From contig JAQMWT010000383.1 of the NCBI GenBank assembly GCA_029834535.1, positions 1 to 64,000 on the forward strand: DNA of 64,000 nt, written 5' to 3'. The stretch comes from Chrysophaeum taylorii. Taxonomy: Eukaryota; Sar; Pelagophyceae; Pelagomonadales; Pelagomonadaceae. Each line of letters starts with the position of its first letter. Positions within the stretch are counted from its first letter, which is position 1. The notes under the pieces are model-generated. The model searched no databases, was not told the origin of the DNA, and saw nothing but the letters and a program-made list of their open reading frames with translations. A program made the position numbers and the translations under genes. Positions 1-64,000 of the stretch are shown in pieces.

Positions 1-197
1 GGGACACCCCGGACCCCCCACCGCCTCGACGGCCGCCGCGTCTCGGGAGCCGACCAAAAAGACCGTCGCACGCCGTGGAAATTGAGTGTTTTCGGTTCTT
101 GAAGATTTCTTGGTAAGTTTTTCGTTCTTGGGTTAGGGTGTGCACCGTTTTCGTTGGTTTCCGTTGCGTGAAGCGTTGGGGTTAGCATTATGCCTGT

Positions 198-2000
198 TTA
201 TTTTCGGCTTTGCGTTTTTTGCGGATGGACTATGTGATGGCCGAGGGCCGTTTTTATTGGAGTATTTTTGTAGACAATGTTTTTGGTGTAGGCGCCGGGG
301 TGGCGGCGGGCGTAGTCGCGGACGAAGGTGTTGTTCTGGGCGTAGAAGACGAAGTCTTCACGGCGGCCGACGCGGCTAAGGGCGACGTATAGTTGGCCGG
401 GAAAAGACGGGTTCGGGAGGAGGAGGCCAACCTTTAAGGGTTTGGCCTTGGGATTTGTTGATGGTCATCGCGAAAGCGGGGCGCAGTGGGAACTGGCGGC
501 GTCGCAATGTGAAGGGGTAGTCGTTGCCGGTGGTCGTAAACGTGAAGCGGGGGACCAGGAGCGTGTCGTTGGGGGACGCCGGCTTCGTCTTTGATCCAGG
601 TGGCGAGTTCGAGGAGGCAGTCGGTTACGACGCGGAGGAGAACGTAGCGCGTTCCGTTGGAGTGGAGGGGGTGGCGTTTCGAAGGAGCATGACGGGCATG
701 CCGACCTTGAGTCTGAGTTCGTGGGGAGGCATGCCGCTGGGCGTGAGGGAGTTCAAGAATTCGATGGGGTAGAGGACGGGGTCGTCCTCGTATGCGACTT
801 CGTTGGCCGAGTGGAAGGTGTGGACGGTGGAGCCGGGGAAGGTCGCGGTCATCTCGGCGTTGTAATGGTCGACGTTCGAGTTCTTGGGCGTGAGAACCGC
901 GCGTTCGAAAAGCCACGCGGGGTCGTCGAAGCGGGCTTCGCCGTAGACGCGGGCGGTCAAGTCGGCGGGGCTGTCGACGTGGGGCACGTGGGTGCCGAGG
1001 TTGATCCAGTCGTCGCCGAGGGCGGGCTCGGTGGGCAGCGTGCCGTCTCCGACGCGTAGGAGGAAGTCGGCGAACTGTTGGAGGTCGACTTGGTCCTGGC
1101 CGCCAGACATTTTGACGCGCATGTTGACGGTGAGCTCGCGGACACGAACGTGCCCAGACGGGCGCGTTCTTGATGCAGGCGCCGACGATTTCTTACCGGC
1201 GGCCGCGCTTGACGATCGGCAGCGTCTGGCGGAAGTCGCCGAGGAAGACGATGACCTTGCCGAAGGGCGCGTCGGTCATGAGGATGTCGCGCAGCGTGCG
1301 GTCCACGGTCATGAGCGTGTCCTTGTTCGTCATGGGCGCTTCGTCCCACAAAATGAGCTTGGCCTTGGTGAGGACGTCGCGGGTGCGGTCCTTCTTGTTT
1401 CTCGTGACGTTGCAGACGCTCGTGTCGGACACGTTGAGCGGGATCTTGAAACGCGAGTGCGCGGTGCGGCCGCCCTGGAGGAGCGTGGCGGCGATGCCGG
1501 AGCTCGCGGTGGCGAGCGCAACGTGGTGGCGTTCGCGCACGGCTGCGAGGAGCGTCTGGCAGAGGAAAGTTTGCCGGTTCCCGCGGCCGCCTGTATGAAG
1601 AAGGCGGCGCCGGGCGCGAGGAGCATGGGGGGACTACCTTGGTAGACGAAGATCATGATCTCGTTGAAGGTGTCGAGCTGCGGCTGGTTGTGCTGGCGCA
1701 TGCTTTCGAGGTTGCGGCGCAGGATCTCGGCGAGGGCGGCGCGCTTCTCCCGGGTGTCGCCGAAGCGGAGTTCCTCGGCGACGAACCGCGACGTGAGCTG
1801 CTCGGCCTGCGTGGGCTCGGGCAAGCCGACTTGGCGCATTGTCATGCCGGCGCCTTCGAGGTGGGCCTGGATGTCGAGGAGGGCTTCGTTCTCCATGCTC
1901 TCGTTGAGGTCGAGGTCCTGGTTGCGGTGATGTGTCCGGTACCGGCGGAGGATGTCGGTGGTAAGGGTTTTCTTCGTGGCTTCCCAGATGACGAAGGGGT
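198..2000 (-). pseudogene. Helitron PIF1-like helicase domain (frameshifted)
   Basis: This is the C-terminal helicase half of the Helitron protein, thought to unwind donor DNA during rolling-circle transposition. Motifs on the minus strand are Walker A GTGK near 1575, Walker B with WDEAP near 1345, motif III GDFRQTLPIV near 1225, an EFLNSLTPSGMPPH segment near 740, TINKSQGQT near 455 and LYVALSRV near 390. The last codons end at the TAA at 198-200. Reading frame changes near 2000, 1570, 1150, 660, 540 and 436, and a stop follows VKRGRR near 1192. The motif set and order match Helitron and PIF1 helicases well. Given the breaks, I treat it as a decayed or error-laden copy. Confidence 0.88.
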
Positions 2001-3385
2001 TAGGAAGGCCTCCTGGTTCTTGGGAGAGACGGCGTACATGCGCGCCACGGTATCCGTCGAGAAGTCGTTCTCGTCGAGGCCGAGGCGCTCGCGGCGTTTG
2101 GTGTCTCCTTTTCTTCGTGGGACCCAAGTTTTTTTGTCTGAGAACGTGTAGTGTGTGGGGAGGTCGGTGTAGAGGAGCGTGAGGGGGTCGACCTGGTAGG
2201 GCTCGATGTGCTGGATGCCGTTTGCCTTGTTGGTCTTGGCGGCGTCGTTGAGGTTGAACATGGCAGTGAGCGTGGTGTCGGGGGGGGTCTGGGCGGCGAG
2301 CGAGGCGTAGTAGTCGCGGAGGGCGGGGTCGTCGGAATCCTGCCAGTAGACCCGCTGGACGGCGAGGTGGAAGACGGCGGGGTGCCTCGCGTGGGTTTCG
2401 TTGCCGAAGATGCGGTTGAGGGCCTCCGTCGAGCAAATGTAGCGGCCGGTCTGGTACGTCGAAATCTCGTCCAGGAGGCGGGGGTCGCGGTGGCCGCGAG
2501 ACGTGTCTTGCCGGATCGTGATCGTTGCGCTGTCCGGGCCCTTGAAGACATATTTGTACAGGTAGGCGCAGACGTGGATGGTGCAGCAGATCTCGACGTT
2601 GAGGTGCGTCTTGTATTTCTTGAGGAGCCAGGGGTTGTAGGGGACGATCCATCTGTTGTCGATGACGCAGGGGCGGCCGTTTATGACCTTGGTATAGGTG
2701 CGGCCGCCGTCTTGGGGCGAGCGGCGGCGGTATTGGACGTAGTTGTCCTCCGGGACGGTCGTGTGCCGTTGGAATTCTTTGGGAAAGCGCTTGGAGCATT
2801 CTCCGTCCTGCATGCAGGGGCACGACGGGTAGTCGCGGCCGCAGGGCCCGTGGAGCATGTGGTTGACGACGATTTGGTGGAGTTCCTTGTGTCTCGGGTC
2901 GTTCGGGTCGGGGAACTCTGCGCAGGCGACCTTGTCGACGTCGTCGGCGGCGATGTCGTCTCGGCTGTCGAGGATGAGGAGGATGTGGGCGTGGGGCAGG
3001 CCCCGCTTCTGGTACTCGATCGTGTACGTGTACGCGTGCACGCGGCCGAGGACGGAGCGCTCGGTGAGGTCGCGGAGGAGCTCGGCGAGCTTAATGTGAA
3101 AGACGCGGATGATGAGGTCGGGTCGCATGTGGGGCTCCTCGTGCTCGTAGAGTTCGGCCATGATTTCGTCCCACTTCGGGTTGCACGTGAACGTAATGAA
3201 GAATGAGGGCCTGCCGCAAACTCTGACGATGGCCATGGCGTCCTGGTAGGCGGCGCGCATCTCTCGCTGCGACCCCTTGAACGTGGACGGGAGGATGCTG
3301 CGTTTGCCCGCGTTGCCCGCCTCGCCATCCGCGACGGCGTCTTGGAGACCGAAGTAGAGATCGGCGCGCAGCTCCGGCGGCACCA
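1990..3385 (-). pseudogene. Helitron Rep (HUH endonuclease) domain
   Basis: This is the Helitron Rep/Helitron_like_N domain, which nicks and joins single-stranded DNA at the element ends. On the minus strand I see FITFTCNPKW near 3185, the metal-binding HUH motif in RGLPHAHILL near 3000, a Cys-rich stretch CPCMQDGEC near 2820 and the catalytic tyrosine motif AYLYKYVFKG near 2553 (Y-x3-Y). All expected catalytic residues are present. The frame is open for about 460 codons. It is joined by frame changes to the preceding region near 3385 and to the helicase near 2000. It is the best preserved part of Helitron-1. Confidence 0.9.
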
Positions 3386-4319
3386 CTCGATCCGCGACAC
3401 CTCCATCTTGACGGCGCCGTCGAGGAAGTACTCGTGGCTCAAGTGGTTGAGGCGGTGGATGAGGGAAAAAACGTGGAGGGCGAGGGCCAGTACCGGCGAA
3501 GTGTTGTTGTTGCGTCTCTGTTGGTCTCGCTCTTGGTCTCTCTGTTGGTCTCGTCCTCGGGGCCGGCAGGTGGTTTGTCCGGGTTTTGGCGCGCGGAGGT
3601 GCGCGCGATAAACGTAATATTCCTTTGGCGTGATGGTGGTGAGGCGGGCGGTCCCGTCCTCGGGGTTAACCTTGTTGATTCCGATGTTGTAGCCGCTGGG
3701 CCGCCCCGTGGGGAACATGAGGGTGAAGTGAAGGGGATCGCGCTGCCCGTTGTAGATGCTGATGAGCTCGAGCTCGGGCCGCCCGTGCGCGCCCTCGCAG
3801 TGGACGACGATGTCGCGGTTCGGCACGGCGGTCTCTTCGTCGCCGAGGACGATCATGGCGACCTCGTCGACGACCTGCGCGTTTCCGCGTCGCGCGTGGT
3901 GGTCGGCGGGCCTTTGTTCCGCATGGATGACGATTCGGGCGTTGGTTGCGTCGGCGTTCGCGCTGTTGATGTAGGCGTCGGCGTGTCGAAACGTTCGGAC
4001 GAAGCGGTTGTTGGCGAGGATGACGTCCTGGACCGTGCGGACCATGTGATCGTTCATGAGCGACGACTGGAGGCGGTGCTGGAGTTGCGTGCCGGGATCG
4101 AGCAGGTACGTCTGCGCGAACATCGGAGCCTCGCCGGCCCGCGGCCGCAAGGAGCCGAGGCGGTGGTGTATTTGCCCCGAGATGCGCAGGGCGCTGAGGG
4201 GGCACCGATTGCTCGAGGTCGTGCTGCTTCTGGCGAACGGGCGCTCGTCGTGGACCTGCATGCTCGCGAACGTGAAAGCGTTGTTGAGCTTGCGGGTGTC
4301 GGCTCTGAAGGCGGCCGGT
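3386..4319 (-). pseudogene. Helitron protein, region between cysteine repeats and Rep
   Basis: This segment links the N-terminal cysteine-rich part to Rep in a third frame. It includes RKLNNAFTFASMQV near 4270, a stretch with LLDPGTQLQHRL near 4090, HFTLMFPTGRPSGYN near 3710 and HEYFLDGAVKMEVSR near 3420. Such segments typically precede Rep in eukaryotic Helitron proteins, but I know of no separate enzymatic role. Frame changes near 4320 and 3385 separate it from its neighbours. The middle holds a short run of RDQQRDQERDQQRR near 3545-3520, low-complexity and probably a linker. Confidence 0.75.
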
Positions 4320-5462
4320 GGCGTGGCGTGTCGTGATGAGATGGACGAACTCCGGAGGCGGGTTCGGAGGGTCGGGAAGCACGATCGTGCCCCCCGAGCA
4401 GCACCGGTTGTATGTGTTTCTGGTCGTCTCCTCGGACTGCCAGTAAAGCGCGTAGCAGTACGGACAGACTTTGTCCATCGCGCCGGCGTCGTGCGTGGGG
4501 ACGGTTGTGTCGTCGAAGTCCTCGAGGGCGCAGCGGGCGACGAAGGTCGGGCGTCGCCGCACTTCGTTGACGACATTTTGGCGCGCGCGTCGCTGTTCGG
4601 CGGCGTGGGCGGCGCGCCGCGCGGCGCGCTGCCCGTGGTCGTCGGTTCGTTGGCGCGACTCGCGGTGTTCCTGGGCGTTGGTTGCGAGCCGGGCGTCGTG
4701 GTTCCCTCGTTCGTCGGCGCGCTCGCGCGATTCGCGCTGCTCGGCGGCATTGGTCGCCAGTCGAGCGTTGCGCTCGCCCCGCGCGTCCGCGCGCGCTCGC
4801 GACTGGCGCTGGCTGTTCGCGTGCGCGTCTCGCGCCGTCGCGGTCTCGTCGGGCGAAGCCGCGTGGCGCGCGGCGAGGCGGCGGTGGCGGTCGCGGACGT
4901 ATGTGTATCCGGCGTGCTTTGACGTAAAACGGTACCCCGTTCGATAGCACGTGTCGCAGCCGCGTCCCGCGCACGACGCGCACGCGTCCTCGCGGTGTTG
5001 CCAGAAGTCGAGGATCTCGGCATCGGTGAAGCTTCGATACGCACCCGCGGCGTCGTCGACGGCGGTTGCGCGGGTGGCGGCGGGGAAGGTCGCGTCGGGA
5101 GCGAGCGCGGTTGGGGCGACGCGAGGCTGTGGAGGACCGTCGACGGTCCGTACCTGTCCGACGGGCGCCGGAATCGCGTTCGGCGCGGCGTCGTTCGCGT
5201 CGGTCCGGAGGAGGCGCGCGGCGTTGATTCGACGTTGGCGGCCGTACACATACGTGTAGCCGTCGTGCTTCGTCGAGAATCGGCGGCCGGTGCGGCAGCA
5301 GGCGTCGCATCCCTCGGCCGAACAGGGTTCGCATCGTTCGTTGCGATCGCGCCAGAGCGCGAGAATTTCGTCGTCGGCGAGGTCTCTGTAGGCGGCGGTG
5401 GCGGAGGAGGACGGCGCGTCGGTCGTTGCCATGATAATAATGAGGAGGAGGGCGTGGCGCAT
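4320..5462 (-). pseudogene. Helitron protein N-terminus with duplicated CxxC module
   Basis: The frame opens at an ATG at 5462 (MRHALLL); a second ATG lies at 5432. The first seven codons are kept in all three deletion derivatives, which supports the upstream start. A module of about 48 residues occurs twice (roughly residues 25-72 and 142-189): a YR-x2-x-D-x-EIL-x2-W lead, then C-x2-C-x4-C-x2-C, RTG, and KHxGYTYV. Three basic repeats of about 23 residues follow (around 210-290), then CPYCYALYW and a CC pair near residues 340-365. The paired cysteines suggest zinc binding, perhaps contact with DNA ends. Function is inferred only. Confidence 0.72.
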
Positions 5463-6024
5463 AATCCACAGTGCTCGGTTCGCTGTGACGCCAGGATTCT
5501 GATCGTTTTATGTTCTAGGATCGTTATATCTTCTAGGGCAGTGTTAAGAGAGATTCGTTCCTTTTCTTCTTCGAATAGTCTCGGTCTACGACTACCAGCA
5601 TACAAATCGACCATCCGAGAGGGTTTTCTTTTAAACGAATACTACGGGTTTTCTTCTTCGAAATACTCTCCACTAAGGGTTTTCTCCTTCGAAATACTAA
5701 CAGGATCCGAACTCGAGACGTACGTACAGCAACAACCCCAGATTCTCGCTCAAACTTCTTCGGTCTCTCCGATACTACATACTACAAGGCTCTCGCCGCA
5801 GATGGCAAGAAGAAAACATTTTATAAATAGCAAGGCTTTTGGCTCATACATTTAGCAAAGAACAGAAAGTAGGCCGGAGGTGAAGCGTTTTGAAATAAAT
5901 CGGCTTTACAAAACGCAGATTTTGTCGGCCCGTTTCGAGCATACATTCTCGAAAGAACAGAAAGTAGAGTTCCGTTAATGTGTTGTCACACACACACTGA
6001 CATTTCCCAATTAATTATTGTGGA
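5463..6024 (-). promoter_or_regulatory. Helitron-1 5' leader
   Basis: This is noncoding sequence upstream of the Helitron-1 start. It contains repeated CTTCGAAATACT modules (5655-5700), a conserved GGATCCGAACTCGAGACG block (5704-5721), two copies of GAACAGAAAGTAG about 95 bp apart (5861 and 5956) and a short palindrome at 5933-5954. It must hold the promoter and the 5' end recognised by Rep. I see no clear TATA box. Confidence 0.5.
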
Positions 6025-6029
6025 CTAGT

Positions 6030-6056
6030 AAAGCCAAGTCGGGTTTTTCGGCCTTT
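6030..6056 (-). other. Helitron-2 3' terminal hairpin next to CTAG
   Basis: On the minus strand AAGGCCGA and TTGGCTTT form an 8-bp stem, with G-T wobbles, around a 10-base loop, directly before ACTAG. A hairpin followed by CTRR is the standard Helitron 3' end, where it acts as the transposition terminator. Confidence 0.75.
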
Positions 6057-6889
6057 TTCTCGGGGGCAAGCCCCGAACCCCCCGGGAATTGGGGCTCCCC
6101 CCAAACCCCGCCGGGGGACACCCCCGGACCCCCACCGCCTCGACGGCCGCCGCGTCTCGGGAGCCGACGAAAAACGCCGTCGCACGCCGTGGAAATTCTG
6201 TCTTTTCGGTTCTTGAAGATTTCCGCGCAATTTTTCGTTCTTGGGTTAGGGTGTGTACCGTTTTCCTTCCTTTCCGTTGCGCGAAGCGTTCTGGGGGTTA
6301 GCGTTATGCCTGTTTATTTTCGGCTTTGCGTTTTTTGCGGATGGACTATGTGATGGCGGATGGCCGCTTTCTTTATTGGAGTATTTCTTTATAGACAATA
6401 TTGTTGGTGTAGGCGCCGGGGTGGCGGCGGGCGTAGTGAGAAGGAGGGCGCGGCGCATAATCCATAGATAGCGGACGCGCCGTCGCGGTCGACGGTTCCA
6501 GAGGTTGTCGCGGCGAGGACGGCCGCTGCGGGAAGAGCGAGGCGTGGCCGCGGAAGCGGGCTTCGCCGTAGACGCGAGCGGGGAGGTCTTCGTCTTCTTC
6601 TTCTCCGTCGGCGATGGCCAGAGCGCGGCCACGGGCGGTCGTCGTGGACGCGCGCGGGCGCGCGGCCGGTCGTCGGCGCGCGCGCGCGGCACGCTCGTTG
6701 CGGTCGTCGCCGCGTTTTTCGTGGTCTTCGATCCGTAGGCGCTCCAGCAGTAGGATGCGAGGTTTGCGATGGCCAGAACGCGGCCAGTCCCAGGACGTGG
6801 CGCGACCACCGTCGACCAAAGCGAAATCGCGGACGCGTCGAGGTCGACGACGCCTCGGCGAAGGCCGCGACTTTACGGCGAGCCGTTGT

Positions 6890-7145
6890 CGCCCGCGGGG
6901 GAGAGTCCGAGGCCGCGGTCGCGACGGCGGTGGCCGCTCGCAGCGGCGACGAAGACGCCGGCACGCATCGTATCGAAGCGCTGCCCGGCGGCGCGGCGCG
7001 CCGCCCGTCGAGCGAGCCGCCGAGTTTTTTTTCGGGTTTGTCGACTGGACGTCAACCCGCGGGCGAGTCCGAGTCCGCGGTCGCGACGGCGGTGGCCGCT
7101 CGCAGCGGCGACGAAGCCGGCGGCACGCATCGTATCGAAGGTTAA
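6890..7145. repeat. GC-rich minisatellite in Helitron-2 (two units)
   Basis: Two units of about 160 bp share the core GAGTCCGAG/TCCGCGGTCGCGACGG, GCAGCGGCGACGAAG and GGCACGCATCGTATCGAAG. They are separated by a segment with a T8 run and TCGACTGGACGTCAACCCG. A diverged third copy of the core lies at 7285-7335. The same unit occurs in Helitron-3 and Helitron-4 with different copy numbers. Confidence 0.8.
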
Positions 7146-7612
7146 ACGGTGGTCGATCCACCGAGTCGACGGTCGAGTCTCGTTCGCTCTCGCGCGTTCT
7201 CGAGGACGGCCCGTCGGAAGAGCGAGTCGTGGCCGTGGAAGCGGGCTTTGACCGCAGACGCGCGCGCGGCAAGCCGTTCTCGATTTCGGTGGCCGGTCTC
7301 GCAGCGGCGACGAAGACGCCGGCACGCATCGCGCGCGTACCGAAGAGTTCGCGCGCAAAAAAGGCGAAATCGCGTCGCATTTTTGCGCGCGCCAGAACCC
7401 CGAAAGAACCCCGAAAGCAAAACGCCGGCATGCCATGCCGGCGTCGAGGCTCGCGTCGCGTCCCTGGCGCGTCGTCCCGTTTGCCGGGCGAAGGCTCCAT
7501 CGCCGTCGCACGCGTCAACCTTACTTCAAAAAAGATCGGCCGAGGGTTTGCATAGCTCGAAATACTCTCGATTTTTACGACTACAACCTTACCCTGATCG
7601 CTGACTGCGGGC

Positions 7613-7743
7613 GATGGAGGACGGTGCCTCACGAATCCTGAGCCTTGCGAGGGCCATCCGCCCTCCCGGCGTAGGTTGGCACCTATTCGCCTCCCGGGCG
7701 GGCCGGTTGGCAGCCGGAACGTTCGCTGTGGGACGGGGTATGG
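7613..7743 (+). repeat. 131-bp dispersed repeat, copy 1
   Basis: This noncoding block begins GATGGAGGACGGTGCC and contains TCGCCTCCCGGGCGGGCCGG. Related copies occur at 11889-12019 in Helitron-4 and at 17923-18054 inside gypsy G1, but not in Helitron-1 or Helitron-3. It may be a short independent insertion. I recognise no RNA gene in it. Confidence 0.7.
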
Positions 7744-8250
7744 TCTTCTTAACAAATAGTACGGGTTTTCTTCTTCGAAATACTCTCGATTTTTACGACC
7801 ACCAGCGTCCAATTTACTACTACGGGAATCGAACTCGAAACCAGGGACCTAGGCGCACTACGTATCCGAAAATCGTCTTCACCCACGCTCCCCAGGCTAC
7901 TACTCTCAGCATTACAAATCGACCACCAGGATCCGAACTCGAGACGTACGTACCGCAATAACCCCAGATTCTCGCTCAAACTTCTACGCTTTCTCCGATA
8001 CTACATGCTACAAGGCTCTCGCCGCAGATGGCAAGAAGAAAACATTTTATAAATAGCTTTGCTTTTGGCTCATACATTTAGCAAAGAACAGAAAGTAGGC
8101 CGCGGGTGAAGCGTTTTGAAATAAATCGGCTTTACAAAACGCAGATTTTGTCGGCCCGTTTCGAGCATACATGCTCGAAAGAACAGAAAGTAGAGTTCCG
8201 TTAATGTGTCGGGACACACACACTGACATTTCCCAATTAATTATTGTGGA
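7744..8250 (-). promoter_or_regulatory. Helitron-2 5' leader with tRNA-like B-box sequences
   Basis: This is noncoding 5' sequence of Helitron-2. On the minus strand AGTTCGATTCC (near 7830) matches the Pol III B-box in 10 of 11 positions, and AGTTCGGATCC (near 7935) is a weaker match also present in the other units. The repeated CTTCGAAATACTCTCG module is at 7770. No complete tRNA fold could be built around either B-box, so this may be a tRNA-derived remnant. Confidence 0.4.
8159..8180. other. Perfect subterminal palindrome in Helitron-2
   Basis: TTTCGAGCAT and ATGCTCGAAA are exact inverted repeats around a 2-base centre. The matching site in Helitron-1 (5933-5954) keeps a 7-bp stem. In Helitron-3 and Helitron-4 the right arm is replaced by TAGGG and the palindrome is lost. 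Confidence 0.85.
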
Positions 8251-8284
8251 CTAGTAAAGCCAAGTCGGGTTTTTCCGGCCTTTT
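8251..8284 (-). other. Helitron-3 3' terminal hairpin next to CTAG
   Basis: It has the same AAGGCCG.../...TTGGCTTT stem as Helitron-2, with one extra C in the loop side, directly before ACTAG. It abuts the 5' TC of Helitron-2 without any spacer. Confidence 0.7.
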
Positions 8285-8287
8285 TCT

Positions 8288-8363
8288 CGGGGGGCAAGCC
8301 CCCCGAACCCCCCGGGAATTGGGGGGCTCTGCCCCCCAAACCCCCGCCGGGGGACACCCCCGG
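8288..8363. other. Cluster of three GC hairpins near the Helitron 3' end
   Basis: Three perfect G:C hairpins follow one another: 8288-8305 (8-bp stem, AA loop), 8321-8337 (7-bp stem, TCT loop) and 8347-8363 (7-bp stem, ACA loop). Matching clusters lie at 10510-10585 in Helitron-4 and, degraded, at 6060-6130 in Helitron-2. Runs of five to seven G on the minus strand could also form quadruplexes. Confidence 0.85.
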
Positions 8364-9089
8364 ACCCCCCACCGCCTCGACGGCCGTCGCGTCTCGGGAG
8401 CCGACGAAAAACGCTGTCGCACGCCGTGGAAATTCGGTCTTTTCGGTTCTTGAAGATTTCCGCGTAATTTTTCGTTCTTGGGTTAGGGTGTGTACCGTTT
8501 TCCTTCCTTTCCGTTGCGCGAAGCGTTCTGGGGGTTAGCGTTATGCCTGTTTATTTTCGGCTTTGCGTTTTTTGCGGATGGACTATGAGATGGCGGATGG
8601 CCGCTTTGTTTAATGGAGTATTTCATTATAGACAATAGGCGCCGGGGTGGCGGCGGGCGTAGTGAGAAGGAGGGCGTCGCGCATAATCCATAGATAGCGG
8701 ACGCGCCGTCGCGGTCGACGGTCCAGAGGTTCTCGCGGCGAGGACGGCCGCAGCGGGAAGAGCGAGGCGTGGCCGCGGAAGCGGGCTTCGCCGTAGACGC
8801 GAGCGGGGAGGTCTTCGTCTCCGTGGGCGATGGCCGATGGCCACGGGCGGTCGTGGTGGACGCGCGCGGGCGCGCGGCCGGTCGTCGGCGCGGGGGCGCG
8901 CGGCGCGCTCGTCGCCGCGTTGTTCCTGGTCTTGGATCCGTAGGCGTTCCAGTAGTAGGTCGCGAGGCTTGCGATGGCCAGAGCGCGGCCAGTCCCAGGA
9001 CGTGGCGCGACCACCGTCGACCAAAGCGAAATCGATGTCGCAGACGCGTCGACGAAGGTCGCGACTTTACGGCGAGCCGTTGTCGCCGG

Positions 9090-9665
9090 CGGGGGAGAGT
9101 CCGAGGCCGCGGTCGCGACGGCGGTGGCCGCTCGCAGCGGCGACGAAGACGCCGGCACGCATCGTATCGAAGCGCTGGCGGACGCGTCGAGCTCGACGAT
9201 CGGCGGCGCGCCGCGCCGCGGAGTTTTTTTTCGGGTTGGTCGACTGGACGTCAACCCGCGGGCGAGTCCGAGTCCGCGGTCGCGACGGCGGTGGCCGCTG
9301 GCAGCGGCGACGAAGACGCCGGCACGCATCGTATCGAAGCGCCGGGCCCGGCGGCGCGGAGCGCCGCCCGTCGAGCGCGCCGCCGAGTTTTTTTTCGGGT
9401 TTGTCGACTGGACGTCAACCCGCGGGCGAGTCCGAGTCCGCGGGCGAGTCCGAGTCCGAGTCCGAGTCCGCGACGGCGGTGGCCGCTCGCAGCGGCGACG
9501 AAGACGCCGGCACGCATCGTATCGAAGCGCTGGCGCACGCGTCGAGCTCGACGCGCTCGGGTTGGTCGACTGGACGTCAACCCGCGGGCGAGTCCGAGTC
9601 CGCGGTCGCGACGGCGGTGGCCGCTCGCGGCGACGAAGCCGCCGGCACGCATCGTAACGAAGGTT
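9090..9665. repeat. GC-rich minisatellite in Helitron-3 (four units)
   Basis: Four copies of the 125-160-bp unit start near 9096, 9255, 9425 and 9585. The third contains a local expansion of the 6-mer GTCCGA. Unit boundaries share the T8 run and TCGACTGGACGTCAACCCG. The extra copies account for much of the length difference from Helitron-4. Confidence 0.85.
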
Positions 9666-10471
9666 AAACGGTGGTCGATCCACCGAGTCGACGGTCGCGT
9701 CTCGTTCGGTCGCGCGCGTTCTCGAGGACGGCCCGTCGGAAGAGCGAGTCGTAGCCGTGGAAGCGGGCTTTGACCGCAGACGCGAGCGCGGCAAGCCGTT
9801 GTCGATTTCGGTGGCCGGTCTCCGCGGCGACGAAGACGCCGGCACGCATCGCGCGCGTACCGAAGAGTTCGCGCGCAAAAAAGGCGAAATCGCGTCGCAT
9901 TTTTGCGCGCGCCAGAACCCCGAAAGAACCCCGAAAGATAAGAGGGAGCCAGCCGGCATGCCATGCCGGCGTCGAGGCTCGCGTAGCGTCCCTGGCTCGA
10001 GCGCGTCGTCCCGTTTGCCGGGCGAAGGCTCCATCGCCGTCGTCGACCTTCAACCTTCAAAAAGATCGGCCGAGGGTTTGTGTAGCAAATAGCAAAAAAA
10101 AAAGGAATAAGGATAAGGGTTTTTTTCTTCGAAATACTCTCGATTTTTTACGACGACCAGGATCCGAACTCGAGACGTACGTACAGCAACCACCCCAGAT
10201 TCTCGCTCAAACTTCTTCGCTCTCTCCAATACTACAAGGCTCTCGCAGATGCCAAGGAGAAAACATTTTATAAAGAGCAAGGCTTTTGGCGCATACATTT
10301 AGCAAAGAACAGAAAGTAGGCCGCGGGTGAAGCGTTTTGAAATAAATCGGCTTCACAAAACGCAGATTTTGTCGGCCCGTTTCGAGCATACATAGGGAAA
10401 AGAACAGAAAGTAGAGTTCCGTTAGAGTTCTGTGACTGACAGACTGACATTTCCCAATTAATTATTGTGGA

Positions 10472-10508
10472 CTAGTAAGGCCAAGTCGGGTTTTTTTCGG
10501 CCTTTTTC
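10472..10508 (-). other. Helitron-4 3' terminal hairpin with compensatory change
   Basis: The stem is AAGGCCGA with TTGGCCTT. A G-T pair in units 2 and 3 is replaced by a G-C pair here, so pairing is kept while sequence changes. ACTAG follows directly. Confidence 0.78.
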
Positions 10509-11174
10509 TCGGGGGGCAAGCCCCCCGAACCCCCCGGGAATTGGGGGGCTCTGCCCCCCAAACCCCCCGCCGGGGGACACCCCCGGACCCCCCACCGCCT
10601 CGACGGCCGCCGCGTCTCGGGAGCCGACGAAAAACGCTGTCGCACGCCGTGGAAATTCTGTCTTTTCGGTTCTTGAAGATTTCCGCGTAATTTTTCGTTC
10701 TTGGGTTAGGGTGTGTACCGTTTTCCTTCCTTTCCGTTGCGCGAAGCGTTCTGGGGGTTAGCGTTATGCCTCTTTATTTTCGGCTTTGCGTTTTTTGCGG
10801 ATGGACTATGAGATGGCGGATGGCCGCTTTGTTTAATGGAGTATTTCATTATAGACAATGTTTTTGGTGTAGGCGCCGGGGTGGCGGCGGGCGTAGTGAG
10901 AAGGAGGGCGTGGCGCATAATCCATAGATAGCGGACGCGCCGTCGCGGTCGACGGTCCAGAGGTTCTCGCGGCGAGGACGGCCGCTGCGGGAAGAGCGAG
11001 GCGTGGCCGCGGAAGCGGGCTTCGCCGTAGACGCGAGCGGGGAGGTCTTTGTCTCCTTCGTCTTCTTCTTCTCCGTCGGCGATGGCCAGAGCGCGGCCAC
11101 GGGCGGTCGTCGTGGGCGCGCGCGGGCGCGCGGCTCGACGAAGGCCCTGACTTTACGGCGAGCCGTTGTCGCCC

Positions 11175-11425
11175 GCGGGGGAGAGTCCGAGGCCGCGGTC
11201 GGGACGGCGGTGGCCGCTCGCAGCGGCGACGAAGACGCCGGCACGCATCGTATCGAAGCGCCGGGCCCGGCGGCGCGGCGCGCCGCCCGTCGAGCGAGCC
11301 GCCGAGTTTTTTTTCGGGTTTGTCGACTGGACGTCAACCCGCGGGCGAGTCCGAGACCGCGGTCGCGACCTCGATGGCCGCTCGCAGCGGCGACGAAGCC
11401 GGCGGCACGCATCGTATCGAAGGTG
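11175..11425. repeat. GC-rich minisatellite in Helitron-4 (two units)
   Basis: Two units of the same family as those at 6890 and 9090 lie here, starting near 11180 and 11340. They differ by small substitutions, for example CTCGATGG in place of GCGACGGCGG in the second unit. Confidence 0.8.
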
Positions 11426-11888
11426 AAACGATGTTCGATCCACCGAGTCGAGGGTCGAGTCTCGTTCGACGGCCCGTCGGAAGATCGAGTCGTAGCCGGG
11501 GAAGCGGGCTTTGACCGCAGACGCGAGCGCGGCAAGCCCTTCTCGATTTCGGTGGCCGGTCTCCGCGGCGACGAAGACGGCGGCACGCATCGCGCGCGTG
11601 TGTACCGAAGAGTTCGCGCGCAAAAAAGGCGAAATCGCGTCGCATTTTTGCGCGCGCCAGAACCCCGAAAGAACCCCGAAAGATAAGAGGGAGCCAGCCG
11701 GCATGCCATGCCGGCGTCGAGGCTCGCGTCCCTGGCTCGAGCGCGTCGTCCCGTTTGCCGGGCGAAGGCTCCATCGCCGTCGCACGCGACAACCTTACTT
11801 CAAAAAAAGATCGGCCGAAAGGGTTTTCTTCTTCGAAATACTCTCGATTTTTACGACTACAACCTTACCCTGATCGCTGACTGCGGGC

Positions 11889-12019
11889 GATGGAGGACGG
11901 TGCCTCACGAATCCTGAGCCTTGCGAGGGCCATCCGCCCTCCCGGCGTAGGTTGGCACCTATTCGCCTCCCGGGCGTGCCGGTTGGCAGCCGGAACGTTC
12001 GCTGTGGGACGGGGTATGG
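11889..12019 (+). repeat. 131-bp dispersed repeat, copy 2
   Basis: This block is nearly identical to 7613-7743 and clearly related to 17923-18054. It sits in the 5' part of Helitron-4, between two CTTCGAAATACT modules. Confidence 0.7.
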
Positions 12020-12500
12020 CCGGGGGGCGAAGACGGAAGGTTAGGGTTTTCTTCCTCGAAATACTCGCGATCTACGACTACACCAGCATACAGCATACAA
12101 ATCGACCATCCGAGAGGGTTTTCTTTTCAACGAATACTACGGTTTTTCTTCTTCGAAATACTCACGACTAAGGGTTTTCTCCTTCGAAATACTAACAGGA
12201 TCCGAACTCGAGACGTACGTACAGCAACGACCCCAGATTCTCGCTCAAACTTCTACGGTCTCTCCGATACTACAAGGCTCGCCGCAGATGGCAAGAAGAA
12301 AACATTTTATAAATATTAAGGCTTTTGGCTCATACATTTAGCAAAGAACAGAAAGTAGGCCGGAGGTGAAGCGTTTTGAAATAAATCGGCTTTACAAAAC
12401 GCAGATTTTGTGTTTCCGTTTCGAGCATACATAGGGATTTGAACAGAAAGTAGAGTTCCGTTAATTGATCCTCACACACTGACTGACATTTCCCAATTAA

Positions 12501-12530
12501 TTATTGTGGATTATTGTGGATTATTGTGGA
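12501..12530 (-). repeat. Threefold 10-bp repeat at the outer Helitron 5' end
   Basis: On the minus strand TCCACAATAA occurs three times in tandem from 12530. Internal junctions of the array carry it once. It lies exactly at the boundary with non-Helitron DNA. Confidence 0.9.
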
Positions 12531-12601
12531 TAACTTCATTTGATTTTATTTGATTTTATTTTATTTTACCTTTTACTTTACACTCTCGCTCGCGGAGCCT
12601 A

Positions 12602-13492
12602 GAGTCAAGGGTTTTATTTTACCCTCGTGGTGAGCTGGCGACGTGAGCTGCTCAGTAGTCGGGAGTTACGTTTTTCGTTGAGAGCGGAGAGAATGGCTGC
12701 GAACAAAAAAGTGCCGGAACACCAGCTGCGGGAAGAAGGAAAAGGCGACAAGGAATCTCCGGCGGCCATCCCGGCGCAATGGTTCCGCGATATCACACCG
12801 AAGAAAGGCAGTCCCACTCCTCGAGGCGTGTGGTTGCATGTCAAGCGCTTGACGGGCGATCATCCTGAGTGCGCGAAGGAAGACACCGATCCAAGCAAGA
12901 CGATACGCGGCTGGGATCAAATGGGAAAATGAGTTCGACGAACTGAAGAACGTCAAGAAGCTGGATCTCGTCGAGCACCTCCTACCCCTCCACGTGGGCA
13001 AGCTCTGCAAGAAGATCGAGAAAGACACCAAGTACGGCTTCCTCCCCAAGCTCGCCAGATCTTCACGCGGTTCCATCGGCACGCTTCCTGCCGAGAGCTT
13101 CTGCGAACGAATCATCTCGGCCGGCAACATCGTTCTGACCGAGGGTAACTCGCTGCTTGGCGACGAAGAATGCCACATGCTCGTCCTCTTGCGCATGAAC
13201 CGCGAGTTCATGGAGTGGGCTCGAGGCAAATACGGCAAGATCGCCGACGTCGCCGACGAGACCACAATCCCCGACAAAGAAAACCAAGAGGACGAAACGG
13301 ACCCGCCGGAAGAGTAGACGGCTTGCGGCGGCTTGCGGCGGCTCGCGAATGCCATGGATTCGGCGGAAACGACATAAAATGCTTGCCTATTTTACTTTAC
13401 TTTACCCTCGACTCGATAACCGGTCGCCACTTGATTTTAATTTGAACGTTGTCCCTTGCCACCTCGGAGTCAAGGCGTTTTCCTTTACCCTT
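12602..13492 (+). repeat. Short direct repeats flanking the hAT relic
   Basis: GAGTCAAGG followed by a T-rich stretch and TTTACCCT occurs at 12602-12626 and again at 13467-13492. TTTTACTTTAC-like sequence also lies outside both. I see no clear inverted termini. These may be remnants of element ends or of a duplication. Confidence 0.5.
12693..13317 (+). pseudogene. hAT transposase remnant, C-terminal dimerisation region
   Basis: From the ATG at 12693 there is a short Lys/Glu-rich N-terminal part, open to 12932. After a single frame change near 12925 the frame continues as WENEFDELKNVKKL and ends at the TAG at 13315. The segment ESFCERIISAGNIVLTEGN (near 13095-13150) followed by LLGDEECHMLVLLRMNREFM is the hAT C-terminal dimerisation pattern. 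The catalytic core and any BED zinc finger are absent, so this is an internally deleted copy. The assignment rests on the C-terminal motif alone. Confidence 0.62.
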
Positions 13493-13517
13493 AACTTGGA
13501 GTAAAAGGACAACGCTG

Positions 13518-13698
13518 GTAAAAATCACTGTGCCCCTGGTAGAGAATGGTGGCAGTGGTAGTGCCACTCTGCTTGTCCTGTCTCTAACGACACAAAGAGC
13601 GGCACGGTGTTCGACACAGCGATTTATTGGTTATTGGGTGTGAGTGTGAGATAAAGGGGGGAGGGGGTCCTAACCCTAAATGGAATTTTGTATCTCTA
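13518..13698 (+). repeat. X sequence, lone copy (X-1)
   Basis: This ~180-bp block runs from GTAAAAATCACTG to TATCTCT. It contains CTAACGACAC, a small GTGTTCGACAC hairpin and CCTAACCCTAAATGG. The same sequence flanks copia B and copia C as inverted copies (46752, 55942, 60112, 63766). Here it stands alone, without adjoining copia coding sequence. Confidence 0.8.
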
Positions 13699-13932
13699 GG
13701 AAGGGCCAGACAGGCTAGATGCCTAGTTTAAAAGTGGAAAACGGGAAGGAAGTAACGGGTTAAGAATCGAGGGAAAGCCGTACTGAACGGAGAGAAAACC
13801 CGCATATAAAGAGAGGTTGAAGTTGGTCTAGGGGACCAGGAGTGAAGTGTCAGAGTTCCAGAAAGTCATACACGAATATAAGCATAGCAACTCTCTGGAC
13901 CGCCTCTGAGGAATTCGCCTGTCCATGCTGGC
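13699..13932. other. Unassigned spacer before gypsy G1
   Basis: I see no gene here. A TATA-like CATATAAAGAGAG is at 13802. The segment could be host DNA or an unrecognised element end. Confidence 0.4.
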
Positions 13933-14150
13933 TGTGGCGGCAACTCCCGCCTCCTAAGGCTTACCCCTCTTCTAGGCCCCCCCTTATCAGGGGCGCCCTA
14001 CTCCGTTATGATGATGTCAGTTTTCTTTATGACATCATCTTCCTTTTCCGTGACATGCGTCACCCTTATTTCTATGTTTCGATAATATCTTAGTCATAAA
14101 GCAACCGCCGATCCTCAAGTTGTGAGGACCAGGCACGGAAGTTGTTTGTG
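13933..14150 (+). repeat. Gypsy G1 5' LTR (right boundary approximate)
   Basis: It starts TGTGGCGGCAACTCC and matches the 3' LTR from 24246, the LTR remnant at 37752 and the G2 LTR from 38269. Internal features are a C-run followed by TTATCAGGGG, GATGATGTCAG, and a CCTCAAGTTGTGAGG hairpin near 14112. The exact LTR end and primer-binding site could not be fixed by comparison. TGGCGAGAGAACGG near 14157 is one candidate primer-binding site. Confidence 0.75.
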
Positions 14151-14268
14151 GTTGTGTGGCGAGAGAACGGCCTTCCTCGTCCAGTGACTCCATCAAGGGC
14201 ACGGGCGCGAGCGGCGAGCCAGGATTCGAAGCAGCGCCAGGGAGGCCTAATTTCTCCTAACGCCACCG

Positions 14269-16806
14269 GTGGTGGAGGATATGAGATTCGAGCGACCATA
14301 TCGGTCGCAGCGGACGAGTGCATCTTGCATTTTCTACACGGCCCGGACAAGCCGTGCGCGCCCTGATCAAGCGCGTCGACGAAGAGCTCCAGAAGGGCCA
14401 TTGCCGTGGCAAGCTCCCCGGCCGGATACGTTAGTCGTCGGAGGTGACGACGCGCGATTCGGTTCTAGCCGACGCGCAACCCGGGTACCGCTGCCGCAGG
14501 CGAGCGGAGTGAGATCGCAACTCACTGAGGCATTGATTGCCGGGCAGAGACGAATTCAGCCGCCCACCGGACTGATAGATCGGTCGGTGGAAGACGCACG
14601 CGACGACGATATTGCGCGTGTCGTGGACGAGTAGAAGTCCCAGAGTCGAAGGAGTACGAGAACGACGACGACTCAACCATTTTGGACCCGTTCTGATCTC
14701 GGCCGATTAGAACGAGCCAGAACCGATATGGAAGACGATGATGCTGCTGACGAGCAGATACGATACGACGAACCGCCAAGCCGTCAGGATGAGAGGAGCG
14801 AGAGGGATGATGAAGATGATTATAACGATGACGAAGAGCACGCTACCGAAGTTGACAACGAGGCAGTAGAGCTAGACTACAACAACGGCGAGCCGGTGGA
14901 AGGACCGCCGGAAGGACGACCGACAGCCCCATCAACGCGTGCACGAACCCCGGATACAACGAACATGAATGAATTCTACGAAGCCCATCTACGTGCGTTA
15001 CGTGAAGAAAACGAATGCTCGCAGGAGCGACTTTTACAACAAATAGAGGAAGAGAACAATCGAAAGGAGCGACTACAGCGGAAGGAGGCAGAACAATTAC
15101 GAGAGCAAGTGCGGAAGGCAAGCGCTCGAGCATATGACCTCCAAGATCAAGTAAATTCAGTGACACGAGAAAGGGACGAGTTACGTACGCCGAGTCGATC
15201 GAGGCGAGCGAGCAGTCCGGGATCCCGGCCCGAGGAAGAGCCGCCAACTACACGATCACGCGCGAAAGCTAGGAAGCCGCGCTATGAAGATGACGATTAC
15301 GAAGAAAAGGAGGAGGCGCGTGAAGACGGAAGAATCGACAACCAGAACTTCCCCATGGACTTCACAGACCGGTTCGCCGGCGCGTTAGCCAAACACGATC
15401 GCAGCAAGGATCGGCGACCGACCTCCGGATTAAAGACCGAAACGTTTAAATTGGTTCTTGATGGGCGCGATCAGGACCAGTTCGATTTAGATGCGGGCGT
15501 GGTGATGAGTACGTTAGCCGAAGACCATTTTTAGCATGGAAAGCTGCGGTACCTGCTGCCAGTGAGCCTGCGCGACACAGTCTCACCGATTTTCCGAGAG
15601 CATTTGAAAAAGTACGAAGACGTGTGTAAGGATCTCGATCATCCAGCGTCTTATTTTTTACGTCGGGATATCGACGATGATGAGTACGGTTCAGAGGTAC
15701 GACGACTACGACGACTGAACAAGGAGTACTGCCTCAAGATTTTGAGATACTTCCCAGCGAGTTGCCCTTTGCCGATGACGGCAGAGGAATTACTACGCAA
15801 ACTTCAGGGCACGCCCCAATCGACCGTTCCGAAACGAACTGGGGAACGCCACGTGCATGCGTATTGCACCAAATTCCAGAGCGAGGCCATGGCGTACTGC
15901 TCTGTGGCCAAGCGAGATCTCAACGACGTGGAGATCATCTCTTATTTGATACGGGGACTGGAGTCCAGCGAATCGAAATCCCGCGTGCGAACCATGCGCA
16001 GCGGGCACCTGATGACGTATAATACCATTACGTCGACGTTGCCATTGATCACGCGGCTCGATAACGATTTCGCGACCGCAATGGCGGAGCGGAACAGCCG
16101 AAATTCACCGAGCCCGTCGGGCGGGAAGCCGCAGAAGCCACCGTCTGGACGCGGAGGACGAGCGCTTGCCTCGGGACCGAAAGATAAGAAGACGAAATTT
16201 GAATCGTTGCGTTTAGAAGATAATCCGAAAAAGTGGTACGATAGCACATGCAAACATTGTGGATTCTTCCTCACGACCCACGAAAAGGATGAACACGGGA
16301 ACCGCGTCATTTGCAACCGCGAGCCCGATGACTACTATGTGGCGATGTGTAAGTACATCGAAGACGATAAGAAACCTCTCTCTCGGGGACGATGGGAGAG
16401 CCGACAGAAGAAAGATCCTCAGTCGCGTGACGACGGCAGTTCAAATGCCACCCTCGGTTCGAGCGCCGCTCACGATATTCAGAGCAGACTCAACGACATG
16501 GGCACGCAGCTGACCACGGATATGGCTTCCGTGAAGCACTTGAAAGATGGACACGGCCGATCGTCTTCGACACGACCGGACCATCTAGATAGCGGAGCCC
16601 CCGACGCCGCGACAAGAGCCGTATCAGCTCGCGCCCGCGCCGACGGAAAGAAAGCCGGAGCCCTAGCAGACATTCGCGCCGACGCCGGCGGCGAAGATCT
16701 CGCGATCGTAATTCGGACGATGGACGTTACCGAGAAGACTCGGGACATTCGTCAGCAAAGTTCGCGTTCACGACCCCTTGCGGTCAACAGTTACCATTAT
16801 GAGTGA
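14269..16806 (+). pseudogene. Gypsy G1 gag (interrupted)
   Basis: Three open stretches make up gag: 14269-14634, 14728-15534 and 15562-16806. The first ends at a TAG where G2 has TGG. The second ends at a stop created by an extra T near 15530 (CATTTTTAGCATGG here, CATTTTAGCATGG in G2). Features in order are a conserved SSRRATRVPLPQASG stretch, an acidic run, a coiled coil (near 15000-15180), a capsid-like helical region with YCLKILRYF, and a zinc-knuckle-like C-x2-C-x11-H-x5-C near 16249. Past 16580 the frame differs from G2, where this region encodes an SR-rich tail. Gag would package the RNA. Confidence 0.78.
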
Positions 16807-17903
16807 TGGTGTACCCGAACACGGACACCCGCCCCGACGACGCAGCCGACGCCCTTGCCGCGGCCGCATTCGACGATCGTGCTCGCCCGCCGACGGACGA
16901 GCCACCCAACGAAGTGCTGACCGATCGTCGGTCTTTGGCACAGATTTATGAGGAGATGTCGAGCGATGAACTCGAAGAGTCGAGCGATGAACTCGAAGCT
17001 CCACGATACTGGGAAGGCGATTCAGACTCGGAAGACGAAGAAGCTACACCTTGTGAACCAGTGTCCGCGATAACGCTACTTTACGTGTCGTCCACGGACG
17101 ACCCACCGTTTGTTTTTGACGAGGAAGCCCTCGACGCTATCGGCTTATCTTTGGACCCTCCCGAGGAGATGACCTTTGGCGACCGGACTGGCTGTGAGCC
17201 AGACTTGGATTCCTGCAGCGATAGCACGGATGATCATTCGACGGATGAGACGATGACCATCACGAGTGATGCAAACGACGATCTTACGATAGAGTTGACG
17301 TCGGGGACGACGCCATCTTTTCCTGCGGACCCCCCCGAAACGGTTTCGGTTACGACGGATCGAGCCACGGATACGCCGCCGGAAGAAAAGGATAAATTTA
17401 AGAAGAAGATCAGCAGCGTTCTCGATTGGGACGCAGACGAGCCGACGTGGAACCTGCAGGATTGGTGGACGAGAACTCGGAACTTCTTGCTAAAGAAGCC
17501 ACCAGAACAACTGCTCAGCTACGGACTCGAAGCCGCAGCCGACACGGAACCGGTCACCGATGATGGTGATGATCAACCGACGACGAATGAACCTACGGAT
17601 GCATTCTGGAACGACGAAATGAATGAGTTATGGGAGAGGTCCTTTGCTTCCGAGAACAACGAAGATCGGGACCCCCTACCCGCACTGATTCCCTCCGAGA
17701 TTGTCATGGAGGAAGAGCGGAAGCCGCCAGATAAAGAGGCTACCGCGAGCGCTGCGTCGATGACGCCGACAATAAATGATACGAGAGCTCAAGCCGCGGT
17801 ATCGATACCCAACCCCGGCGATGAGCGAGTCAGAGCCCAATGTGCTCACACTGCGCTGACGCCGCGAGATGGCAAGACGATCCAATATGATTTGTTACCC
17901 TGA
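16806..17903 (+). CDS. Acidic ORF of unknown function in gypsy G1
   Basis: An ATG at 16806 overlaps the last base of the preceding TGA. The predicted protein of about 365 residues is very acidic, with a duplicated SSDELE motif (near 16960-17000) and many Asp, Glu, Thr and Pro residues. One Trp-rich stretch (WNLQDWWTRTRNFLLKK, near 17450-17500) stands out. I recognise no domain. In G2 the matching junction reads GGA instead of TGA, so this ORF may be the continuation of gag rather than a separate gene. It ends TGA at 17901. Confidence 0.55.
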   Translation: MVYPNTDTRPDDAADALAAAAFDDRARPPTDEPPNEVLTDRRSLAQIYEEMSSDELEESSDELEAPRYWEGDSDSEDEEATPCEPVSAITLLYVSSTDDPPFVFDEEALDAIGLSLDPPEEMTFGDRTGCEPDLDSCSDSTDDHSTDETMTITSDANDDLTIELTSGTTPSFPADPPETVSVTTDRATDTPPEEKDKFKKKISSVLDWDADEPTWNLQDWWTRTRNFLLKKPPEQLLSYGLEAAADTEPVTDDGDDQPTTNEPTDAFWNDEMNELWERSFASENNEDRDPLPALIPSEIVMEEERKPPDKEATASAASMTPTINDTRAQAAVSIPNPGDERVRAQCAHTALTPRDGKTIQYDLLP

Positions 17904-18291
17904 GTTGTTTGGATATGGTTGCGTTGGAGGACGGCGCCTAACACGCTTGCTCCCTGCGGCGGCCCCGGCCGTCCCGGAGCGAGACGGTGCCTGCTCGCCT
18001 CCCGGGCTGGCCGGTTAGCACCCGGAAAGTCCGCGCTGGGATGGGGTTCGCTCGGTTGGGCAGAACGCGACGGACAGGTCGATTGTTCGTGGACCAACAC
18101 GTTTGCGGCCTGCGACGCTTTTGCACGACTTCGCACAAGACCGCGCGCAGTGGCGGTCCGTCATCAACGAGTCCTCGTCCCTCGCCTCTGCCCCAACTGC
18201 GTGATTTTCCTCTGTGATTCCGGATCGGCTCCTGCCTGTCCGGCCTGGCTCCCATGCTCGGGAGAGGTCTGAAGTTAGTTAGTTAGTTAGT
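17904..18291. repeat. Noncoding insert with 131-bp dispersed repeat, copy 3, and GTTA microsatellite
   Basis: Bases 17923-18054 match the dispersed repeat at 7613 and 11889, with TCGCCTCCCGGGCTGGCCGG in common. A short (GTTA)n run lies at 18271-18290. The block separates the acidic ORF from the protease and looks like a secondary insertion into G1. Confidence 0.65.
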
Positions 18292-20935
18292 TTGGATACG
18301 GGTACTCTTTCGTTTATGGGTTGTCACATCTACAGAAATCGTGACGGACCGAAATTCTCAACGACCATCGGTGTCGATGGAATGGCAGATGTTTCTTATA
18401 TTTGCCGCGAAATGGTCAGAAAGTTGGCCAAAGATAAGTTGATTTTCGATGAAGGCGAGCTTCCGATTAAGCGCAAGCTGTGCGGATCGGGGTTGAATAC
18501 GACGACGATCTATCGTTGGATCGCGATCCGGGTCGCTCTCGCCGACAACATCGCCGCCCCCATTGTCGCTATTGTGGCCGACACCAACTATCTGTTCCTG
18601 TTGGGAGGGCGCGATATCCGAGTTTTAGGAGCCGTCGTGGACTACCCCCACGATCGGATCTGTTTTTATCGAACCCAAGTCGTCTACGGGCGCAAGAAGA
18701 TTAAAGTCAAGGATGAACGAGTCGATGCACCCATCGTGACCTTTCGATCTATTTACGATCGAGGCCCGATAACCGTGCCGATTTACTATCATCAACACGA
18801 TGTCTTTCGGAAGAGTCTCGACCTAGTCAAGACTCGAGTTTACGCTCGTTTGAGCACGATTAAAGATCTCCGCAGACCGCCGCCGGAACGAGCGGTAGCC
18901 TTGGCTACGCGGGGACATGCTACGACCAAATTCTCCCCAGCTCCGGGAGAAGCCGCGCGAGAAGTAGTTGCTTACGCTGCGCGCACGCTTCAAATCGAGC
19001 CCGGTCGAACTTACAATCTACCGGTTATTTTGTCGAAACCTATGGAAATGGGACAGGTTTTCGTCGCTACGTTTGCTGAAAACGAGCAGCTGGGAGTTGT
19101 CGAAGGAATGTGTTCTTCTTGCGAAGAGCACGACCGGTCCGCTGCTCGTGTTGCGGTTACTTCCGCGGAAGAAGTGCCGACGGTCGTCACTCAAGGCGAG
19201 GTTCTCGCGATTGGCGACATCGTTCGGTACGAAGATGAGTTGAACGTTTCTACGATCAACGAGCTTACGAAAGAATGTGAAGAAGGATACGACAAGGGGA
19301 ACCTTTCTTTCACCGTTTCCGTCGCTAGTCATTTGACGCGCTGCGACGAATCTCCCCCGCCGATGTTACTGAGCACGGCGCAGAAGGACGCTACGGCCGC
19401 TGTTGTGGACAAGTCCTCCCTCAAACGACCCAAAAGAGACGACGATTTCGCTCGAAGGTCGGAAGAAGATGAAAAGAAGTGCCGCGAGATCACCGAAGCA
19501 GAGATCCGCCGCCGATACGAAAAGGTTCAATGGCTTCCAATCACTTATCGCAAGGTGGTGATGCTGCTCAGTGGAGCCGGAGGCAGTACTTTAGGTCTCC
19601 AACGAGCCAACGAAATACGTGGGACGTCGCTTCGAGTCGTGCTAGCACTCGATGCGTCGGACACCGCCAACAAAATCCATCATAAGAATTTTCCCGAATA
19701 TTCCTGTGGTGCAACACACATTGTGTGGTCGCTATGTTACAACCTTACGGTTGACCGAATCTTATTTGCCTTACGCGGAATGGCCGTCGTCGATGTGTAT
19801 CGCGTCGCCACCCTGCGTACACTCCGCTCTGTGCAACTTGACTTCCAGAGATGTTGGAAAGGGAGTCACCGCCACCCACTGGACGATGAAATTATGCAAG
19901 ATGGCTGGTTTCTTCATGTGGCTGATAGAGCAGGAGGCCTCGATTATTTCTTACGTTGCACGTTTGCACCCTTACGTGTACGTCGTCAATTTTTACGACA
20001 TAACGCCCAGTTTGATGAGCTGTCGCGTGCGATTGTTGGTTTCCAGCCATCCGCTCCATTTGCGCGCAGTTCCAAAGACTTGCAGGAATATGCAGCAAGA
20101 GTTCGCTGCCGCGCTTGGCTACGCCGACGAACGACATTTACTTCAGATGAACAATTTAGGATCATCACGAGCCGCGAGAGACGCACCTTATACCGTTACG
20201 CGTGTCCCGCTTCGCGTAGGACCGCACCGTTCCGATTACAGATCTCTGAATCTGAAAATGACTTCGGAGTTGCTGACAATGCCCCTTGATTTTGATTGGG
20301 CCGGCTTCTCCAGGACGACCTCGTTGAAACACTTGGCGTCCGTCGTGCCACCAGACACGATGACCTTATTAGTACTCGATCTGCACAACTCTGTGACCAA
20401 GGATTTTCACTTGAGCGGCGAAGCTTTGCCGTCCGCGTTGAGTCCTGCAGACCGACCGTTTGATTATTATTTGCAAATCGATGAAACCACCCTTCGTCAC
20501 GTACAAGTTCCGCTGTTAAACACGCGCACACGTGTCGTAAGATGGGTGTCGACTGATGATCTCCAAGATCGCACCAAATGGAAACCTCCAGAGGTGCCGT
20601 TGATTCTGCCTGCAACAGATGAGCCGGGGACGTCTCATGCTTCTTCTGCTGCCCACCCCCAACAACCAAATTTGGACGTTCCGCCAGATCCTGAGCGAGA
20701 TCGGGAACCGAAGATTAAGAGCGAGCCGAGTGTTCGTGTCAAAGGCGAGAGGATCAACAAAAGCCACCCGGAAGTGAGACTAAAATATGAGAAGAACTTC
20801 GATGTGCCATGGAAAGATGCGCCGCGCGATGCTGAGGGTGCACCGCTGCCGCAAACTCCTGAGCATTTCAAGGATAACGAAGCAATGAAAGTGAAATCGC
20901 CTACGAAGGAAGAAGTTGACAAGGTTGTTCAGTAG
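18292..20935 (+). pseudogene. Gypsy G1 protease fused to a cytosine-5 DNA methyltransferase
   Basis: The frame is open from 18292 (first ATG 18316). Residues about 25-130 resemble a retropepsin: VDGMADVSY where D[ST]GA is usual, and LFLLGGRDIRVLG as the flap/psi-loop. A linker follows, then a C5-methyltransferase: motif I LLSGAGGSTLGL (near 19565), RVVLALDAS (near 19640), motif IV IASPPCVHSALCN (near 19800) with the catalytic Cys, motif VI MWLIEQEAS (near 19917) and motif VIII CRVRLLVSS (near 20023). Between motifs II and IV the frame changes near 19700. After the domain come an acidic linker and an in-frame TAG at 20933 before RT. It would methylate cytosine in DNA, possibly element cDNA (inference). 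Confidence 0.78.
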
Positions 20936-22480
20936 CTGGGAATTCCTGACAATCTGCACTTAGATGACGAGGCGAAGCTGATGCTACGTCACTGTGTGCA
21001 ATATTCTTGGGCCTTTTTCGACCCGATTATGAGACCTGTGGACTCGCCTCCTGTGTCTCTACGATTCAAAGACGCGAATCCGCGACCGATTAAGATGACG
21101 CCCTACCGATTGACGCCTGCGAAGCTCGATTGTCTCCGCAAGCAGATCAGCGAGTGGTGCCGGGATGGAGTCATTCGTCCGGCCAACTCACCTTGGGGCT
21201 TTCCTGTGTTGATGCTTCCGAAGAAAGGAGCTGAGATTGGAACGTCAAACGCGTTCCGTGCTGCAGTTGACTTACGTCAGCTCAACGATCAATTGGTCAA
21301 TGACAGTTGGCCGAACATTCGACAAGATGATGCTTTAGCTTTATCGCCATGCGACGATGGCGGACATGCATTGATATTAGATGGGGATACCACAACCTTC
21401 GTCTGGATCCGGCAGCGCAAGACGCTGTCACGATGGTTAGCCCACTTGGCGCTCATAGTTTCTTGCGATTACATCTAGGTGTGAAGACTGCCGGAGCTCT
21501 TTCTGCAAGCAAATGGCGAGCGACCTTTCGAAATGGATGTATCGAGACTTGGTTGCGTTTGTTGACGATATTATGATGGGATCCGACGATCTTCATCGAC
21601 ATTTACAAGTTTTGATCGAAGTGATGTGTCATTTGGCACAGAGAGGGTACAGCGGTCGAACCGCGAAGTTCCACCTTCTCAGGATGATATAGAATTTCTG
21701 GGACACATTTCGACCCCAGAAGGCTTGAAGCCGAATCCGAAGACGCTGGAAACTGCAGAAGATGCCGATTGGAGTCTACCACCCCGATTATGATCTGCCT
21801 TTTCAGATCCGATCCGATGCTTCCAAGGATGGACTTGGAGCATATCTCTTCCAGATTGTCGAAGTCAAGGACGATGCCGGAAGAGTGACTCGAGAAGAAC
21901 GAGTGATTGAATACTGGAGCCGAGCTGTGCCGAAGGAGATGCGCAATTATGAGCCCCGTCGGCTAGAGCTGCTGGCAGTTATCCTTCTCTGGAGCACTTT
22001 CGAGCCTACATCGAAGGGCACCGGACTGTTTTGGAGACCGATCACCGAAATTTGACGTTTTTACGTAAGGCGACGCACTCGTCTGGGCAGCTTGCTCGTT
22101 GGGCGATGCGCCTCGCCAATTTTGACCCTGAACTTGGTTACAAGCCGGGAAAGTCACCGGGACGAGTCCCTGACTGTCTCTCCCGCAATCCGATAGATCA
22201 TGTCATCGAGACTGACGAGTTTGGAGAACCTTTGAACCACGCTTATTTCGTGTTCCAAGAGCTTCCCCGACCTGTTGATGACCGAGGAATTCCCGCCTCC
22301 GGCTGCCACTTCATAATGTCGTTTGTTACGACCGAACTGCCGGAAGACGAGGAAGAAGATCCTGAAAAGGATCCGATGAGATTGGTTACGTCTCACGCTA
22401 CGAGACAACGTCGGAAGGACCGTGCGCGCAATGAGCCACCGGTCTTCAAGGACAGCCGCTTACAAAGATTATATCGATAA
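20936..22480 (+). pseudogene. Gypsy G1 reverse transcriptase and RNase H
   Basis: RT begins in the same frame as the methyltransferase, just past a TAG. Motifs include VIRPANSPWGFPVLMLPKK (near 21170-21230), RAAVDLRQLND (near 21258), WGYHNLRLDP (near 21387) and the catalytic FVDDIMMGS (near 21557). Frame changes occur near 21385, 21500 and 21690. RNase H shows QIRSDASKDGLGAYLFQ (near 21800), EMRNYEPRRLELLAVI and ETDHRNLTF (near 22033). A linker with an acidic run leads to integrase. The architecture is standard Ty3/gypsy. Confidence 0.88.
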
Positions 22481-24205
22481 GATACCCGGCAATATGACGC
22501 TCGCCGAAATCGCACGTGAGCAAGAATCTGATGCTACTTGCGAGGATATTCGCTACCGGATGGCCCAAGGTCAGACGCCGCGACGTTCCCGAGCGAACGA
22601 ACGATACGAAGTTGTGAAGGACATTCTTTACCGCATTTCTGCTGATTTGTACCCGATGATTGTGGCCCCTGCTACGTTGCGCAAGCGCATTATTCGACTC
22701 TACCATGACACTCCGGTTAACGGTGGTCATATGGGACGTCACAGTACTGTCCAGGCTATCCAAGAACGATTTTGGTGGCCCACATGTCGAACGAAGTTGG
22801 GGTCTTCGTTGCTGAATGTTTAGTTTGCCAGAAAGCTCGTACGCCTGAGCCGAAACGAGCTGGACTCTTGCAACAGCCTGTCTACGATGGTGATGGCGCT
22901 GTTCTTTGCATGGATTTATTTGGACCTTTGCCCAGCGCTGGTCCCGAGACGTATCTTCTAGTATTTTTCGATCCGTTCTCACATTTCTTGATTTTAGATG
23001 TTTTGAACGACAAGACTGCTGAGTCCATTCTCGAGTCTTTTGTCATTAACATCCTCCTCAAGGGCTACTTGCCCCAGATGATTCGTACCGACAACGGTAA
23101 AGAGTTCGTGAACAAGTTGATGCGCGAGTTTTGCCATCTCTTCAACACACGATACCAAACTACGATTCCCGATCATGCCCAGTCGAACCCGGCTGAGCGT
23201 GTAAACCGATTTATCAAGGCCTTCCTTCGTGCTTGCCTTCAGGGCCGGAACATCACTGATTGGCCCGATTTTGCTCATTATATTGCGTTTTGCTACAACC
23301 GTAAGTTTATTCCAGGCACGCAGATTTCTCCCTTTATGCTGCGCCTGAACCGTCAGCCGATGCTGCCTACTGACTACACTCTTATGGACTTTGATACGCG
23401 ATTGTTGCCGAAGACTCGCTCTGATGCAGTCGCCGAAACTCGTGAACGATCGAAGTACTATACGAAGATCGTCCGCGAGGCTCGTGATAAAGCTTTGAAG
23501 AAACAACGATTGGCCTACAATGCCGATCATGTCGATGTTGAATACAAGGAAGGTTCGCACGTTTTGCTCTACATTCCTTTCCGTCAGAAGAAGCTTCGAC
23601 CGGAATGGCGAGGACTGTTTATTATCAAGGAACGCCTTTTCCCGGTCACCTATCGGATTGAGTCTCTCGACTCTCCGCCCGAAGAACGACGTGTTCATGT
23701 TAGTCAGATCACGCCTGTGATGGTACCTCCGATTGTCGATCAAACCATCCGCATACCCGAAGAAACCTTCCGTGATGATTATCAGCACGGTAAGTTTGTT
23801 GTTTTCCGGATTCCTGACCGGAAGCGCTCTGATTGGCGCAAGAAGATTTATGTTGCCGAAGTTTACGAGCCTTACGATTACCAGAATGATCGTGTTGCTC
23901 TACATTTCTATTCTGATTTGGGTCCGAACGATGATGTCGCTTATTTCAAGCCAACCTCTCACCTTTCGCACCGCAAACTCAAGCCCGAGTTCGAGGACAT
24001 TGAAGGTCGCAGTTTCACCGACAAGTCCAGATTCTCATCCAACACGACTCCTTGTGTCACGGATTTCGCTCCGCACGAGATTGATGTGTTGATCCCCAAG
24101 TTTACTTTGCGCAGTGGTCGAGTTCCTGAACCGATCATCACCCGCGTTTACAAGAAGATTCGTTCACGAGATGCTCGTAAGGCGAAGCCGCGCTCCTCGC
24201 GCTAG
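22481..24205 (+). pseudogene. Gypsy G1 integrase with long C-terminal extension
   Basis: The HHCC zinc region (HDTPVNGGHMGRHS, then CLVCQKA near 22826) is split by a frame change near 22790. The DDE core is MDLFGPLP (near 22910), RTDNGKEF (near 23083) and AERVNRF (near 23192). The catalytic core to the end is one open frame to the TAG at 24203. After a GPY/F-like segment (PEWRGLFIIKE, near 23605) about 190 extra residues follow, including FRIPDRKRSDWRKKIYVAEV (near 23806) and VALHFYSDLG. These have the hydrophobic-aromatic spacing of small chromatin-binding beta domains, but I cannot name one. Integrase inserts the cDNA. Confidence 0.88.
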
Positions 24206-24245
24206 CAGCTCGCTGGGGCAGCTCGAATTCTTACCAGGAGAGTCC

Positions 24246-24334
24246 TGTGGCGGCAACTCCCGCCTCCTAAGGCTTACCCCGCTTCTAGGGCCCCCCTTAT
24301 CAGGGGCACCCTGCTCCGTTATGATGATGTCAGT
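24246..24334 (+). repeat. Gypsy G1 3' LTR, left portion
   Basis: It matches 13933-14020 and breaks after GATGATGTCAGT. The missing right portion is found at 37752. A purine-rich ACCAGGAGAG just before it (24230) is a candidate polypurine tract. Confidence 0.85.
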
Positions 24335-24358
24335 CCTTACTACTAATCGGCAGATGTT

Positions 24359-24370
24359 TATTTGTCTGTT

Positions 24371-24463
<93 letters not shown>
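24359..24463. repeat. (TCTG)n microsatellite at the LINE 3' end
   Basis: About 25 tandem TCTG units lie here, with TTTG variants at the left. On the LINE's coding strand this is (CAGA)n at the 3' end, which suggests a simple-repeat tail rather than poly(A). Confidence 0.85.
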
Positions 24464-24582
24464 TTAAATGTCGACTGCTAAGAGGGGGGTGTGTGTGGGG
24501 GGCATGAAGGATGTGGGTGGGTTTGTGGGGTAGGAGGGATGTGCCTGACGGGCGGAGATAAGTTCGCGGGACCTAGTCGGGG

Positions 24583-26110
24583 TCATCGCCGAGTCGTGGG
24601 GCAGGCGAAGAGAGGACCGGCCCCGCCCGTAGGTCGTACGCATGCTGCCACCGGACGTATGTATGTGCGACGAAGGGTGACGTCCTGCTGGGATCGGGCG
24701 GCCTGGGTGGGGTTCCCCGAGGCGGCGACATGGGTGAGGACGGTGAGGGCACAGCGAGCCCGGCCTAATGCGTTGGCGATCCCCCACTCACGGTAGATGC
24801 GGCGAGTTTGGGCCGCCTTTGCCTCTGTGAAGTTGGCGCAGCCGATTGCCACCCAGGTTCGCGCAGCGATGCGCTCTGCGCATGTTTGGGCGAGAGCGTG
24901 GCACGCCGCGCTGGCCTCGCCGAAGGCACCAAAGACGAGGCCGGCGACGGTGCCGTAGCTACGTAGCCGCTGTTCGACAGGGCCCAAGAAGCCAGGCGGT
25001 GGTGCTGTACCCGGCTGGGGGATGATGGCGTCGATGCCGCGGGCGTGAGCGAGGTATTCGGAGTGGACTTGCGCCGCGCGCCGATCGACAGGCGACGGGT
25101 GGGAGGGATGGAGGGCGTGGGCGGTGTATAACGAACCCCAAGCGAGGGTTTTGATGTCGTATAGTCGCTCCTTGTTGTCGAGCGTGGTGAGGATGTCTGG
25201 GAAGACGTGGCGACGGGCGAGATTGCGTCGGTACTGGGCGTAGAGGCGCGTGCGAATGGTAGGGGCGACGACGTCAGCAAAGATGCCGAAAACCTCGGAC
25301 AGTGCTGGGATGCCGGCCTCTTTGACGCTGCAGAGGACGCACTCGAGCTGGCCGTCATGCCAGGTGGTCCGCGCTCCTCCGCGGTTGACAAGGTTGGCCT
25401 GCGTGAGAAGCACCTTGCCGTGAGCGTCGAGAACGACGCCAGTGCCCAGAATGCGAGTGCCCACGAGGCCCGAACAAGCTGGAGAGGGGTAGCCAAAGTA
25501 CTGGGCACACATCTCAGCCCAGCAGCGGTTGGGGATTTGAAGGGCGGAGCTGGGCCACGAGCTGATGAACGTGGTCGAGAAGCGATCCCATGAGGACGCC
25601 GCTACTCGAAGTGCATCGGTGATGGGGAGGGTGGCCGCAAGGCGCTGGAGTGCAGTGGCCCGAGCTGTCTCGCGCTGGGAGGTTAGAGCACGCTGGAGTT
25701 GGGGTATGAGCACGGGTGTCGAGATGGTGGGGTCGACGAGGACGCCCATGGAGACGAATTCGTGGGAGAGAGGACCGTCGACGAGATGAACGTTGGCGGG
25801 GTCGCCGGAACCAGCGCCGCCGTGGGAAGCCAGCGTGGTACGGAGATCAGCCCGAAGTCCGTCCCACGCAGTCTCGAGTGCTCGCCCCAGGCGGCAACCG
25901 GATGCGAGGAGCTGGTGCCAACGGTGCAACTCGTTACCTGTGCGAAAAGAAGTGGCACCCAGGACCGAGGCGAGGCGGGGGAGGTAGCCAGGGACCTCCA
26001 CGGCACCCGTAGGATAGCGAAGGTCGACGAGGTGTGGGAGGGCCTGGGCCGCCGTGCCAACAAAGGCGGCGGGGTTGAGGTCGGCGCAGGAGCGAATGCC
26101 GCCACCCCAC
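24583..26110 (-). pseudogene. LINE C-terminal region with PD-(D/E)xK endonuclease
   Basis: This continues the LINE polyprotein after RT. It shows a conserved GGGIRSCADLNPAAFVG stretch near 26090. A restriction-like nuclease motif follows: PDILTTLDNKERLYDIK near 25155-25207, with P-D, then D-x-K after 12 residues. Then comes GPVEQRLRSYGTVAGLVFGA near 24935-24990, followed by FGEAS. Such endonucleases cut the genomic target in R2-like LINEs. The C-terminal 100 residues run to a stop at 24583. Frame changes near 26110 and 26370 separate this part from RT. Confidence 0.75.
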
Positions 26111-27208
26111 TTCGAGCAGGAAGACGGAGGAGTTGGAGGACGATGCCGGCGGAGTCAAAAACCTGACGCGGCTCTGCGCCAAGTGCTGTGGCGACGAAGC
26201 CGAGGACGGCAACGTCGAAGCGGCGGAGCGCGCTCAAGGCATTGGCGGGGTAGCAGTGTTGCGCGAGGTAGTCCATGCGCGGGGCGATGCAGTAGCGGCC
26301 CAACGAGTACATGCAGTGGAGGGAGACGTTCTGGAGCTTGGTGCGAATGGTGCTCATGGAGCTCACCGTAGATTACGAGGCCGTCGGCGACAACGGGGAT
26401 ACCAGCAAGAGTACGCGTGCCGTCAGGCGCAACTTGGACGTGGTCGTGAACATCGGGGTGATCGAGAAGACCCATGCCAAGTGCCGGACAGAACGCCACG
26501 CACTCGTCGAGGCGGAGCTCCTCGCCGCTAGCTTGGATGTCGCGGGCGTACTGCAGAAGGGCGTCGACAACCTCACGAGGGGAACCAGAGATGACGCCGT
26601 CGTCCATGCCAAATCGTGCGTAGCCGGCACATGAACGTAAGCGGGTGTCAAGGGCCTGTCCGGCGTCATGCGTTGCCAGACAGTACGCCGGTGGATAGGT
26701 GGGGTCGCCTTGCTGGCCGCCTTCTTGAGACTCGAAGGGGGCGCGATCGAGGCCGGTGGGGCCATGGAGGGCCACCCAGGATGCCGGCCGTAATTGCTTG
26801 AACATAAAGTGGCCAGAGGCACGCAGCTTAGCGTTGGCGTAGTTTTCGAGTTTGTCCACGACGGTCCGGCGCTTGAGCTCGTTGAAGGCGTTGCGTTTGT
26901 CCAGCTTGATGATGACCTTGTCGGGGTACTGCTCCGCGTGAGTGCGGACGCCAAAGACGAGGCGCGAGGGGCCGCCCTTGACCCCGACGGCAACGTTGAT
27001 CGGGTACAGTGCCTCGGAGATCTCGGAGTGGAGGCTACGCACAAGGCACCGTCCAGTGGCACGGCGGCGGACGGTGCCAATGCCGATAGGTCGAACGTCA
27101 GGTGCTTGGTTAGCGTCAGCGGCGCGTCGTTTCACCAACGGAATGAGGGTTACCGTGGTGGTGATGAAGTAATACCAGTCAGGAAGAGCTCCGCGAACGA
27201 ACAAGGTC
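26111..27208 (-). pseudogene. LINE reverse transcriptase, palm and thumb
   Basis: Motifs on the minus strand are VRPIGIGTVRRRATGR (near 27085), KLDKRNAFNELKRR (near 26905), EGGQQGDPTYPP (near 26715) and the catalytic FGMDDGVIS (near 26605) where YxDD is usual. The last residues are in a second frame (from about 26370, with RTKLQNVSLHCMYSLGRY). The first residues FVRGALPDW are in phase with the other half at 32361 once copia A and one target copy are removed. Confidence 0.85.
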
Positions 27209-27304
27209 TGTTACAACTGGAATGGGGCGTTAGACTAGCGATAAGGGAATGACGTAGGGATACTAGATACGTGGTGCAGGGGTAAGTGTCATAGCTTCCT
27301 CACA
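27209..27304 (-). repeat. Copia A LTR (3' LTR of the element)
   Basis: This 96-bp LTR begins TGTTACAACTGG and ends CTTCCTCACA on the plus strand. It is nearly identical to 32265-32360. It is flanked outside by AGGTC (27204-27208). Confidence 0.95.
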
Positions 27305-27483
27305 CAGGTGCTGGAAAAGAAAGAAAAGGGGAAAAGGGGTAAGTGAGGTCCTCACACAGGTGCTGGAAAAGAAAAAAGAAAGAAGGAAAAAGGGGCAGGT
27401 GAGACGCTCACAGAGGAGAAGCTTTGAGGAAGACGTCAATAGAGGCATTGTGGCAGAAAGAAACAGGAGAGATCAGGGAGAAG
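27305..27483 (-). other. Copia A 3' noncoding region with duplicated pyrimidine tract
   Basis: On the coding strand a long C/T tract ending TTTTCCAGCACCTGTGTGAG occurs twice (near 27380-27345 and 27325-27300). The second copy runs into the LTR start TGTGAGG. Each resembles a 3' splice acceptor, and the first copy includes an LTR-like start. I see no gene here. Confidence 0.6.
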
Positions 27484-28950
27484 TCACGAGGTGAGGTAAC
27501 GAGCACGAAGCCGGAGGAAGGAAGGAGCTTCCGTACTGCGGGTGAAAATATCGCCAAGGTTGTCAAGACGAGTAATGTGTTGGAGATCAATGATGTGGTT
27601 GCGATGATATTCGGCGGTGCTGTAAAAGCGAATATCAATATGGCGGGTGCGCCGTGTGAGACATTGGAGACGGACTTGGGTGACGGTGGTGCTATTATCG
27701 ACATACATTGGTACCATGTGACGAGGGAGAGCGGCGTAAAGAGCGAGCAATTCAGCTTCAAAAGAAGAGCGAGCAAGTAGGTACTGCGAGCGGGAGCAGT
27801 AGGCTATCATAGAGCCAGCAAGGAGAAAACAAAATCGGGTAGTGGAGTGGCGGTCATCAGGGTCGTCGGCCCAGCTGGAGTCGGAATAACCACAGAGACG
27901 AAGGGTAGAATCGCGACCAAGAATAAGGGCAAGATCCTGAGAACCGTTGAGATAACGCAGAGTTTGGGATAAAGCGTGCCAGTGGGGTTTACCAGGATTG
28001 TGTAAAAAACGCGCACACTGATTGACGGACCAAGTGATATCAAGGGATGCAGCCATGAAGACGTGATCGCGGGAGCCAGGTGCAGGAGAAGCAGCCGCAG
28101 AAAGAGGAAGAACTTTGGGAGCGGGAGTCAAGTGTGGTTGTGCGCGAGCACGCGTAATGCGGAGACCAACGTAAGTGGTCAGATCAAGCTCATTAACATC
28201 AGTGAAGGTTCGGAAACGGAGAAAGAAGGCTGGGTAATGACCAAGGCAAGGACGAGGGTGCGCCACAAGAAGATCATCAACGACAAGAACGAGACGTAGG
28301 ACAACGGTAGAATTAAGCACGAGCTTGTAATTGCAAGTGTCACCAGATCCGCGGACGAAGCCACAATCATTGACAAGGAAGCGTTCCAAATAAAGCCACC
28401 AATTACGACAAGCTTGTTTGCAACCATACCAAGAGCGACGGAGCTTGTAAACGATCTTGGGACCATCGGTGGGTTGGCGAGGAGCATAGGCTTCGGGTGG
28501 CCAGACATAAATGTCTTCGTCAATGTGAGCTTGGATAAAAGCGGAGTTGACATCCAACTTGTGCAAATCCCAGTCATGAACAGCGACAAAGGTTAGAAAG
28601 AAACGGATCGTGACGATGTTTGCAACCGGCGAGTTGGTGTCGCGATAATCAATGCCGTGAACCTGGGTGTAACCGCGGACAACGAGGCGAGCCTTGTACG
28701 ATTTGAAGCGGCCAGAGTCATACTTCTTGCGGAGGATCCACTTGAGGGTACAAATGTTGCCATAAAAAGTCGAAGGAAGGCGAACAACATCCCAGCAACC
28801 AAGCTGACCAAGGGAGTGATATTCTTTGGCGATGGCCTGTAACCAGCGCTTCACGTAAATGGGTGGAAGTAACGGTTGACTCGTCAATGTATGAATACTG
28901 AGAGGTTTCTTCGGAAGCAGAGTAATAAACATGTGCATGGGGATCAACAA
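27484..28950 (-). CDS. Copia A reverse transcriptase and RNase H
   Basis: This open frame of 488 codons holds copia RT motifs: LKWILRKKYDSGRFKSYKAR (near 28740), RGYTQVHGIDY, LDVNSAFIQAHIDEDIYV (near 28540), LRRSWYGCKQACRNW (near 28420) and the catalytic VLVVDDLLV (near 28280). RNase H shows GYSDSSWADD (near 27880), FEAELLALYAA (near 27750) and HIDIRFY (near 27625). A short region before RNase H (near 28110-28010) is compressed relative to typical copia proteins. The frame continues from the integrase C-terminus with a frame change near 28900. Confidence 0.9.
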   Translation of the reverse strand: MLIPMHMFITLLPKKPLSIHTLTSQPLLPPIYVKRWLQAIAKEYHSLGQLGCWDVVRLPSTFYGNICTLKWILRKKYDSGRFKSYKARLVVRGYTQVHGIDYRDTNSPVANIVTIRFFLTFVAVHDWDLHKLDVNSAFIQAHIDEDIYVWPPEAYAPRQPTDGPKIVYKLRRSWYGCKQACRNWWLYLERFLVNDCGFVRGSGDTCNYKLVLNSTVVLRLVLVVDDLLVAHPRPCLGHYPAFFLRFRTFTDVNELDLTTYVGLRITRARAQPHLTPAPKVLPLSAAASPAPGSRDHVFMAASLDITWSVNQCARFLHNPGKPHWHALSQTLRYLNGSQDLALILGRDSTLRLCGYSDSSWADDPDDRHSTTRFCFLLAGSMIAYCSRSQYLLARSSFEAELLALYAALPRHMVPMYVDNSTTVTQVRLQCLTRRTRHIDIRFYSTAEYHRNHIIDLQHITRLDNLGDIFTRSTEAPSFLRLRARYLTS

Positions 28951-30300
28951 GGGTGTTACCTAAACAAAGGTGAAGGAAGACATAATGAACTAACAAACGA
29001 AAGCTAGCATAAGAGACATACAAAGAGTGACAGGAGGAAACATAAGCGACAGAGGAAACAGAATCGACATTGCGTTGTTGACAAACGCCAGTAACATTGC
29101 GTTGTTGACAAACGCCAGTATGAAAGTTTGTTGGTTTTTGTAATGCGCTTTGGTCGACTTTGCGCGGTCGGCCCCGTTTGGCTCGACGTAATGGTGCACG
29201 TTTCGTATTGTCCGTTGACGGTTGTGGTATTGTTTGAGGGGTGATCAGTCCCGATAAGGCCGGCTCCTGAGCATCAAAAACAGAAGACAAGGGAGCAACA
29301 GCGGAAGATAAACGAGGGTCATAATAAAATAAGTCAGGAAAACGACAATCCACAAGAGGCGGAGGAAGGGGTTGGGAGGACAGAGACTTACGCATAGCAA
29401 AATTTTCGTCAAAAACAACGTCAATCGAGGTGCGGATGACGGGACCAGTGGCGCGTTTAAGCAATATGCGATATCCAGGGCCTGCAGAGGGATACCCAAT
29501 GAAGATGCCTGTTATAGCTTTGGTAGGCCATTTGTCGTCAGTAAGAATCGCAGCAGGACAGCCCCGAACACGAAGAAAATGGACACGGGGGAGAGTTTCA
29601 TGTAGCATTTCATATGGCGTCATATATCCAGGGTTAGAGGCGTTTGGCATGCGCTCAGAGGTGAAGTCAGCCGTTTCCATGGCCCAACGCCAAAATCAGG
29701 TGGACGGTGCGCATGCACCAAAAGAGTGCGAGTAATATCAGCAGTTGCGCGATGAGAGCGTTCCACAACACCAGAAAAAGCGTGGGCCTGTTAAGTTTTG
29801 GACTGAGCTGCAGGAGCACGTTTGAGAGCGATGTTGTTGCCCATACAGAAGGTTTCGAATTGGCCCATAAGAGAGCGGTCACGATCTGTGTAGATGAGGG
29901 CAATGCGATATCCAAATGGGCGAACCACGGTAGACAGAAAAGTTCGAGTTGACGAGCGTTCGTAAGTGCATCGTGTCGTGGAGCAAAGTAACGTGGCGGC
30001 GCGTATGATCATCGACAAACGTGAGGATCGCTCGGTCTTGATGAATAAAGGACGGGACGCCGGCAAACATGAGATCGGCGTGGATAATAAGGTAGGGCGC
30101 AACGGCACGTGGACGAGACAAAGGCTCGGAGGCAGTAAGCGAAGTGGAAGCGGAAGCATGTGCTTTACGTTGTCCAACATGCGCAGCATGCATTTTACCT
30201 AGAGCACAAGCAGGACAAAAAGAAAGAGACGCGGAGCTCGGGAAAAGCGGTGCGCCAACAGCGAGAGAAGACAAACGTCGGATATAAGAGGGACTGTAGT
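28951..30300 (-). pseudogene. Copia A integrase core and C-terminal region (frameshifted)
   Basis: Integrase is spread over several frames: LIYTDRDRSLMGQFE (near 29880), VVERSH (near 29760), MTPYEMLHE (near 29620) and CPAAILTDDKWPTKAITGIF (near 29555-29495), which is the typical copia post-integrase block. Further on are an RRAKRGRPRK basic patch resembling an AT-hook (near 29170) and a 27-bp tandem duplication at 29068-29121 (repeat TGVCQQRNV). A hydrophobic stretch follows. The frame changes make this copy defective as written. Confidence 0.8.
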
Positions 30301-31290
30301 GACCAAGACGAGCATGCCAAAGGTCGAAGGTAAGTTGAGTGCGTTGAGACACAGCGGGAAACGCACAAGGGTCATTGACGCGAGGGCAAGAAGAAAATGC
30401 CACAAAAGGCGAAACGAAGTCCGCGTAGGGCGCAGCGGTCGTATTGCCGATCCAACAGACGATCAAAAGAAGACCACAGCGACGAAGCAGGGGAATAACG
30501 TGATGCGTTTGTCGGTGACGTAAAATGCGTCGCGGATGAGCAGGGCCAACAGCCTGAATCGTGTGGCAATCGTAACCAACTTGCTCAAGGGCATGATCCG
30601 AAAGAATCCGTTTGTCACCAAGGCCATGAGAAATGAGGGTATGCGGGAACGCGACATGGATACCATGAGGGGCGGAAAGAGTGGGTGGAGGAGAAGGAAG
30701 ACCACGATTGTCGAGAGGACCAATGGAAGGGAACATTAAGTGAGCAGTGCCAGAACCAGAAACAGAGCCAGTGCCGATGGCAGAAGTGATGGAGTGCTGC
30801 TGAGTGTTGTCAAGGTCAGTGAAACCAGCAGAAGAATTGAAGAGACGGACGTTTGCGCCGGTATCGTAGACGACGAGGCGAAGGTTGTTGCTGTGCAGGT
30901 AGTCGCGCTCACGAGCGGTGAGCAGAGCGGTAAGAGCATTGGTGGAGGAAAGAACTCGATGAATGGAGGGGGAGATAGAAAGAAGATGGTAATTGAAAGA
31001 CGGGTAGGTGGGTGCAGAAAGAGATGGGTCCGGAGGGGAGATGGCAGTGGACGGCGGGACAGGGGGTGTGGTGGAGGGTGGCAAAGCAAGAAGCGGCGGA
31101 GAGGGTTGAGATGGGGGCAAGAGTGGGATGGGGGCGGAAAGATAGTTTTGGTAGAATGGTGGATGGGGCCGAGGTGGGTATTGGGGATTGAGTCGAGGTG
31201 GGTAGTGGGGATTGGACCGAGGTGGGTATTGGGGACGAGGGCGAGGGCGGGCGGTGGCTTGTGAGAGCAATAGCGCTGGCGCTTACGACA
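30301..31290 (-). pseudogene. Copia A protease and integrase zinc region
   Basis: After a Pro/Arg/Tyr-rich linker (repeats of YPPR, near 31240-31170) the aspartic protease motif VVYDTGANVRLF lies near 30870. GAG-pre-integrase and the HHCC zinc region follow: LWHARLGHYSPSYIRRL near 30320 and CPACALGKMHAAH near 30200. The first integrase aspartate is in IIHADLMF near 30080, followed by FVDDHTRRHVTLL near 30010. Protease cleaves the polyprotein; integrase inserts the cDNA. Confidence 0.85.
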
Positions 31291-32163
31291 ATCTTCTGGT
31301 GATGGCCAGAATACCACAAAAGTGACAAAGGTCAGTAGGGCGTGGGCGCTTGCGATGGAAACCACGGGAAAATGAAGACGAAGGTCGGTTACGGAAAGAT
31401 GGGCGAAAAGATGGGCGAGGGCTAGAACGTTGTTGGGAGCGCAAAACATTGAGACGATGAAGGCATTTATCAGAAGGATGGTTGGTACGACCGCAAAAGT
31501 TGCAACGTTCACGATGGCGGGGACTTTCACGGAACGTAGCATGGACAAGCGCAGACTTGGTCTGAAGATAATCGAAAACATTACTGTTGAGGCGATCAAC
31601 GAAACCATCATATGTGCGCAGTCTAGGGTCAAGTGCAATGAGATCCTTAGACAAGATCGAGTCGGGGATTTTCGTCTGAAGCAACTGCAATGCAAGAGTG
31701 TCAGGGAAATCTTGATGATGCCGAGCAACTTGAACACCAGTTATGAACTTGTTAAGAAAAGACTCAAGTTCATCGATATTGTTGCATACCAAGGAATACA
31801 AGGAAGCAATTGCAGACTGAGCGACACGATCTCCATGGCCCATGTAAACATCGGTAATGCGCCTGTAAAGCCGCGTGAAGTTCATATCGCGGTTTTCACG
31901 GATATCCGCACGATCAGTATCATGCATGGTAGCGCCATAAACAGTGCAGAGTACCAACGTTGCTGCTTAACACCAAATTCTTCTTCAGAGCAGCCAGAGG
32001 CGGAAATGCTAGTCCAAGTGTTGTTGGTCAAGATAATGCGATCACCGGTGGAAATCATCATGTTTTCCAGGCGCCGGGTCCATTGGTGAAAAAGATGTCG
32101 CTCATCGCTGAAGGCATCAAGTTTTTGCGAAAGCTTGCCATCTTTAATTTCGATCGAGGACAT
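31291..32163 (-). pseudogene. Copia A gag with zinc knuckle
   Basis: It starts at the ATG at 32163 (MSSIEIKDGKLSQKL), with a frame change near 31955 and another near 31290. The helical UBN2-like gag core includes LYRRITDVYMG and LESFLNKFITGV. The nucleocapsid has one canonical CCHC knuckle, CNFCGRTNHPSDKC, near 31500. An Arg/Ser/Pro-rich tail follows. A primer-binding site candidate, TGGCAGCAGGTG, lies directly after the 5' LTR at 32264-32253. Confidence 0.85.
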
Positions 32164-32264
32164 GATAAACGATAACGAACCGAACACGTAGCAATGAACC
32201 GAAGCAGAGGAGGAGTCGCCACGAAGTCAAGCAGAGGCTCGACCGTGGAGAACACCTGCTGCCA

Positions 32265-32360
32265 TGTTACAACTGGAATGGGGCGTTGGACTAGCGATAA
32301 GGGAGTGACGTAGGGATACTAGATACGTGGTGCAGGGGTAAGTGTCATAGCTTCCTCACA
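32265..32360 (-). repeat. Copia A LTR (5' LTR of the element)
   Basis: This 96-bp copy of 27209-27304 differs by only a few bases. The flank AGGTC at 32361-32365 is the second half of the target duplication. The internal side is followed on the coding strand by TGGCAGCAGG, suitable as a tRNA primer site. Confidence 0.95.
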
Positions 32361-33066
32361 AGGTCTCAAGGTTGTCGATTTTGTCCATCGCCGAGCGCGC
32401 CTTGACGTTGCTCGGGAAGGGCTGGGCGAAAACGGAGAGGAATTCATTGCGGCACTGGTCGGGGCCCACACCAGCCTTCGGCCGGAGCGTGCGGTAAGTT
32501 CCACGCAGGGCGACCGAGAGTGTTGCGAGCCCTTGCGGGTGGTTGGGGAAAGTGTGAAGGTCCTCCTTGCGAGCAGGATGTTTGGACGCGAGTTGGCGCA
32601 TGACGTCTGGGTGGCATGGGTCGGCGATGCCCAGGCTGGTGAGAATACGGCATGCCCGAGAGAGGTCGCCAGATTCGGCGAGTCGCAATGCACGAAGTGC
32701 GTCCGCGTCATCGTCGGGGGCCGCCCGTGAGCGTACATGGGAGCGCACGCGAGTCACGTCGTGGAGGTAGCCGTCAATGAGGAGGTCGTAACGCCCAGCG
32801 GCGAAGGCTGCAAAGCGGTCAGTGAGCACGTCGGACCGACGGGCGCCGCCTCGTGGTGCTCGCCGAAGAAGTAGGCTGTGAAGGGTCATGTACCAAAGGA
32901 GGGCACGGTCACGAGCGTTATCGGAAGTGGCGTCTTCAACCCACGAACACACCTCGGTCATTGCGCACGCCCATGCCTCGCGGAATTGGGCGGGAATGGT
33001 GCGAATGCACGAGCACGGCGATATAATGAGGTCTTTGATGGAGACCTCGTCGATCGCAGAGCGCAA
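32361..33066 (-). CDS. LINE reverse transcriptase, N-terminal region
   Basis: This open frame runs from about 33066 to the copia A insertion. It shows segments typical of the RT lead-in of protist LINEs: ISPCSCIRTIPAQFREAWA, RALRLAESGDLSRACRILTS (near 32690-32635), HPDVMRQLASKHPARKEDL and VGPDQCRNEFLSVF (near 32440). It ends NLET at the target duplication. Joined to 27208 with one AGGTC kept, it reads on in frame as NLETLFVRGALPDW, which shows that copia A split a continuous coding region. Confidence 0.85.
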
Positions 33067-33076
33067 ATCGCTCAGG

Positions 33077-34888
33077 TCACGTGGACGGCGTGTCGGGAGG
33101 GAGGGGGCTGGCCCGGTGACGTAGGGTGGGCGGGGGCGACAGACGGTGGCGCCGAATGTAACCGTGGCCCAATGGGAGAAATGCCAGGAGACGCGCTCGT
33201 GGAGGCTGCAGCCGTGACAGGGGTGTTGCGGTGGCTGGTGGCAGGGGCAGGGGCGCGGCGGTTGCCGGCGGCAGCGGCGGGGGTGGAGGGGGTGCTAGTA
33301 GTGGGGTGGTCCGGGTGCCAGCGGCAGGGGTGTTGCGGTTGTCTGTTACATTCGCAGTGCGGTCGCCAGACGCAGTGGTGCGGCGGTTGCCAGCGGGAGG
33401 GGGGGTAGGGGTGTTGCGGGTGCCAGTGGGTCGCGTGCGGGAGCCAATGTGGGAGAGTAGGGCGGCACGGGCAGCTTGAGCAGCGTGGGCGGCAGCGCGA
33501 TGGGCGAGGTAAGCGTCGGTGCTGGCAGCAGCGGCGGCGGCCCGTCCCGCGTCGAGTTGGAGTGCCGCAGCAGCGGCAGCAGCAGCGTGCATAGCGGCGA
33601 GATGGCGCTCCGCAGCAGCAGCGGCTCGAGCGGCAAGGGCAGCGTCGCGCATGCGCGCTCGAATGCGATATCGGGCGGTGGTGGCGGCAAGGGCTGCAGC
33701 AAGTGGGAAAATGCGATGGGGTGCGGCAGCGCGGACCTGGGGGAGAGAGTGCACAGACACCCAGCGTTGATGAGGGCGGACCATACGTATAGGACTGCGG
33801 CAGTTGGGGCACGGCGGAAGGCGCGCGCGGTTGGTGGGCGCCACGTCAGGGTCGCCTTGGTCGCCGGCGAGGTTGCTTAGCGCCCACTGACCAACGCAGG
33901 CGTGGTGCAGGACCACGCGACAGCAGCGGACTTGGCAACGGGTAAAGCAAGGGCTGGAGCATATAGGACAAGCGCGGTCCCGGAGGTCGCTGACATAGCG
34001 GCCGGCCGTGTGGCGCAGGAAGCGGCGGATTATTGCCAGGGATCGACGAGCACGTAATCGCTTCCAGGCTCGAAATTGGTGCTGAAGAAGGGCCGCTGCG
34101 TAGTGGAGTGGCGGGCCAGGAGTCTGGCGCAAGGCAGCGACACGGTTCTGCCGGGCAGCACGTGCTTGAGCGTGTCGAGCGCGGGTGCGTATAACGCGGG
34201 CGACATCCGGATGTGCAGAGTTGGTGCATGCGCGTGAAGGCGAGGCAGATAGCGGCGGCTGAGGGGTAGGTGACGGGCCCGAGGGTGGCGAGGAATTTGG
34301 CGTGGGTGTGGCAGACGCCGGGGAAGTGCTGGTGGCAGTGGGTGTGACGGACTGTGTGGGCGTCGCAGGTGAGCGACGGCTACGGAGGTGCTGCCGAGCG
34401 CGAACAAAGCGCTGAAGACGGAGCGCGGCGGTGTGACGTGGCTGACCAGGAGCGCGGCGCAGGGCCGCAACGAGGTTCTGTCGGGCAGCACGTGCAAGAG
34501 TATGCTGAGCGCGACTTCGGGCAGCACGAGCGGTGGACGAGAAAGTAGAGTGCGGAGCAGGGGTCGGAGGCAGAGCCGGCTGTGGTGGCGGAGGGGGAGT
34601 TGACGAGCTCTGGGTCGCGGAGGCGGGCGGCGAGTGAGCCGGTGTGGCCGCAGCAGACGACGGAGGGCTGTCGGTAGCGAGAGCTGCCTGGGGTTGAGTC
34701 CGTGCGCGAAACTGGCGCTGGAGAAGAGTTGCAGCGTGGTGGCGAGACTGACCAGGATCGTGGCGCCGAGCTGCGACGAGGTTCAGCCGGGCTGCACGCG
34801 CCTGGGCGTGTAGATGTTGGGTGCGTGCAGCTCGGGCGACCGCTGGCAAAGTGGGATGGGCGCAGGCTCGAGCACGATCGGTAGGCAA
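33077..34888 (-). CDS. LINE protein with basic helical repeats and a RING finger
   Basis: This open frame of about 600 codons precedes RT. Three basic Ala/Arg-rich repeats of about 45 residues occur near 34850, 34500 and 34180. Each contains QARAARxNxVAA or a variant and ends with LLQxQFRA or a variant, somewhat like IQ motifs. A RING-type zinc finger follows at about 33985-33785: CPICSSPCFTRC, CCRVVLHHACVGQW, then CPNC. The rest is Ala- and Pro-rich low complexity. RING domains usually act as E3 ubiquitin ligases; here that is inference. A frame change near 34850 probably links it to the upstream part. Confidence 0.65.
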   Translation of the reverse strand: MPTDRARACAHPTLPAVARAARTQHLHAQARAARLNLVAARRHDPGQSRHHAATLLQRQFRARTQPQAALATDSPPSSAAATPAHSPPASATQSSSTPPPPPQPALPPTPAPHSTFSSTARAARSRAQHTLARAARQNLVAALRRAPGQPRHTAALRLQRFVRARQHLRSRRSPATPTQSVTPTATSTSPASATPTPNSSPPSGPSPTPQPPLSASPSRACTNSAHPDVARVIRTRARHAQARAARQNRVAALRQTPGPPLHYAAALLQHQFRAWKRLRARRSLAIIRRFLRHTAGRYVSDLRDRACPICSSPCFTRCQVRCCRVVLHHACVGQWALSNLAGDQGDPDVAPTNRARLPPCPNCRSPIRMVRPHQRWVSVHSLPQVRAAAPHRIFPLAAALAATTARYRIRARMRDAALAARAAAAAERHLAAMHAAAAAAAALQLDAGRAAAAAASTDAYLAHRAAAHAAQAARAALLSHIGSRTRPTGTRNTPTPPPAGNRRTTASGDRTANVTDNRNTPAAGTRTTPLLAPPPPPPLPPATAAPLPLPPATATPLSRLQPPRARLLAFLPLGHGYIRRHRLSPPPTLRHRASPLPPDTPST

Positions 34889-36646
34889 GGCGTGGAGGCG
34901 CGGTAGGGGGCGTGCGACGAGCCAGGAGCCTCGACAGAGGGCGAAGCCGTTGGCGTGGGTGCGGGAGATGGCGGAGAGATGTCAGGGGCAGCGGTGTGCG
35001 CGGGAACCGGTGGCGAAGGATGGTCGACCTCAAGGTCCATGTCCGTGCCGGTGGGAAGAGGGTGTGTGCCAGACGAGGGGAGGTTCTCGGCGGCAATGTG
35101 GGTGGACATGAAGGGCGGTTCGAGGTCCATAGGCGCAGGCTCGAGTGGTACGGGGTCATGAACTGTGGCGGAGGACCGCTGGCGGTGTGGGCGGCGGCGA
35201 CGCGATGCAGGAGAGTTTTCGGCAGAGGGGCCGGGAGGGTGGGTGGCTGGCGCCGTGGTGGGTATTGGGAGGGGCGCGGTGGTATTGGCGATCCCCGTGT
35301 TCGGTGGAGGCGCGATGTCCGTAGCAACAGACCCGGATGGTGGCGCGCGGCGGCGGGGGCCATGGCGGCGCGGTGCCGGTGTCGCAGCGGGCGGAGGGGG
35401 AGTCGCATTGGTGGGTTCCCGGCGGCGAGGGGGGGGAAGTAGCGGACCCTGCCTCCGATGACTCCAGGTCCATAGCCACAGGCCCAGGAGGTCTGGTGTC
35501 AGTGGGCGTGGGGGAAGACCTGCGGCGACGGGAGTGGAGTCGGTCTGGTCCGGGTGCGGGAGGAGGGGAATCCGGCCCCATGTCCGTGGACGGTGGAGCG
35601 GTGAGCTCCTGTCGGCGCTGACGACGAGGACGCGGAGCATGCGGATCTGAGGACGTATCCGAGGTTGCAGGAGACTCCGCACGAGGGGCGGACTCCTGTT
35701 GGTGCTGGTGGGGAGGATGAGAAGCAGGCGTGGCTGGGGGCGCAACCGAGGGTGCCGGTGATTCCACACGGGGGGCGGACTCCTGTCGGCGTCGATGGCG
35801 AGGCCGACGAGCGGGTGTGGCTGGGGGTAGCTCCGAGGTTGCAGGTGACGCCGCACGAGGGGCGGACTCCGAGGCAGCTCCACGGGGATCGCGATGTTGC
35901 TCGTAAGGGAGAAACGCGCCAAGAGCAAGGCCAAGGGCCACGGAAGTGGCATGGCGCGAAACAAAAGCGACGCGTTTGACGAAGGTGGCGAAAGGCCGCG
36001 GGACATGACCGTAGACTCTGCGTGCCTCGGCGTGCGTGAGAATAAGGCAACCATAGACGGCAAGGCACCGGGCGGATCGATGCAAAGGATCACGCTGAAC
36101 CGCACGGCGGAGCGACCAGAAGCCGCGCATGAGACGCAGCTGGGCCGCCCGCGAGTAGCAGCAATGGCGGTGGCAACGATGATTGCGGTGGGCGAGGCGG
36201 TGACGAGCACGTGCGTGTGAGATCCGCACGAGCGTGCTTACCAAGTTGCAGAGGGCGGTAAGAGGTCCAATGCATGCGGCCTTGAAGGGTGCGCTAGGCA
36301 AAGAGTTGCAGGCGGTGGCTACAGATGAGCCGGCAGCAGCAACTTGCGAGATAGTGACCATACAACTCTTAACCAGAAGGAGAGTCAAGAGCCGCACTAA
36401 CGTAAGCACAGTAAAGCCTATGGGGAACATGAGACGCTGGGACCAAAAGTAATCGACGTCGGTGGGGAAGACATCGAGCCGCTTGACGCCGCAGGAGACC
36501 TGCACCGAGAGCGAAGGCCAAACACGGAATGGATGACTCGCGGGGGCTGATGGCGAGCTGACAATGAGGAAAATGGCGAAGATGGTGGAAAGGAGCAGGA
36601 GACGCCGGAAGCACGAGAAAGCCAGTCCCCGACTGCCCGAAGCCAT
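34783..36646 (-). pseudogene. LINE N-terminal protein with membrane segments and proline-rich repeats
   Basis: From the ATG at 36646 (MASGSRGLAFSCFRRLLLL) the protein starts with a likely signal-anchor, then further hydrophobic stretches (near 36430-36370, 36290-36230 and 35940-35890). A 29-residue repeat starting ESAPR occurs three times (near 35870-35640), followed by Pro-rich sequence with MDLE motifs. The frame changes near 35330 and ends near 34783. Membrane segments are unusual in a LINE. I recognise no known domain, and GC-rich composition could inflate the frame, so function is open. Confidence 0.5.
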
Positions 36647-36704
36647 GGTGGCGGGACTTGCGTCAGCTATGGCAACCCGTGTCGACGTGCACACTGAGCT
36701 CACA

Positions 36705-36775
36705 TCGCGATTCTGTCTGTCCCCCGATTCAGGGTAAGGATCTGTCTGTCTGTCCCCCGAATCAGGGTAAGGATC
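36705..36775. repeat. 30-bp tandem duplication with CTGTCTGTC at the LINE 5' end
   Basis: CTGTCTGTCCCCCGATTCAG followed by GGTAAGGAT occurs twice with one base difference. On the LINE strand the element therefore begins next to ACAG repeats, similar to its 3' tail at 24359. Confidence 0.8.
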
Positions 36776-36796
36776 AGGTAGGCGCGCGGGCCAAAC

Positions 36797-37357
36797 ATTG
36801 ATCCTCCAAGCCGTCTACGGCGACCTCGCGGACTATTTCCACGACCCGCGGCGGCCCTTTCGGCGCGTCATTCTCACGCCCCGTCGAAACGATGTTGTCG
36901 ATGCTGACAACGCGCGCATGACCGCGGCCTTTTTTTCCTGGAGACGAGGCGTCGGAATTCTTTTCGGCCGACTAGGTTGGGTCGGAAGACGACGCCTCGC
37001 TCTTTACAGTAGAGTTTTCAACTCCCTGACAACCAACGGCATGCTGACTTTGAGCGCGAGCTTAAGGTCTTCGCAACCTCGACCCGTCGCACGGCCACTG
37101 CAACGGTAACAGATACATGATCGATCGTGTCGTTGTCGCCGAGGCTCCTCCAACCTGTATCCCTTAAGGCCCGCCTACGCCAAACGATCAACAAGAGCCA
37201 GGGCCAGACGCCCCGCGAGGTCGGCGTCCTCTTGCCCAAGCCCGTCTTCTGCCACGTCCAGCTCTACGTGGCTCTCTGTCGATTGGCAACCCCGAGGATA
37301 TACTCATCTGGGTCGACGACTCCACCCTACCCCACACGCGCTGCGCAATACCGATAA
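36797..37357 (+). pseudogene. Helitron-type PIF1 helicase relic, plus strand
   Basis: This is a fragment of the helicase C-terminal half in shifting frames. It shows VYGDLADYFHDPRRPFRRVI then LTPRRNDVVDADN (36805-36905), FNSLTTNGM near 37015, QTINKSQGQTPREVGVLLPK near 37178-37240, and HVQLYVALCRL near 37255. The order and motifs match the 198-1100 part of Helitron-1 but diverge strongly. It lies on the opposite strand to the array and represents an independent, old Helitron remnant. Confidence 0.75.
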
Positions 37358-37387
37358 GCCCCCTCCCGGCGTCTACACGCGCACTAT

Positions 37388-37735
37388 AGGTGAACTTGCT
37401 GGGACCAGGTGAACTTACTGGGGTTTGAGATTGGGACTAGGTGAATTTAGTGACCAGGTGAACTTACTGGGACCAGGTAAACTTACTGGGGGTTTTATAG
37501 CAAACTCGAAGGTTAGCGGCGTGTGCGGATCAAAGCAGCTTAGATTGGCGGAGGCAAGAGCGACGAGCTCGAAGGAGTGGGTGTGAGCACGAGTGGGTTT
37601 ACGCCGAACTTACTCGGGTTAGAGATTTGGACTAGGTGAACTTACTGACCAGGTGAACTTATATGAAACTTACTGGGATTAGGTGAACTTGCTGGGGTTA
37701 GGGATTGGGACTAGGTGAACTTACTGGCCTGCACT
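37388..37735 (+). repeat. Clustered AGGTGAACTTACTGG repeats
   Basis: About ten degenerate copies of AGGTGAACTTACTGGG, often joined by GGGACT or GGGATTAGG, are interrupted by a 100-bp unique stretch near 37500-37600. No gene is seen. The block lies between the helicase relic and the resumed gypsy LTR. Confidence 0.8.
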
Positions 37736-37751
37736 TGTTTTCTTTGTGACA

Positions 37752-37984
37752 TCATCTTCCTTTTCCGTGACATGCGCCACCCTGATTTCTATGTTTCGAT
37801 AATATCTTAATCATAAAGCAACAGCCGATCCTCAAGTTGTGAGGACCAGGCACGGAAGTTGTTTGTGGTTGTGTGGCGAGAGAACGGCCTTCCTCGTCCA
37901 GTGACTCCATTAAGGGCACGGACGCGAGCGGAGAGCCAGGATTCGAAGGAGCGCCAGGTAGGCCTAATTTCTCCTAACGCCATA
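37752..37984 (+). repeat. Gypsy LTR right portion plus leader, separated from 24334
   Basis: It begins TTTTCTTTGTGACATCATC, exactly where the G1 3' LTR stopped. It then continues through the CCTCAAGTTGTGAGG hairpin into gypsy leader sequence (matching 14100-14265), ending at TAACGCCA. The LTR was therefore followed by a second gypsy body that is now lost. Confidence 0.85.
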
Positions 37985-38268
37985 CTGGCTTGGCGGAATC
38001 CAGCTCGTAGCTACGGCCCTGAAGCCGGGTCTGCAGAACCCCACCCCTGCACGAGATACCTTCGCTTTTCCCGCATCCTTCACGTCTTCGCGCAATCAAC
38101 CAAAACCCCTCGATGCCCTTCCCCCCCCTCCGAGCAGTCGACTTAAAAAAAAAACACGGTGCTGTTGGCGCAACGGACGCCGTTTCAGAGAAGAGGATAT
38201 GGGGGATCCTGAGCGTTTCGATTTGACAGCATTATGGACTCCATTAAATGGAGCGACCGTGATGGCGA
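37985..38268. other. Unassigned spacer with A10 run
   Basis: I see no coding sequence here. A C-rich stretch (38120) and a run of ten A (38148) are present. It may be a fragment of a short element or host DNA. Confidence 0.4.
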
Positions 38269-41227
38269 TGTGGTGGCAACTCCTGCCTCCCAAGGCTTAC
38301 CCCTCATTTAGCCCCCCCCCCCCCCCCCTTATCAGGGGCACCCTATTCCGTTCTGATGATGTCAGTTTTCTCTATGACATCATATTCCTTTTCTGTGACA
38401 TGTGCCACACTGATTTCTGTGATTCGATAATATCTTAATCATAAAGCCACAGCCGACCCTCAAGTTGTGAGGACCAGGCACGGAAGTTGTTTGTGGTTGT
38501 GTGGCGGGTGAACGTCCTTCCACGTCCAGTTGACTCGATCAAGAGCACGGGCGTGAGCAGCGAGCCTAGATTCGAAGGTAAGCCCAGGTAGGCAAGACTT
38601 CCCTTTCCGCCACAGGTGGTGGAGGAATACGAGATTCGAGCGACCATATCGGTCGCAGCGGACGAGTGCATCTTGCATTCTCTACACGGTCCGGACGAAC
38701 CGTGCGCGCCCTGATCAAGCGCGCCGACGAAGAGTTCAAGAGGGACCATCGCCGTGGGAAAGTCCCCCGGCCGGATACGTTAGTCGTCGGAGGTGACGAC
38801 GCGCGGATCGGTTCGAGCCGACGCGCAACCCGGGTACCGCTGCCGCAGGCGAGCGGAGTGAGATCGCAACTCACTAAGGCATTGATTGCCGGGCAGAGAC
38901 GAAATCTGCCGCCCACCGGAACTGATAAATCGGTCGGTGGAAGACGCACGCGGCGACGATATTACGCGTGTCGTGGACGAGTGGAAGTCCCAGAGTCGAA
39001 GGAACATGAGAACGACGACGACTCAGCCATTTTGGACCCGTTCTGACTTTGGCCGATTAGAGCGAGCCAGAGCCGATATGGAGGAAGATGATGCTGCTGA
39101 CGAGCAGATACGAGAACCCGAACCTTCAAGTCGCCCCGAGGGGACGAACGAGCGGGACGATGATGATGACGATGAAGTTGATGATAACGATGATAAGGAT
39201 CACGCTACCGAGGGTGATGACGATGAAGAAGAGCTGGACTACAACGACAGTGAACCGGTGGAAGCGCCGCCGGAGGGGCAACCGACAGCTCCGTCAACGC
39301 GTGCACGAACCCCAGATGCAACGAACACGAACGAGTAATATGAAGCTCATCTACGCGAGTTACGCCGAGAAAACGAACGCTCGCAAGAGAGACTTCTACA
39401 GCAGATCGCGGAAGAAAGCGATCGAAAGGAACGACTACGCCGGAAGGAGACAGAAGAGTTACGAAAGCAAGTGCGGAAAGCGAACTCTCGAGCAGAAGAA
39501 CTCCAAGCTCGATCCGAGGAACTTCAAGATCCAGTATATTTATTGACCCGAGGAAGGGACGATTTACGTACGCCGAGTCGATCGAGGCGAGCGAGCAGCC
39601 CGGGATCCCGACCCGAGGACGAGCCGCCGCCTACACGAACACGCGCGAAAGTCAGGAAGCCGCGCTATGATGACGATGATTACGAAACTAAGGAGGAGAC
39701 GCATGACGACGGGAAGATCGACAGCCAGAAGTTCCTCGTAGACTTCACCGACCGGTTCGCCAGCGCGCTAGCTAAACACGATCGCAGCAAGGATCGGCGA
39801 TCAACCTCCGGATTAAAGACGGAAACGTTTGATTTGGTTCTTGATTGTCGCGACCAGGACCAGTTCGATTTAGATGCAGACGCAGTGATGAGTACGTTAG
39901 CCGAAGATCATTTTAGCATGGAAAAGCTGCGGTACCTACTGCCAGTAAGCTTACGCGACACAGTCGCCCCGATTTTCCGTGAACACCTGAAGAAACACAA
40001 GGACGCGTGCAAGGATCTCGACCATCCGACGTCTTTTTATTTACGTCGGGATATCGACGATGATGAGTACGGTTCAGTGGTACGACGACTACGACGACTG
40101 AACAGGGAGTACTGCCTCAAGATTTTGAGATACTTCCGATCGAGCTGCCCTTTGCCTATGACGACAGAGGAATTATTACGAAAGCTTCAGGGTACGACCC
40201 AGGCGACCGTTCCGAAACGACCTGGGGAACGCCTTGTGCACACTTATTGCACCAAATTCCAGAGCGAGGCGATGGCCGACTGCCCTGTGCCCAACCGAGA
40301 CCTCAATGATGGTGAGATCAGTTCTTATTTGATACGTGGACCGGAGTCCAGCGAATAAAATCCCGCGTGCGAACCATGCGCAGCGGGCACCCGACTACGT
40401 ATAATACGTTTACGTCGACGTTGTCATTGATTACGCGGCTCGAGAACGATTTCGCGACCGCGATGGCGGAGCGGAACCAACGCAATTCGCCGAGCCCGTC
40501 GAGCTGGAAGCCGCAGAAACCGCCTCCTGGACGCGGAGGCCGAGCGCTTGCGTCGGGACCGAAAGACAAGAAGACGAAATTTGAATCGTTACGTTTAGAA
40601 GAGAATCCGAAAAGGTGGTACGAGCTCACATGCAAGGATTGTGGATTTTCCCTCTCGACCCAGAACAAGGATGAACATGGGAGCCGCGTCATTTGCACCC
40701 GCGAACCCGATGGCTACTATGCTGCGATGTGTAAGTACATCGAAAACGACAAGAAACCTCTCTCTCGAGGCAGATGGGAGAGTCGACAGAAGAAAGATAC
40801 CCAGTCGCGCGATGATGGCAGTTCAAATGCCACTATCGGTTCGAGCGCCGCTCGTGATATTCAGAGCAGACCCAACGACATGGGCACCCAGCTGACCACG
40901 GTCATGGATTCCGTGAAGCACTTGAAAAATGGACACGGCCGATCGTCTTCGACACGACCGAGCCGTCGAGATAGCCGGAGGCCCCGACGCCGCGACAAGA
41001 GCCGTAGCAGCTCGCGTCCGCGCCGGCGGAAAGAAAGCAGGAGCCCTAGCAGACAGTCGCGCCGACGCCGGCGACGAAGATCTCGCGATCGCAATTCGGA
41101 CGATGGACGTTACCGAGAAGACTCGGGTAATTCGTCTGCTACGTTCGCGTTTACGACCCCTTGCGGTCAACAGCTACCATTAGGAGTGATGATGTACCGG
41201 GCAAGACCAGTTCGGTACGTGCCTTGA
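38269..41227 (+). mobile_element. Gypsy G2, truncated copy (LTR and gag only)
   Basis: Its LTR starts TGTGGTGGCAACTCC at 38269, followed by a leader and gag homologous to G1. Homology ends near 41227, just after the gag/acidic-ORF junction. The LTR has an expanded C16 run near 38315. The lost 3' part and the adjoining element E make this a remnant. Confidence 0.88.
38666..41227 (+). pseudogene. Gypsy G2 gag with SR-rich tail
   Basis: Gag is readable in four open stretches (38666-39046, 38886-39338, 39471-40358, 40367-41227) broken by frame changes near 38930, 39350 and 40355 (an AATAAAATC stop where G1 continues). It keeps the acidic run, coiled coil, capsid-like region and the zinc-knuckle-like C-x2-C-x11-H-x5-C (near 40632). 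The C-terminal 90 residues are rich in RS dipeptides, including RRRDKSRSSSRPRRR (near 40985) and RRRRRRRSRDRNS (near 41068). SR tails bind RNA or splicing factors in host proteins; here the role is inferred. Confidence 0.78.
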
Positions 41228-41342
41228 ATTGTGTTCCGATGTAGCCAGAGTAGCCATAGGAGGCATGACTGATGCGAATCGAAACGAATCTTGTCGTCCG
41301 CGGAATACTAATGCGCCCTCGCAATTCGAACTGGGTGAAATC

Positions 41343-42848
41343 TTAGAAGTGCCGGTGTGACCGAGAGACCATGATTGCGAAACGAGCGCGGAGCCGGGCG
41401 GCGGTCGGTGGAGGCGCTTCGGCGGTGGCTGAGACGACAGTGTTCTGCGTATCATGAATCAAAAGGTGTTTGGGCATCGTACTGTGCGACAAGCGAGCGT
41501 GCGTCTCAGTTGACTGTGGGTGTACCATGGGTATGGCGCAATGTTTGTAGTCTAAACCGAGAGGGGCGGTGAGCGTGCCGTCGCGAGTGCATTGTAGCCT
41601 GTGCGGTGTCTGGGCTTTAATCGGAATATGACATATGACGTCATACAAAGCGATGGGAGCTGAATCAGACGTGGTGGGACTGGCTAGTAGTGCCGGGAGC
41701 TGCATGTCGGGGGTGGCGCTCAGAGATGAGGGTGGAATGCAGTCCACTTCTATCTTGGTTGCTGTGTGTCGCGGTACTATGGGCGTAAACAAATGACATG
41801 AAGTAAATGCTTGTGTCCCAAACGAGAGTGCGGTTATAGTCGCATGGAGAGGTTTCACTTTGTCTCTGCTGCAGTCAAATGCTTTGGAGGAAACCAAAGA
41901 AGAAACCACGAGCACATGGGTGCCGTCTGGTGGCCAAAGTTCCTGTGGGATTGGTTGAGGTGACTCCAACGTAGGATTCCTTCCTGGGTACGACTCGAGC
42001 GTTTCAATGTGTTCATGCTCGTGATCATAGTCGTCCATTAGATGACTTGAGGTGGTCGCGAATGAGCGATACGTCGACCTGGTGTCGGGGGAGACCGAGG
42101 TGGTGCAGTGACCTGGCTGGCTGAGGTAGCCGCGCTGGTAAGATTCCAGTGGGTGCGCATAACTCTGCAGAGTGCTGACATTGGCTTGTGCCTGATCTGC
42201 AGTCGTGCAGGGAGGCGAAATCGTCTGTGCTAATACGGATTGCAGCGACAGGGAAGGGCCAGGTGCCTGGGGGGCTGAGAGGCGGCCATTGTCTTCCAGA
42301 GGCGAAGGGGTCAAGCAAAGCTGTAGCTTCGTCTCATCGTGATAGGATAGGCGCAATGAGCTTGTGCGCATGATCGTGGTGCGCTTACCTGTGTCTTCAT
42401 GATGTACCTTTGTGTCCTTTGGTGATGCTTCTGCGAGCGGGACATATCTTAAGGATCGGTCCATCGGATGGGGTGCATCAGCTATGAATGAGACAGGAGC
42501 CAGTAGCAGTGCAATGTCAGGTGACAGAACGTTTGCGTGGTCGAGTAATTGAGCGTTGGACCTGAGCATCGTCTGCATCGTCTGGAATCGTGCTGTGCAG
42601 TTGGTTTGCGTTGTCTCGTCTGCTACATCAATGAGCTGGCTAGTGTAGCTGGCCGTTGTGGTCTTATCTTTCGTCTTGTCGTCCAATAGAGACTGCGAGA
42701 TAGTGCTCGTTGCTATGTGCGAGACTTTAAGTAGCTGTTGAGCAGCTGTTGGGAGCCGAGTGCTCTCTTGTCTGGCAGTTTCTGTTGCTTTGGGATTCCA
42801 GCGACATGATTGCGCAGCTTCAAACGTCTTGGCATTGGGGATTGCCAT
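41343..42848 (-). CDS. Unrecognised long frame of element E, part 3
   Basis: This 501-codon open frame on the minus strand is rich in Ser, Thr, Pro and His. I recognise no domain, signal peptide or membrane segment. It follows other open frames on the same strand (42713-44863) with small overlaps, as expected if one long protein were broken by frameshifts. Its length in AT-balanced sequence makes chance less likely, but its coding status is unproven. Confidence 0.4.
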   Translation of the reverse strand: MAIPNAKTFEAAQSCRWNPKATETARQESTRLPTAAQQLLKVSHIATSTISQSLLDDKTKDKTTTASYTSQLIDVADETTQTNCTARFQTMQTMLRSNAQLLDHANVLSPDIALLLAPVSFIADAPHPMDRSLRYVPLAEASPKDTKVHHEDTGKRTTIMRTSSLRLSYHDETKLQLCLTPSPLEDNGRLSAPQAPGPSLSLQSVLAQTISPPCTTADQAQANVSTLQSYAHPLESYQRGYLSQPGHCTTSVSPDTRSTYRSFATTSSHLMDDYDHEHEHIETLESYPGRNPTLESPQPIPQELWPPDGTHVLVVSSLVSSKAFDCSRDKVKPLHATITALSFGTQAFTSCHLFTPIVPRHTATKIEVDCIPPSSLSATPDMQLPALLASPTTSDSAPIALYDVICHIPIKAQTPHRLQCTRDGTLTAPLGLDYKHCAIPMVHPQSTETHARLSHSTMPKHLLIHDTQNTVVSATAEAPPPTAARLRARFAIMVSRSHRHF

Positions 42849-44863
42849 AAAGAAACTCGTAAGTTCGAAGTAGACGTCGGAAAATGCATCGAAAGACCTG
42901 TGAGGTCACCAATTGAAATACGCCCTCGTAAGGCGTGCGCGACGTGGTGCGGGCGCGAGCGACTTAGGTTGGTGATCTCAAGGTCGTGAGATACGTTGCG
43001 GCGCGGAGTGTCGGTGGAAATGACGAGTGTCTTGGTGTTAAAGGCGGCGACGCGAAGAGCATCGAAAAGAGTGTCACGCTCCAGGAGCGAAAGCGCGTGA
43101 TGCGGGTGGTCCGAAGTCAGTGCCAAAAGGAGTGGGGCTCGCGGCTGACCTGTCTGCAATGTAGGGCAGATGGGCGCGTGAGCTGAGATCCCGTGGTGGA
43201 GAGTATCCGGCCTGAAATGCTTGGGGTCCAGTGCGGGAATTCGAAAAGAGGGGTCGCCGAAGGGGAGTGCAGTAGAACCAAGGGCGATGTAAGGGTCAGT
43301 CGTGCTGGGTGCATCCTCAATAGCGGAGATGCTGGGACCAGAGCGGTGAGTGCCGGAGTGACCAGGGTTGCCCTTCGGCGTGTAGAGCATTCGAAGGTGC
43401 GGGCATGTGACATGCGTCCTCAACTGAGGAGTGACGTGCTGAGCGATACAAATGAGGAGTGACGTGCTGAGCGATAAGACGCGTTTGAGGGAGGCAACGT
43501 ACGTGACTTGGGTGGATGTTTGTGGTGGAGCCGGCAGCTCGCATGGAGCGTTTGTCGTGCATTCCAGTGATGCGAAAATGCTTACAGGAGTGGTTCAGTT
43601 GGAGCGAATCTGTGCATAGTGCGCGGAGAATGTTTCCTGGGAGCGCAACGTCGATTTTCCGGAGGCAGCGCAAGCGCGTGGCGTCCAGAAGAGAGCTATG
43701 CAAGGGGACACACAGGACCGAAGTGGTCGCAATGGAATCGTGCATAGTTTGCGGCTGATCGTGTCGATCGGAACTCTCGAAATCTCTGTCTGTTAGTGCA
43801 GCCATGGGGAAAGGTTTCCAGAGGCTTGGTCGCGGTGAGACATAAGGATCGGTAGTCGAAAGGAGTGCGTCCTCTGACTGTGAGTTGGGGAGCGGATGAT
43901 CATGTGCTGCGACTGGTGCTCGTGCGAAGACATCCATCGAATCGTTACATGGTGGTCGCAGATGGGTCCATGCAACCTGCTGAGCAGCGTCATCCAGTGC
44001 ATCCGACCGAGAAGGTGGATGGTGGGTGCAGCAGCAAGCGCCGGTGAGCGGCAGTGCGGGCCTGTCTTCGGGGAGAGAAGGCGGCGAGGTGGAACCAGCT
44101 TCGAAGTGATCGGGAGCTGCTGATCGAGAGATAACGATTAAAGCGGGAATGCCTTGTGAATCTGAGCTGATACCTGCAGGTGCGGCGAGTGCCTGCGAGT
44201 ATGTTGACCGTGGGGCCGTTGACAGCGTGTCTTGTCCTTGTGGATGCAGCATTGCGGGTCATTGGTGGTGCTTGGATCAGGCGGCTGATCTGTAATGGTC
44301 GAGGAGACCATCTTCGAGACTAGTGAAGTGGGTCTTGCTTCTTCGCTGTATGCATCATACCAGGGGACTGAATTATAGGGGATGTTGTCAGTGGCCTGCG
44401 GCTCTTGCGCCCGGTGCATGGAATACGGCGGAGCCTTAGATTGTTGGGTATGGTTGCCATAGTCGATGTAGGCATAATACTCGGGAACATCTCGAGGTGT
44501 CTTGGTCTTTGACTTGTCGAAAGTGGGAACGAGATGGCTTGGTGTTTCTTCGACAAGATTGCTTCCTGGGCCGTTGTGCCCGAAGAGAGAAGAAGCCCTT
44601 ATGCATGTCTTGGCAGCATGATGGTGAGCATGACCATCTGGCAAAGAGCTGTCTTTTGATAGTTCGAAACTTGTCGACTCTCGATGTGGGTGGTCTTGAT
44701 TCTTGGTGGGACTTTGCACGTGGTGATCGTCGCTGGTGGTAGGGGTACGGTCGCCGGTGTTGAATGTGCGCCCTCGCAACTCGGACGCGGGGATGTGGTC
44801 GAGTTGGAATGAACCCGGTAGCTGATAAGGCGAGCGGGTGCAAAGGGGTTCGGGGGGCGCCAA
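42849..44863 (-). pseudogene. Unrecognised frames of element E, part 2
   Basis: Three overlapping frames (42713-43423, 43317-44252, 44138-44863) chain end to end on the minus strand. The sequence is Pro/Ser/Thr/His-rich. One segment, FGHNGPGSNLVEETPSHLVP near 44590-44530, resembles the repeated HDGPGT motif of part 1. A 20-bp direct repeat lies near 43425-43475 (AGGAGTGACGTGCTGAGCGA twice). No enzyme motif was found. I interpret this as decayed coding sequence of the same element. Confidence 0.4.
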
Positions 44864-46525
44864 AGAGGCGAAGAGTGAGTGGGTAGAGGAGGAGGGGCCA
44901 GAGATGGCGGGGGTTTGAGAACAGAGAGACGGAGTGGGTGGTGAACCAGGAGAACCGGGTCCAGGGCATCCGTGGAGGTGGTGATGATACTCGGGGAGAA
45001 TCGGGGGAGAGGCATTGGAGGTTGGTTCGGACGGGGATGAGGGTTGGTTGTGGATGGGGAATGGAGGTTAAAGATGCGATGCAGCATCTTGGGTGGGGTG
45101 GGTGGCATCCAACGAGGTAAGAATGGTTTGGGTGACGGCGTTGGTTTAAAAGTGGGAGTTGCGGATATCAGCGTGGGCAGTTTCGAGTGCCTTGAACTGT
45201 GTGTGGGTGAGATGGAGTTCCGCGTGGGTGGAGACCAGTTCGTCGGCTCGGATGGCGAGCTGGGCAGTGGCGAAATCCAGGGCGGCGTCGGCGATGGTGA
45301 GTTTGTTGGCTGTGGAGGACAAAGCGCCATCCTTGCGAATGAGCACGGTTTTGGTTGCGGCCAATTCCGCGGTTTGGGAGCGGAATGCAGCCGTATTGGC
45401 GGCCAACTCGCGTTGGAGCTCAGACGGAGGTGCATTGGAACTTTGAGAAAGGAGGTGGAGTGTTGCTTGGGTGGAGACGGGGATGGTCGTAGTCGTGGAG
45501 TGCGTAGTCGCGCGGGTGAAGATGCAAATCGGGGGGAACAGCGACTTTCGAAAGGTGATGAAGGTCTGTCAGGAGGGTCCAATGGTTGGGCGGCAGTAGC
45601 TTGAGCCGCGGGAGGAGCTGTGGTAGAAATGGAAGTGCCGGGGCCGTCGTGGCCGTAGGTGGCATGGTCTTGTGGATGGAGAGGATTGTCCGGAGGAGAG
45701 TGACTTGCGGAAGATGATGGATATCGGACAAGGGAATCCGACAGTGGGGCGGCATGAGCTTGGGCCGCGGTGGGGGCTTGGTCAGGGATGAAGGTGCCGG
45801 GGCCGTCATGGCCGTATATGGCATGATCATCAAGGAGATGAGTGGTGCGGCGAGGGGGTTGACGAGGATGTTGGGGAACTTGGATAGGTGGTGTAGCGGG
45901 AGTCGCCGATAGTGGGGAGTTAGGCTCCAGTGAAGGACGTGGAGGCTCCGGTGGGGTTGGCGGAGTGAAGGGAGTAGTGTTTAGTGGTTGTAGAGTGTTC
46001 AACATTGCTGGTGCGATATTCGAACAAGGTGGAGTGTCCTCGTGAATATGGGCTGTGCCAGGTTGTGGAGTAACCTTGGCTATGCCTGGGTCCGGAGGGA
46101 AGGCAGTGGGGTCTGAGACTTTGCCGTGGGGTGTTTGACATCCGGTGTGGTTGTCGGCATGAGGGGGGGTGACCATCGAGATGACCGGGTCTTGGGTCGC
46201 GACTTCGTGAGAAGTTTGCTTGTGCTTAAGAGGAGTTGCCGGAAGAACAGCTGGTTGGGGAGCTTGTTCAAGTTGCTCGTCTTGGCCGAGTTGCTCATCT
46301 TGAGCTTCGATTACAGTGATTTTGGCTCTGAGATCAGCGTAATCAGCGGCGATTCTGGCTTTGAGAATAGCTTGATCAGCGGCGAGTTGATCCAAGAAAT
46401 TAGCTTTGCGCCGTTGGCAATCCGCACGAACTGAGCAAATAAATCGGCTTGGAACTGTTGAATGAGAGCTTGTTGTGTAGCGAATTGCGTCGCTACTTCC
46501 AGACTCGGGACTCGGGGGTCGTGAG
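44864..46525 (-). pseudogene. Element E coiled-coil, proline-rich protein, N-terminal part
   Basis: It starts at the ATG at 46525 (MATHDPRVPSLEVATQF), about 230 bp after X-2 in its own direction. A Gln/Ala-rich coiled coil (46500-46260) is followed by a Pro/Thr-rich part with a repeat near 45830 and 45650 (YGHDGPGT then a PAAQA stretch). After a frame change near 45430 comes a second coiled coil (AANTAAFRSQTAELAATKT, 45146-45405). The start resembles copia-D gag (MATRNQSNQDLRQEL), so it may be a highly diverged gag. It carries no protease or RT signature. Confidence 0.5.
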
Positions 46526-46751
46526 TCGCCATCGTTTTGGGGGTTGCGTTTTGCGCGTTGTTGGTTGCCTTTCGCACATTTTCACACTTTTTCACCAGTA
46601 GCGAGCGATGAGACTTGACTACGGTCTTAAAACTTTCAGGAACTTCAGGAGATTGCTCTTTTCTGGAAATCCAGTTTCTTCGTCCGAGACGTCGATCGAG
46701 ATCGATGTCTTTCGGAGGACGTTTCTCTACCAATACCGGACTGGGTCCAAA
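46526..46751 (-). promoter_or_regulatory. Leader of element E next to X-2
   Basis: Noncoding in its own direction, it begins CTAGGTTTGGACCCAGTCCG then GTATTGGTAGAG. Similar leader sequence follows X at 60111 (minus) and 63935 (plus). That shared leader shows X and leader form one conserved 5' unit upstream of gag-like genes. Confidence 0.6.
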
Positions 46752-46946
46752 CCTAGAGAACAGTAAAAATCAGTGCCTCTGGTAGAGAATGGTGGCAGTG
46801 GTAGTGCTGCCTTTCGTCCTGTCCTCTAACGACACAAAGAGCAGCACGGTGTGCGACATTGCGATTTAGTGGTTGTAGGTGAGTGTGAGGTGGTTAAGGG
46901 GGGAGGGGGGGGGTTCCTAACCCTAAATGGGAGTTTCTATCTCTAC
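46752..46946 (+). repeat. X sequence, left end of copia B (X-2)
   Basis: It runs from CCTAGAGAACAGTAAAAATC to TTTCTATCTCTA, ending 3 bp before the gag ATG. It contains CTAACGACACAAAGAG and CCTAACCCTAAATGG and a G-rich run. Its counterpart at the other end of copia B is inverted (55942-56132). Confidence 0.8.
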
Positions 46947-46949
46947 AAG

Positions 46950-49112
46950 ATGCCAGCCAATCGAGAACTCCAGAAGGAGATAAAAGACCAAGAAGCTCGC
47001 ATAGAGGCAAAGCATACAAGGGAGATGCAAGCACAACAACAAATGATACAAGCACAAGCTCAAGCGCTACAAGCACCCCAAGCACAACTCAGTGCCATGC
47101 AGACACCACCTGCCGTCGTTGCTGCGACTGCTCCCCCCACTCCAGCTCAACAAGACCCCAAGAACAAGGCTAACACCTTTAGTGACCCAACTAGCGCCGT
47201 TCTCATGTCAATGGACTCCGCTCAAGTCACACCCCAAATGCTTTCGTTTCGCGTTATGCAGTTGTTCGTCGAACATCTGGTGCCTGAAACAGGCATAGCG
47301 CAATACTTCTTGCAGGGCTTCTACGCGTGGGAATCCGTCTTGCGCGGATCTAACGATCTAGCTGACGCTCTTCTCCGCCACTGCATCAAGGAATATGACA
47401 AGGACCCCGACAACCACGCTACCGCCGGGAACACGCAAGATGCCCAAGGCCGTTACGTCTACTACAAGGGCGTTTACCGCAAGTTCGGCAAACACTTCCT
47501 GGAGAACGTCTACGAGCCTAAGCTCCAAGAACTTAAAGACCAAGACAAGGACACGACCGATACGACCAAAGGAAAGTTGTATCCGATCACACAACCTCAC
47601 CTCCAAGGAAAAGAAGCCGACTTCATCGTGTACCTCCGCGAGACCGTGCACCCCCTTTTTCGCCGTTTCCTGCACGCTGGTAGCGACTCCGTCAAGCACC
47701 CAGCATACGACGAAATCGATGCACTCGGATCTTCCCATCCGATAGGACTCGAATTTGTGCTCCAAGTTCGCCTCGCACTTGACAAGCACACGGGCCAGAA
47801 CCACATCCACCATGCGCATTATGTTTATAATGCCTTCCTGGACACGCCGTTCAACCCGGAGATCCACGAGCCTGCGCATTATATCGATTATATGCGCCAC
47901 GTTCAGCAACAACTCCGCCAAATTACAGACGATGCCTCTCTCCAACTTCCCGACGACAAGATCCTCAAGGAAATCCACCAGACACTCCGGTTCAAGTACC
48001 CTCCAAGCTTGCTTGACTCCCGCGCCCCAACTCACATCAAGGGCTTCACTCGTCTTGCCAATTGTCTTCGCACCCCCCAAGACTCGCTGTTACTCGACGA
48101 AGACAAGGAAGCGATAAACCATTTGCCCAAGTTGATCGCCCGCATCACGGTTATCTCCACTTTCGAGCGCAACTATTGGGCTCACCTCAAGCCTCATCCA
48201 ACTCTGAACTTCGAGCCGTTGCGATTCGTCACTGACTTTGGTCGTCTGCCGACTAAAGACAAAGATAATCCACGTTTTCGCTCCCGCCGTCATGGTCTCC
48301 ACTTCACCGAAGATGATGATGACACCTCACCCTCTGAAGATGAAATCCCTCCGGATCCTGATGAAGCACCCCCTGAAGACACCGACCCTGTTGCCGTTTT
48401 TCTCACGGAAGCCAACCTCGATCCAGATGACGACACTGCTCTCATCCAACATCTTCACGCCTATCGTAAGAAGCAACTCTCACGCCACCCCAAGAAACCT
48501 CCACCCAAAAAGCCTCCAAATCCTCGCTCCCCGTCGTACTACGACATCAATGACAGCCCTAAGCCCAAGGTCACTCCTGTCACCCCAACCAAGAACAAGC
48601 ACAACCCCCGTGCTTCTCCTGTCACCCCAGACAAACGCGAGCACCCGCACCTTCGCAAGGTCACTTTTCCCACTCAACCGCATCCACCAAAGCCATCTAC
48701 TCCTGACCAACGATTCAAGGTCCCTCTTCGTGATGTTCGTCGCAAGCTCCAGACCATACGGAACCTGAGTCAAGCCGGTCGTCAACACACGTCCAACTCA
48801 GAGCGTATGACCAAGCTCATCAACCTCATCACCACTATCTCCGATGAGATACTTCTCTCCGAGGCCGATTCTGATGCCGCCGAGTTTCTTCAGGTGCTAT
48901 CGTCCGATCCTCAGGATGATCCACCAGATGAGGGCGAAGCCGACGAAAAAGATGACCAAGGCCACCTCGGTTTCTATGATGACCACGGACAGCTAGGCCT
49001 CTACGACGACACCATCCCCGAAATTAATGATGACGATGACTCCGCCGAAGACTACGCAAAACGTCACAGCGACTACATGCGTGCTCTACACCAGAGTCAG
49101 CTTTTTCGCTGA
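46950..49112 (+). CDS. Copia B gag-like protein
   Basis: This is an intact frame of 720 codons from ATG 46950 to TGA 49110-49112. The N-terminal 80 residues are a Gln-rich coiled coil. The central part (residues about 90-470) is conserved in copies C and D: YFLQGFYAWESVLRGSND, YPITQPHLQGKEADFIVYLR, DKHTGQNHIHHAHYVYN and FERNYWAHLKPHP. A Pro/Lys-rich basic stretch (near 48480-48730) and an acidic C-terminus follow. No CCHC knuckle is seen; the basic stretch may bind RNA. The stop overlaps the next start as TGATG, suggesting coupled reinitiation of the pol frame. Confidence 0.8.
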   Translation: MPANRELQKEIKDQEARIEAKHTREMQAQQQMIQAQAQALQAPQAQLSAMQTPPAVVAATAPPTPAQQDPKNKANTFSDPTSAVLMSMDSAQVTPQMLSFRVMQLFVEHLVPETGIAQYFLQGFYAWESVLRGSNDLADALLRHCIKEYDKDPDNHATAGNTQDAQGRYVYYKGVYRKFGKHFLENVYEPKLQELKDQDKDTTDTTKGKLYPITQPHLQGKEADFIVYLRETVHPLFRRFLHAGSDSVKHPAYDEIDALGSSHPIGLEFVLQVRLALDKHTGQNHIHHAHYVYNAFLDTPFNPEIHEPAHYIDYMRHVQQQLRQITDDASLQLPDDKILKEIHQTLRFKYPPSLLDSRAPTHIKGFTRLANCLRTPQDSLLLDEDKEAINHLPKLIARITVISTFERNYWAHLKPHPTLNFEPLRFVTDFGRLPTKDKDNPRFRSRRHGLHFTEDDDDTSPSEDEIPPDPDEAPPEDTDPVAVFLTEANLDPDDDTALIQHLHAYRKKQLSRHPKKPPPKKPPNPRSPSYYDINDSPKPKVTPVTPTKNKHNPRASPVTPDKREHPHLRKVTFPTQPHPPKPSTPDQRFKVPLRDVRRKLQTIRNLSQAGRQHTSNSERMTKLINLITTISDEILLSEADSDAAEFLQVLSSDPQDDPPDEGEADEKDDQGHLGFYDDHGQLGLYDDTIPEINDDDDSAEDYAKRHSDYMRALHQSQLFR

Positions 49113-51042
49113 TGGTTGCCGACGACGCCTGTGCCGCCAACCACATCTTGCTCAATCAGGCACCAAGCCTCACGATGAAGAATTTTCCGACCTCATCAAC
49201 CATTTCACCCAGAGTCGCAGATTTTCTTTGTGCCACTTACACTCCAGAAAAGACACCCACGAAGACTAACTCGCTGCACGGATGCAATGGACCCGGCACT
49301 GGAACTTCTTTAATTGACGGTGGCGCATCATTTTGCTTCACTCGCACAATCCAACACTTTGTTCCCGAGTCCATACGACGGATTCCCGAACACACCATTC
49401 GTATGGGAAGAGGCACCTTAACCAGCCACTTCATCGGTGTCAAACCGTTGTATTTGCAGGCCGCAGGTCTCTCCTCAAAGGATATCAAAGACTCCACAGG
49501 TTACGTTTTATATCTCGTCTTTCTGGTCGTCCCGCAATTCAGAAAAGGTCTACAGGTTATAGCGACATCTCAGCTCGAAGCTCTGAACGTCCAAGCAACC
49601 GACCCGCCACTGCCACACGAACCATACTTATACGAGCTTATGAACACGTCAACCGCAGATCCCCACGATTATAAGACGCTTCTAGGCAAAACCGCAGTAG
49701 TTCTCGCCAATCGCCAAACTAATGGTCTATTGTCCCTGCCATCCCATCCCAAGCAAACATTCCGCGCTGTGCTTAGTTTTCACACCGGAACGAGAATGTC
49801 ACTCAAGGATGAGCTCGCACACATCACGCAGAATGTCGCAAAGACACGCTCGCAATCCCACATGTTAGATTTCGCAAAGTTACAGCATCATTCTATATTT
49901 CTGTCGGAACTCATCAGCCTCCCGCATACTGTCGTCCAATATGCATTCACTGGCTCAGCGGACCTCTCTGTGCAAGCACAACCCCCTCCGCTAAACACAG
50001 CCATTATTGCAGGTGGACTTCACCAAGAAGGCTTTGACTCTTTTCGCAAACGATTCGACAAACGCATCACTGTCGTGGTCACCTGTGAAATTAACCCTAT
50101 TATGCGCGCCCGCGCGCAACAACTCTTCCCGCACGCTCAGCATTATGCGGATCTAAGAAAGCTCACTGCCGCTCTGCAAACCGGCAAAATACGACTACCT
50201 CAACTCGACTTGGCAGTATTCACCTTGCCGTGTCAACATCTGAGTGTAAAAAAGAATATGACGGCTATGCCACTCCGGTGACCGCCGACCTTTTCGTCAA
50301 AGAACAAATCCGCTTTGTTCGTTGCACGCTTCCGACATACACCATTGTCGAGAATGTACCCCCCAACCCCCGAACTCATCACGAGTACACTGAACTCGCC
50401 AAATGCTATCAGCGCAACGGTTACTTCAGACACTCCGGTGTCTACAATGCCTCCGCTTTTGGCGACGTCATAAGCAAGAACCGCTATCTCGCTGTATATG
50501 CCCGACACCCGCTCACAGGCTACAACCTCGAGAAAACCGCTTCTCCTTGGTTAATATCTCCTCCGAGCATGGCTCCCCTCCTGGACCCCCGTCACACTAT
50601 CCCCGACGATCTCTGGATCGCCAACCCCGCCCTTCATGGCACAGTGACCCGCTCCACATTGGACTATTACCAGAACAAGGCCACCTTCTCATACAAACCC
50701 GCCCACGCCTCCAAACTCTCGATTTCCGAGAATGCACGCATCTGCCAAATGCTCGCGCGCTTGAAGAAGCCCTTCACGGATTTAGGACTCGACGCCGACG
50801 GCACCCCCTATGCCTCGATGACCACTATCTCCCACCTCTTGGCATTCACATTGCTGCACATTCACTTGTCGCAACATCCTACTCTCGCCGCCTGGAACAC
50901 CCTCCGCTGTTTTCATGCCTCAGAGTCACAATGTGCTTGCCATTTGGATGGAGCCATCACCGGCACTGTCGCTACTGCCGTCGCACGTGGCTACTTCCCG
51001 TGCGCCTCCCTCACCCTCCATTCCAGGCCCCCTCATATATAG
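49112..51042 (+). pseudogene. Copia B protease and cytosine-5 DNA methyltransferase
   Basis: It starts at the ATG overlapping the gag stop. The aspartic protease motif SLIDGGASFCFT is near 49305. The methyltransferase shows motif I AIIAGGLHQEGF (near 50002), VVVTCEINPIMRARA with the motif II Glu (near 50078), motif IV FTLPCQHLS with catalytic Cys (near 50220), motif VI YTIVENVPP (near 50338) and motif VIII SKNRYLAVYAR (near 50472). One frame change lies at an A6 run near 50250; copy C is open there. About 180 further residues to 51042 could include target recognition. It would methylate DNA cytosine; activity is untested. Confidence 0.75.
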
Positions 51043-51141
51043 GACTGTTCCCACCAACCCGCAGTCTCCTCCCCGACGCACACCTTTTCCATGGATGTCC
51101 CCAAGGGCACCGCCTTTCTGGTCCTAGAATAAACCAATTCG

Positions 51142-52250
51142 TTGGCCGCCGCTCACAGCTGCTCGCGCCCCTCCACGTGGGTCCACTATATGAATCGCTC
51201 GCATCCCGGCTTTGCCGCGATCGATTCAAACGGGCGAATCACACTCGATGACCCCACGGGACTCATAATGTCCAAAGCACGACCCACTTACGCGGACTAT
51301 GTCGGCCACATCGGATACACGCTTCAGAAAAGCACCAAGTGCTACTCGGTCACTGGCTCGTACCCAACCAACACGAGCTACTCCAACGCACTACTGCCGA
51401 TCTCTCCCGACCACATCCGCTATGCGACTCTCAATGAAATCGCAAAGTTCGGACACCACTCGGACCCGGAACTGCTACGCCTGTTCCAACAGCACCCGCC
51501 GTACTTCGCGTTCAAGGCACTGGCCAACGCCGTCCCGCACAACATGCTGCAGGCCAAGTACAGCGCTGTCCTCGCACTCCACGAATCGCATCACCATGTG
51601 AACTTTCACATCGAATGGGCAACCATACGCAATGGCATTCCCAGCCCCGGAGACATCAATCAGGTTGCAGAATTCTTCTTGAACATCTCCAGCCGTCTCT
51701 TAGCAGAGGAGGACCTCAACCTCACCTCCCTCTTCAATGCCGTAGCAGATGCTCACCATGCTGCGATCCGCAAGCCAAGCAAATCGAAAAACCTCGAGAC
51801 GCTACTCGCCGAGGCCACAGTTGCTAAAGTCCGAGTTGACAAGCGACCCAGCCCCCCTAGCGCTTCGACTGCCGCTCTGCCCCCCTTGCACAAGCCCGGC
51901 ACCATTCAGCACGCGCAAAGAGTGCTTTTGGTCACTCGCTGGCACCGCATCCACCACCAGCAACCAGAGATTCTTCGCCGCACGATTGCCGCCAATGTAA
52001 CGAATCTCCGCCCAGGTGATGATCGGTATCTGCAAGACTGCAGCGAATGCAAGCGCTGTCAATCGCATGTCAGCTTCCGTCACAAGAACACTTCCTGGTC
52101 ACAGGATGAACTAGCCTATGCTCCTGGCCAACATCTCCATATGGATGTCTCATACCCGAGCATCAACAAATGCTATGGTGGCTTTCGTTACATCATGCAT
52201 TTTGTGTGTATTATCTCGGCACACAAATGGCCGTACATTGCCTCATGAAT
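51142..52250 (+). CDS. Copia B integrase, zinc region and first part of the core
   Basis: This open frame of 368 codons is separated from the methyltransferase by about 100 bp with a frame change. After an N-terminal region of unknown role (GRITLDDPTGLIM, HMLQAKYSAVLALHESHHH) come the HHCC zinc signature (RWHRIHHQQ near 51937; DCSECKRCQSH near 52035) and the first catalytic Asp in HLHMDVSYPSINKCYGGF (near 52132). The frame changes near 52205, and the core continues in the next entry. Confidence 0.82.
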
Positions 52251-54841
52251 GCCTAGCATCACCTAGTCGAGCAACGTTCTGGCTATGGCATTCGCATGTG
52301 ATGGTCAAACAGGTGATTATGTTAGTTAGTGACTTCCTGAGGAAACTAGACGCGCAGGACGTTCTGGCTGGCATCCTCTACGTGGTCAATGTGATTAAGG
52401 TCGAATTCGATGTAAGTGTGAAAATCATATCGTCTGATGCCTTTTCCACTTTCCGCTCCGAAGCTTTTCATCCGCTCAAGGTGCAACTCGGTATCCAGTT
52501 TCAAATCATTGGTCGCCACCTACACCAGCGGAACTTCGCGGAAAACATCATTAAGGAAAACACACGAGGCACTGTAGTCCGCCTCCTCAACCTTCGCAGT
52601 GTCCGCATCGAAGGAAAGCCTATTGCCGCCGAGTATTATCACCCGTTTGCTCTGCTGCATAAGATCCAAGCCGACAATCAGCGCTCTCATGGACTGCCCT
52701 CGCGCACTAACATGACCTGCACCGTCCCCCGGCGCATCATGTCACCCATGGCACCGCTCCTGAAGCTCCTTCCCTTTGGCGAACCTGTCACCTTTGTCTA
52801 TCCTCACAGTCACAAATTGGAACCCTCCAGCGTCTCCGCCTCTTATCTTCATAGCAACAATTATCTTCCGAACCTCCCCGGCACAGACCGCTTTATCCGT
52901 GATGTTCATAGCTCTATCCTGCTTGTACATCAGGGGCGATATGGAAAAATCGTCACCTCTAACGACTTCCACGTTGATGCAGACATGCCAGTCAACCGCA
53001 ACAAGGAGATCGAACGGATCAAAGCACTCACGCAGATCCCAACAGAGGCACGGCAAGAGGACCCGCTTCCAGCTATAAGCGAACAGCAAATGCCGGAAAT
53101 CAGACAGGAATCGAAAAATGAGGGCGAGACTCATGATGACGACCAGGATGATAAACCCGACGATGACGACGAGCACAAAGAACCGGATCCAAGTCCCGTC
53201 AGCGACGAGACACCTGAACAGGATTTTTCGTTCCTCAACCGGCCACCTCCGCCGGATGGTAGCATTCCGATGCCCAAGCGACAGGATCGCCTAGAGGTCG
53301 TTCTCGACGATTCAGGTTTTACTCCAGTTCTTGTGCATCGCAACCAGAGTGACAAACTCAAGGCAGATCTCAAGGACGAGCGCGGATTCCGCATTTCCAA
53401 GGATCAACTCTATATCGTGAAACGTGTCGACGATGGAAAACTTTTCACCAGACGCATTATCGCTTCAGAGTATGGTCGCAACTGGAAATACCAGCAGGAG
53501 CAATCCACGGCTCGCGCCACAGCCAACATGTCCAGCACATTGATGTTCCTCATCAGTGTCAGCGCTCTGCACCAGGGCCATGCCGTCAGCATCGCATCTG
53601 ATCTCAACATTAGAAGGGATGCTAAGCCGCCAAATGATGTCCCGAAAGGATGTCTCCTAGCAAATACCACACAAGACTATGGTATCATGGGCGGCACTGC
53701 ACTGGATCTGCAGAGAGAAACCGACGCAGAACTCTTGTACGTTGACTTCCCAAGGAAGCCGTACCACTCATCTGTATTGGTCGACCACCTGGACAACGAC
53801 AATTCTGTTCTCGAGAACTATGTGTGCCACGACGAACTGTCACCGGCAGAGTACTATGCGCGTCAATGGAACCAAGAATTCTGTTGTATGAGCTCCTCTC
53901 TCTTATGGGACATCTCAGCGCATCAGCACTACCACTTAGCTTCTCGTCACAGACATGCCTTCATGCATGATTCTGGCGAACTCGGACACCTCTTTCTAAG
54001 TCAAAGTGATCCGAATCAAGATATTCTCCAAGAAGTCATGGACTATGACTTGCAGCACATCGACCATGTCGTGTTACAACTCGTGACTGCTGAAGATATT
54101 GTCTATGAGCCTGAGAAGATTGTCGAACTCAAAGGACTCAGCGAAGAAGATAAGTTAAAGCATATCGCTTCGATTCGCAAAGAAATTGAAGGATTGTGCT
54201 CCAACGGCGTCTTTAAGCTTGAACCTTTACCGCCAGACCGTTCGTCTATCTCGACGAAACTCGTGCTGAAGATCAAGTATTTTGCTGACGGCACCCCAGA
54301 CCGCTATAAAGCTCGTCTAGTTGCCCGAGGTTTCTTGGCACGTGTCGGCATTGACTTTTATGCCACATCTTCACCGACCGCGATGCTCGCCACCAACCGG
54401 TTATTGCTCGCCATCGCTGTGAAGCACAGGCTCCCGGTCGCGCACGCAGACATTCCCCAGGCATTCATCCAATCGGCACTCGATCGCCCGGTATGGATAG
54501 ACTTACCTCGAGGAATACGTGTCTCGCACAACCTTATCCAGCAGATACAGAAAAACCACCCAGAGTCCAAGTTAGCTCTCCGACTCGTCAAGGCTCTCTA
54601 TGGTCTCAAACAGTCAGCTTTGTTGTGGAACATTAAGCTCGACTCGTTTCTTCGACAACATGAGTTCGAACGCTCACAAGTCGACACTTGCCTCTATATC
54701 AGTTGGGATCGATCTATCAACAGATGGGCTCTCCTATCCGTCTCAGTCGATGACCTATTGATCACTGGCACCAACACTGCTAAAATCACGTCTCTTCGCA
54801 CCGCACTGGAGAAGGAATGGCAAAGGTACATGGCACGATAA
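52251..54841 (+). CDS. Copia B integrase core end, linker and reverse transcriptase
   Basis: The integrase core is completed by IISSDAFSTF (second Asp, near 52425) and NFAENIIKENTRGT (Glu, near 52533). A long linker follows, with a strongly acidic run (DDDQDDKPDDDDE, near 53138) and a ~300-residue region of unknown function. RT occupies the end: FADGTPDRYKARLVARGF (near 54285), HADIPQAFIQSALD (near 54436), LVKALYGLKQSALLWN (near 54588) and catalytic VSVDDLLITG (near 54740). The frame ends at 54841 after a frame change. All catalytic aspartates are present. Confidence 0.88.
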
Positions 54842-55898
54842 CATCAGATCCTTCCTTGGTATCGATGTACACTACAATGTCTCCGCTGGTCACCTCACTA
54901 TGAATGTAGCCGCGAAGATAAACAAGATGCTCGCCGAGCATAAACTCAACCTCCATACTACTGACGTCCCCTACTCGGACATTCTCACTCAAAAACCTTC
55001 TGCTAAGCTTCTCTCCGACTTGGCTCCCACTTTAGAAATATTACGCAACAATTTTCCTCACTACTGTGGCACTAGTATTTACTTGTCTGTCACATGTCGC
55101 CCAGATATCACCACGTTGTGCAACAAATGCTGCAAGGGTATGCACAACCCTGTGCAGACCCATCTTCTGCACTTATATGTTTTACTTCGCTATGTGAAGG
55201 GTAATCCGAATGATTCTCTCGACTATTCATCCGGTAGCCCCTATATTACGCCCTTTATTCAGCATCGGATCGGAAACTACCCAGAGTTGCATCACCTTCG
55301 TTCGCCCATTATTTGTTTTACTGATGCCAGTTTCGCTGACCGTTCTGACCCTCGCTTAGGATCACATTCTGGTGCATGTATTTTCGTATTTGGCAGTCTC
55401 GTATTCTGGTCTAGCAAACGCCAGACTCTTACTGCCAAAAGCACCATGGAAGCCGAACTCATCGCCGCTAGCGCAGCAGCTGATGAATGTCAATGGTTCC
55501 ACAAGATCTTCTCCTCTCACCCTTATCTGTTTTCGCGTGATCAACCTCACGCTATTCCCCTGCCTAATGACAACGCTAGCGCATTACATGTCGCTAATCA
55601 CCCTAAAATCAGTGCTCCTTCTCGTCATATCAATTTACGTGAATTTCGCATTCGCGACTACCAGGCCAACTTGGTCATTCGTCCTCTCTGGTGTCCTACT
55701 CACTACCAGGTCGCCGATCACTTTTCGAAGCTTCTTCCACGCAACTTATTCCACAAGTTCAAAAACGCCTACGGTGTCCACTCTACCTCTTCTTCACCAC
55801 CATCTCATCAAGTTGCTCTTTCTGCTACTCTTCCACCGTACGACTCCGTCCATAACACTCTCTGTGTTCTTGTCGATGGCAAGTCGCTTCCTGCTTAG
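54842..55898 (+). CDS. Copia B RT end and RNase H
   Basis: This continues the polyprotein in another frame (YNVSAGHLTMNVAAKINKML, near 54870). RNase H is typical of copia: ICFTDASFADRSDPRLGSHS (near 55308-55367), SSKRQTLTAKSTMEAELIAA (near 55410), HINLREFRIRDY (near 55628) and HYQVADHFSK (near 55700). It ends TAG at 55896, 46 bp before the inverted X copy. RNase H degrades the RNA strand after reverse transcription. Confidence 0.9.
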
Positions 55899-55941
55899 TT
55901 TGATCCAGATTTCGCTCACCGAGTTCAATCTGCGAGGGCGC

Positions 55942-56132
55942 AGAGATAGAACATTTGAACTAGGGTTAGTATCATAGGGTTAGGGTTAGCTCTCTTACTT
56001 TTAGCACTTTTTGATTTAAGAAAACGCTGTGTTATTCACACCGGCTATCCTCGTTATCGGAGACACATACGAGGGCAGACTACCACTGCTCTCTCTCTGC
56101 TGAAGGGCAACACAGTTGAAATTACTGTTCTA
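55942..56132 (-). repeat. X sequence, right end of copia B, inverted (X-5)
   Basis: It begins AGAGATAGAAC and ends near TTACTGTTCT, reverse-complementary in layout to X-2. Matching landmarks in order are ATAGAACAG, CAGTGGTAG, CTGCC, CGGTGTG and CTAACCCTA. Identity is clearly lower than between the two ends of copia C. Three TAGGGTTAG units lie at 55964-55990. Confidence 0.6.
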
Positions 56133-56149
56133 TACACCAACACGCCGGA

Positions 56150-56421
56150 GACCTCAACACTCAAGGTCAATGCGGACTTGGGGTTGGCTACGCGTCGCCA
56201 CAATACGTGTTCACGCTCGCCAAGCCTCTCAACTTGAGGCTGGCTAGTTGCCTTATGATAATAAGATACTCTTTACAGTGAAAACAGTGCGACGTCAGCA
56301 GAATGACATCACTTGACATCACAAGTAAAGAGGGAAAAGGCGTCCCGTTGAACGGGCGCAAGCCTTAAGAAGTGGGGTAAGGCTTAGGGAGGAGGAGTTG
56401 CCGCCACAGGGGCCATTACAT
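56150..56421 (-). repeat. Gypsy-type solo LTR, diverged
   Basis: On the minus strand from 56421 it reads TGTGGCGGCAACTCC, then CTAAGCCTTACCCC, TGATGTCA, ATCATAAGGCAAC and the hairpin CCTCAAGTTGAGAGG, in the same order as the G1 LTR. It interrupts the protease start of copia D right after LHGCNGP. The inner boundary near 56150 is approximate. Confidence 0.72.
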
Positions 56422-58410
56422 CCGTGCAGAGAGTGAGCCTTGGTGTGAGACTTACCTGGAGTGAAAACAGTGCATATGAAGTCTGCGAATGTGGAAGAAA
56501 TTGTCGATGAAAGTGGGAATTTGTCCATCGAAAGGCTTGGTGCCTGATTCAGTGGAGATTGGTTGGCGGCAGAGGCGTCGTCGTCAACCGTTACCGAAAA
56601 AGCTGGCTTTAGTGAAGAGCACATATGTAATCTTGATGACGTTGTACATAATCTTCAATTGAGTCTTCTGGTTGAGCCTCGGTTTCGGGAACTTGATCGT
56701 CGTATAAGCCGAGTTGACCGTGATCATCGTACATGGAGCCGTCGTCTATAACGCCCTCAGCAGCTGGATCATCCGGCGGGCGGTCGGAGGAGAGAAACTG
56801 GAGGAATTCGGCGGCGTTGTTATCTGCCTCAGGTAGGAGGATCTCGTCGGAGATGGTAGTGATGAGCTTGGTGAGTTTGGTCATACGATCAGGATTGGAG
56901 GTGTGTTGCTGGCCGGCTTGACTGAGGTTGCGGATAGTCTGTAGCTTGCGGCGGACATCACGAAGGGGAACCTTGAACCGTTGATCCGGAGTGTGAGGCT
57001 TTGGAGGATGGGTATGGGTGGGAAAGGTGACTTTGCGGAGGTGCGGGTGTTCGCGTTTGTCGGGGGTGACAGTGGGAGCACGCGGGTGTGGCTTTTGCTT
57101 GGTGGGGGTGACCGGTGTTGCTTTGGGCTTTGGGCTGTCGTTGATGTCATAGTACCACGGCGAACGATGATTGGGGGCTTTCTGGGTTTCTTGACGTGGC
57201 GTGAAATTTGTTTCTTTCGATAAGCGTGGAGATGTTGGATAAGAGGTTGATCCTCATCTGGATCGAGTTCGGCGTCAGTAAGGAAGGCGTCGACGAGGTC
57301 GGCGTCGTCGGGAGAGTCTTCATCTGGATCCGGAGGTGTGTCATCTTCATGGGGTGGCGCGTCATCATTATCTTCGGTGAGGTGAAAACCGAGGCGGCGA
57401 GGACGAATTCGTGGATTGTCTTTGTCCTTGGTGTGCAGACGACCGAATTCCGTGACAAAGCGGAGAGGCTGCAGTTGAGCGAATGGTGGGGCTTTAGGTG
57501 AGCCCAGAAGTTGCGCTCGAAGGTGGGAATAACCGTGATGCGCGCAATCGACTTTGGCAGGTGATGGATTGCGGCTTTATCTTCATCGAGAAGTTGAGAG
57601 TCGTTTGGAGTACGAAGACTGTTGGCAAGACGAGCGAGGCCTTTGATGTGTGTGGGGGCGCGAGAGTCGGGAAGACTGGAGGGGTATTAAAAGCGGAGGA
57701 CTTTGTGTATCTCCTCTGTGATGGTTTTGTCGTGGAGTTGGGGTGAGGAACCGTCGGTGTTTTGACGGAGTTGTTGCTGGATGTGGAGCATGTAGTCGAT
57801 GTAGTAGGCGGGTTCATGGAGCTCCGGGTTGAAGGGAGTGTTCAGATACGAATTGTACACGTAGTGGGCATGGTGGACATGGTTCTGTCCAGTATGCTTG
57901 TCGAGTGCGATGCGAACTTGGTGAACAAATTCGAGACCAATGGGGTGAGTCGACCCGAGCTTGTCAATTTCGTCGTAGGCTGGATGCTTGACGGAATCAC
58001 GACCGGTGTTCAGGAAACGGCGGAACAGAGGGTGCACAGTCTCGCGGAGGTACACGATAAATTCTGCTTCTTTGTCCTTAAGGTGCGGTTGCGTGATGGG
58101 GTAAAGCTTGATTCCGGATACTTTTTCTTGATTTTGGAGTTCCGTCAGCTTGACCTTGTAGACGTGTTCGTATAAGGTTTTGCCGAACTTGCGGCGAACG
58201 CCTTGGTAATATACCAAGTTACCTTGAAAGTCTTGCGTGTTGCCGTTGGTGGAGTGAGTGTCGGGATCTTTGTCGTACTCAGCGGTGCAGTGGCTAAGAA
58301 GAGCGTCGGCGCTGTCGTTGGAACCGCGCAGAACAGATTCCCATGTATATAAGTTCTTGAGAAAATATTGGGTGATGCCGGTTTCTGGCATGAGGTGCTC
58401 GGTGTCGAGG
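56422..58410 (-). pseudogene. Copia D gag (C-terminal part) and protease start
   Basis: This is the minus-strand homologue of copia B gag. From 58405 it reads HLMPETGITQYFLKNLYTWE, then YPITQPHLKDKEAEFIVYLR and DKHTGQNHVHHAHYVYN (down to 57687), then continues in further frames (57494-57817, 57147-57458, 56881-57150, 56609-56884) with the same Pro/Lys and acidic tail. The start of the protease frame (ASAANQSPLNQAPSLSMDKF, near 56590-56530) is cut by the solo LTR at 56421. Multiple frameshifts mark it as decayed. Confidence 0.82.
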
Positions 58411-58974
58411 TCTGAAGAACGATAGCGACAAAAGTGCCTGGGATGACGTGCGTTAGACGATTGTTGCCACTGAGGATCGCAGCGGGGCAAAGATAGCGGA
58501 AACACAAGCTGGTACATATGATGGCGGTGTACCAGACGTCTGATGAGAACATGGCCTTTGGGCAGATATGTTGCATGGTGACCAGGGTATGACGATGGTC
58601 GGAGTCGACAGAATCCAAAACAGGCGTAAACAGGTTTGATGCGAACGTGGGTGTTTGGTTTTTGTGGCGCGAGCAAGTTGCCATGGGCACGACCGCGTCC
58701 TGTACGCGAAGATGGAAGACTTCGGACGCGCCAGCGGTGTAAGGAACGAACACAGGTAGACCAGGCTGCTGTATGCCAGCCTGCTGTGACAGATAAGAAA
58801 GTGGCCCGTTTTCGCAGTCGCAAGAACGAAATTGCCATATGGGCCAACGTTGGAGGAGCAAGCGGCGAGCTTCGCTTGTCATACTCGAATAGGCTGCGGT
58901 AGAAGTTGGAGACAGTGGCAAAACAGTTGTGGCACGTAAGAACGTTGCAGATAGCGTCGCGGGTGCTGAACACG
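58411..58974. other. Unassigned segment inside copia D gag
   Basis: It lies between resumed gag D (58410) and a copia A-type RT fragment. On the minus strand LCFRYLCPAAILSGNNRLTH near 58500-58440 recalls the CPAAIL block of copia A integrase. The remainder shows no recognisable motif. It is probably part of the same composite insertion as 58975-59737. Confidence 0.4.
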
Positions 58975-59737
58975 GAATTCACGTCGATAGCATGGGATTG
59001 GTCAAGAGTGAGGGTTCTCCGAGGGCGAGCACGCGTGATGCAAAGACCAACGTAAGAGGTGAGATCAAGATCATTGACGTCAGTGAAAGCGCGGAAACGG
59101 AGGAAAAAGGCTTGGTAATGGCCAATGCAATGACGAGGGTGCGCCACAAGAAGATCATCAACGACCAGAACGAGACGTAGAAGGACGGTAGAATTGAGCA
59201 CGAGCTTGTAATGGCAAGTGTCACCAGATCCGCGGACGAAGCCACAGTCATTGACGAGAAAGCGTGCCAAATAAAGCCACTAATTACGACAAGCTTGTTT
59301 GCAACCATACCAAGAGCGACGGAGCTTGTAAACGATTTTGGAACCATCGGTGGGTTGTGGGAGCTTGAATAAAGGCGGAGCTGACATCCAACTTGTGCAA
59401 ATCCCAGTCATGAACAGCGACAAAGGTTAGAAAGAAACGGATCGTGACGATGTTGGCAACCGGTGACGATGTTGGCAACCGGTGAGTAGGTGTCATGATA
59501 ATCAATGCCGTGAACCTGCGTGTAACCGCGGACAACGAGGCGAGCCTTGTACGATTTGAAGTGGCCAGAGTCATACTTCTTGCGGATGATCCACTTGAGA
59601 GTACAAATGTTGCCAGAAAACGTCGAAGGAAGGCGCACAACATCCCAGCAACCAAGCTGACCAAGAGAGCTGTATTCGTTAGCGATGGCTTGCAACCAGC
59701 CAGGACGCTCAGGATTGGTCGGAGCTAAAGCTTCACA
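58975..59737 (-). pseudogene. Copia A-type reverse transcriptase fragment inserted in gag D
   Basis: It runs from WLQAIANEYSSLGQLGCWDV (near 59700) through LKWIIRKKYDSGHFKSYKAR (near 59600-59540) to LVLVVDDLLVAHPR (near 59160) and LDLTSYVGLCITRAR (near 59040). It is very similar to 28200-28870 of copia A. A 19-bp tandem duplication lies at 59446-59483, and a stretch of about 50 bp is missing near 59355. It splits gag D between SYHVK and DTEHLMPE. Confidence 0.85.
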
Positions 59738-60039
59738 TGATAGCTCAACATCGGAGGAGTAACTTGTGCGCCGTATATTGACTTGAGGACCGAGCTTGGG
59801 GGGTCAGTGAAGGTGGTAGGTTTGGTCTTGGAATCTTGTGGAGCCGGAGTGGGGTCTGGATTCGCTGCGGCGACGGTAGGTGGTGGGGTGGGTCCCTGCG
59901 CCTTCGTCTGTGCGGCGAGAGCGGCTTCGACCGCGGCTGCGATGCGATCGTCAATGTCTTGCGTATCTTGTTGGTGTTGGGCTCGTTGGTTGGCCAGCTC
60001 TTGCCGTAGATCTTGATTACTTTGATTACGAGTGGCCAT
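59738..60039 (-). pseudogene. Copia D gag, N-terminal part
   Basis: It starts at the ATG at 60039 (MATRNQSNQDLRQELANQ). A Gln/Ala-rich coiled coil is followed by TPPPTVAAANPDPTPAPQD and FTDPPSSVLKSIYGAQVTPP, matching gag B and gag C. It breaks at 59738 where the copia A fragment begins. The leader upstream (60040-60111) shares CAGTCCGGTAT with the leader of element E. Confidence 0.82.
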
Positions 60040-60111
60040 CTTTGTTGGGGTGGAGCGTCATAAACAACGCCTGGAAATCCTCCTCAACCGATACCGGACT
60101 GGTACCCGTCA

Positions 60112-60284
60112 CCTAGAGTGCAGTAAAAATCACTGTGTTCCTCGGTAGAGTCGTGCAGCGGTAGGGCTGCCCTTTTTGTCCTGTTCCTAACGACAAGGAC
60201 AGCACGGTGTTTTTAAACACTGCGATTTCTGGGTTCTTAGTGTGTGGTGGTGAGACTAACTCTAGATATGAATTTTCTATCTCC
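60112..60284 (+). repeat. X sequence, left end of copia C (X-3)
   Basis: It runs from CCTAGAGTGCAGTAAAAATC to TTTTCTATCTCC. By eye it is roughly 85-90% identical to the reverse complement of 63766-63938 over about 172 bp. It contains a GTGTTTTTAAACAC hairpin. It sits between divergent gag genes: D at 60039 (minus) and C at 60286 (plus). Confidence 0.88.
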
Positions 60285-60285
60285 A

Positions 60286-62286
60286 ATGGGAAATGCCCCA
60301 CCTCCAACCGTCGCTGCTGCGACTCCTCCTCCTATTCCGGCACCCCAAGTTCCCTTCTCCAACACCAAACCAAAGCTCACCACCTTCACAGACCCCCCTA
60401 GTTCCGTTCTCAAGTCCATGGATGGCGCTCAAGTTGCGCCTCAGATGCTCTCCTGCCATGTCTGGCAACTGTTCACAGAGCACCTCATGCCAGATACCGG
60501 CGTCACCCAATACTTCGTCAAGAACCTCTGCACATGGGCACCCGTCCTACGTGGCTCCAACGACTTTTCTGAAGCTCTTCTTAGGTACTGCATCACCGAA
60601 TACGACAAGGATCCACACCTCCATGCCACTGCCGGTAATACCCCAGACTGCCCAGGTCACAAGGTACACTACCAAGGCGTCTACCGCACATTCGGTAAGG
60701 ACTTCTACGAAACGCCACGAAACGAAGTTCCAAGAGCTCGAACATCTCGCTGGGTAAGCGCTATCCCATCACACAGCCGCATCTGAAGGGTAAAGAAGCA
60801 GACTTCGTGGTCTACCTCCGTGAGACCGGGCACCCCTTGTTCCTCCGCTTCCTACACGCTGGCTGCGATTCCGTTAAGCATCCTGCTTACGACGACATCG
60901 ACAAGCTTGGGTCGACTCACCCAATTGGTCTCGTGTTTGTTAATAAAGTTCGTATAGCGCTCGACAAGCACACCGGCCAAAATCACGTCCACCACGCCCA
61001 TTACGTCTTCGATTCGTATTTAGAAGCCCCATTCAACCCGGAGTTCCATGAGCCCGCTCACTACTTTGACCACATGCTTCATGTTCAACACCAACTCCGC
61101 CAATCACCGATGATCCTTCGCTTCAACTCAGCGACAACACCATCCTTGATGAAATACACAAAATACTCCTTTTCAAATACCCCTCCAGTCTCATTGACTC
61201 ACGCGCCCCTACCCACATTAAGGGCTTCGCCCGTCTCGCCAACTGCCTTCGCACACCAAATGACTCTCAGCTTCTCGACGAACAAAGCGGCAATCCATCA
61301 CCTGCCAAAGCTCATTGCTCGCACCACTGTCATCTCCACCTTTGAGCGGAATTTTTGGGCGCATCTCAAGCCCCACCCAAGCGCCAACTTCGAGCCTCTT
61401 CGCTTCGTCACGGACTTCGGCCGTCTGAACACCAAGGACAATCCTCGCGTCCGTACTCGGCGCCGTGGTCTCCACCTTAACGAAGATGACGATGAAGCTT
61501 CACCTCCTGAAGATGAGGTCCCACCTGATGAAGATGACGACCCTCCCGACGACTCCGACATCGTCGGCGCCTTCATCGCTGAAGCTCACCTTCATCCTGA
61601 AGAGGATCAACCCCTGATCCAACACCTTCACGCTTATCGCAAAAAGCAACAACCTCGCCATGCGAATAAGCCCAACAAGCCTCCTCATCCTCGGTCACCG
61701 TCGTATTATAACATCAATGACAGCCCTAAGCCCAAGGCACCCCCGACCACCCCCACCAAGCAGAAACCAAAGCCTCGTGTTCCCACCCGTCACCCCTGAC
61801 AGACGCGAACACCCGCACCTCCGCAAAGTCACCTTTCCCACACAGACCCATCTTCCAAAACCGCATACCCCTGACCAACGGCTCAAGGTCCCTCGTCGTG
61901 AAGTTCGCCGCAAGCTGCAGACCATCCGCAATATCTGCGAGGCCGGCAAGGGCAACACGCATAATAAGGACCACATGGCTCGCCTCACCAGCACCATCAC
62001 GACTATCTCCGACGAGATTCTTTTCTCTGAGGCAGATCACGACGCCGCCGAGCTCCTCCAGCTTCTCTCCGCCGACCCGCCACCGGATGATACAGCTGCA
62101 GGGGGCGTTGTAGACGACGGATCTGTGGATCCTCAAGTCGGTCTGCTATATGACGATTCTGATCAACTCGGCCTATACGATGACCAAGTTCCCGAATCTG
62201 ACCTGCCTCGAGATTCAATGGAGGATTACGTCCAACGGCATCAAGACTATAGCAAAGCCCTTCAACAGAGCCGACCTTTTCGGTGA
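60286..62286 (+). pseudogene. Copia C gag (frameshifted)
   Basis: It begins MGNAPPPTVAAATPPPIPAP at 60286, so it lacks the N-terminal coiled coil of gag B and gag D; X joins inside the ancestral gag. The core matches gag B: YPITQPHLKG (near 60770), DKHTGQNHVHHAHYVFDSYL (near 60963) and FERNFWAHLKPHP (near 61342). Frame changes lie near 60715, 61110, 61270 and 61790. The last part (REHPHLRKVTFPTQ onward) is open to the TGA at 62284-62286, which overlaps the next ATG as TGATG, as in copia B. Confidence 0.82.
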
Positions 62287-63774
62287 TGGTTGCCGACGGC
62301 GCCTGTGTCGACAACCCACAACTGAAGAATCAGGCATTTCGTCTATCGCTGGATAAACTCCCAACATCCTCGACTAATATCTTCCAGAGTCGCGAGCTTC
62401 ATTTCTACTGCCTTTACCCCTGGCAAGTCTCGCACGAAGACTCACTCCCTTCATGGAAGCAACGGTCCTGGTGCAGAATTTCATTGCTTGACGGAGGCGC
62501 TTCCTTTTGCTTTACTCGAACACCGCAGGGCTTGGTTCCCGGAACAACCCGCCGCATTCCCGAACACATCATCAGGATGGGCCGCGGAACCCTCACCAGT
62601 AGCTTCATTGGCGTCAAGCCGTTGTATTTGCCGGCAGTAGGTCTCCCGTCCACTGGCACAACTGGCTCGACAGCCTATGTCTTTTATACTTGGTCTTCCT
62701 CCTTGTTCCAGGCTTTCGACCAGGTTTGCAGGTTTTTGAACGTCGCAGCTAAAGGCACTCAATGTACGGGCCACGGACCCGTCGCTTCCGCATTCACCTT
62801 ACCTCTACGAACTCCTGGCGGACTCAACATCAGATCCACATGACTACAAATCCCTTCTTGGCGCCACGGCTGTGGTCATTGCTCATCGACAATCCAATGG
62901 CTCACTGTCTCTGCCATCCTACTCGGCAGCTGCTTTCAGCCGTGTGGTGAGCTTCCACGCTCGCCGTAAAACGCCTCTCAAGGATGAGCTTACCAACATC
63001 ACTCGGAAGGTCGCTAAGGCTCGTTCGAAGCCTGATTCCCTGGATTTCGCAAAGCTACAGGCTCACTCGTCCTTCCTGACTGAGTCGTATCGGCTCCCTA
63101 GTCCCTACTTGGAGTATGCACTCACAGGCGGCGCGGATCTCTGCGTCTCAACGCAGCCGCCCCCACTGCTTGTCGTCATCATCGCCGGCGGAATCCATCA
63201 AGAAGGCTTCGCATCTTTTCGCAAACGATTCGACCAACGACTTATTGTCGTAGCCACCCGCGAGATCAACCCCATCCTCCGTGCTCGTGTACGACGCCTG
63301 TTTTCAGACGCACAGCATTTCGGCGACCTCCGCAAACTCAATGCCGCTCTTCAGACTGGCAAGGTTCGCATGCCCCTCTTTGACATAGCCGTCTCCACAC
63401 TTCCGTGCCAGCACCTCGGTGTCATGAAGAACGATGATGGCTACGTCACCACCGATCTATTCGTCCAGGAGCTAGTTCGCTTCGTTTGGAGCACACTTCC
63501 GACATACACCATTGTCGATAATGTTCCTCCGAATCCTAAGACCCACCACGAATACAAGCAACTAGCTCAGCATTATCACCGCATGGGCTACTTCCACCAC
63601 TCCGGTGTTCACAATGGCTCCGCCTTCGGTGGCGCCATAAGCAAGCACCGCTCTCTTGCAGTCTTTGCTCGGCACCCCTCGGACACTTACGATCTCGAAA
63701 AACCCGCCTCTCCCTGGCTCGTCTCCCCACCGAGCATGGTTCCCTTTTTGGACCCTGATCCAACTAGAGATTGA
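62286..63774 (+). pseudogene. Copia C protease and cytosine-5 DNA methyltransferase
   Basis: It starts at the ATG in TGATG. The protease motif SLLDGGASFCFT is near 62486. After a frame change near 62800 the frame is open to 63774. Methyltransferase motifs are VIIAGGIHQEGF (near 63177), VVATREINPILRARV (near 63249), motif IV STLPCQHLG with catalytic Cys (near 63393), motif VI YTIVDNVPP (near 63504) and motif VIII SKHRSLAVFAR (near 63640). In motif VI the usual Glu is Asp, which may weaken activity. Unlike copia B, motifs I to VIII lie in one uninterrupted frame. Confidence 0.76.
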
Positions 63775-63938
63775 AAATTCTTATGTAGGGTTAGTCTCAC
63801 CACCGCACACTAAGAAACCAGAAATCGCGGTGTTTAACAACACCGTGCAGTCCTTGTGTCGTTAGGGACAGGACAAAGGGCAGCCCCACCGCTGCACGAC
63901 TCTACCGAGGAACACAGTGACTTTTACTGTTCTCTAGG
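63766..63938 (-). repeat. X sequence, right end of copia C, inverted (X-4)
   Basis: It begins AGAGATTGAAAATTC and ends TTACTGTTCTCTAGG. It is the reverse complement of X-3 with scattered changes, including in its small hairpin, where GTTTAACAAC replaces the earlier loop and pairing is kept. It begins 9 bp before the end of the methyltransferase frame. Confidence 0.88.
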
Positions 63939-64000
63939 TATACGGGCCTCGGTCCTCTATCGGTAGAGTACCTGTCCTCCGATCAACGTTTAACGTATCG
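63939..64000 (+). promoter_or_regulatory. Leader following X-4, running off the window
   Basis: TATACGGGCCTCGGTCC followed by ATCGGTAGAGTACCTGTCC resembles the leaders next to X at 46740 and 60111. By analogy another gag-like gene on the plus strand may start beyond base 64000. Confidence 0.45.

What the first reader, a model, noticed from the sequence alone, without database searches (positions are those of the whole stretch)
49112..51042. Cytosine-5 methyltransferase embedded in a Ty1/copia polyprotein
Seen: between the aspartic protease (SLIDGGAS) and integrase of copia B lie C5-methyltransferase motifs I, II, IV (LPCQ), VI (ENV) and VIII in the correct order and spacing. Known: retrotransposon-borne DNMTs have been reported in dinoflagellates and charophyte algae, in DIRS-like and Ty3/gypsy elements. 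A copia carrier is new to me. Inference: the element may methylate its own cDNA or modify host silencing.
Basis: partly seen in the sequence, partly recalled or inferred. Interest (0 to 1): 0.95.

Follow-up and report, generated by a model that had tools for sequence, protein, structure and literature searches.

The report
Algal copia retrotransposon carrying a methyltransferase
A family of more than a hundred jumping-gene copies in the marine alga Chrysophaeum taylorii carries, inside its own replication polyprotein, a domain related to the enzymes that methylate cytosine in DNA; the domain shows the marks of purifying selection and is likely used to mark the element's own DNA copy, which would be a further, probably independent capture of such an enzyme by a retrotransposon.

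Summary
Between protease and integrase of a Ty1/copia Pol lies a divergent cytosine-C5-methyltransferase (C5-MTase) domain. The window copy (MTase core about 50.0-50.5 kb) is a decayed, 5'-truncated copy, frame-broken between motifs IV and VI; its pieces barely match PF00145 (best E 0.049). The family settles it: a second, diverged copy in the window passes the Pfam cut-off (E 1.7e-5); 12 of 13 uninterrupted domain translations match PF00145 (best 4.2e-10); one copy reads protease-MTase-integrase-RT in one 1,952-aa frame. At least 134 MTase loci were found; 110 of 138 integrase loci have the MTase about 990 bp upstream. Median dN/dS is 0.21; the catalytic Cys is kept in 31 of 31 copies. AlphaFold with DNMT2 rows gives a C5-MTase core (pLDDT 76). 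Open: motif I is altered, motifs IX/X and a target-recognition domain were not recognised, and no CpG or other C-to-T signature was found, so activity and target are unproven. Known retrotransposon MTases sit in LINE, DIRS and Gypsy elements; a copia carrier in a stramenopile looks new, although one 2025 sentence mentions 'LTR Copia'.

The parts
46946..49112 (+). gag frame of the window copy (frame 46830-49112; homology to three other copies begins at 46946, so the 5' LTR and leader are missing)
   Evidence: no Pfam family passes in it
49110..49114 (+). TGATG: gag stop TGA overlapping the ATG of Pol; Pol lies in the -1 frame of gag
49112..49840 (+). N-terminal part of Pol with the protease motif SLIDGGAS (49307-49330); end approximate
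   Evidence: protease by motif only, no Pfam match
49997..51042 (+). C5-MTase-derived domain: motif I position 50000-50017, II 50081-50095, IV (PCQ) 50222-50236, frame break between 50237 and 50260, VI 50344-50358, VIII 50437-50494, C-terminal part up to the stop at 51042
51133..52561 (+). integrase part: HHCC 51937-52059, first Asp stretch 52135-52158, ISSDAF 52427-52444, FAENIIKEN 52535-52561; interrupted by an insertion of about 97 bp near 52231-52333
   Evidence: rve only weak (E 0.0061) in copy L033
54206..54823 (+). Ty1/copia reverse transcriptase (RVT_2, E 4.8e-37)
55323..55466 (+). RNase H motifs DASFADR and MEAELIA (name recalled, no Pfam match)
55941..56134 (+). 3' LTR, similar to the 5' LTRs of copies L033 (960-1167) and L034 (961-1157), whose ends are TAGAGA...TCTCTA
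   Evidence: end points are my reading
60241..62286 (+). second, diverged copy of the same element type: gag frames (broken)
62286..62843 (+). second copy: Pol start and protease motif LDGGAS (62487-62504)
63127..63774 (+). second copy: MTase domain, motifs I position to VIII in one open frame (62740-63774)
   Evidence: PF00145 E 1.7e-5, 24.8 bits, cut-off 22

Best explanation
This is a decayed copy of a large Ty1/copia LTR-retrotransposon family of Chrysophaeum taylorii whose Pol polyprotein carries a C5-MTase-derived domain, under purifying selection, between protease and integrase; the domain likely rides in the virus-like particle and is predicted to methylate the element's own nucleic acid, most probably the cDNA, before integration. 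Shown: homology of the domain, its fixed place in the polyprotein, its copy number, purifying selection, and the retained Cys of motif IV, ENV of motif VI and Arg of motif VIII. Inferred: release by the element's protease, catalytic activity, the cDNA as substrate, and the benefit (passing as host-like or protected DNA, or entering chromatin in a chosen state).
For: PF00145 in 12 of 13 uninterrupted domain translations, best 4.2e-10; TIGR00675 12 of 13; PHROG DNA methyltransferases 13 of 13. One open frame of 1,952 aa with PF00145 (1.1e-7), rve (0.0061, under the cut-off) and RVT_2 (1.6e-38) in that order. 134 merged MTase loci on 106 contigs; 110 of 138 merged integrase loci have an MTase match upstream on the same strand, median gap 989.5 bp. 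Median dN/dS 0.21 over 433 of 465 pairs; 0.10 between L033 and L034. Motif-IV Cys in 31 of 31 copies, motif-II Glu 30 of 30, ENV 29, 30 and 29 of 31, motif-VIII Arg 30 of 31. AlphaFold model with DNMT2 rows: pLDDT 76.0, pTM 0.74; the 50 listed Foldseek rows and the 50 listed VIA rows are C5-MTases. A copia of the same genome without PF00145 in its 1,720-aa frame aligns only from residue 673 on. MTase domains of SymbioDIRS-Dnmt3 retrotransposons methylate CG in yeast (PMC5890265, part 4).
Against: Motif I is altered. PF00145 covers only up to about profile position 175 in the element copies; motifs IX/X and a TRD were not recognised. CpG o/e of the element is 1.01-1.03 and third-position transitions are about as common at CpG (11.3%) as elsewhere (10.2%); no C-to-T neighbour context stands out: no trace of self-methylation. 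The first AlphaFold model, without DNMT2 rows, was meaningless (pLDDT 35.5), and DNMT2 rows may steer the second. Close pair L033/L035 has dN/dS 0.45 over the domain. Expression was not examined.
Confidence: 0.5

Rival explanations
1. The domain methylates RNA rather than cDNA, for example the genomic RNA or a tRNA primer inside the particle.
For: No methylation-type decay of the DNA copies; the weak profile-profile match is to DNMT2, a tRNA methyltransferase family (hhalign probability 25, E 7.6e-4); the SymbioLINE MTase tested in yeast did not methylate DNA and RNA was suggested as its substrate (PMC5890265, part 4).
Against: DNMT2 was the only family compared this way apart from the host DNMT5-like protein; the listed best structural matches are DNMT1-type and bacterial DNA MTases; no RNA-binding feature was identified.
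Confidence: 0.2
2. A pseudoenzyme: the MTase fold is kept for nucleic-acid or protein binding or as a structural part of Pol, without methyl transfer.
For: Motif I lacks FxGxGG and motif VIII lacks the canonical Gln; no TRD or motifs IX/X recognised; no methylation trace.
Against: Cys of motif IV in 31 of 31, Glu of motif II in 30 of 30 and ENV nearly fixed: catalytic residues would be free to drift in a pseudoenzyme.
Confidence: 0.2
3. The MTase acts in trans on host chromatin, for example to mark or unsettle host silencing, not on its own cDNA.
For: Many copies; the host has its own DNMT5-like enzyme with SNF2, a methylation system that could be fed or disturbed.
Against: Fusion inside Pol puts the domain in the particle with the cDNA; many other copia elements of this genome do without it (1670 RVT_2 candidates, 150 scored; one fetched example).
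Confidence: 0.07
4. Artefact: chance motifs, or a host MTase gene that happened to lie where a copia inserted.
For: The window copy alone is weak (E 0.049) and the window is rich in retroelement pieces.
Against: Same place and spacing in 110 loci, one open frame through MTase, integrase and RT, selection.
Confidence: 0.02

Closest known systems
KnitGypsy-Dnmt3 of the charophyte Klebsormidium nitens (PMC5890265, passages)
   Same: LTR retrotransposon with a C5-MTase in the Pol frame, under purifying selection, many copies
   Different: Ty3/gypsy, with a repeat layout like DIRS; DNMT3-related MTase. Here Ty1/copia order and RVT_2, and an orphan MTase; relation to DNMT3 was not tested
SymbioDIRS-Dnmt3 and SymbioLINE-Dnmt of Symbiodinium (PMC5890265, parts 1, 2, 4)
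   Same: retrotransposon-borne C5-MTase in high copy; SymbioLINE's is also an orphan lineage
   Different: DIRS (tyrosine recombinase) and LINE, not copia; SymbioLINE shows CG depletion, this element does not
Host DNMT2-like gene (L037) and DNMT5-like gene (L036/L059) of the same genome
   Same: PF00145; the latter also SNF2
   Different: single-gene context with motifs closer to canonical; profile comparison finds nothing for L036 and E 7.6e-4 for a DNMT2 alignment: neither is an evident donor
Other Ty1/copia elements of the same genome (example L039)
   Same: RVT_2, rve, RT 34% identical over 289 columns, integrase side aligned
   Different: no PF00145 in the 1,720-aa frame; alignment to L033 starts at residue 673, after the MTase

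Membership tests
C5 cytosine methyltransferase (PF00145) | Profile match over the curated cut-off | tested here: met
   12 of 13 uninterrupted domains match at E<=0.01, best 4.2e-10; second window copy 24.8 bits against 22; first window copy alone below it
C5 cytosine methyltransferase (PF00145) | Catalytic Pro-Cys in motif IV, ENV in motif VI, Arg in motif VIII | tested here: met
   Cys 31 of 31, Pro 28 of 31, ENV 29/30/29 of 31, Arg 30 of 31
C5 cytosine methyltransferase (PF00145) | AdoMet motif I FxGxGG (form recalled; seen in the DNMT2 rows) | tested here: not met
   IIAGG in nearly all copies
C5 cytosine methyltransferase (PF00145) | Rossmann core with the C5-MTase order of strands | tested here: met
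C5 cytosine methyltransferase (PF00145) | Target-recognition domain and motifs IX and X | tested here: inconclusive
   no profile match beyond motif VIII; that part is conserved but barely modelled
C5 cytosine methyltransferase (PF00145) | Methyl transfer to cytosine | not testable with these tools
   needs expression; indirect DNA signature absent
Ty1/copia LTR retrotransposon | RVT_2-type reverse transcriptase | tested here: met
   window copy 4.8e-37; L033 1.6e-38
Ty1/copia LTR retrotransposon | Order protease-integrase-RT in Pol | tested here: met
   L033: protease motif 79, rve 1016-1110, RVT_2 1686-1933 in one frame; integrase D-64-D-34-E spacing
Ty1/copia LTR retrotransposon | Long terminal repeats | tested here: met
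   3' LTR of the window copy similar to 5' LTRs of L033 and L034; no copy with both LTRs was fetched
Ty1/copia LTR retrotransposon | tRNA primer binding site | tested here: inconclusive
   a candidate stretch follows the 5' LTR in L033-L035, but no matching tRNA among 19 of 65 tRNA matches checked nor by pattern
Retrotransposon-borne DNMT (as in PMC5890265) | MTase within the coding region of a multicopy retrotransposon | tested here: met
Retrotransposon-borne DNMT (as in PMC5890265) | Purifying selection on the MTase | tested here: met
   median dN/dS 0.21, against 0.15 protease and 0.10 integrase
Retrotransposon-borne DNMT (as in PMC5890265) | CG depletion (reported there for SymbioLINE only) | tested here: not met
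   CpG o/e 1.01-1.03; transitions 363 of 3208 at CpG, 883 of 8633 elsewhere
Retrotransposon-borne DNMT (as in PMC5890265) | DNMT3 relationship (SymbioDIRS and KnitGypsy) | not tested
   no DNMT3 set was at hand; no tree was built

The most novel reading that the evidence does not exclude
The first Ty1/copia lineage with a captured cytosine-C5-methyltransferase, in a further major eukaryotic lineage (stramenopiles), taken from an orphan MTase with a rebuilt AdoMet motif that is neither the host's DNMT2 nor its DNMT5: an independent capture that works on the element's own cDNA or RNA, with a target other than CpG.
Probability: 0.45. Interest if true: 0.82.

Novelty: new variant of a known kind. 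Interest (0 to 1): 0.72.

Why it matters
Cytosine methylation normally silences retrotransposons, so elements that carry their own MTase are a paradox. Capture by a further retrotransposon class in a further lineage, kept under purifying selection in a family with at least 134 MTase-domain loci, says that the domain repeatedly gives an advantage, and offers an independent case in which to find out what it does. The host has a small genome (71 Mb) and is cultured, so methylome and cDNA tests are practical.

Tried and rejected
Rejected: chance or artefact (fixed spacing in 110 of 138 integrase loci). Not used as evidence: the first AlphaFold model (pLDDT 35.5). Led nowhere: homologues outside this genome (7995 candidates scored in each, none significant; that search needs shared 5-residue words and similar length, so relatives in other algae are not excluded); viral contigs (44 stretches matched a pattern, none was confirmed by tblastn); the tRNA primer; CpG and C-to-T context tests gave no support for self-methylation of DNA; hhalign to the host DNMT5-like protein found nothing. 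PDB sequence search with the domain profile: HhaI first, at E 0.028, suggestive only. The SSU rRNA search of the genome did not complete; the organism was named instead through a 100% identical protein on a contig of the same length. Not claimed: that any copy is active; in L033 the RT motif reads VDG where the window copy has VDD. Not done: a tree of MTase families; a search of other eukaryote genomes (none held).
Full report
What was checked. The finding names a C5-MTase between protease and integrase of a copia at 49112-51042. Frame translations and ORF lists show the named motifs between 49307 and 50494, in two frames. Pfam gives RVT_2 downstream (E 4.8e-37), but for the MTase only E 0.049 on the second piece and nothing on the first. 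The window copy alone would not carry the claim.

The family carries it. The window lies in an assembly of 70.8 Mb in 697 contigs. PF00145 has 57 matches there at E<=0.001, all over the cut-off, 123 of 474 candidates being scored; two of them are host genes (L001/L037 and L002/L036). The second MTase piece of the window finds 144 matching rows (135 of 519 candidates scored), the protease-to-motif-IV piece 110 rows (101 of 374). Merged, the 144 rows make 134 loci on 106 contigs. Of 138 merged integrase loci (from the 150 rows listed of 154) 110 have an MTase match upstream on the same strand, at a median gap of 989.5 bp (10th-90th percentile 981-1360), and 110 of the 134 MTase loci have an integrase downstream within 6 kb. 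The 28 integrase loci without a listed MTase may be truncated, may lack the domain, or may have been missed, as only the best candidates are scored. Near-identical contigs exist in the assembly (for example C25 and C521 rows), so loci are not all independent copies.

Architecture. One copy (L033) has a single open frame of 1,952 aa with the protease motif at residue 79, MTase motif positions 310-475, HHCC at 956-996, rve 1016-1110 (E 0.0061, under the cut-off) and RVT_2 1686-1933. L034 and L035 have open frames of 1,123 and 1,868 aa with PF00145 at 2.9e-8 and 5e-7. Of 29 distinct loci examined, 12 have the MTase domain uninterrupted. With the second window copy they make alignment A1: 12 of 13 members match PF00145 (best 4.2e-10), the only Pfam family at E<=0.01, 12 of 13 TIGR00675 dcm, and 13 of 13 two PHROG 'DNA methyltransferase' families.

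Second copy in the window. At 60241-63774 (+) lies a diverged copy; its frame 62740-63774 passes the PF00145 cut-off (24.8 bits, E 1.7e-5).

State of the window copy. Homology to L033, L034 and L035 begins at 46946, just before the gag ATG. The sequence before it, 46600-46945, is another repeat: 39 further near-full matches were listed (40 of 465 candidates scored), most ending at the same point, and its end reads as an LTR end in reverse orientation (my reading). A 3' LTR lies at about 55941-56134. The MTase is broken between motifs IV and VI and has stops at the end of the domain, and the integrase has an insertion of about 97 bp. It is a 5'-truncated pseudogene. The gag stop and the Pol ATG overlap as TGATG: this holds for 9 of 9 distinct junctions read (10 hits, one cut off at a locus edge), but the search pattern itself asked for Leu, Met or Val before the Met, which favours that result. 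Pol lies in the -1 frame of gag in the window copy, L033 and L034. Stop-start reinitiation or a -1 frameshift is predicted, not shown.

Selection and residues. Codon comparison of 31 copies (29 loci and the two window copies, codons taken from separate tblastn pieces) gives a median dN/dS of 0.21 (IQR 0.16-0.28) for residues 305-690 over 433 of 465 pairs; pairs with dS outside 0.1-1.5 or under 60 codons were dropped. It is 0.15 for protease (345 pairs), 0.10 for integrase (63), 0.11 for RT (2 pairs) and 0.25 for residues 691-950 (354). Between L033 and L034, both open over the domain, it is 0.10 at dS 0.83. Against: between the close pair L033/L035 it is 0.45 over the domain; part of L035 looks read in another frame there (alignment). 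The motif-IV Cys is kept in 31 of 31, motif-II Glu in 30 of 30, E, N and V of ENV in 29, 30 and 29 of 31, motif-VIII Arg in 30 of 31. Motif I is IIAGG, not FxGxGG.

Boundaries and origin. A copia of the same genome (L039; RVT_2 3.5e-42, SH3_retrovirus, weak rve, no PF00145 in its 1,720-aa frame at E<=1; sequence upstream of that frame was not examined) aligns with L033 over residues 673-1219 (24% identity) and 1645-1933 (34% over 289 columns), with no significant alignment before 673. The MTase thus looks like an insertion whose C-terminal border lies near residue 672. The host has a DNMT2-like gene and a DNMT5-like gene: PF00145 in L036 and SNF2 in L059, in one open frame of 2,086 aa. Neither is an evident donor: hhalign gives probability 25 and E 7.6e-4 against a DNMT2 alignment, with 147 collinear columns, and nothing against L036.

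Function. Composition does not show self-methylation. Element CpG o/e is 1.01-1.03; two host-gene loci have 1.32 and 1.39, other stretches of the window 1.03-1.34. Third-position transitions are 363 of 3208 (11.3%) at CpG and 883 of 8633 (10.2%) elsewhere. C-to-T rates by neighbour are 1.5-2.4%, with no standout context. CpG self-methylation is therefore not supported; another target, RNA, good repair or no activity remain. The commitment to cDNA rests on the place of the domain in Pol and on the activity of SymbioDIRS-Dnmt3 domains in yeast (PMC5890265, part 4).

Host. The protein of L037 is 100% identical to 'hypothetical protein CTAYLR_008533 [Chrysophaeum taylorii]' on a contig of 102,313 bases, the length of contig C634. 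Chrysophaeum belongs to Pelagophyceae, Ochrophyta, Stramenopiles. The genome paper gives 71 Mbp on 702 contigs; a term search of its main text found 'transpos' and 'repeat' 0 times (PMC10366177, passages only).

Prior art. PMC5890265 (parts 1, 2 and 4 of 7 and passages): MTases in LINE and DIRS elements of Symbiodinium and in a Gypsy element of Klebsormidium; copia of Symbiodinium lacks them. PMC12344493 (passages): DNMT3 members in 'LTR Copia and DIRS families', citing that paper; whether a true copia case is meant could not be decided. PMC9998398 (passages): DNMTs and copia expression in diatoms, no fusion in the passages seen. PMC6338049, PMC12477816, PMC10449503 and PMC11453091: passages only, no copia with a C5-MTase in them. 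That no copia fusion of this kind was found in print rests on searches of an open-access library; other listed papers were seen as listings only.

Verdict. Real, in essence rightly interpreted, a new variant of retrotransposon-borne MTases; activity and purpose are open.

Noticed in passing
   Followed up: yes
window 49110-49114 and 62284-62288: The gag stop overlaps the Pol ATG (TGATG), suggesting stop-start reinitiation or a -1 frameshift; seen in 9 of 9 distinct junctions read, with a pattern that favours it.
   Followed up: partly
window 44138-46945 (-): Long minus-strand frames without Pfam match abut the window copy head to head; the repeat ends in an LTR-like end at 46945 and recurs in the genome.
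   Followed up: partly
window 56319-59279 (-): A minus-strand gag fragment about 75% identical to the gag of both MTase-copia copies, beside a fragment of another copia RT at 59408-59803 (RVT_2 E 1e-11).
   Followed up: partly
window 27487-31282 (-): An ordinary copia in pieces (RVT_2, SH3_retrovirus, gag_pre-integrs) with no PF00145 in the frames scanned.
   Followed up: partly
window 22721-24205 (+): An integrase core frame (rve E 2.3e-11) of another retroelement.
   Followed up: no
window 5596-12510: Several 0.3-1.4 kb stretches repeated in the same orientation at 88-95% identity; no Pfam match in the two frames scanned there.
   Followed up: no
window 13933-16815 and 38269-41198: A 2.9-kb direct repeat, 86.5% identical.
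   Followed up: no
L036 and L059 (contig C621): Host DNMT5-like gene: PF00145 and SNF2-related domain in one 2,086-aa open frame.
   Followed up: partly
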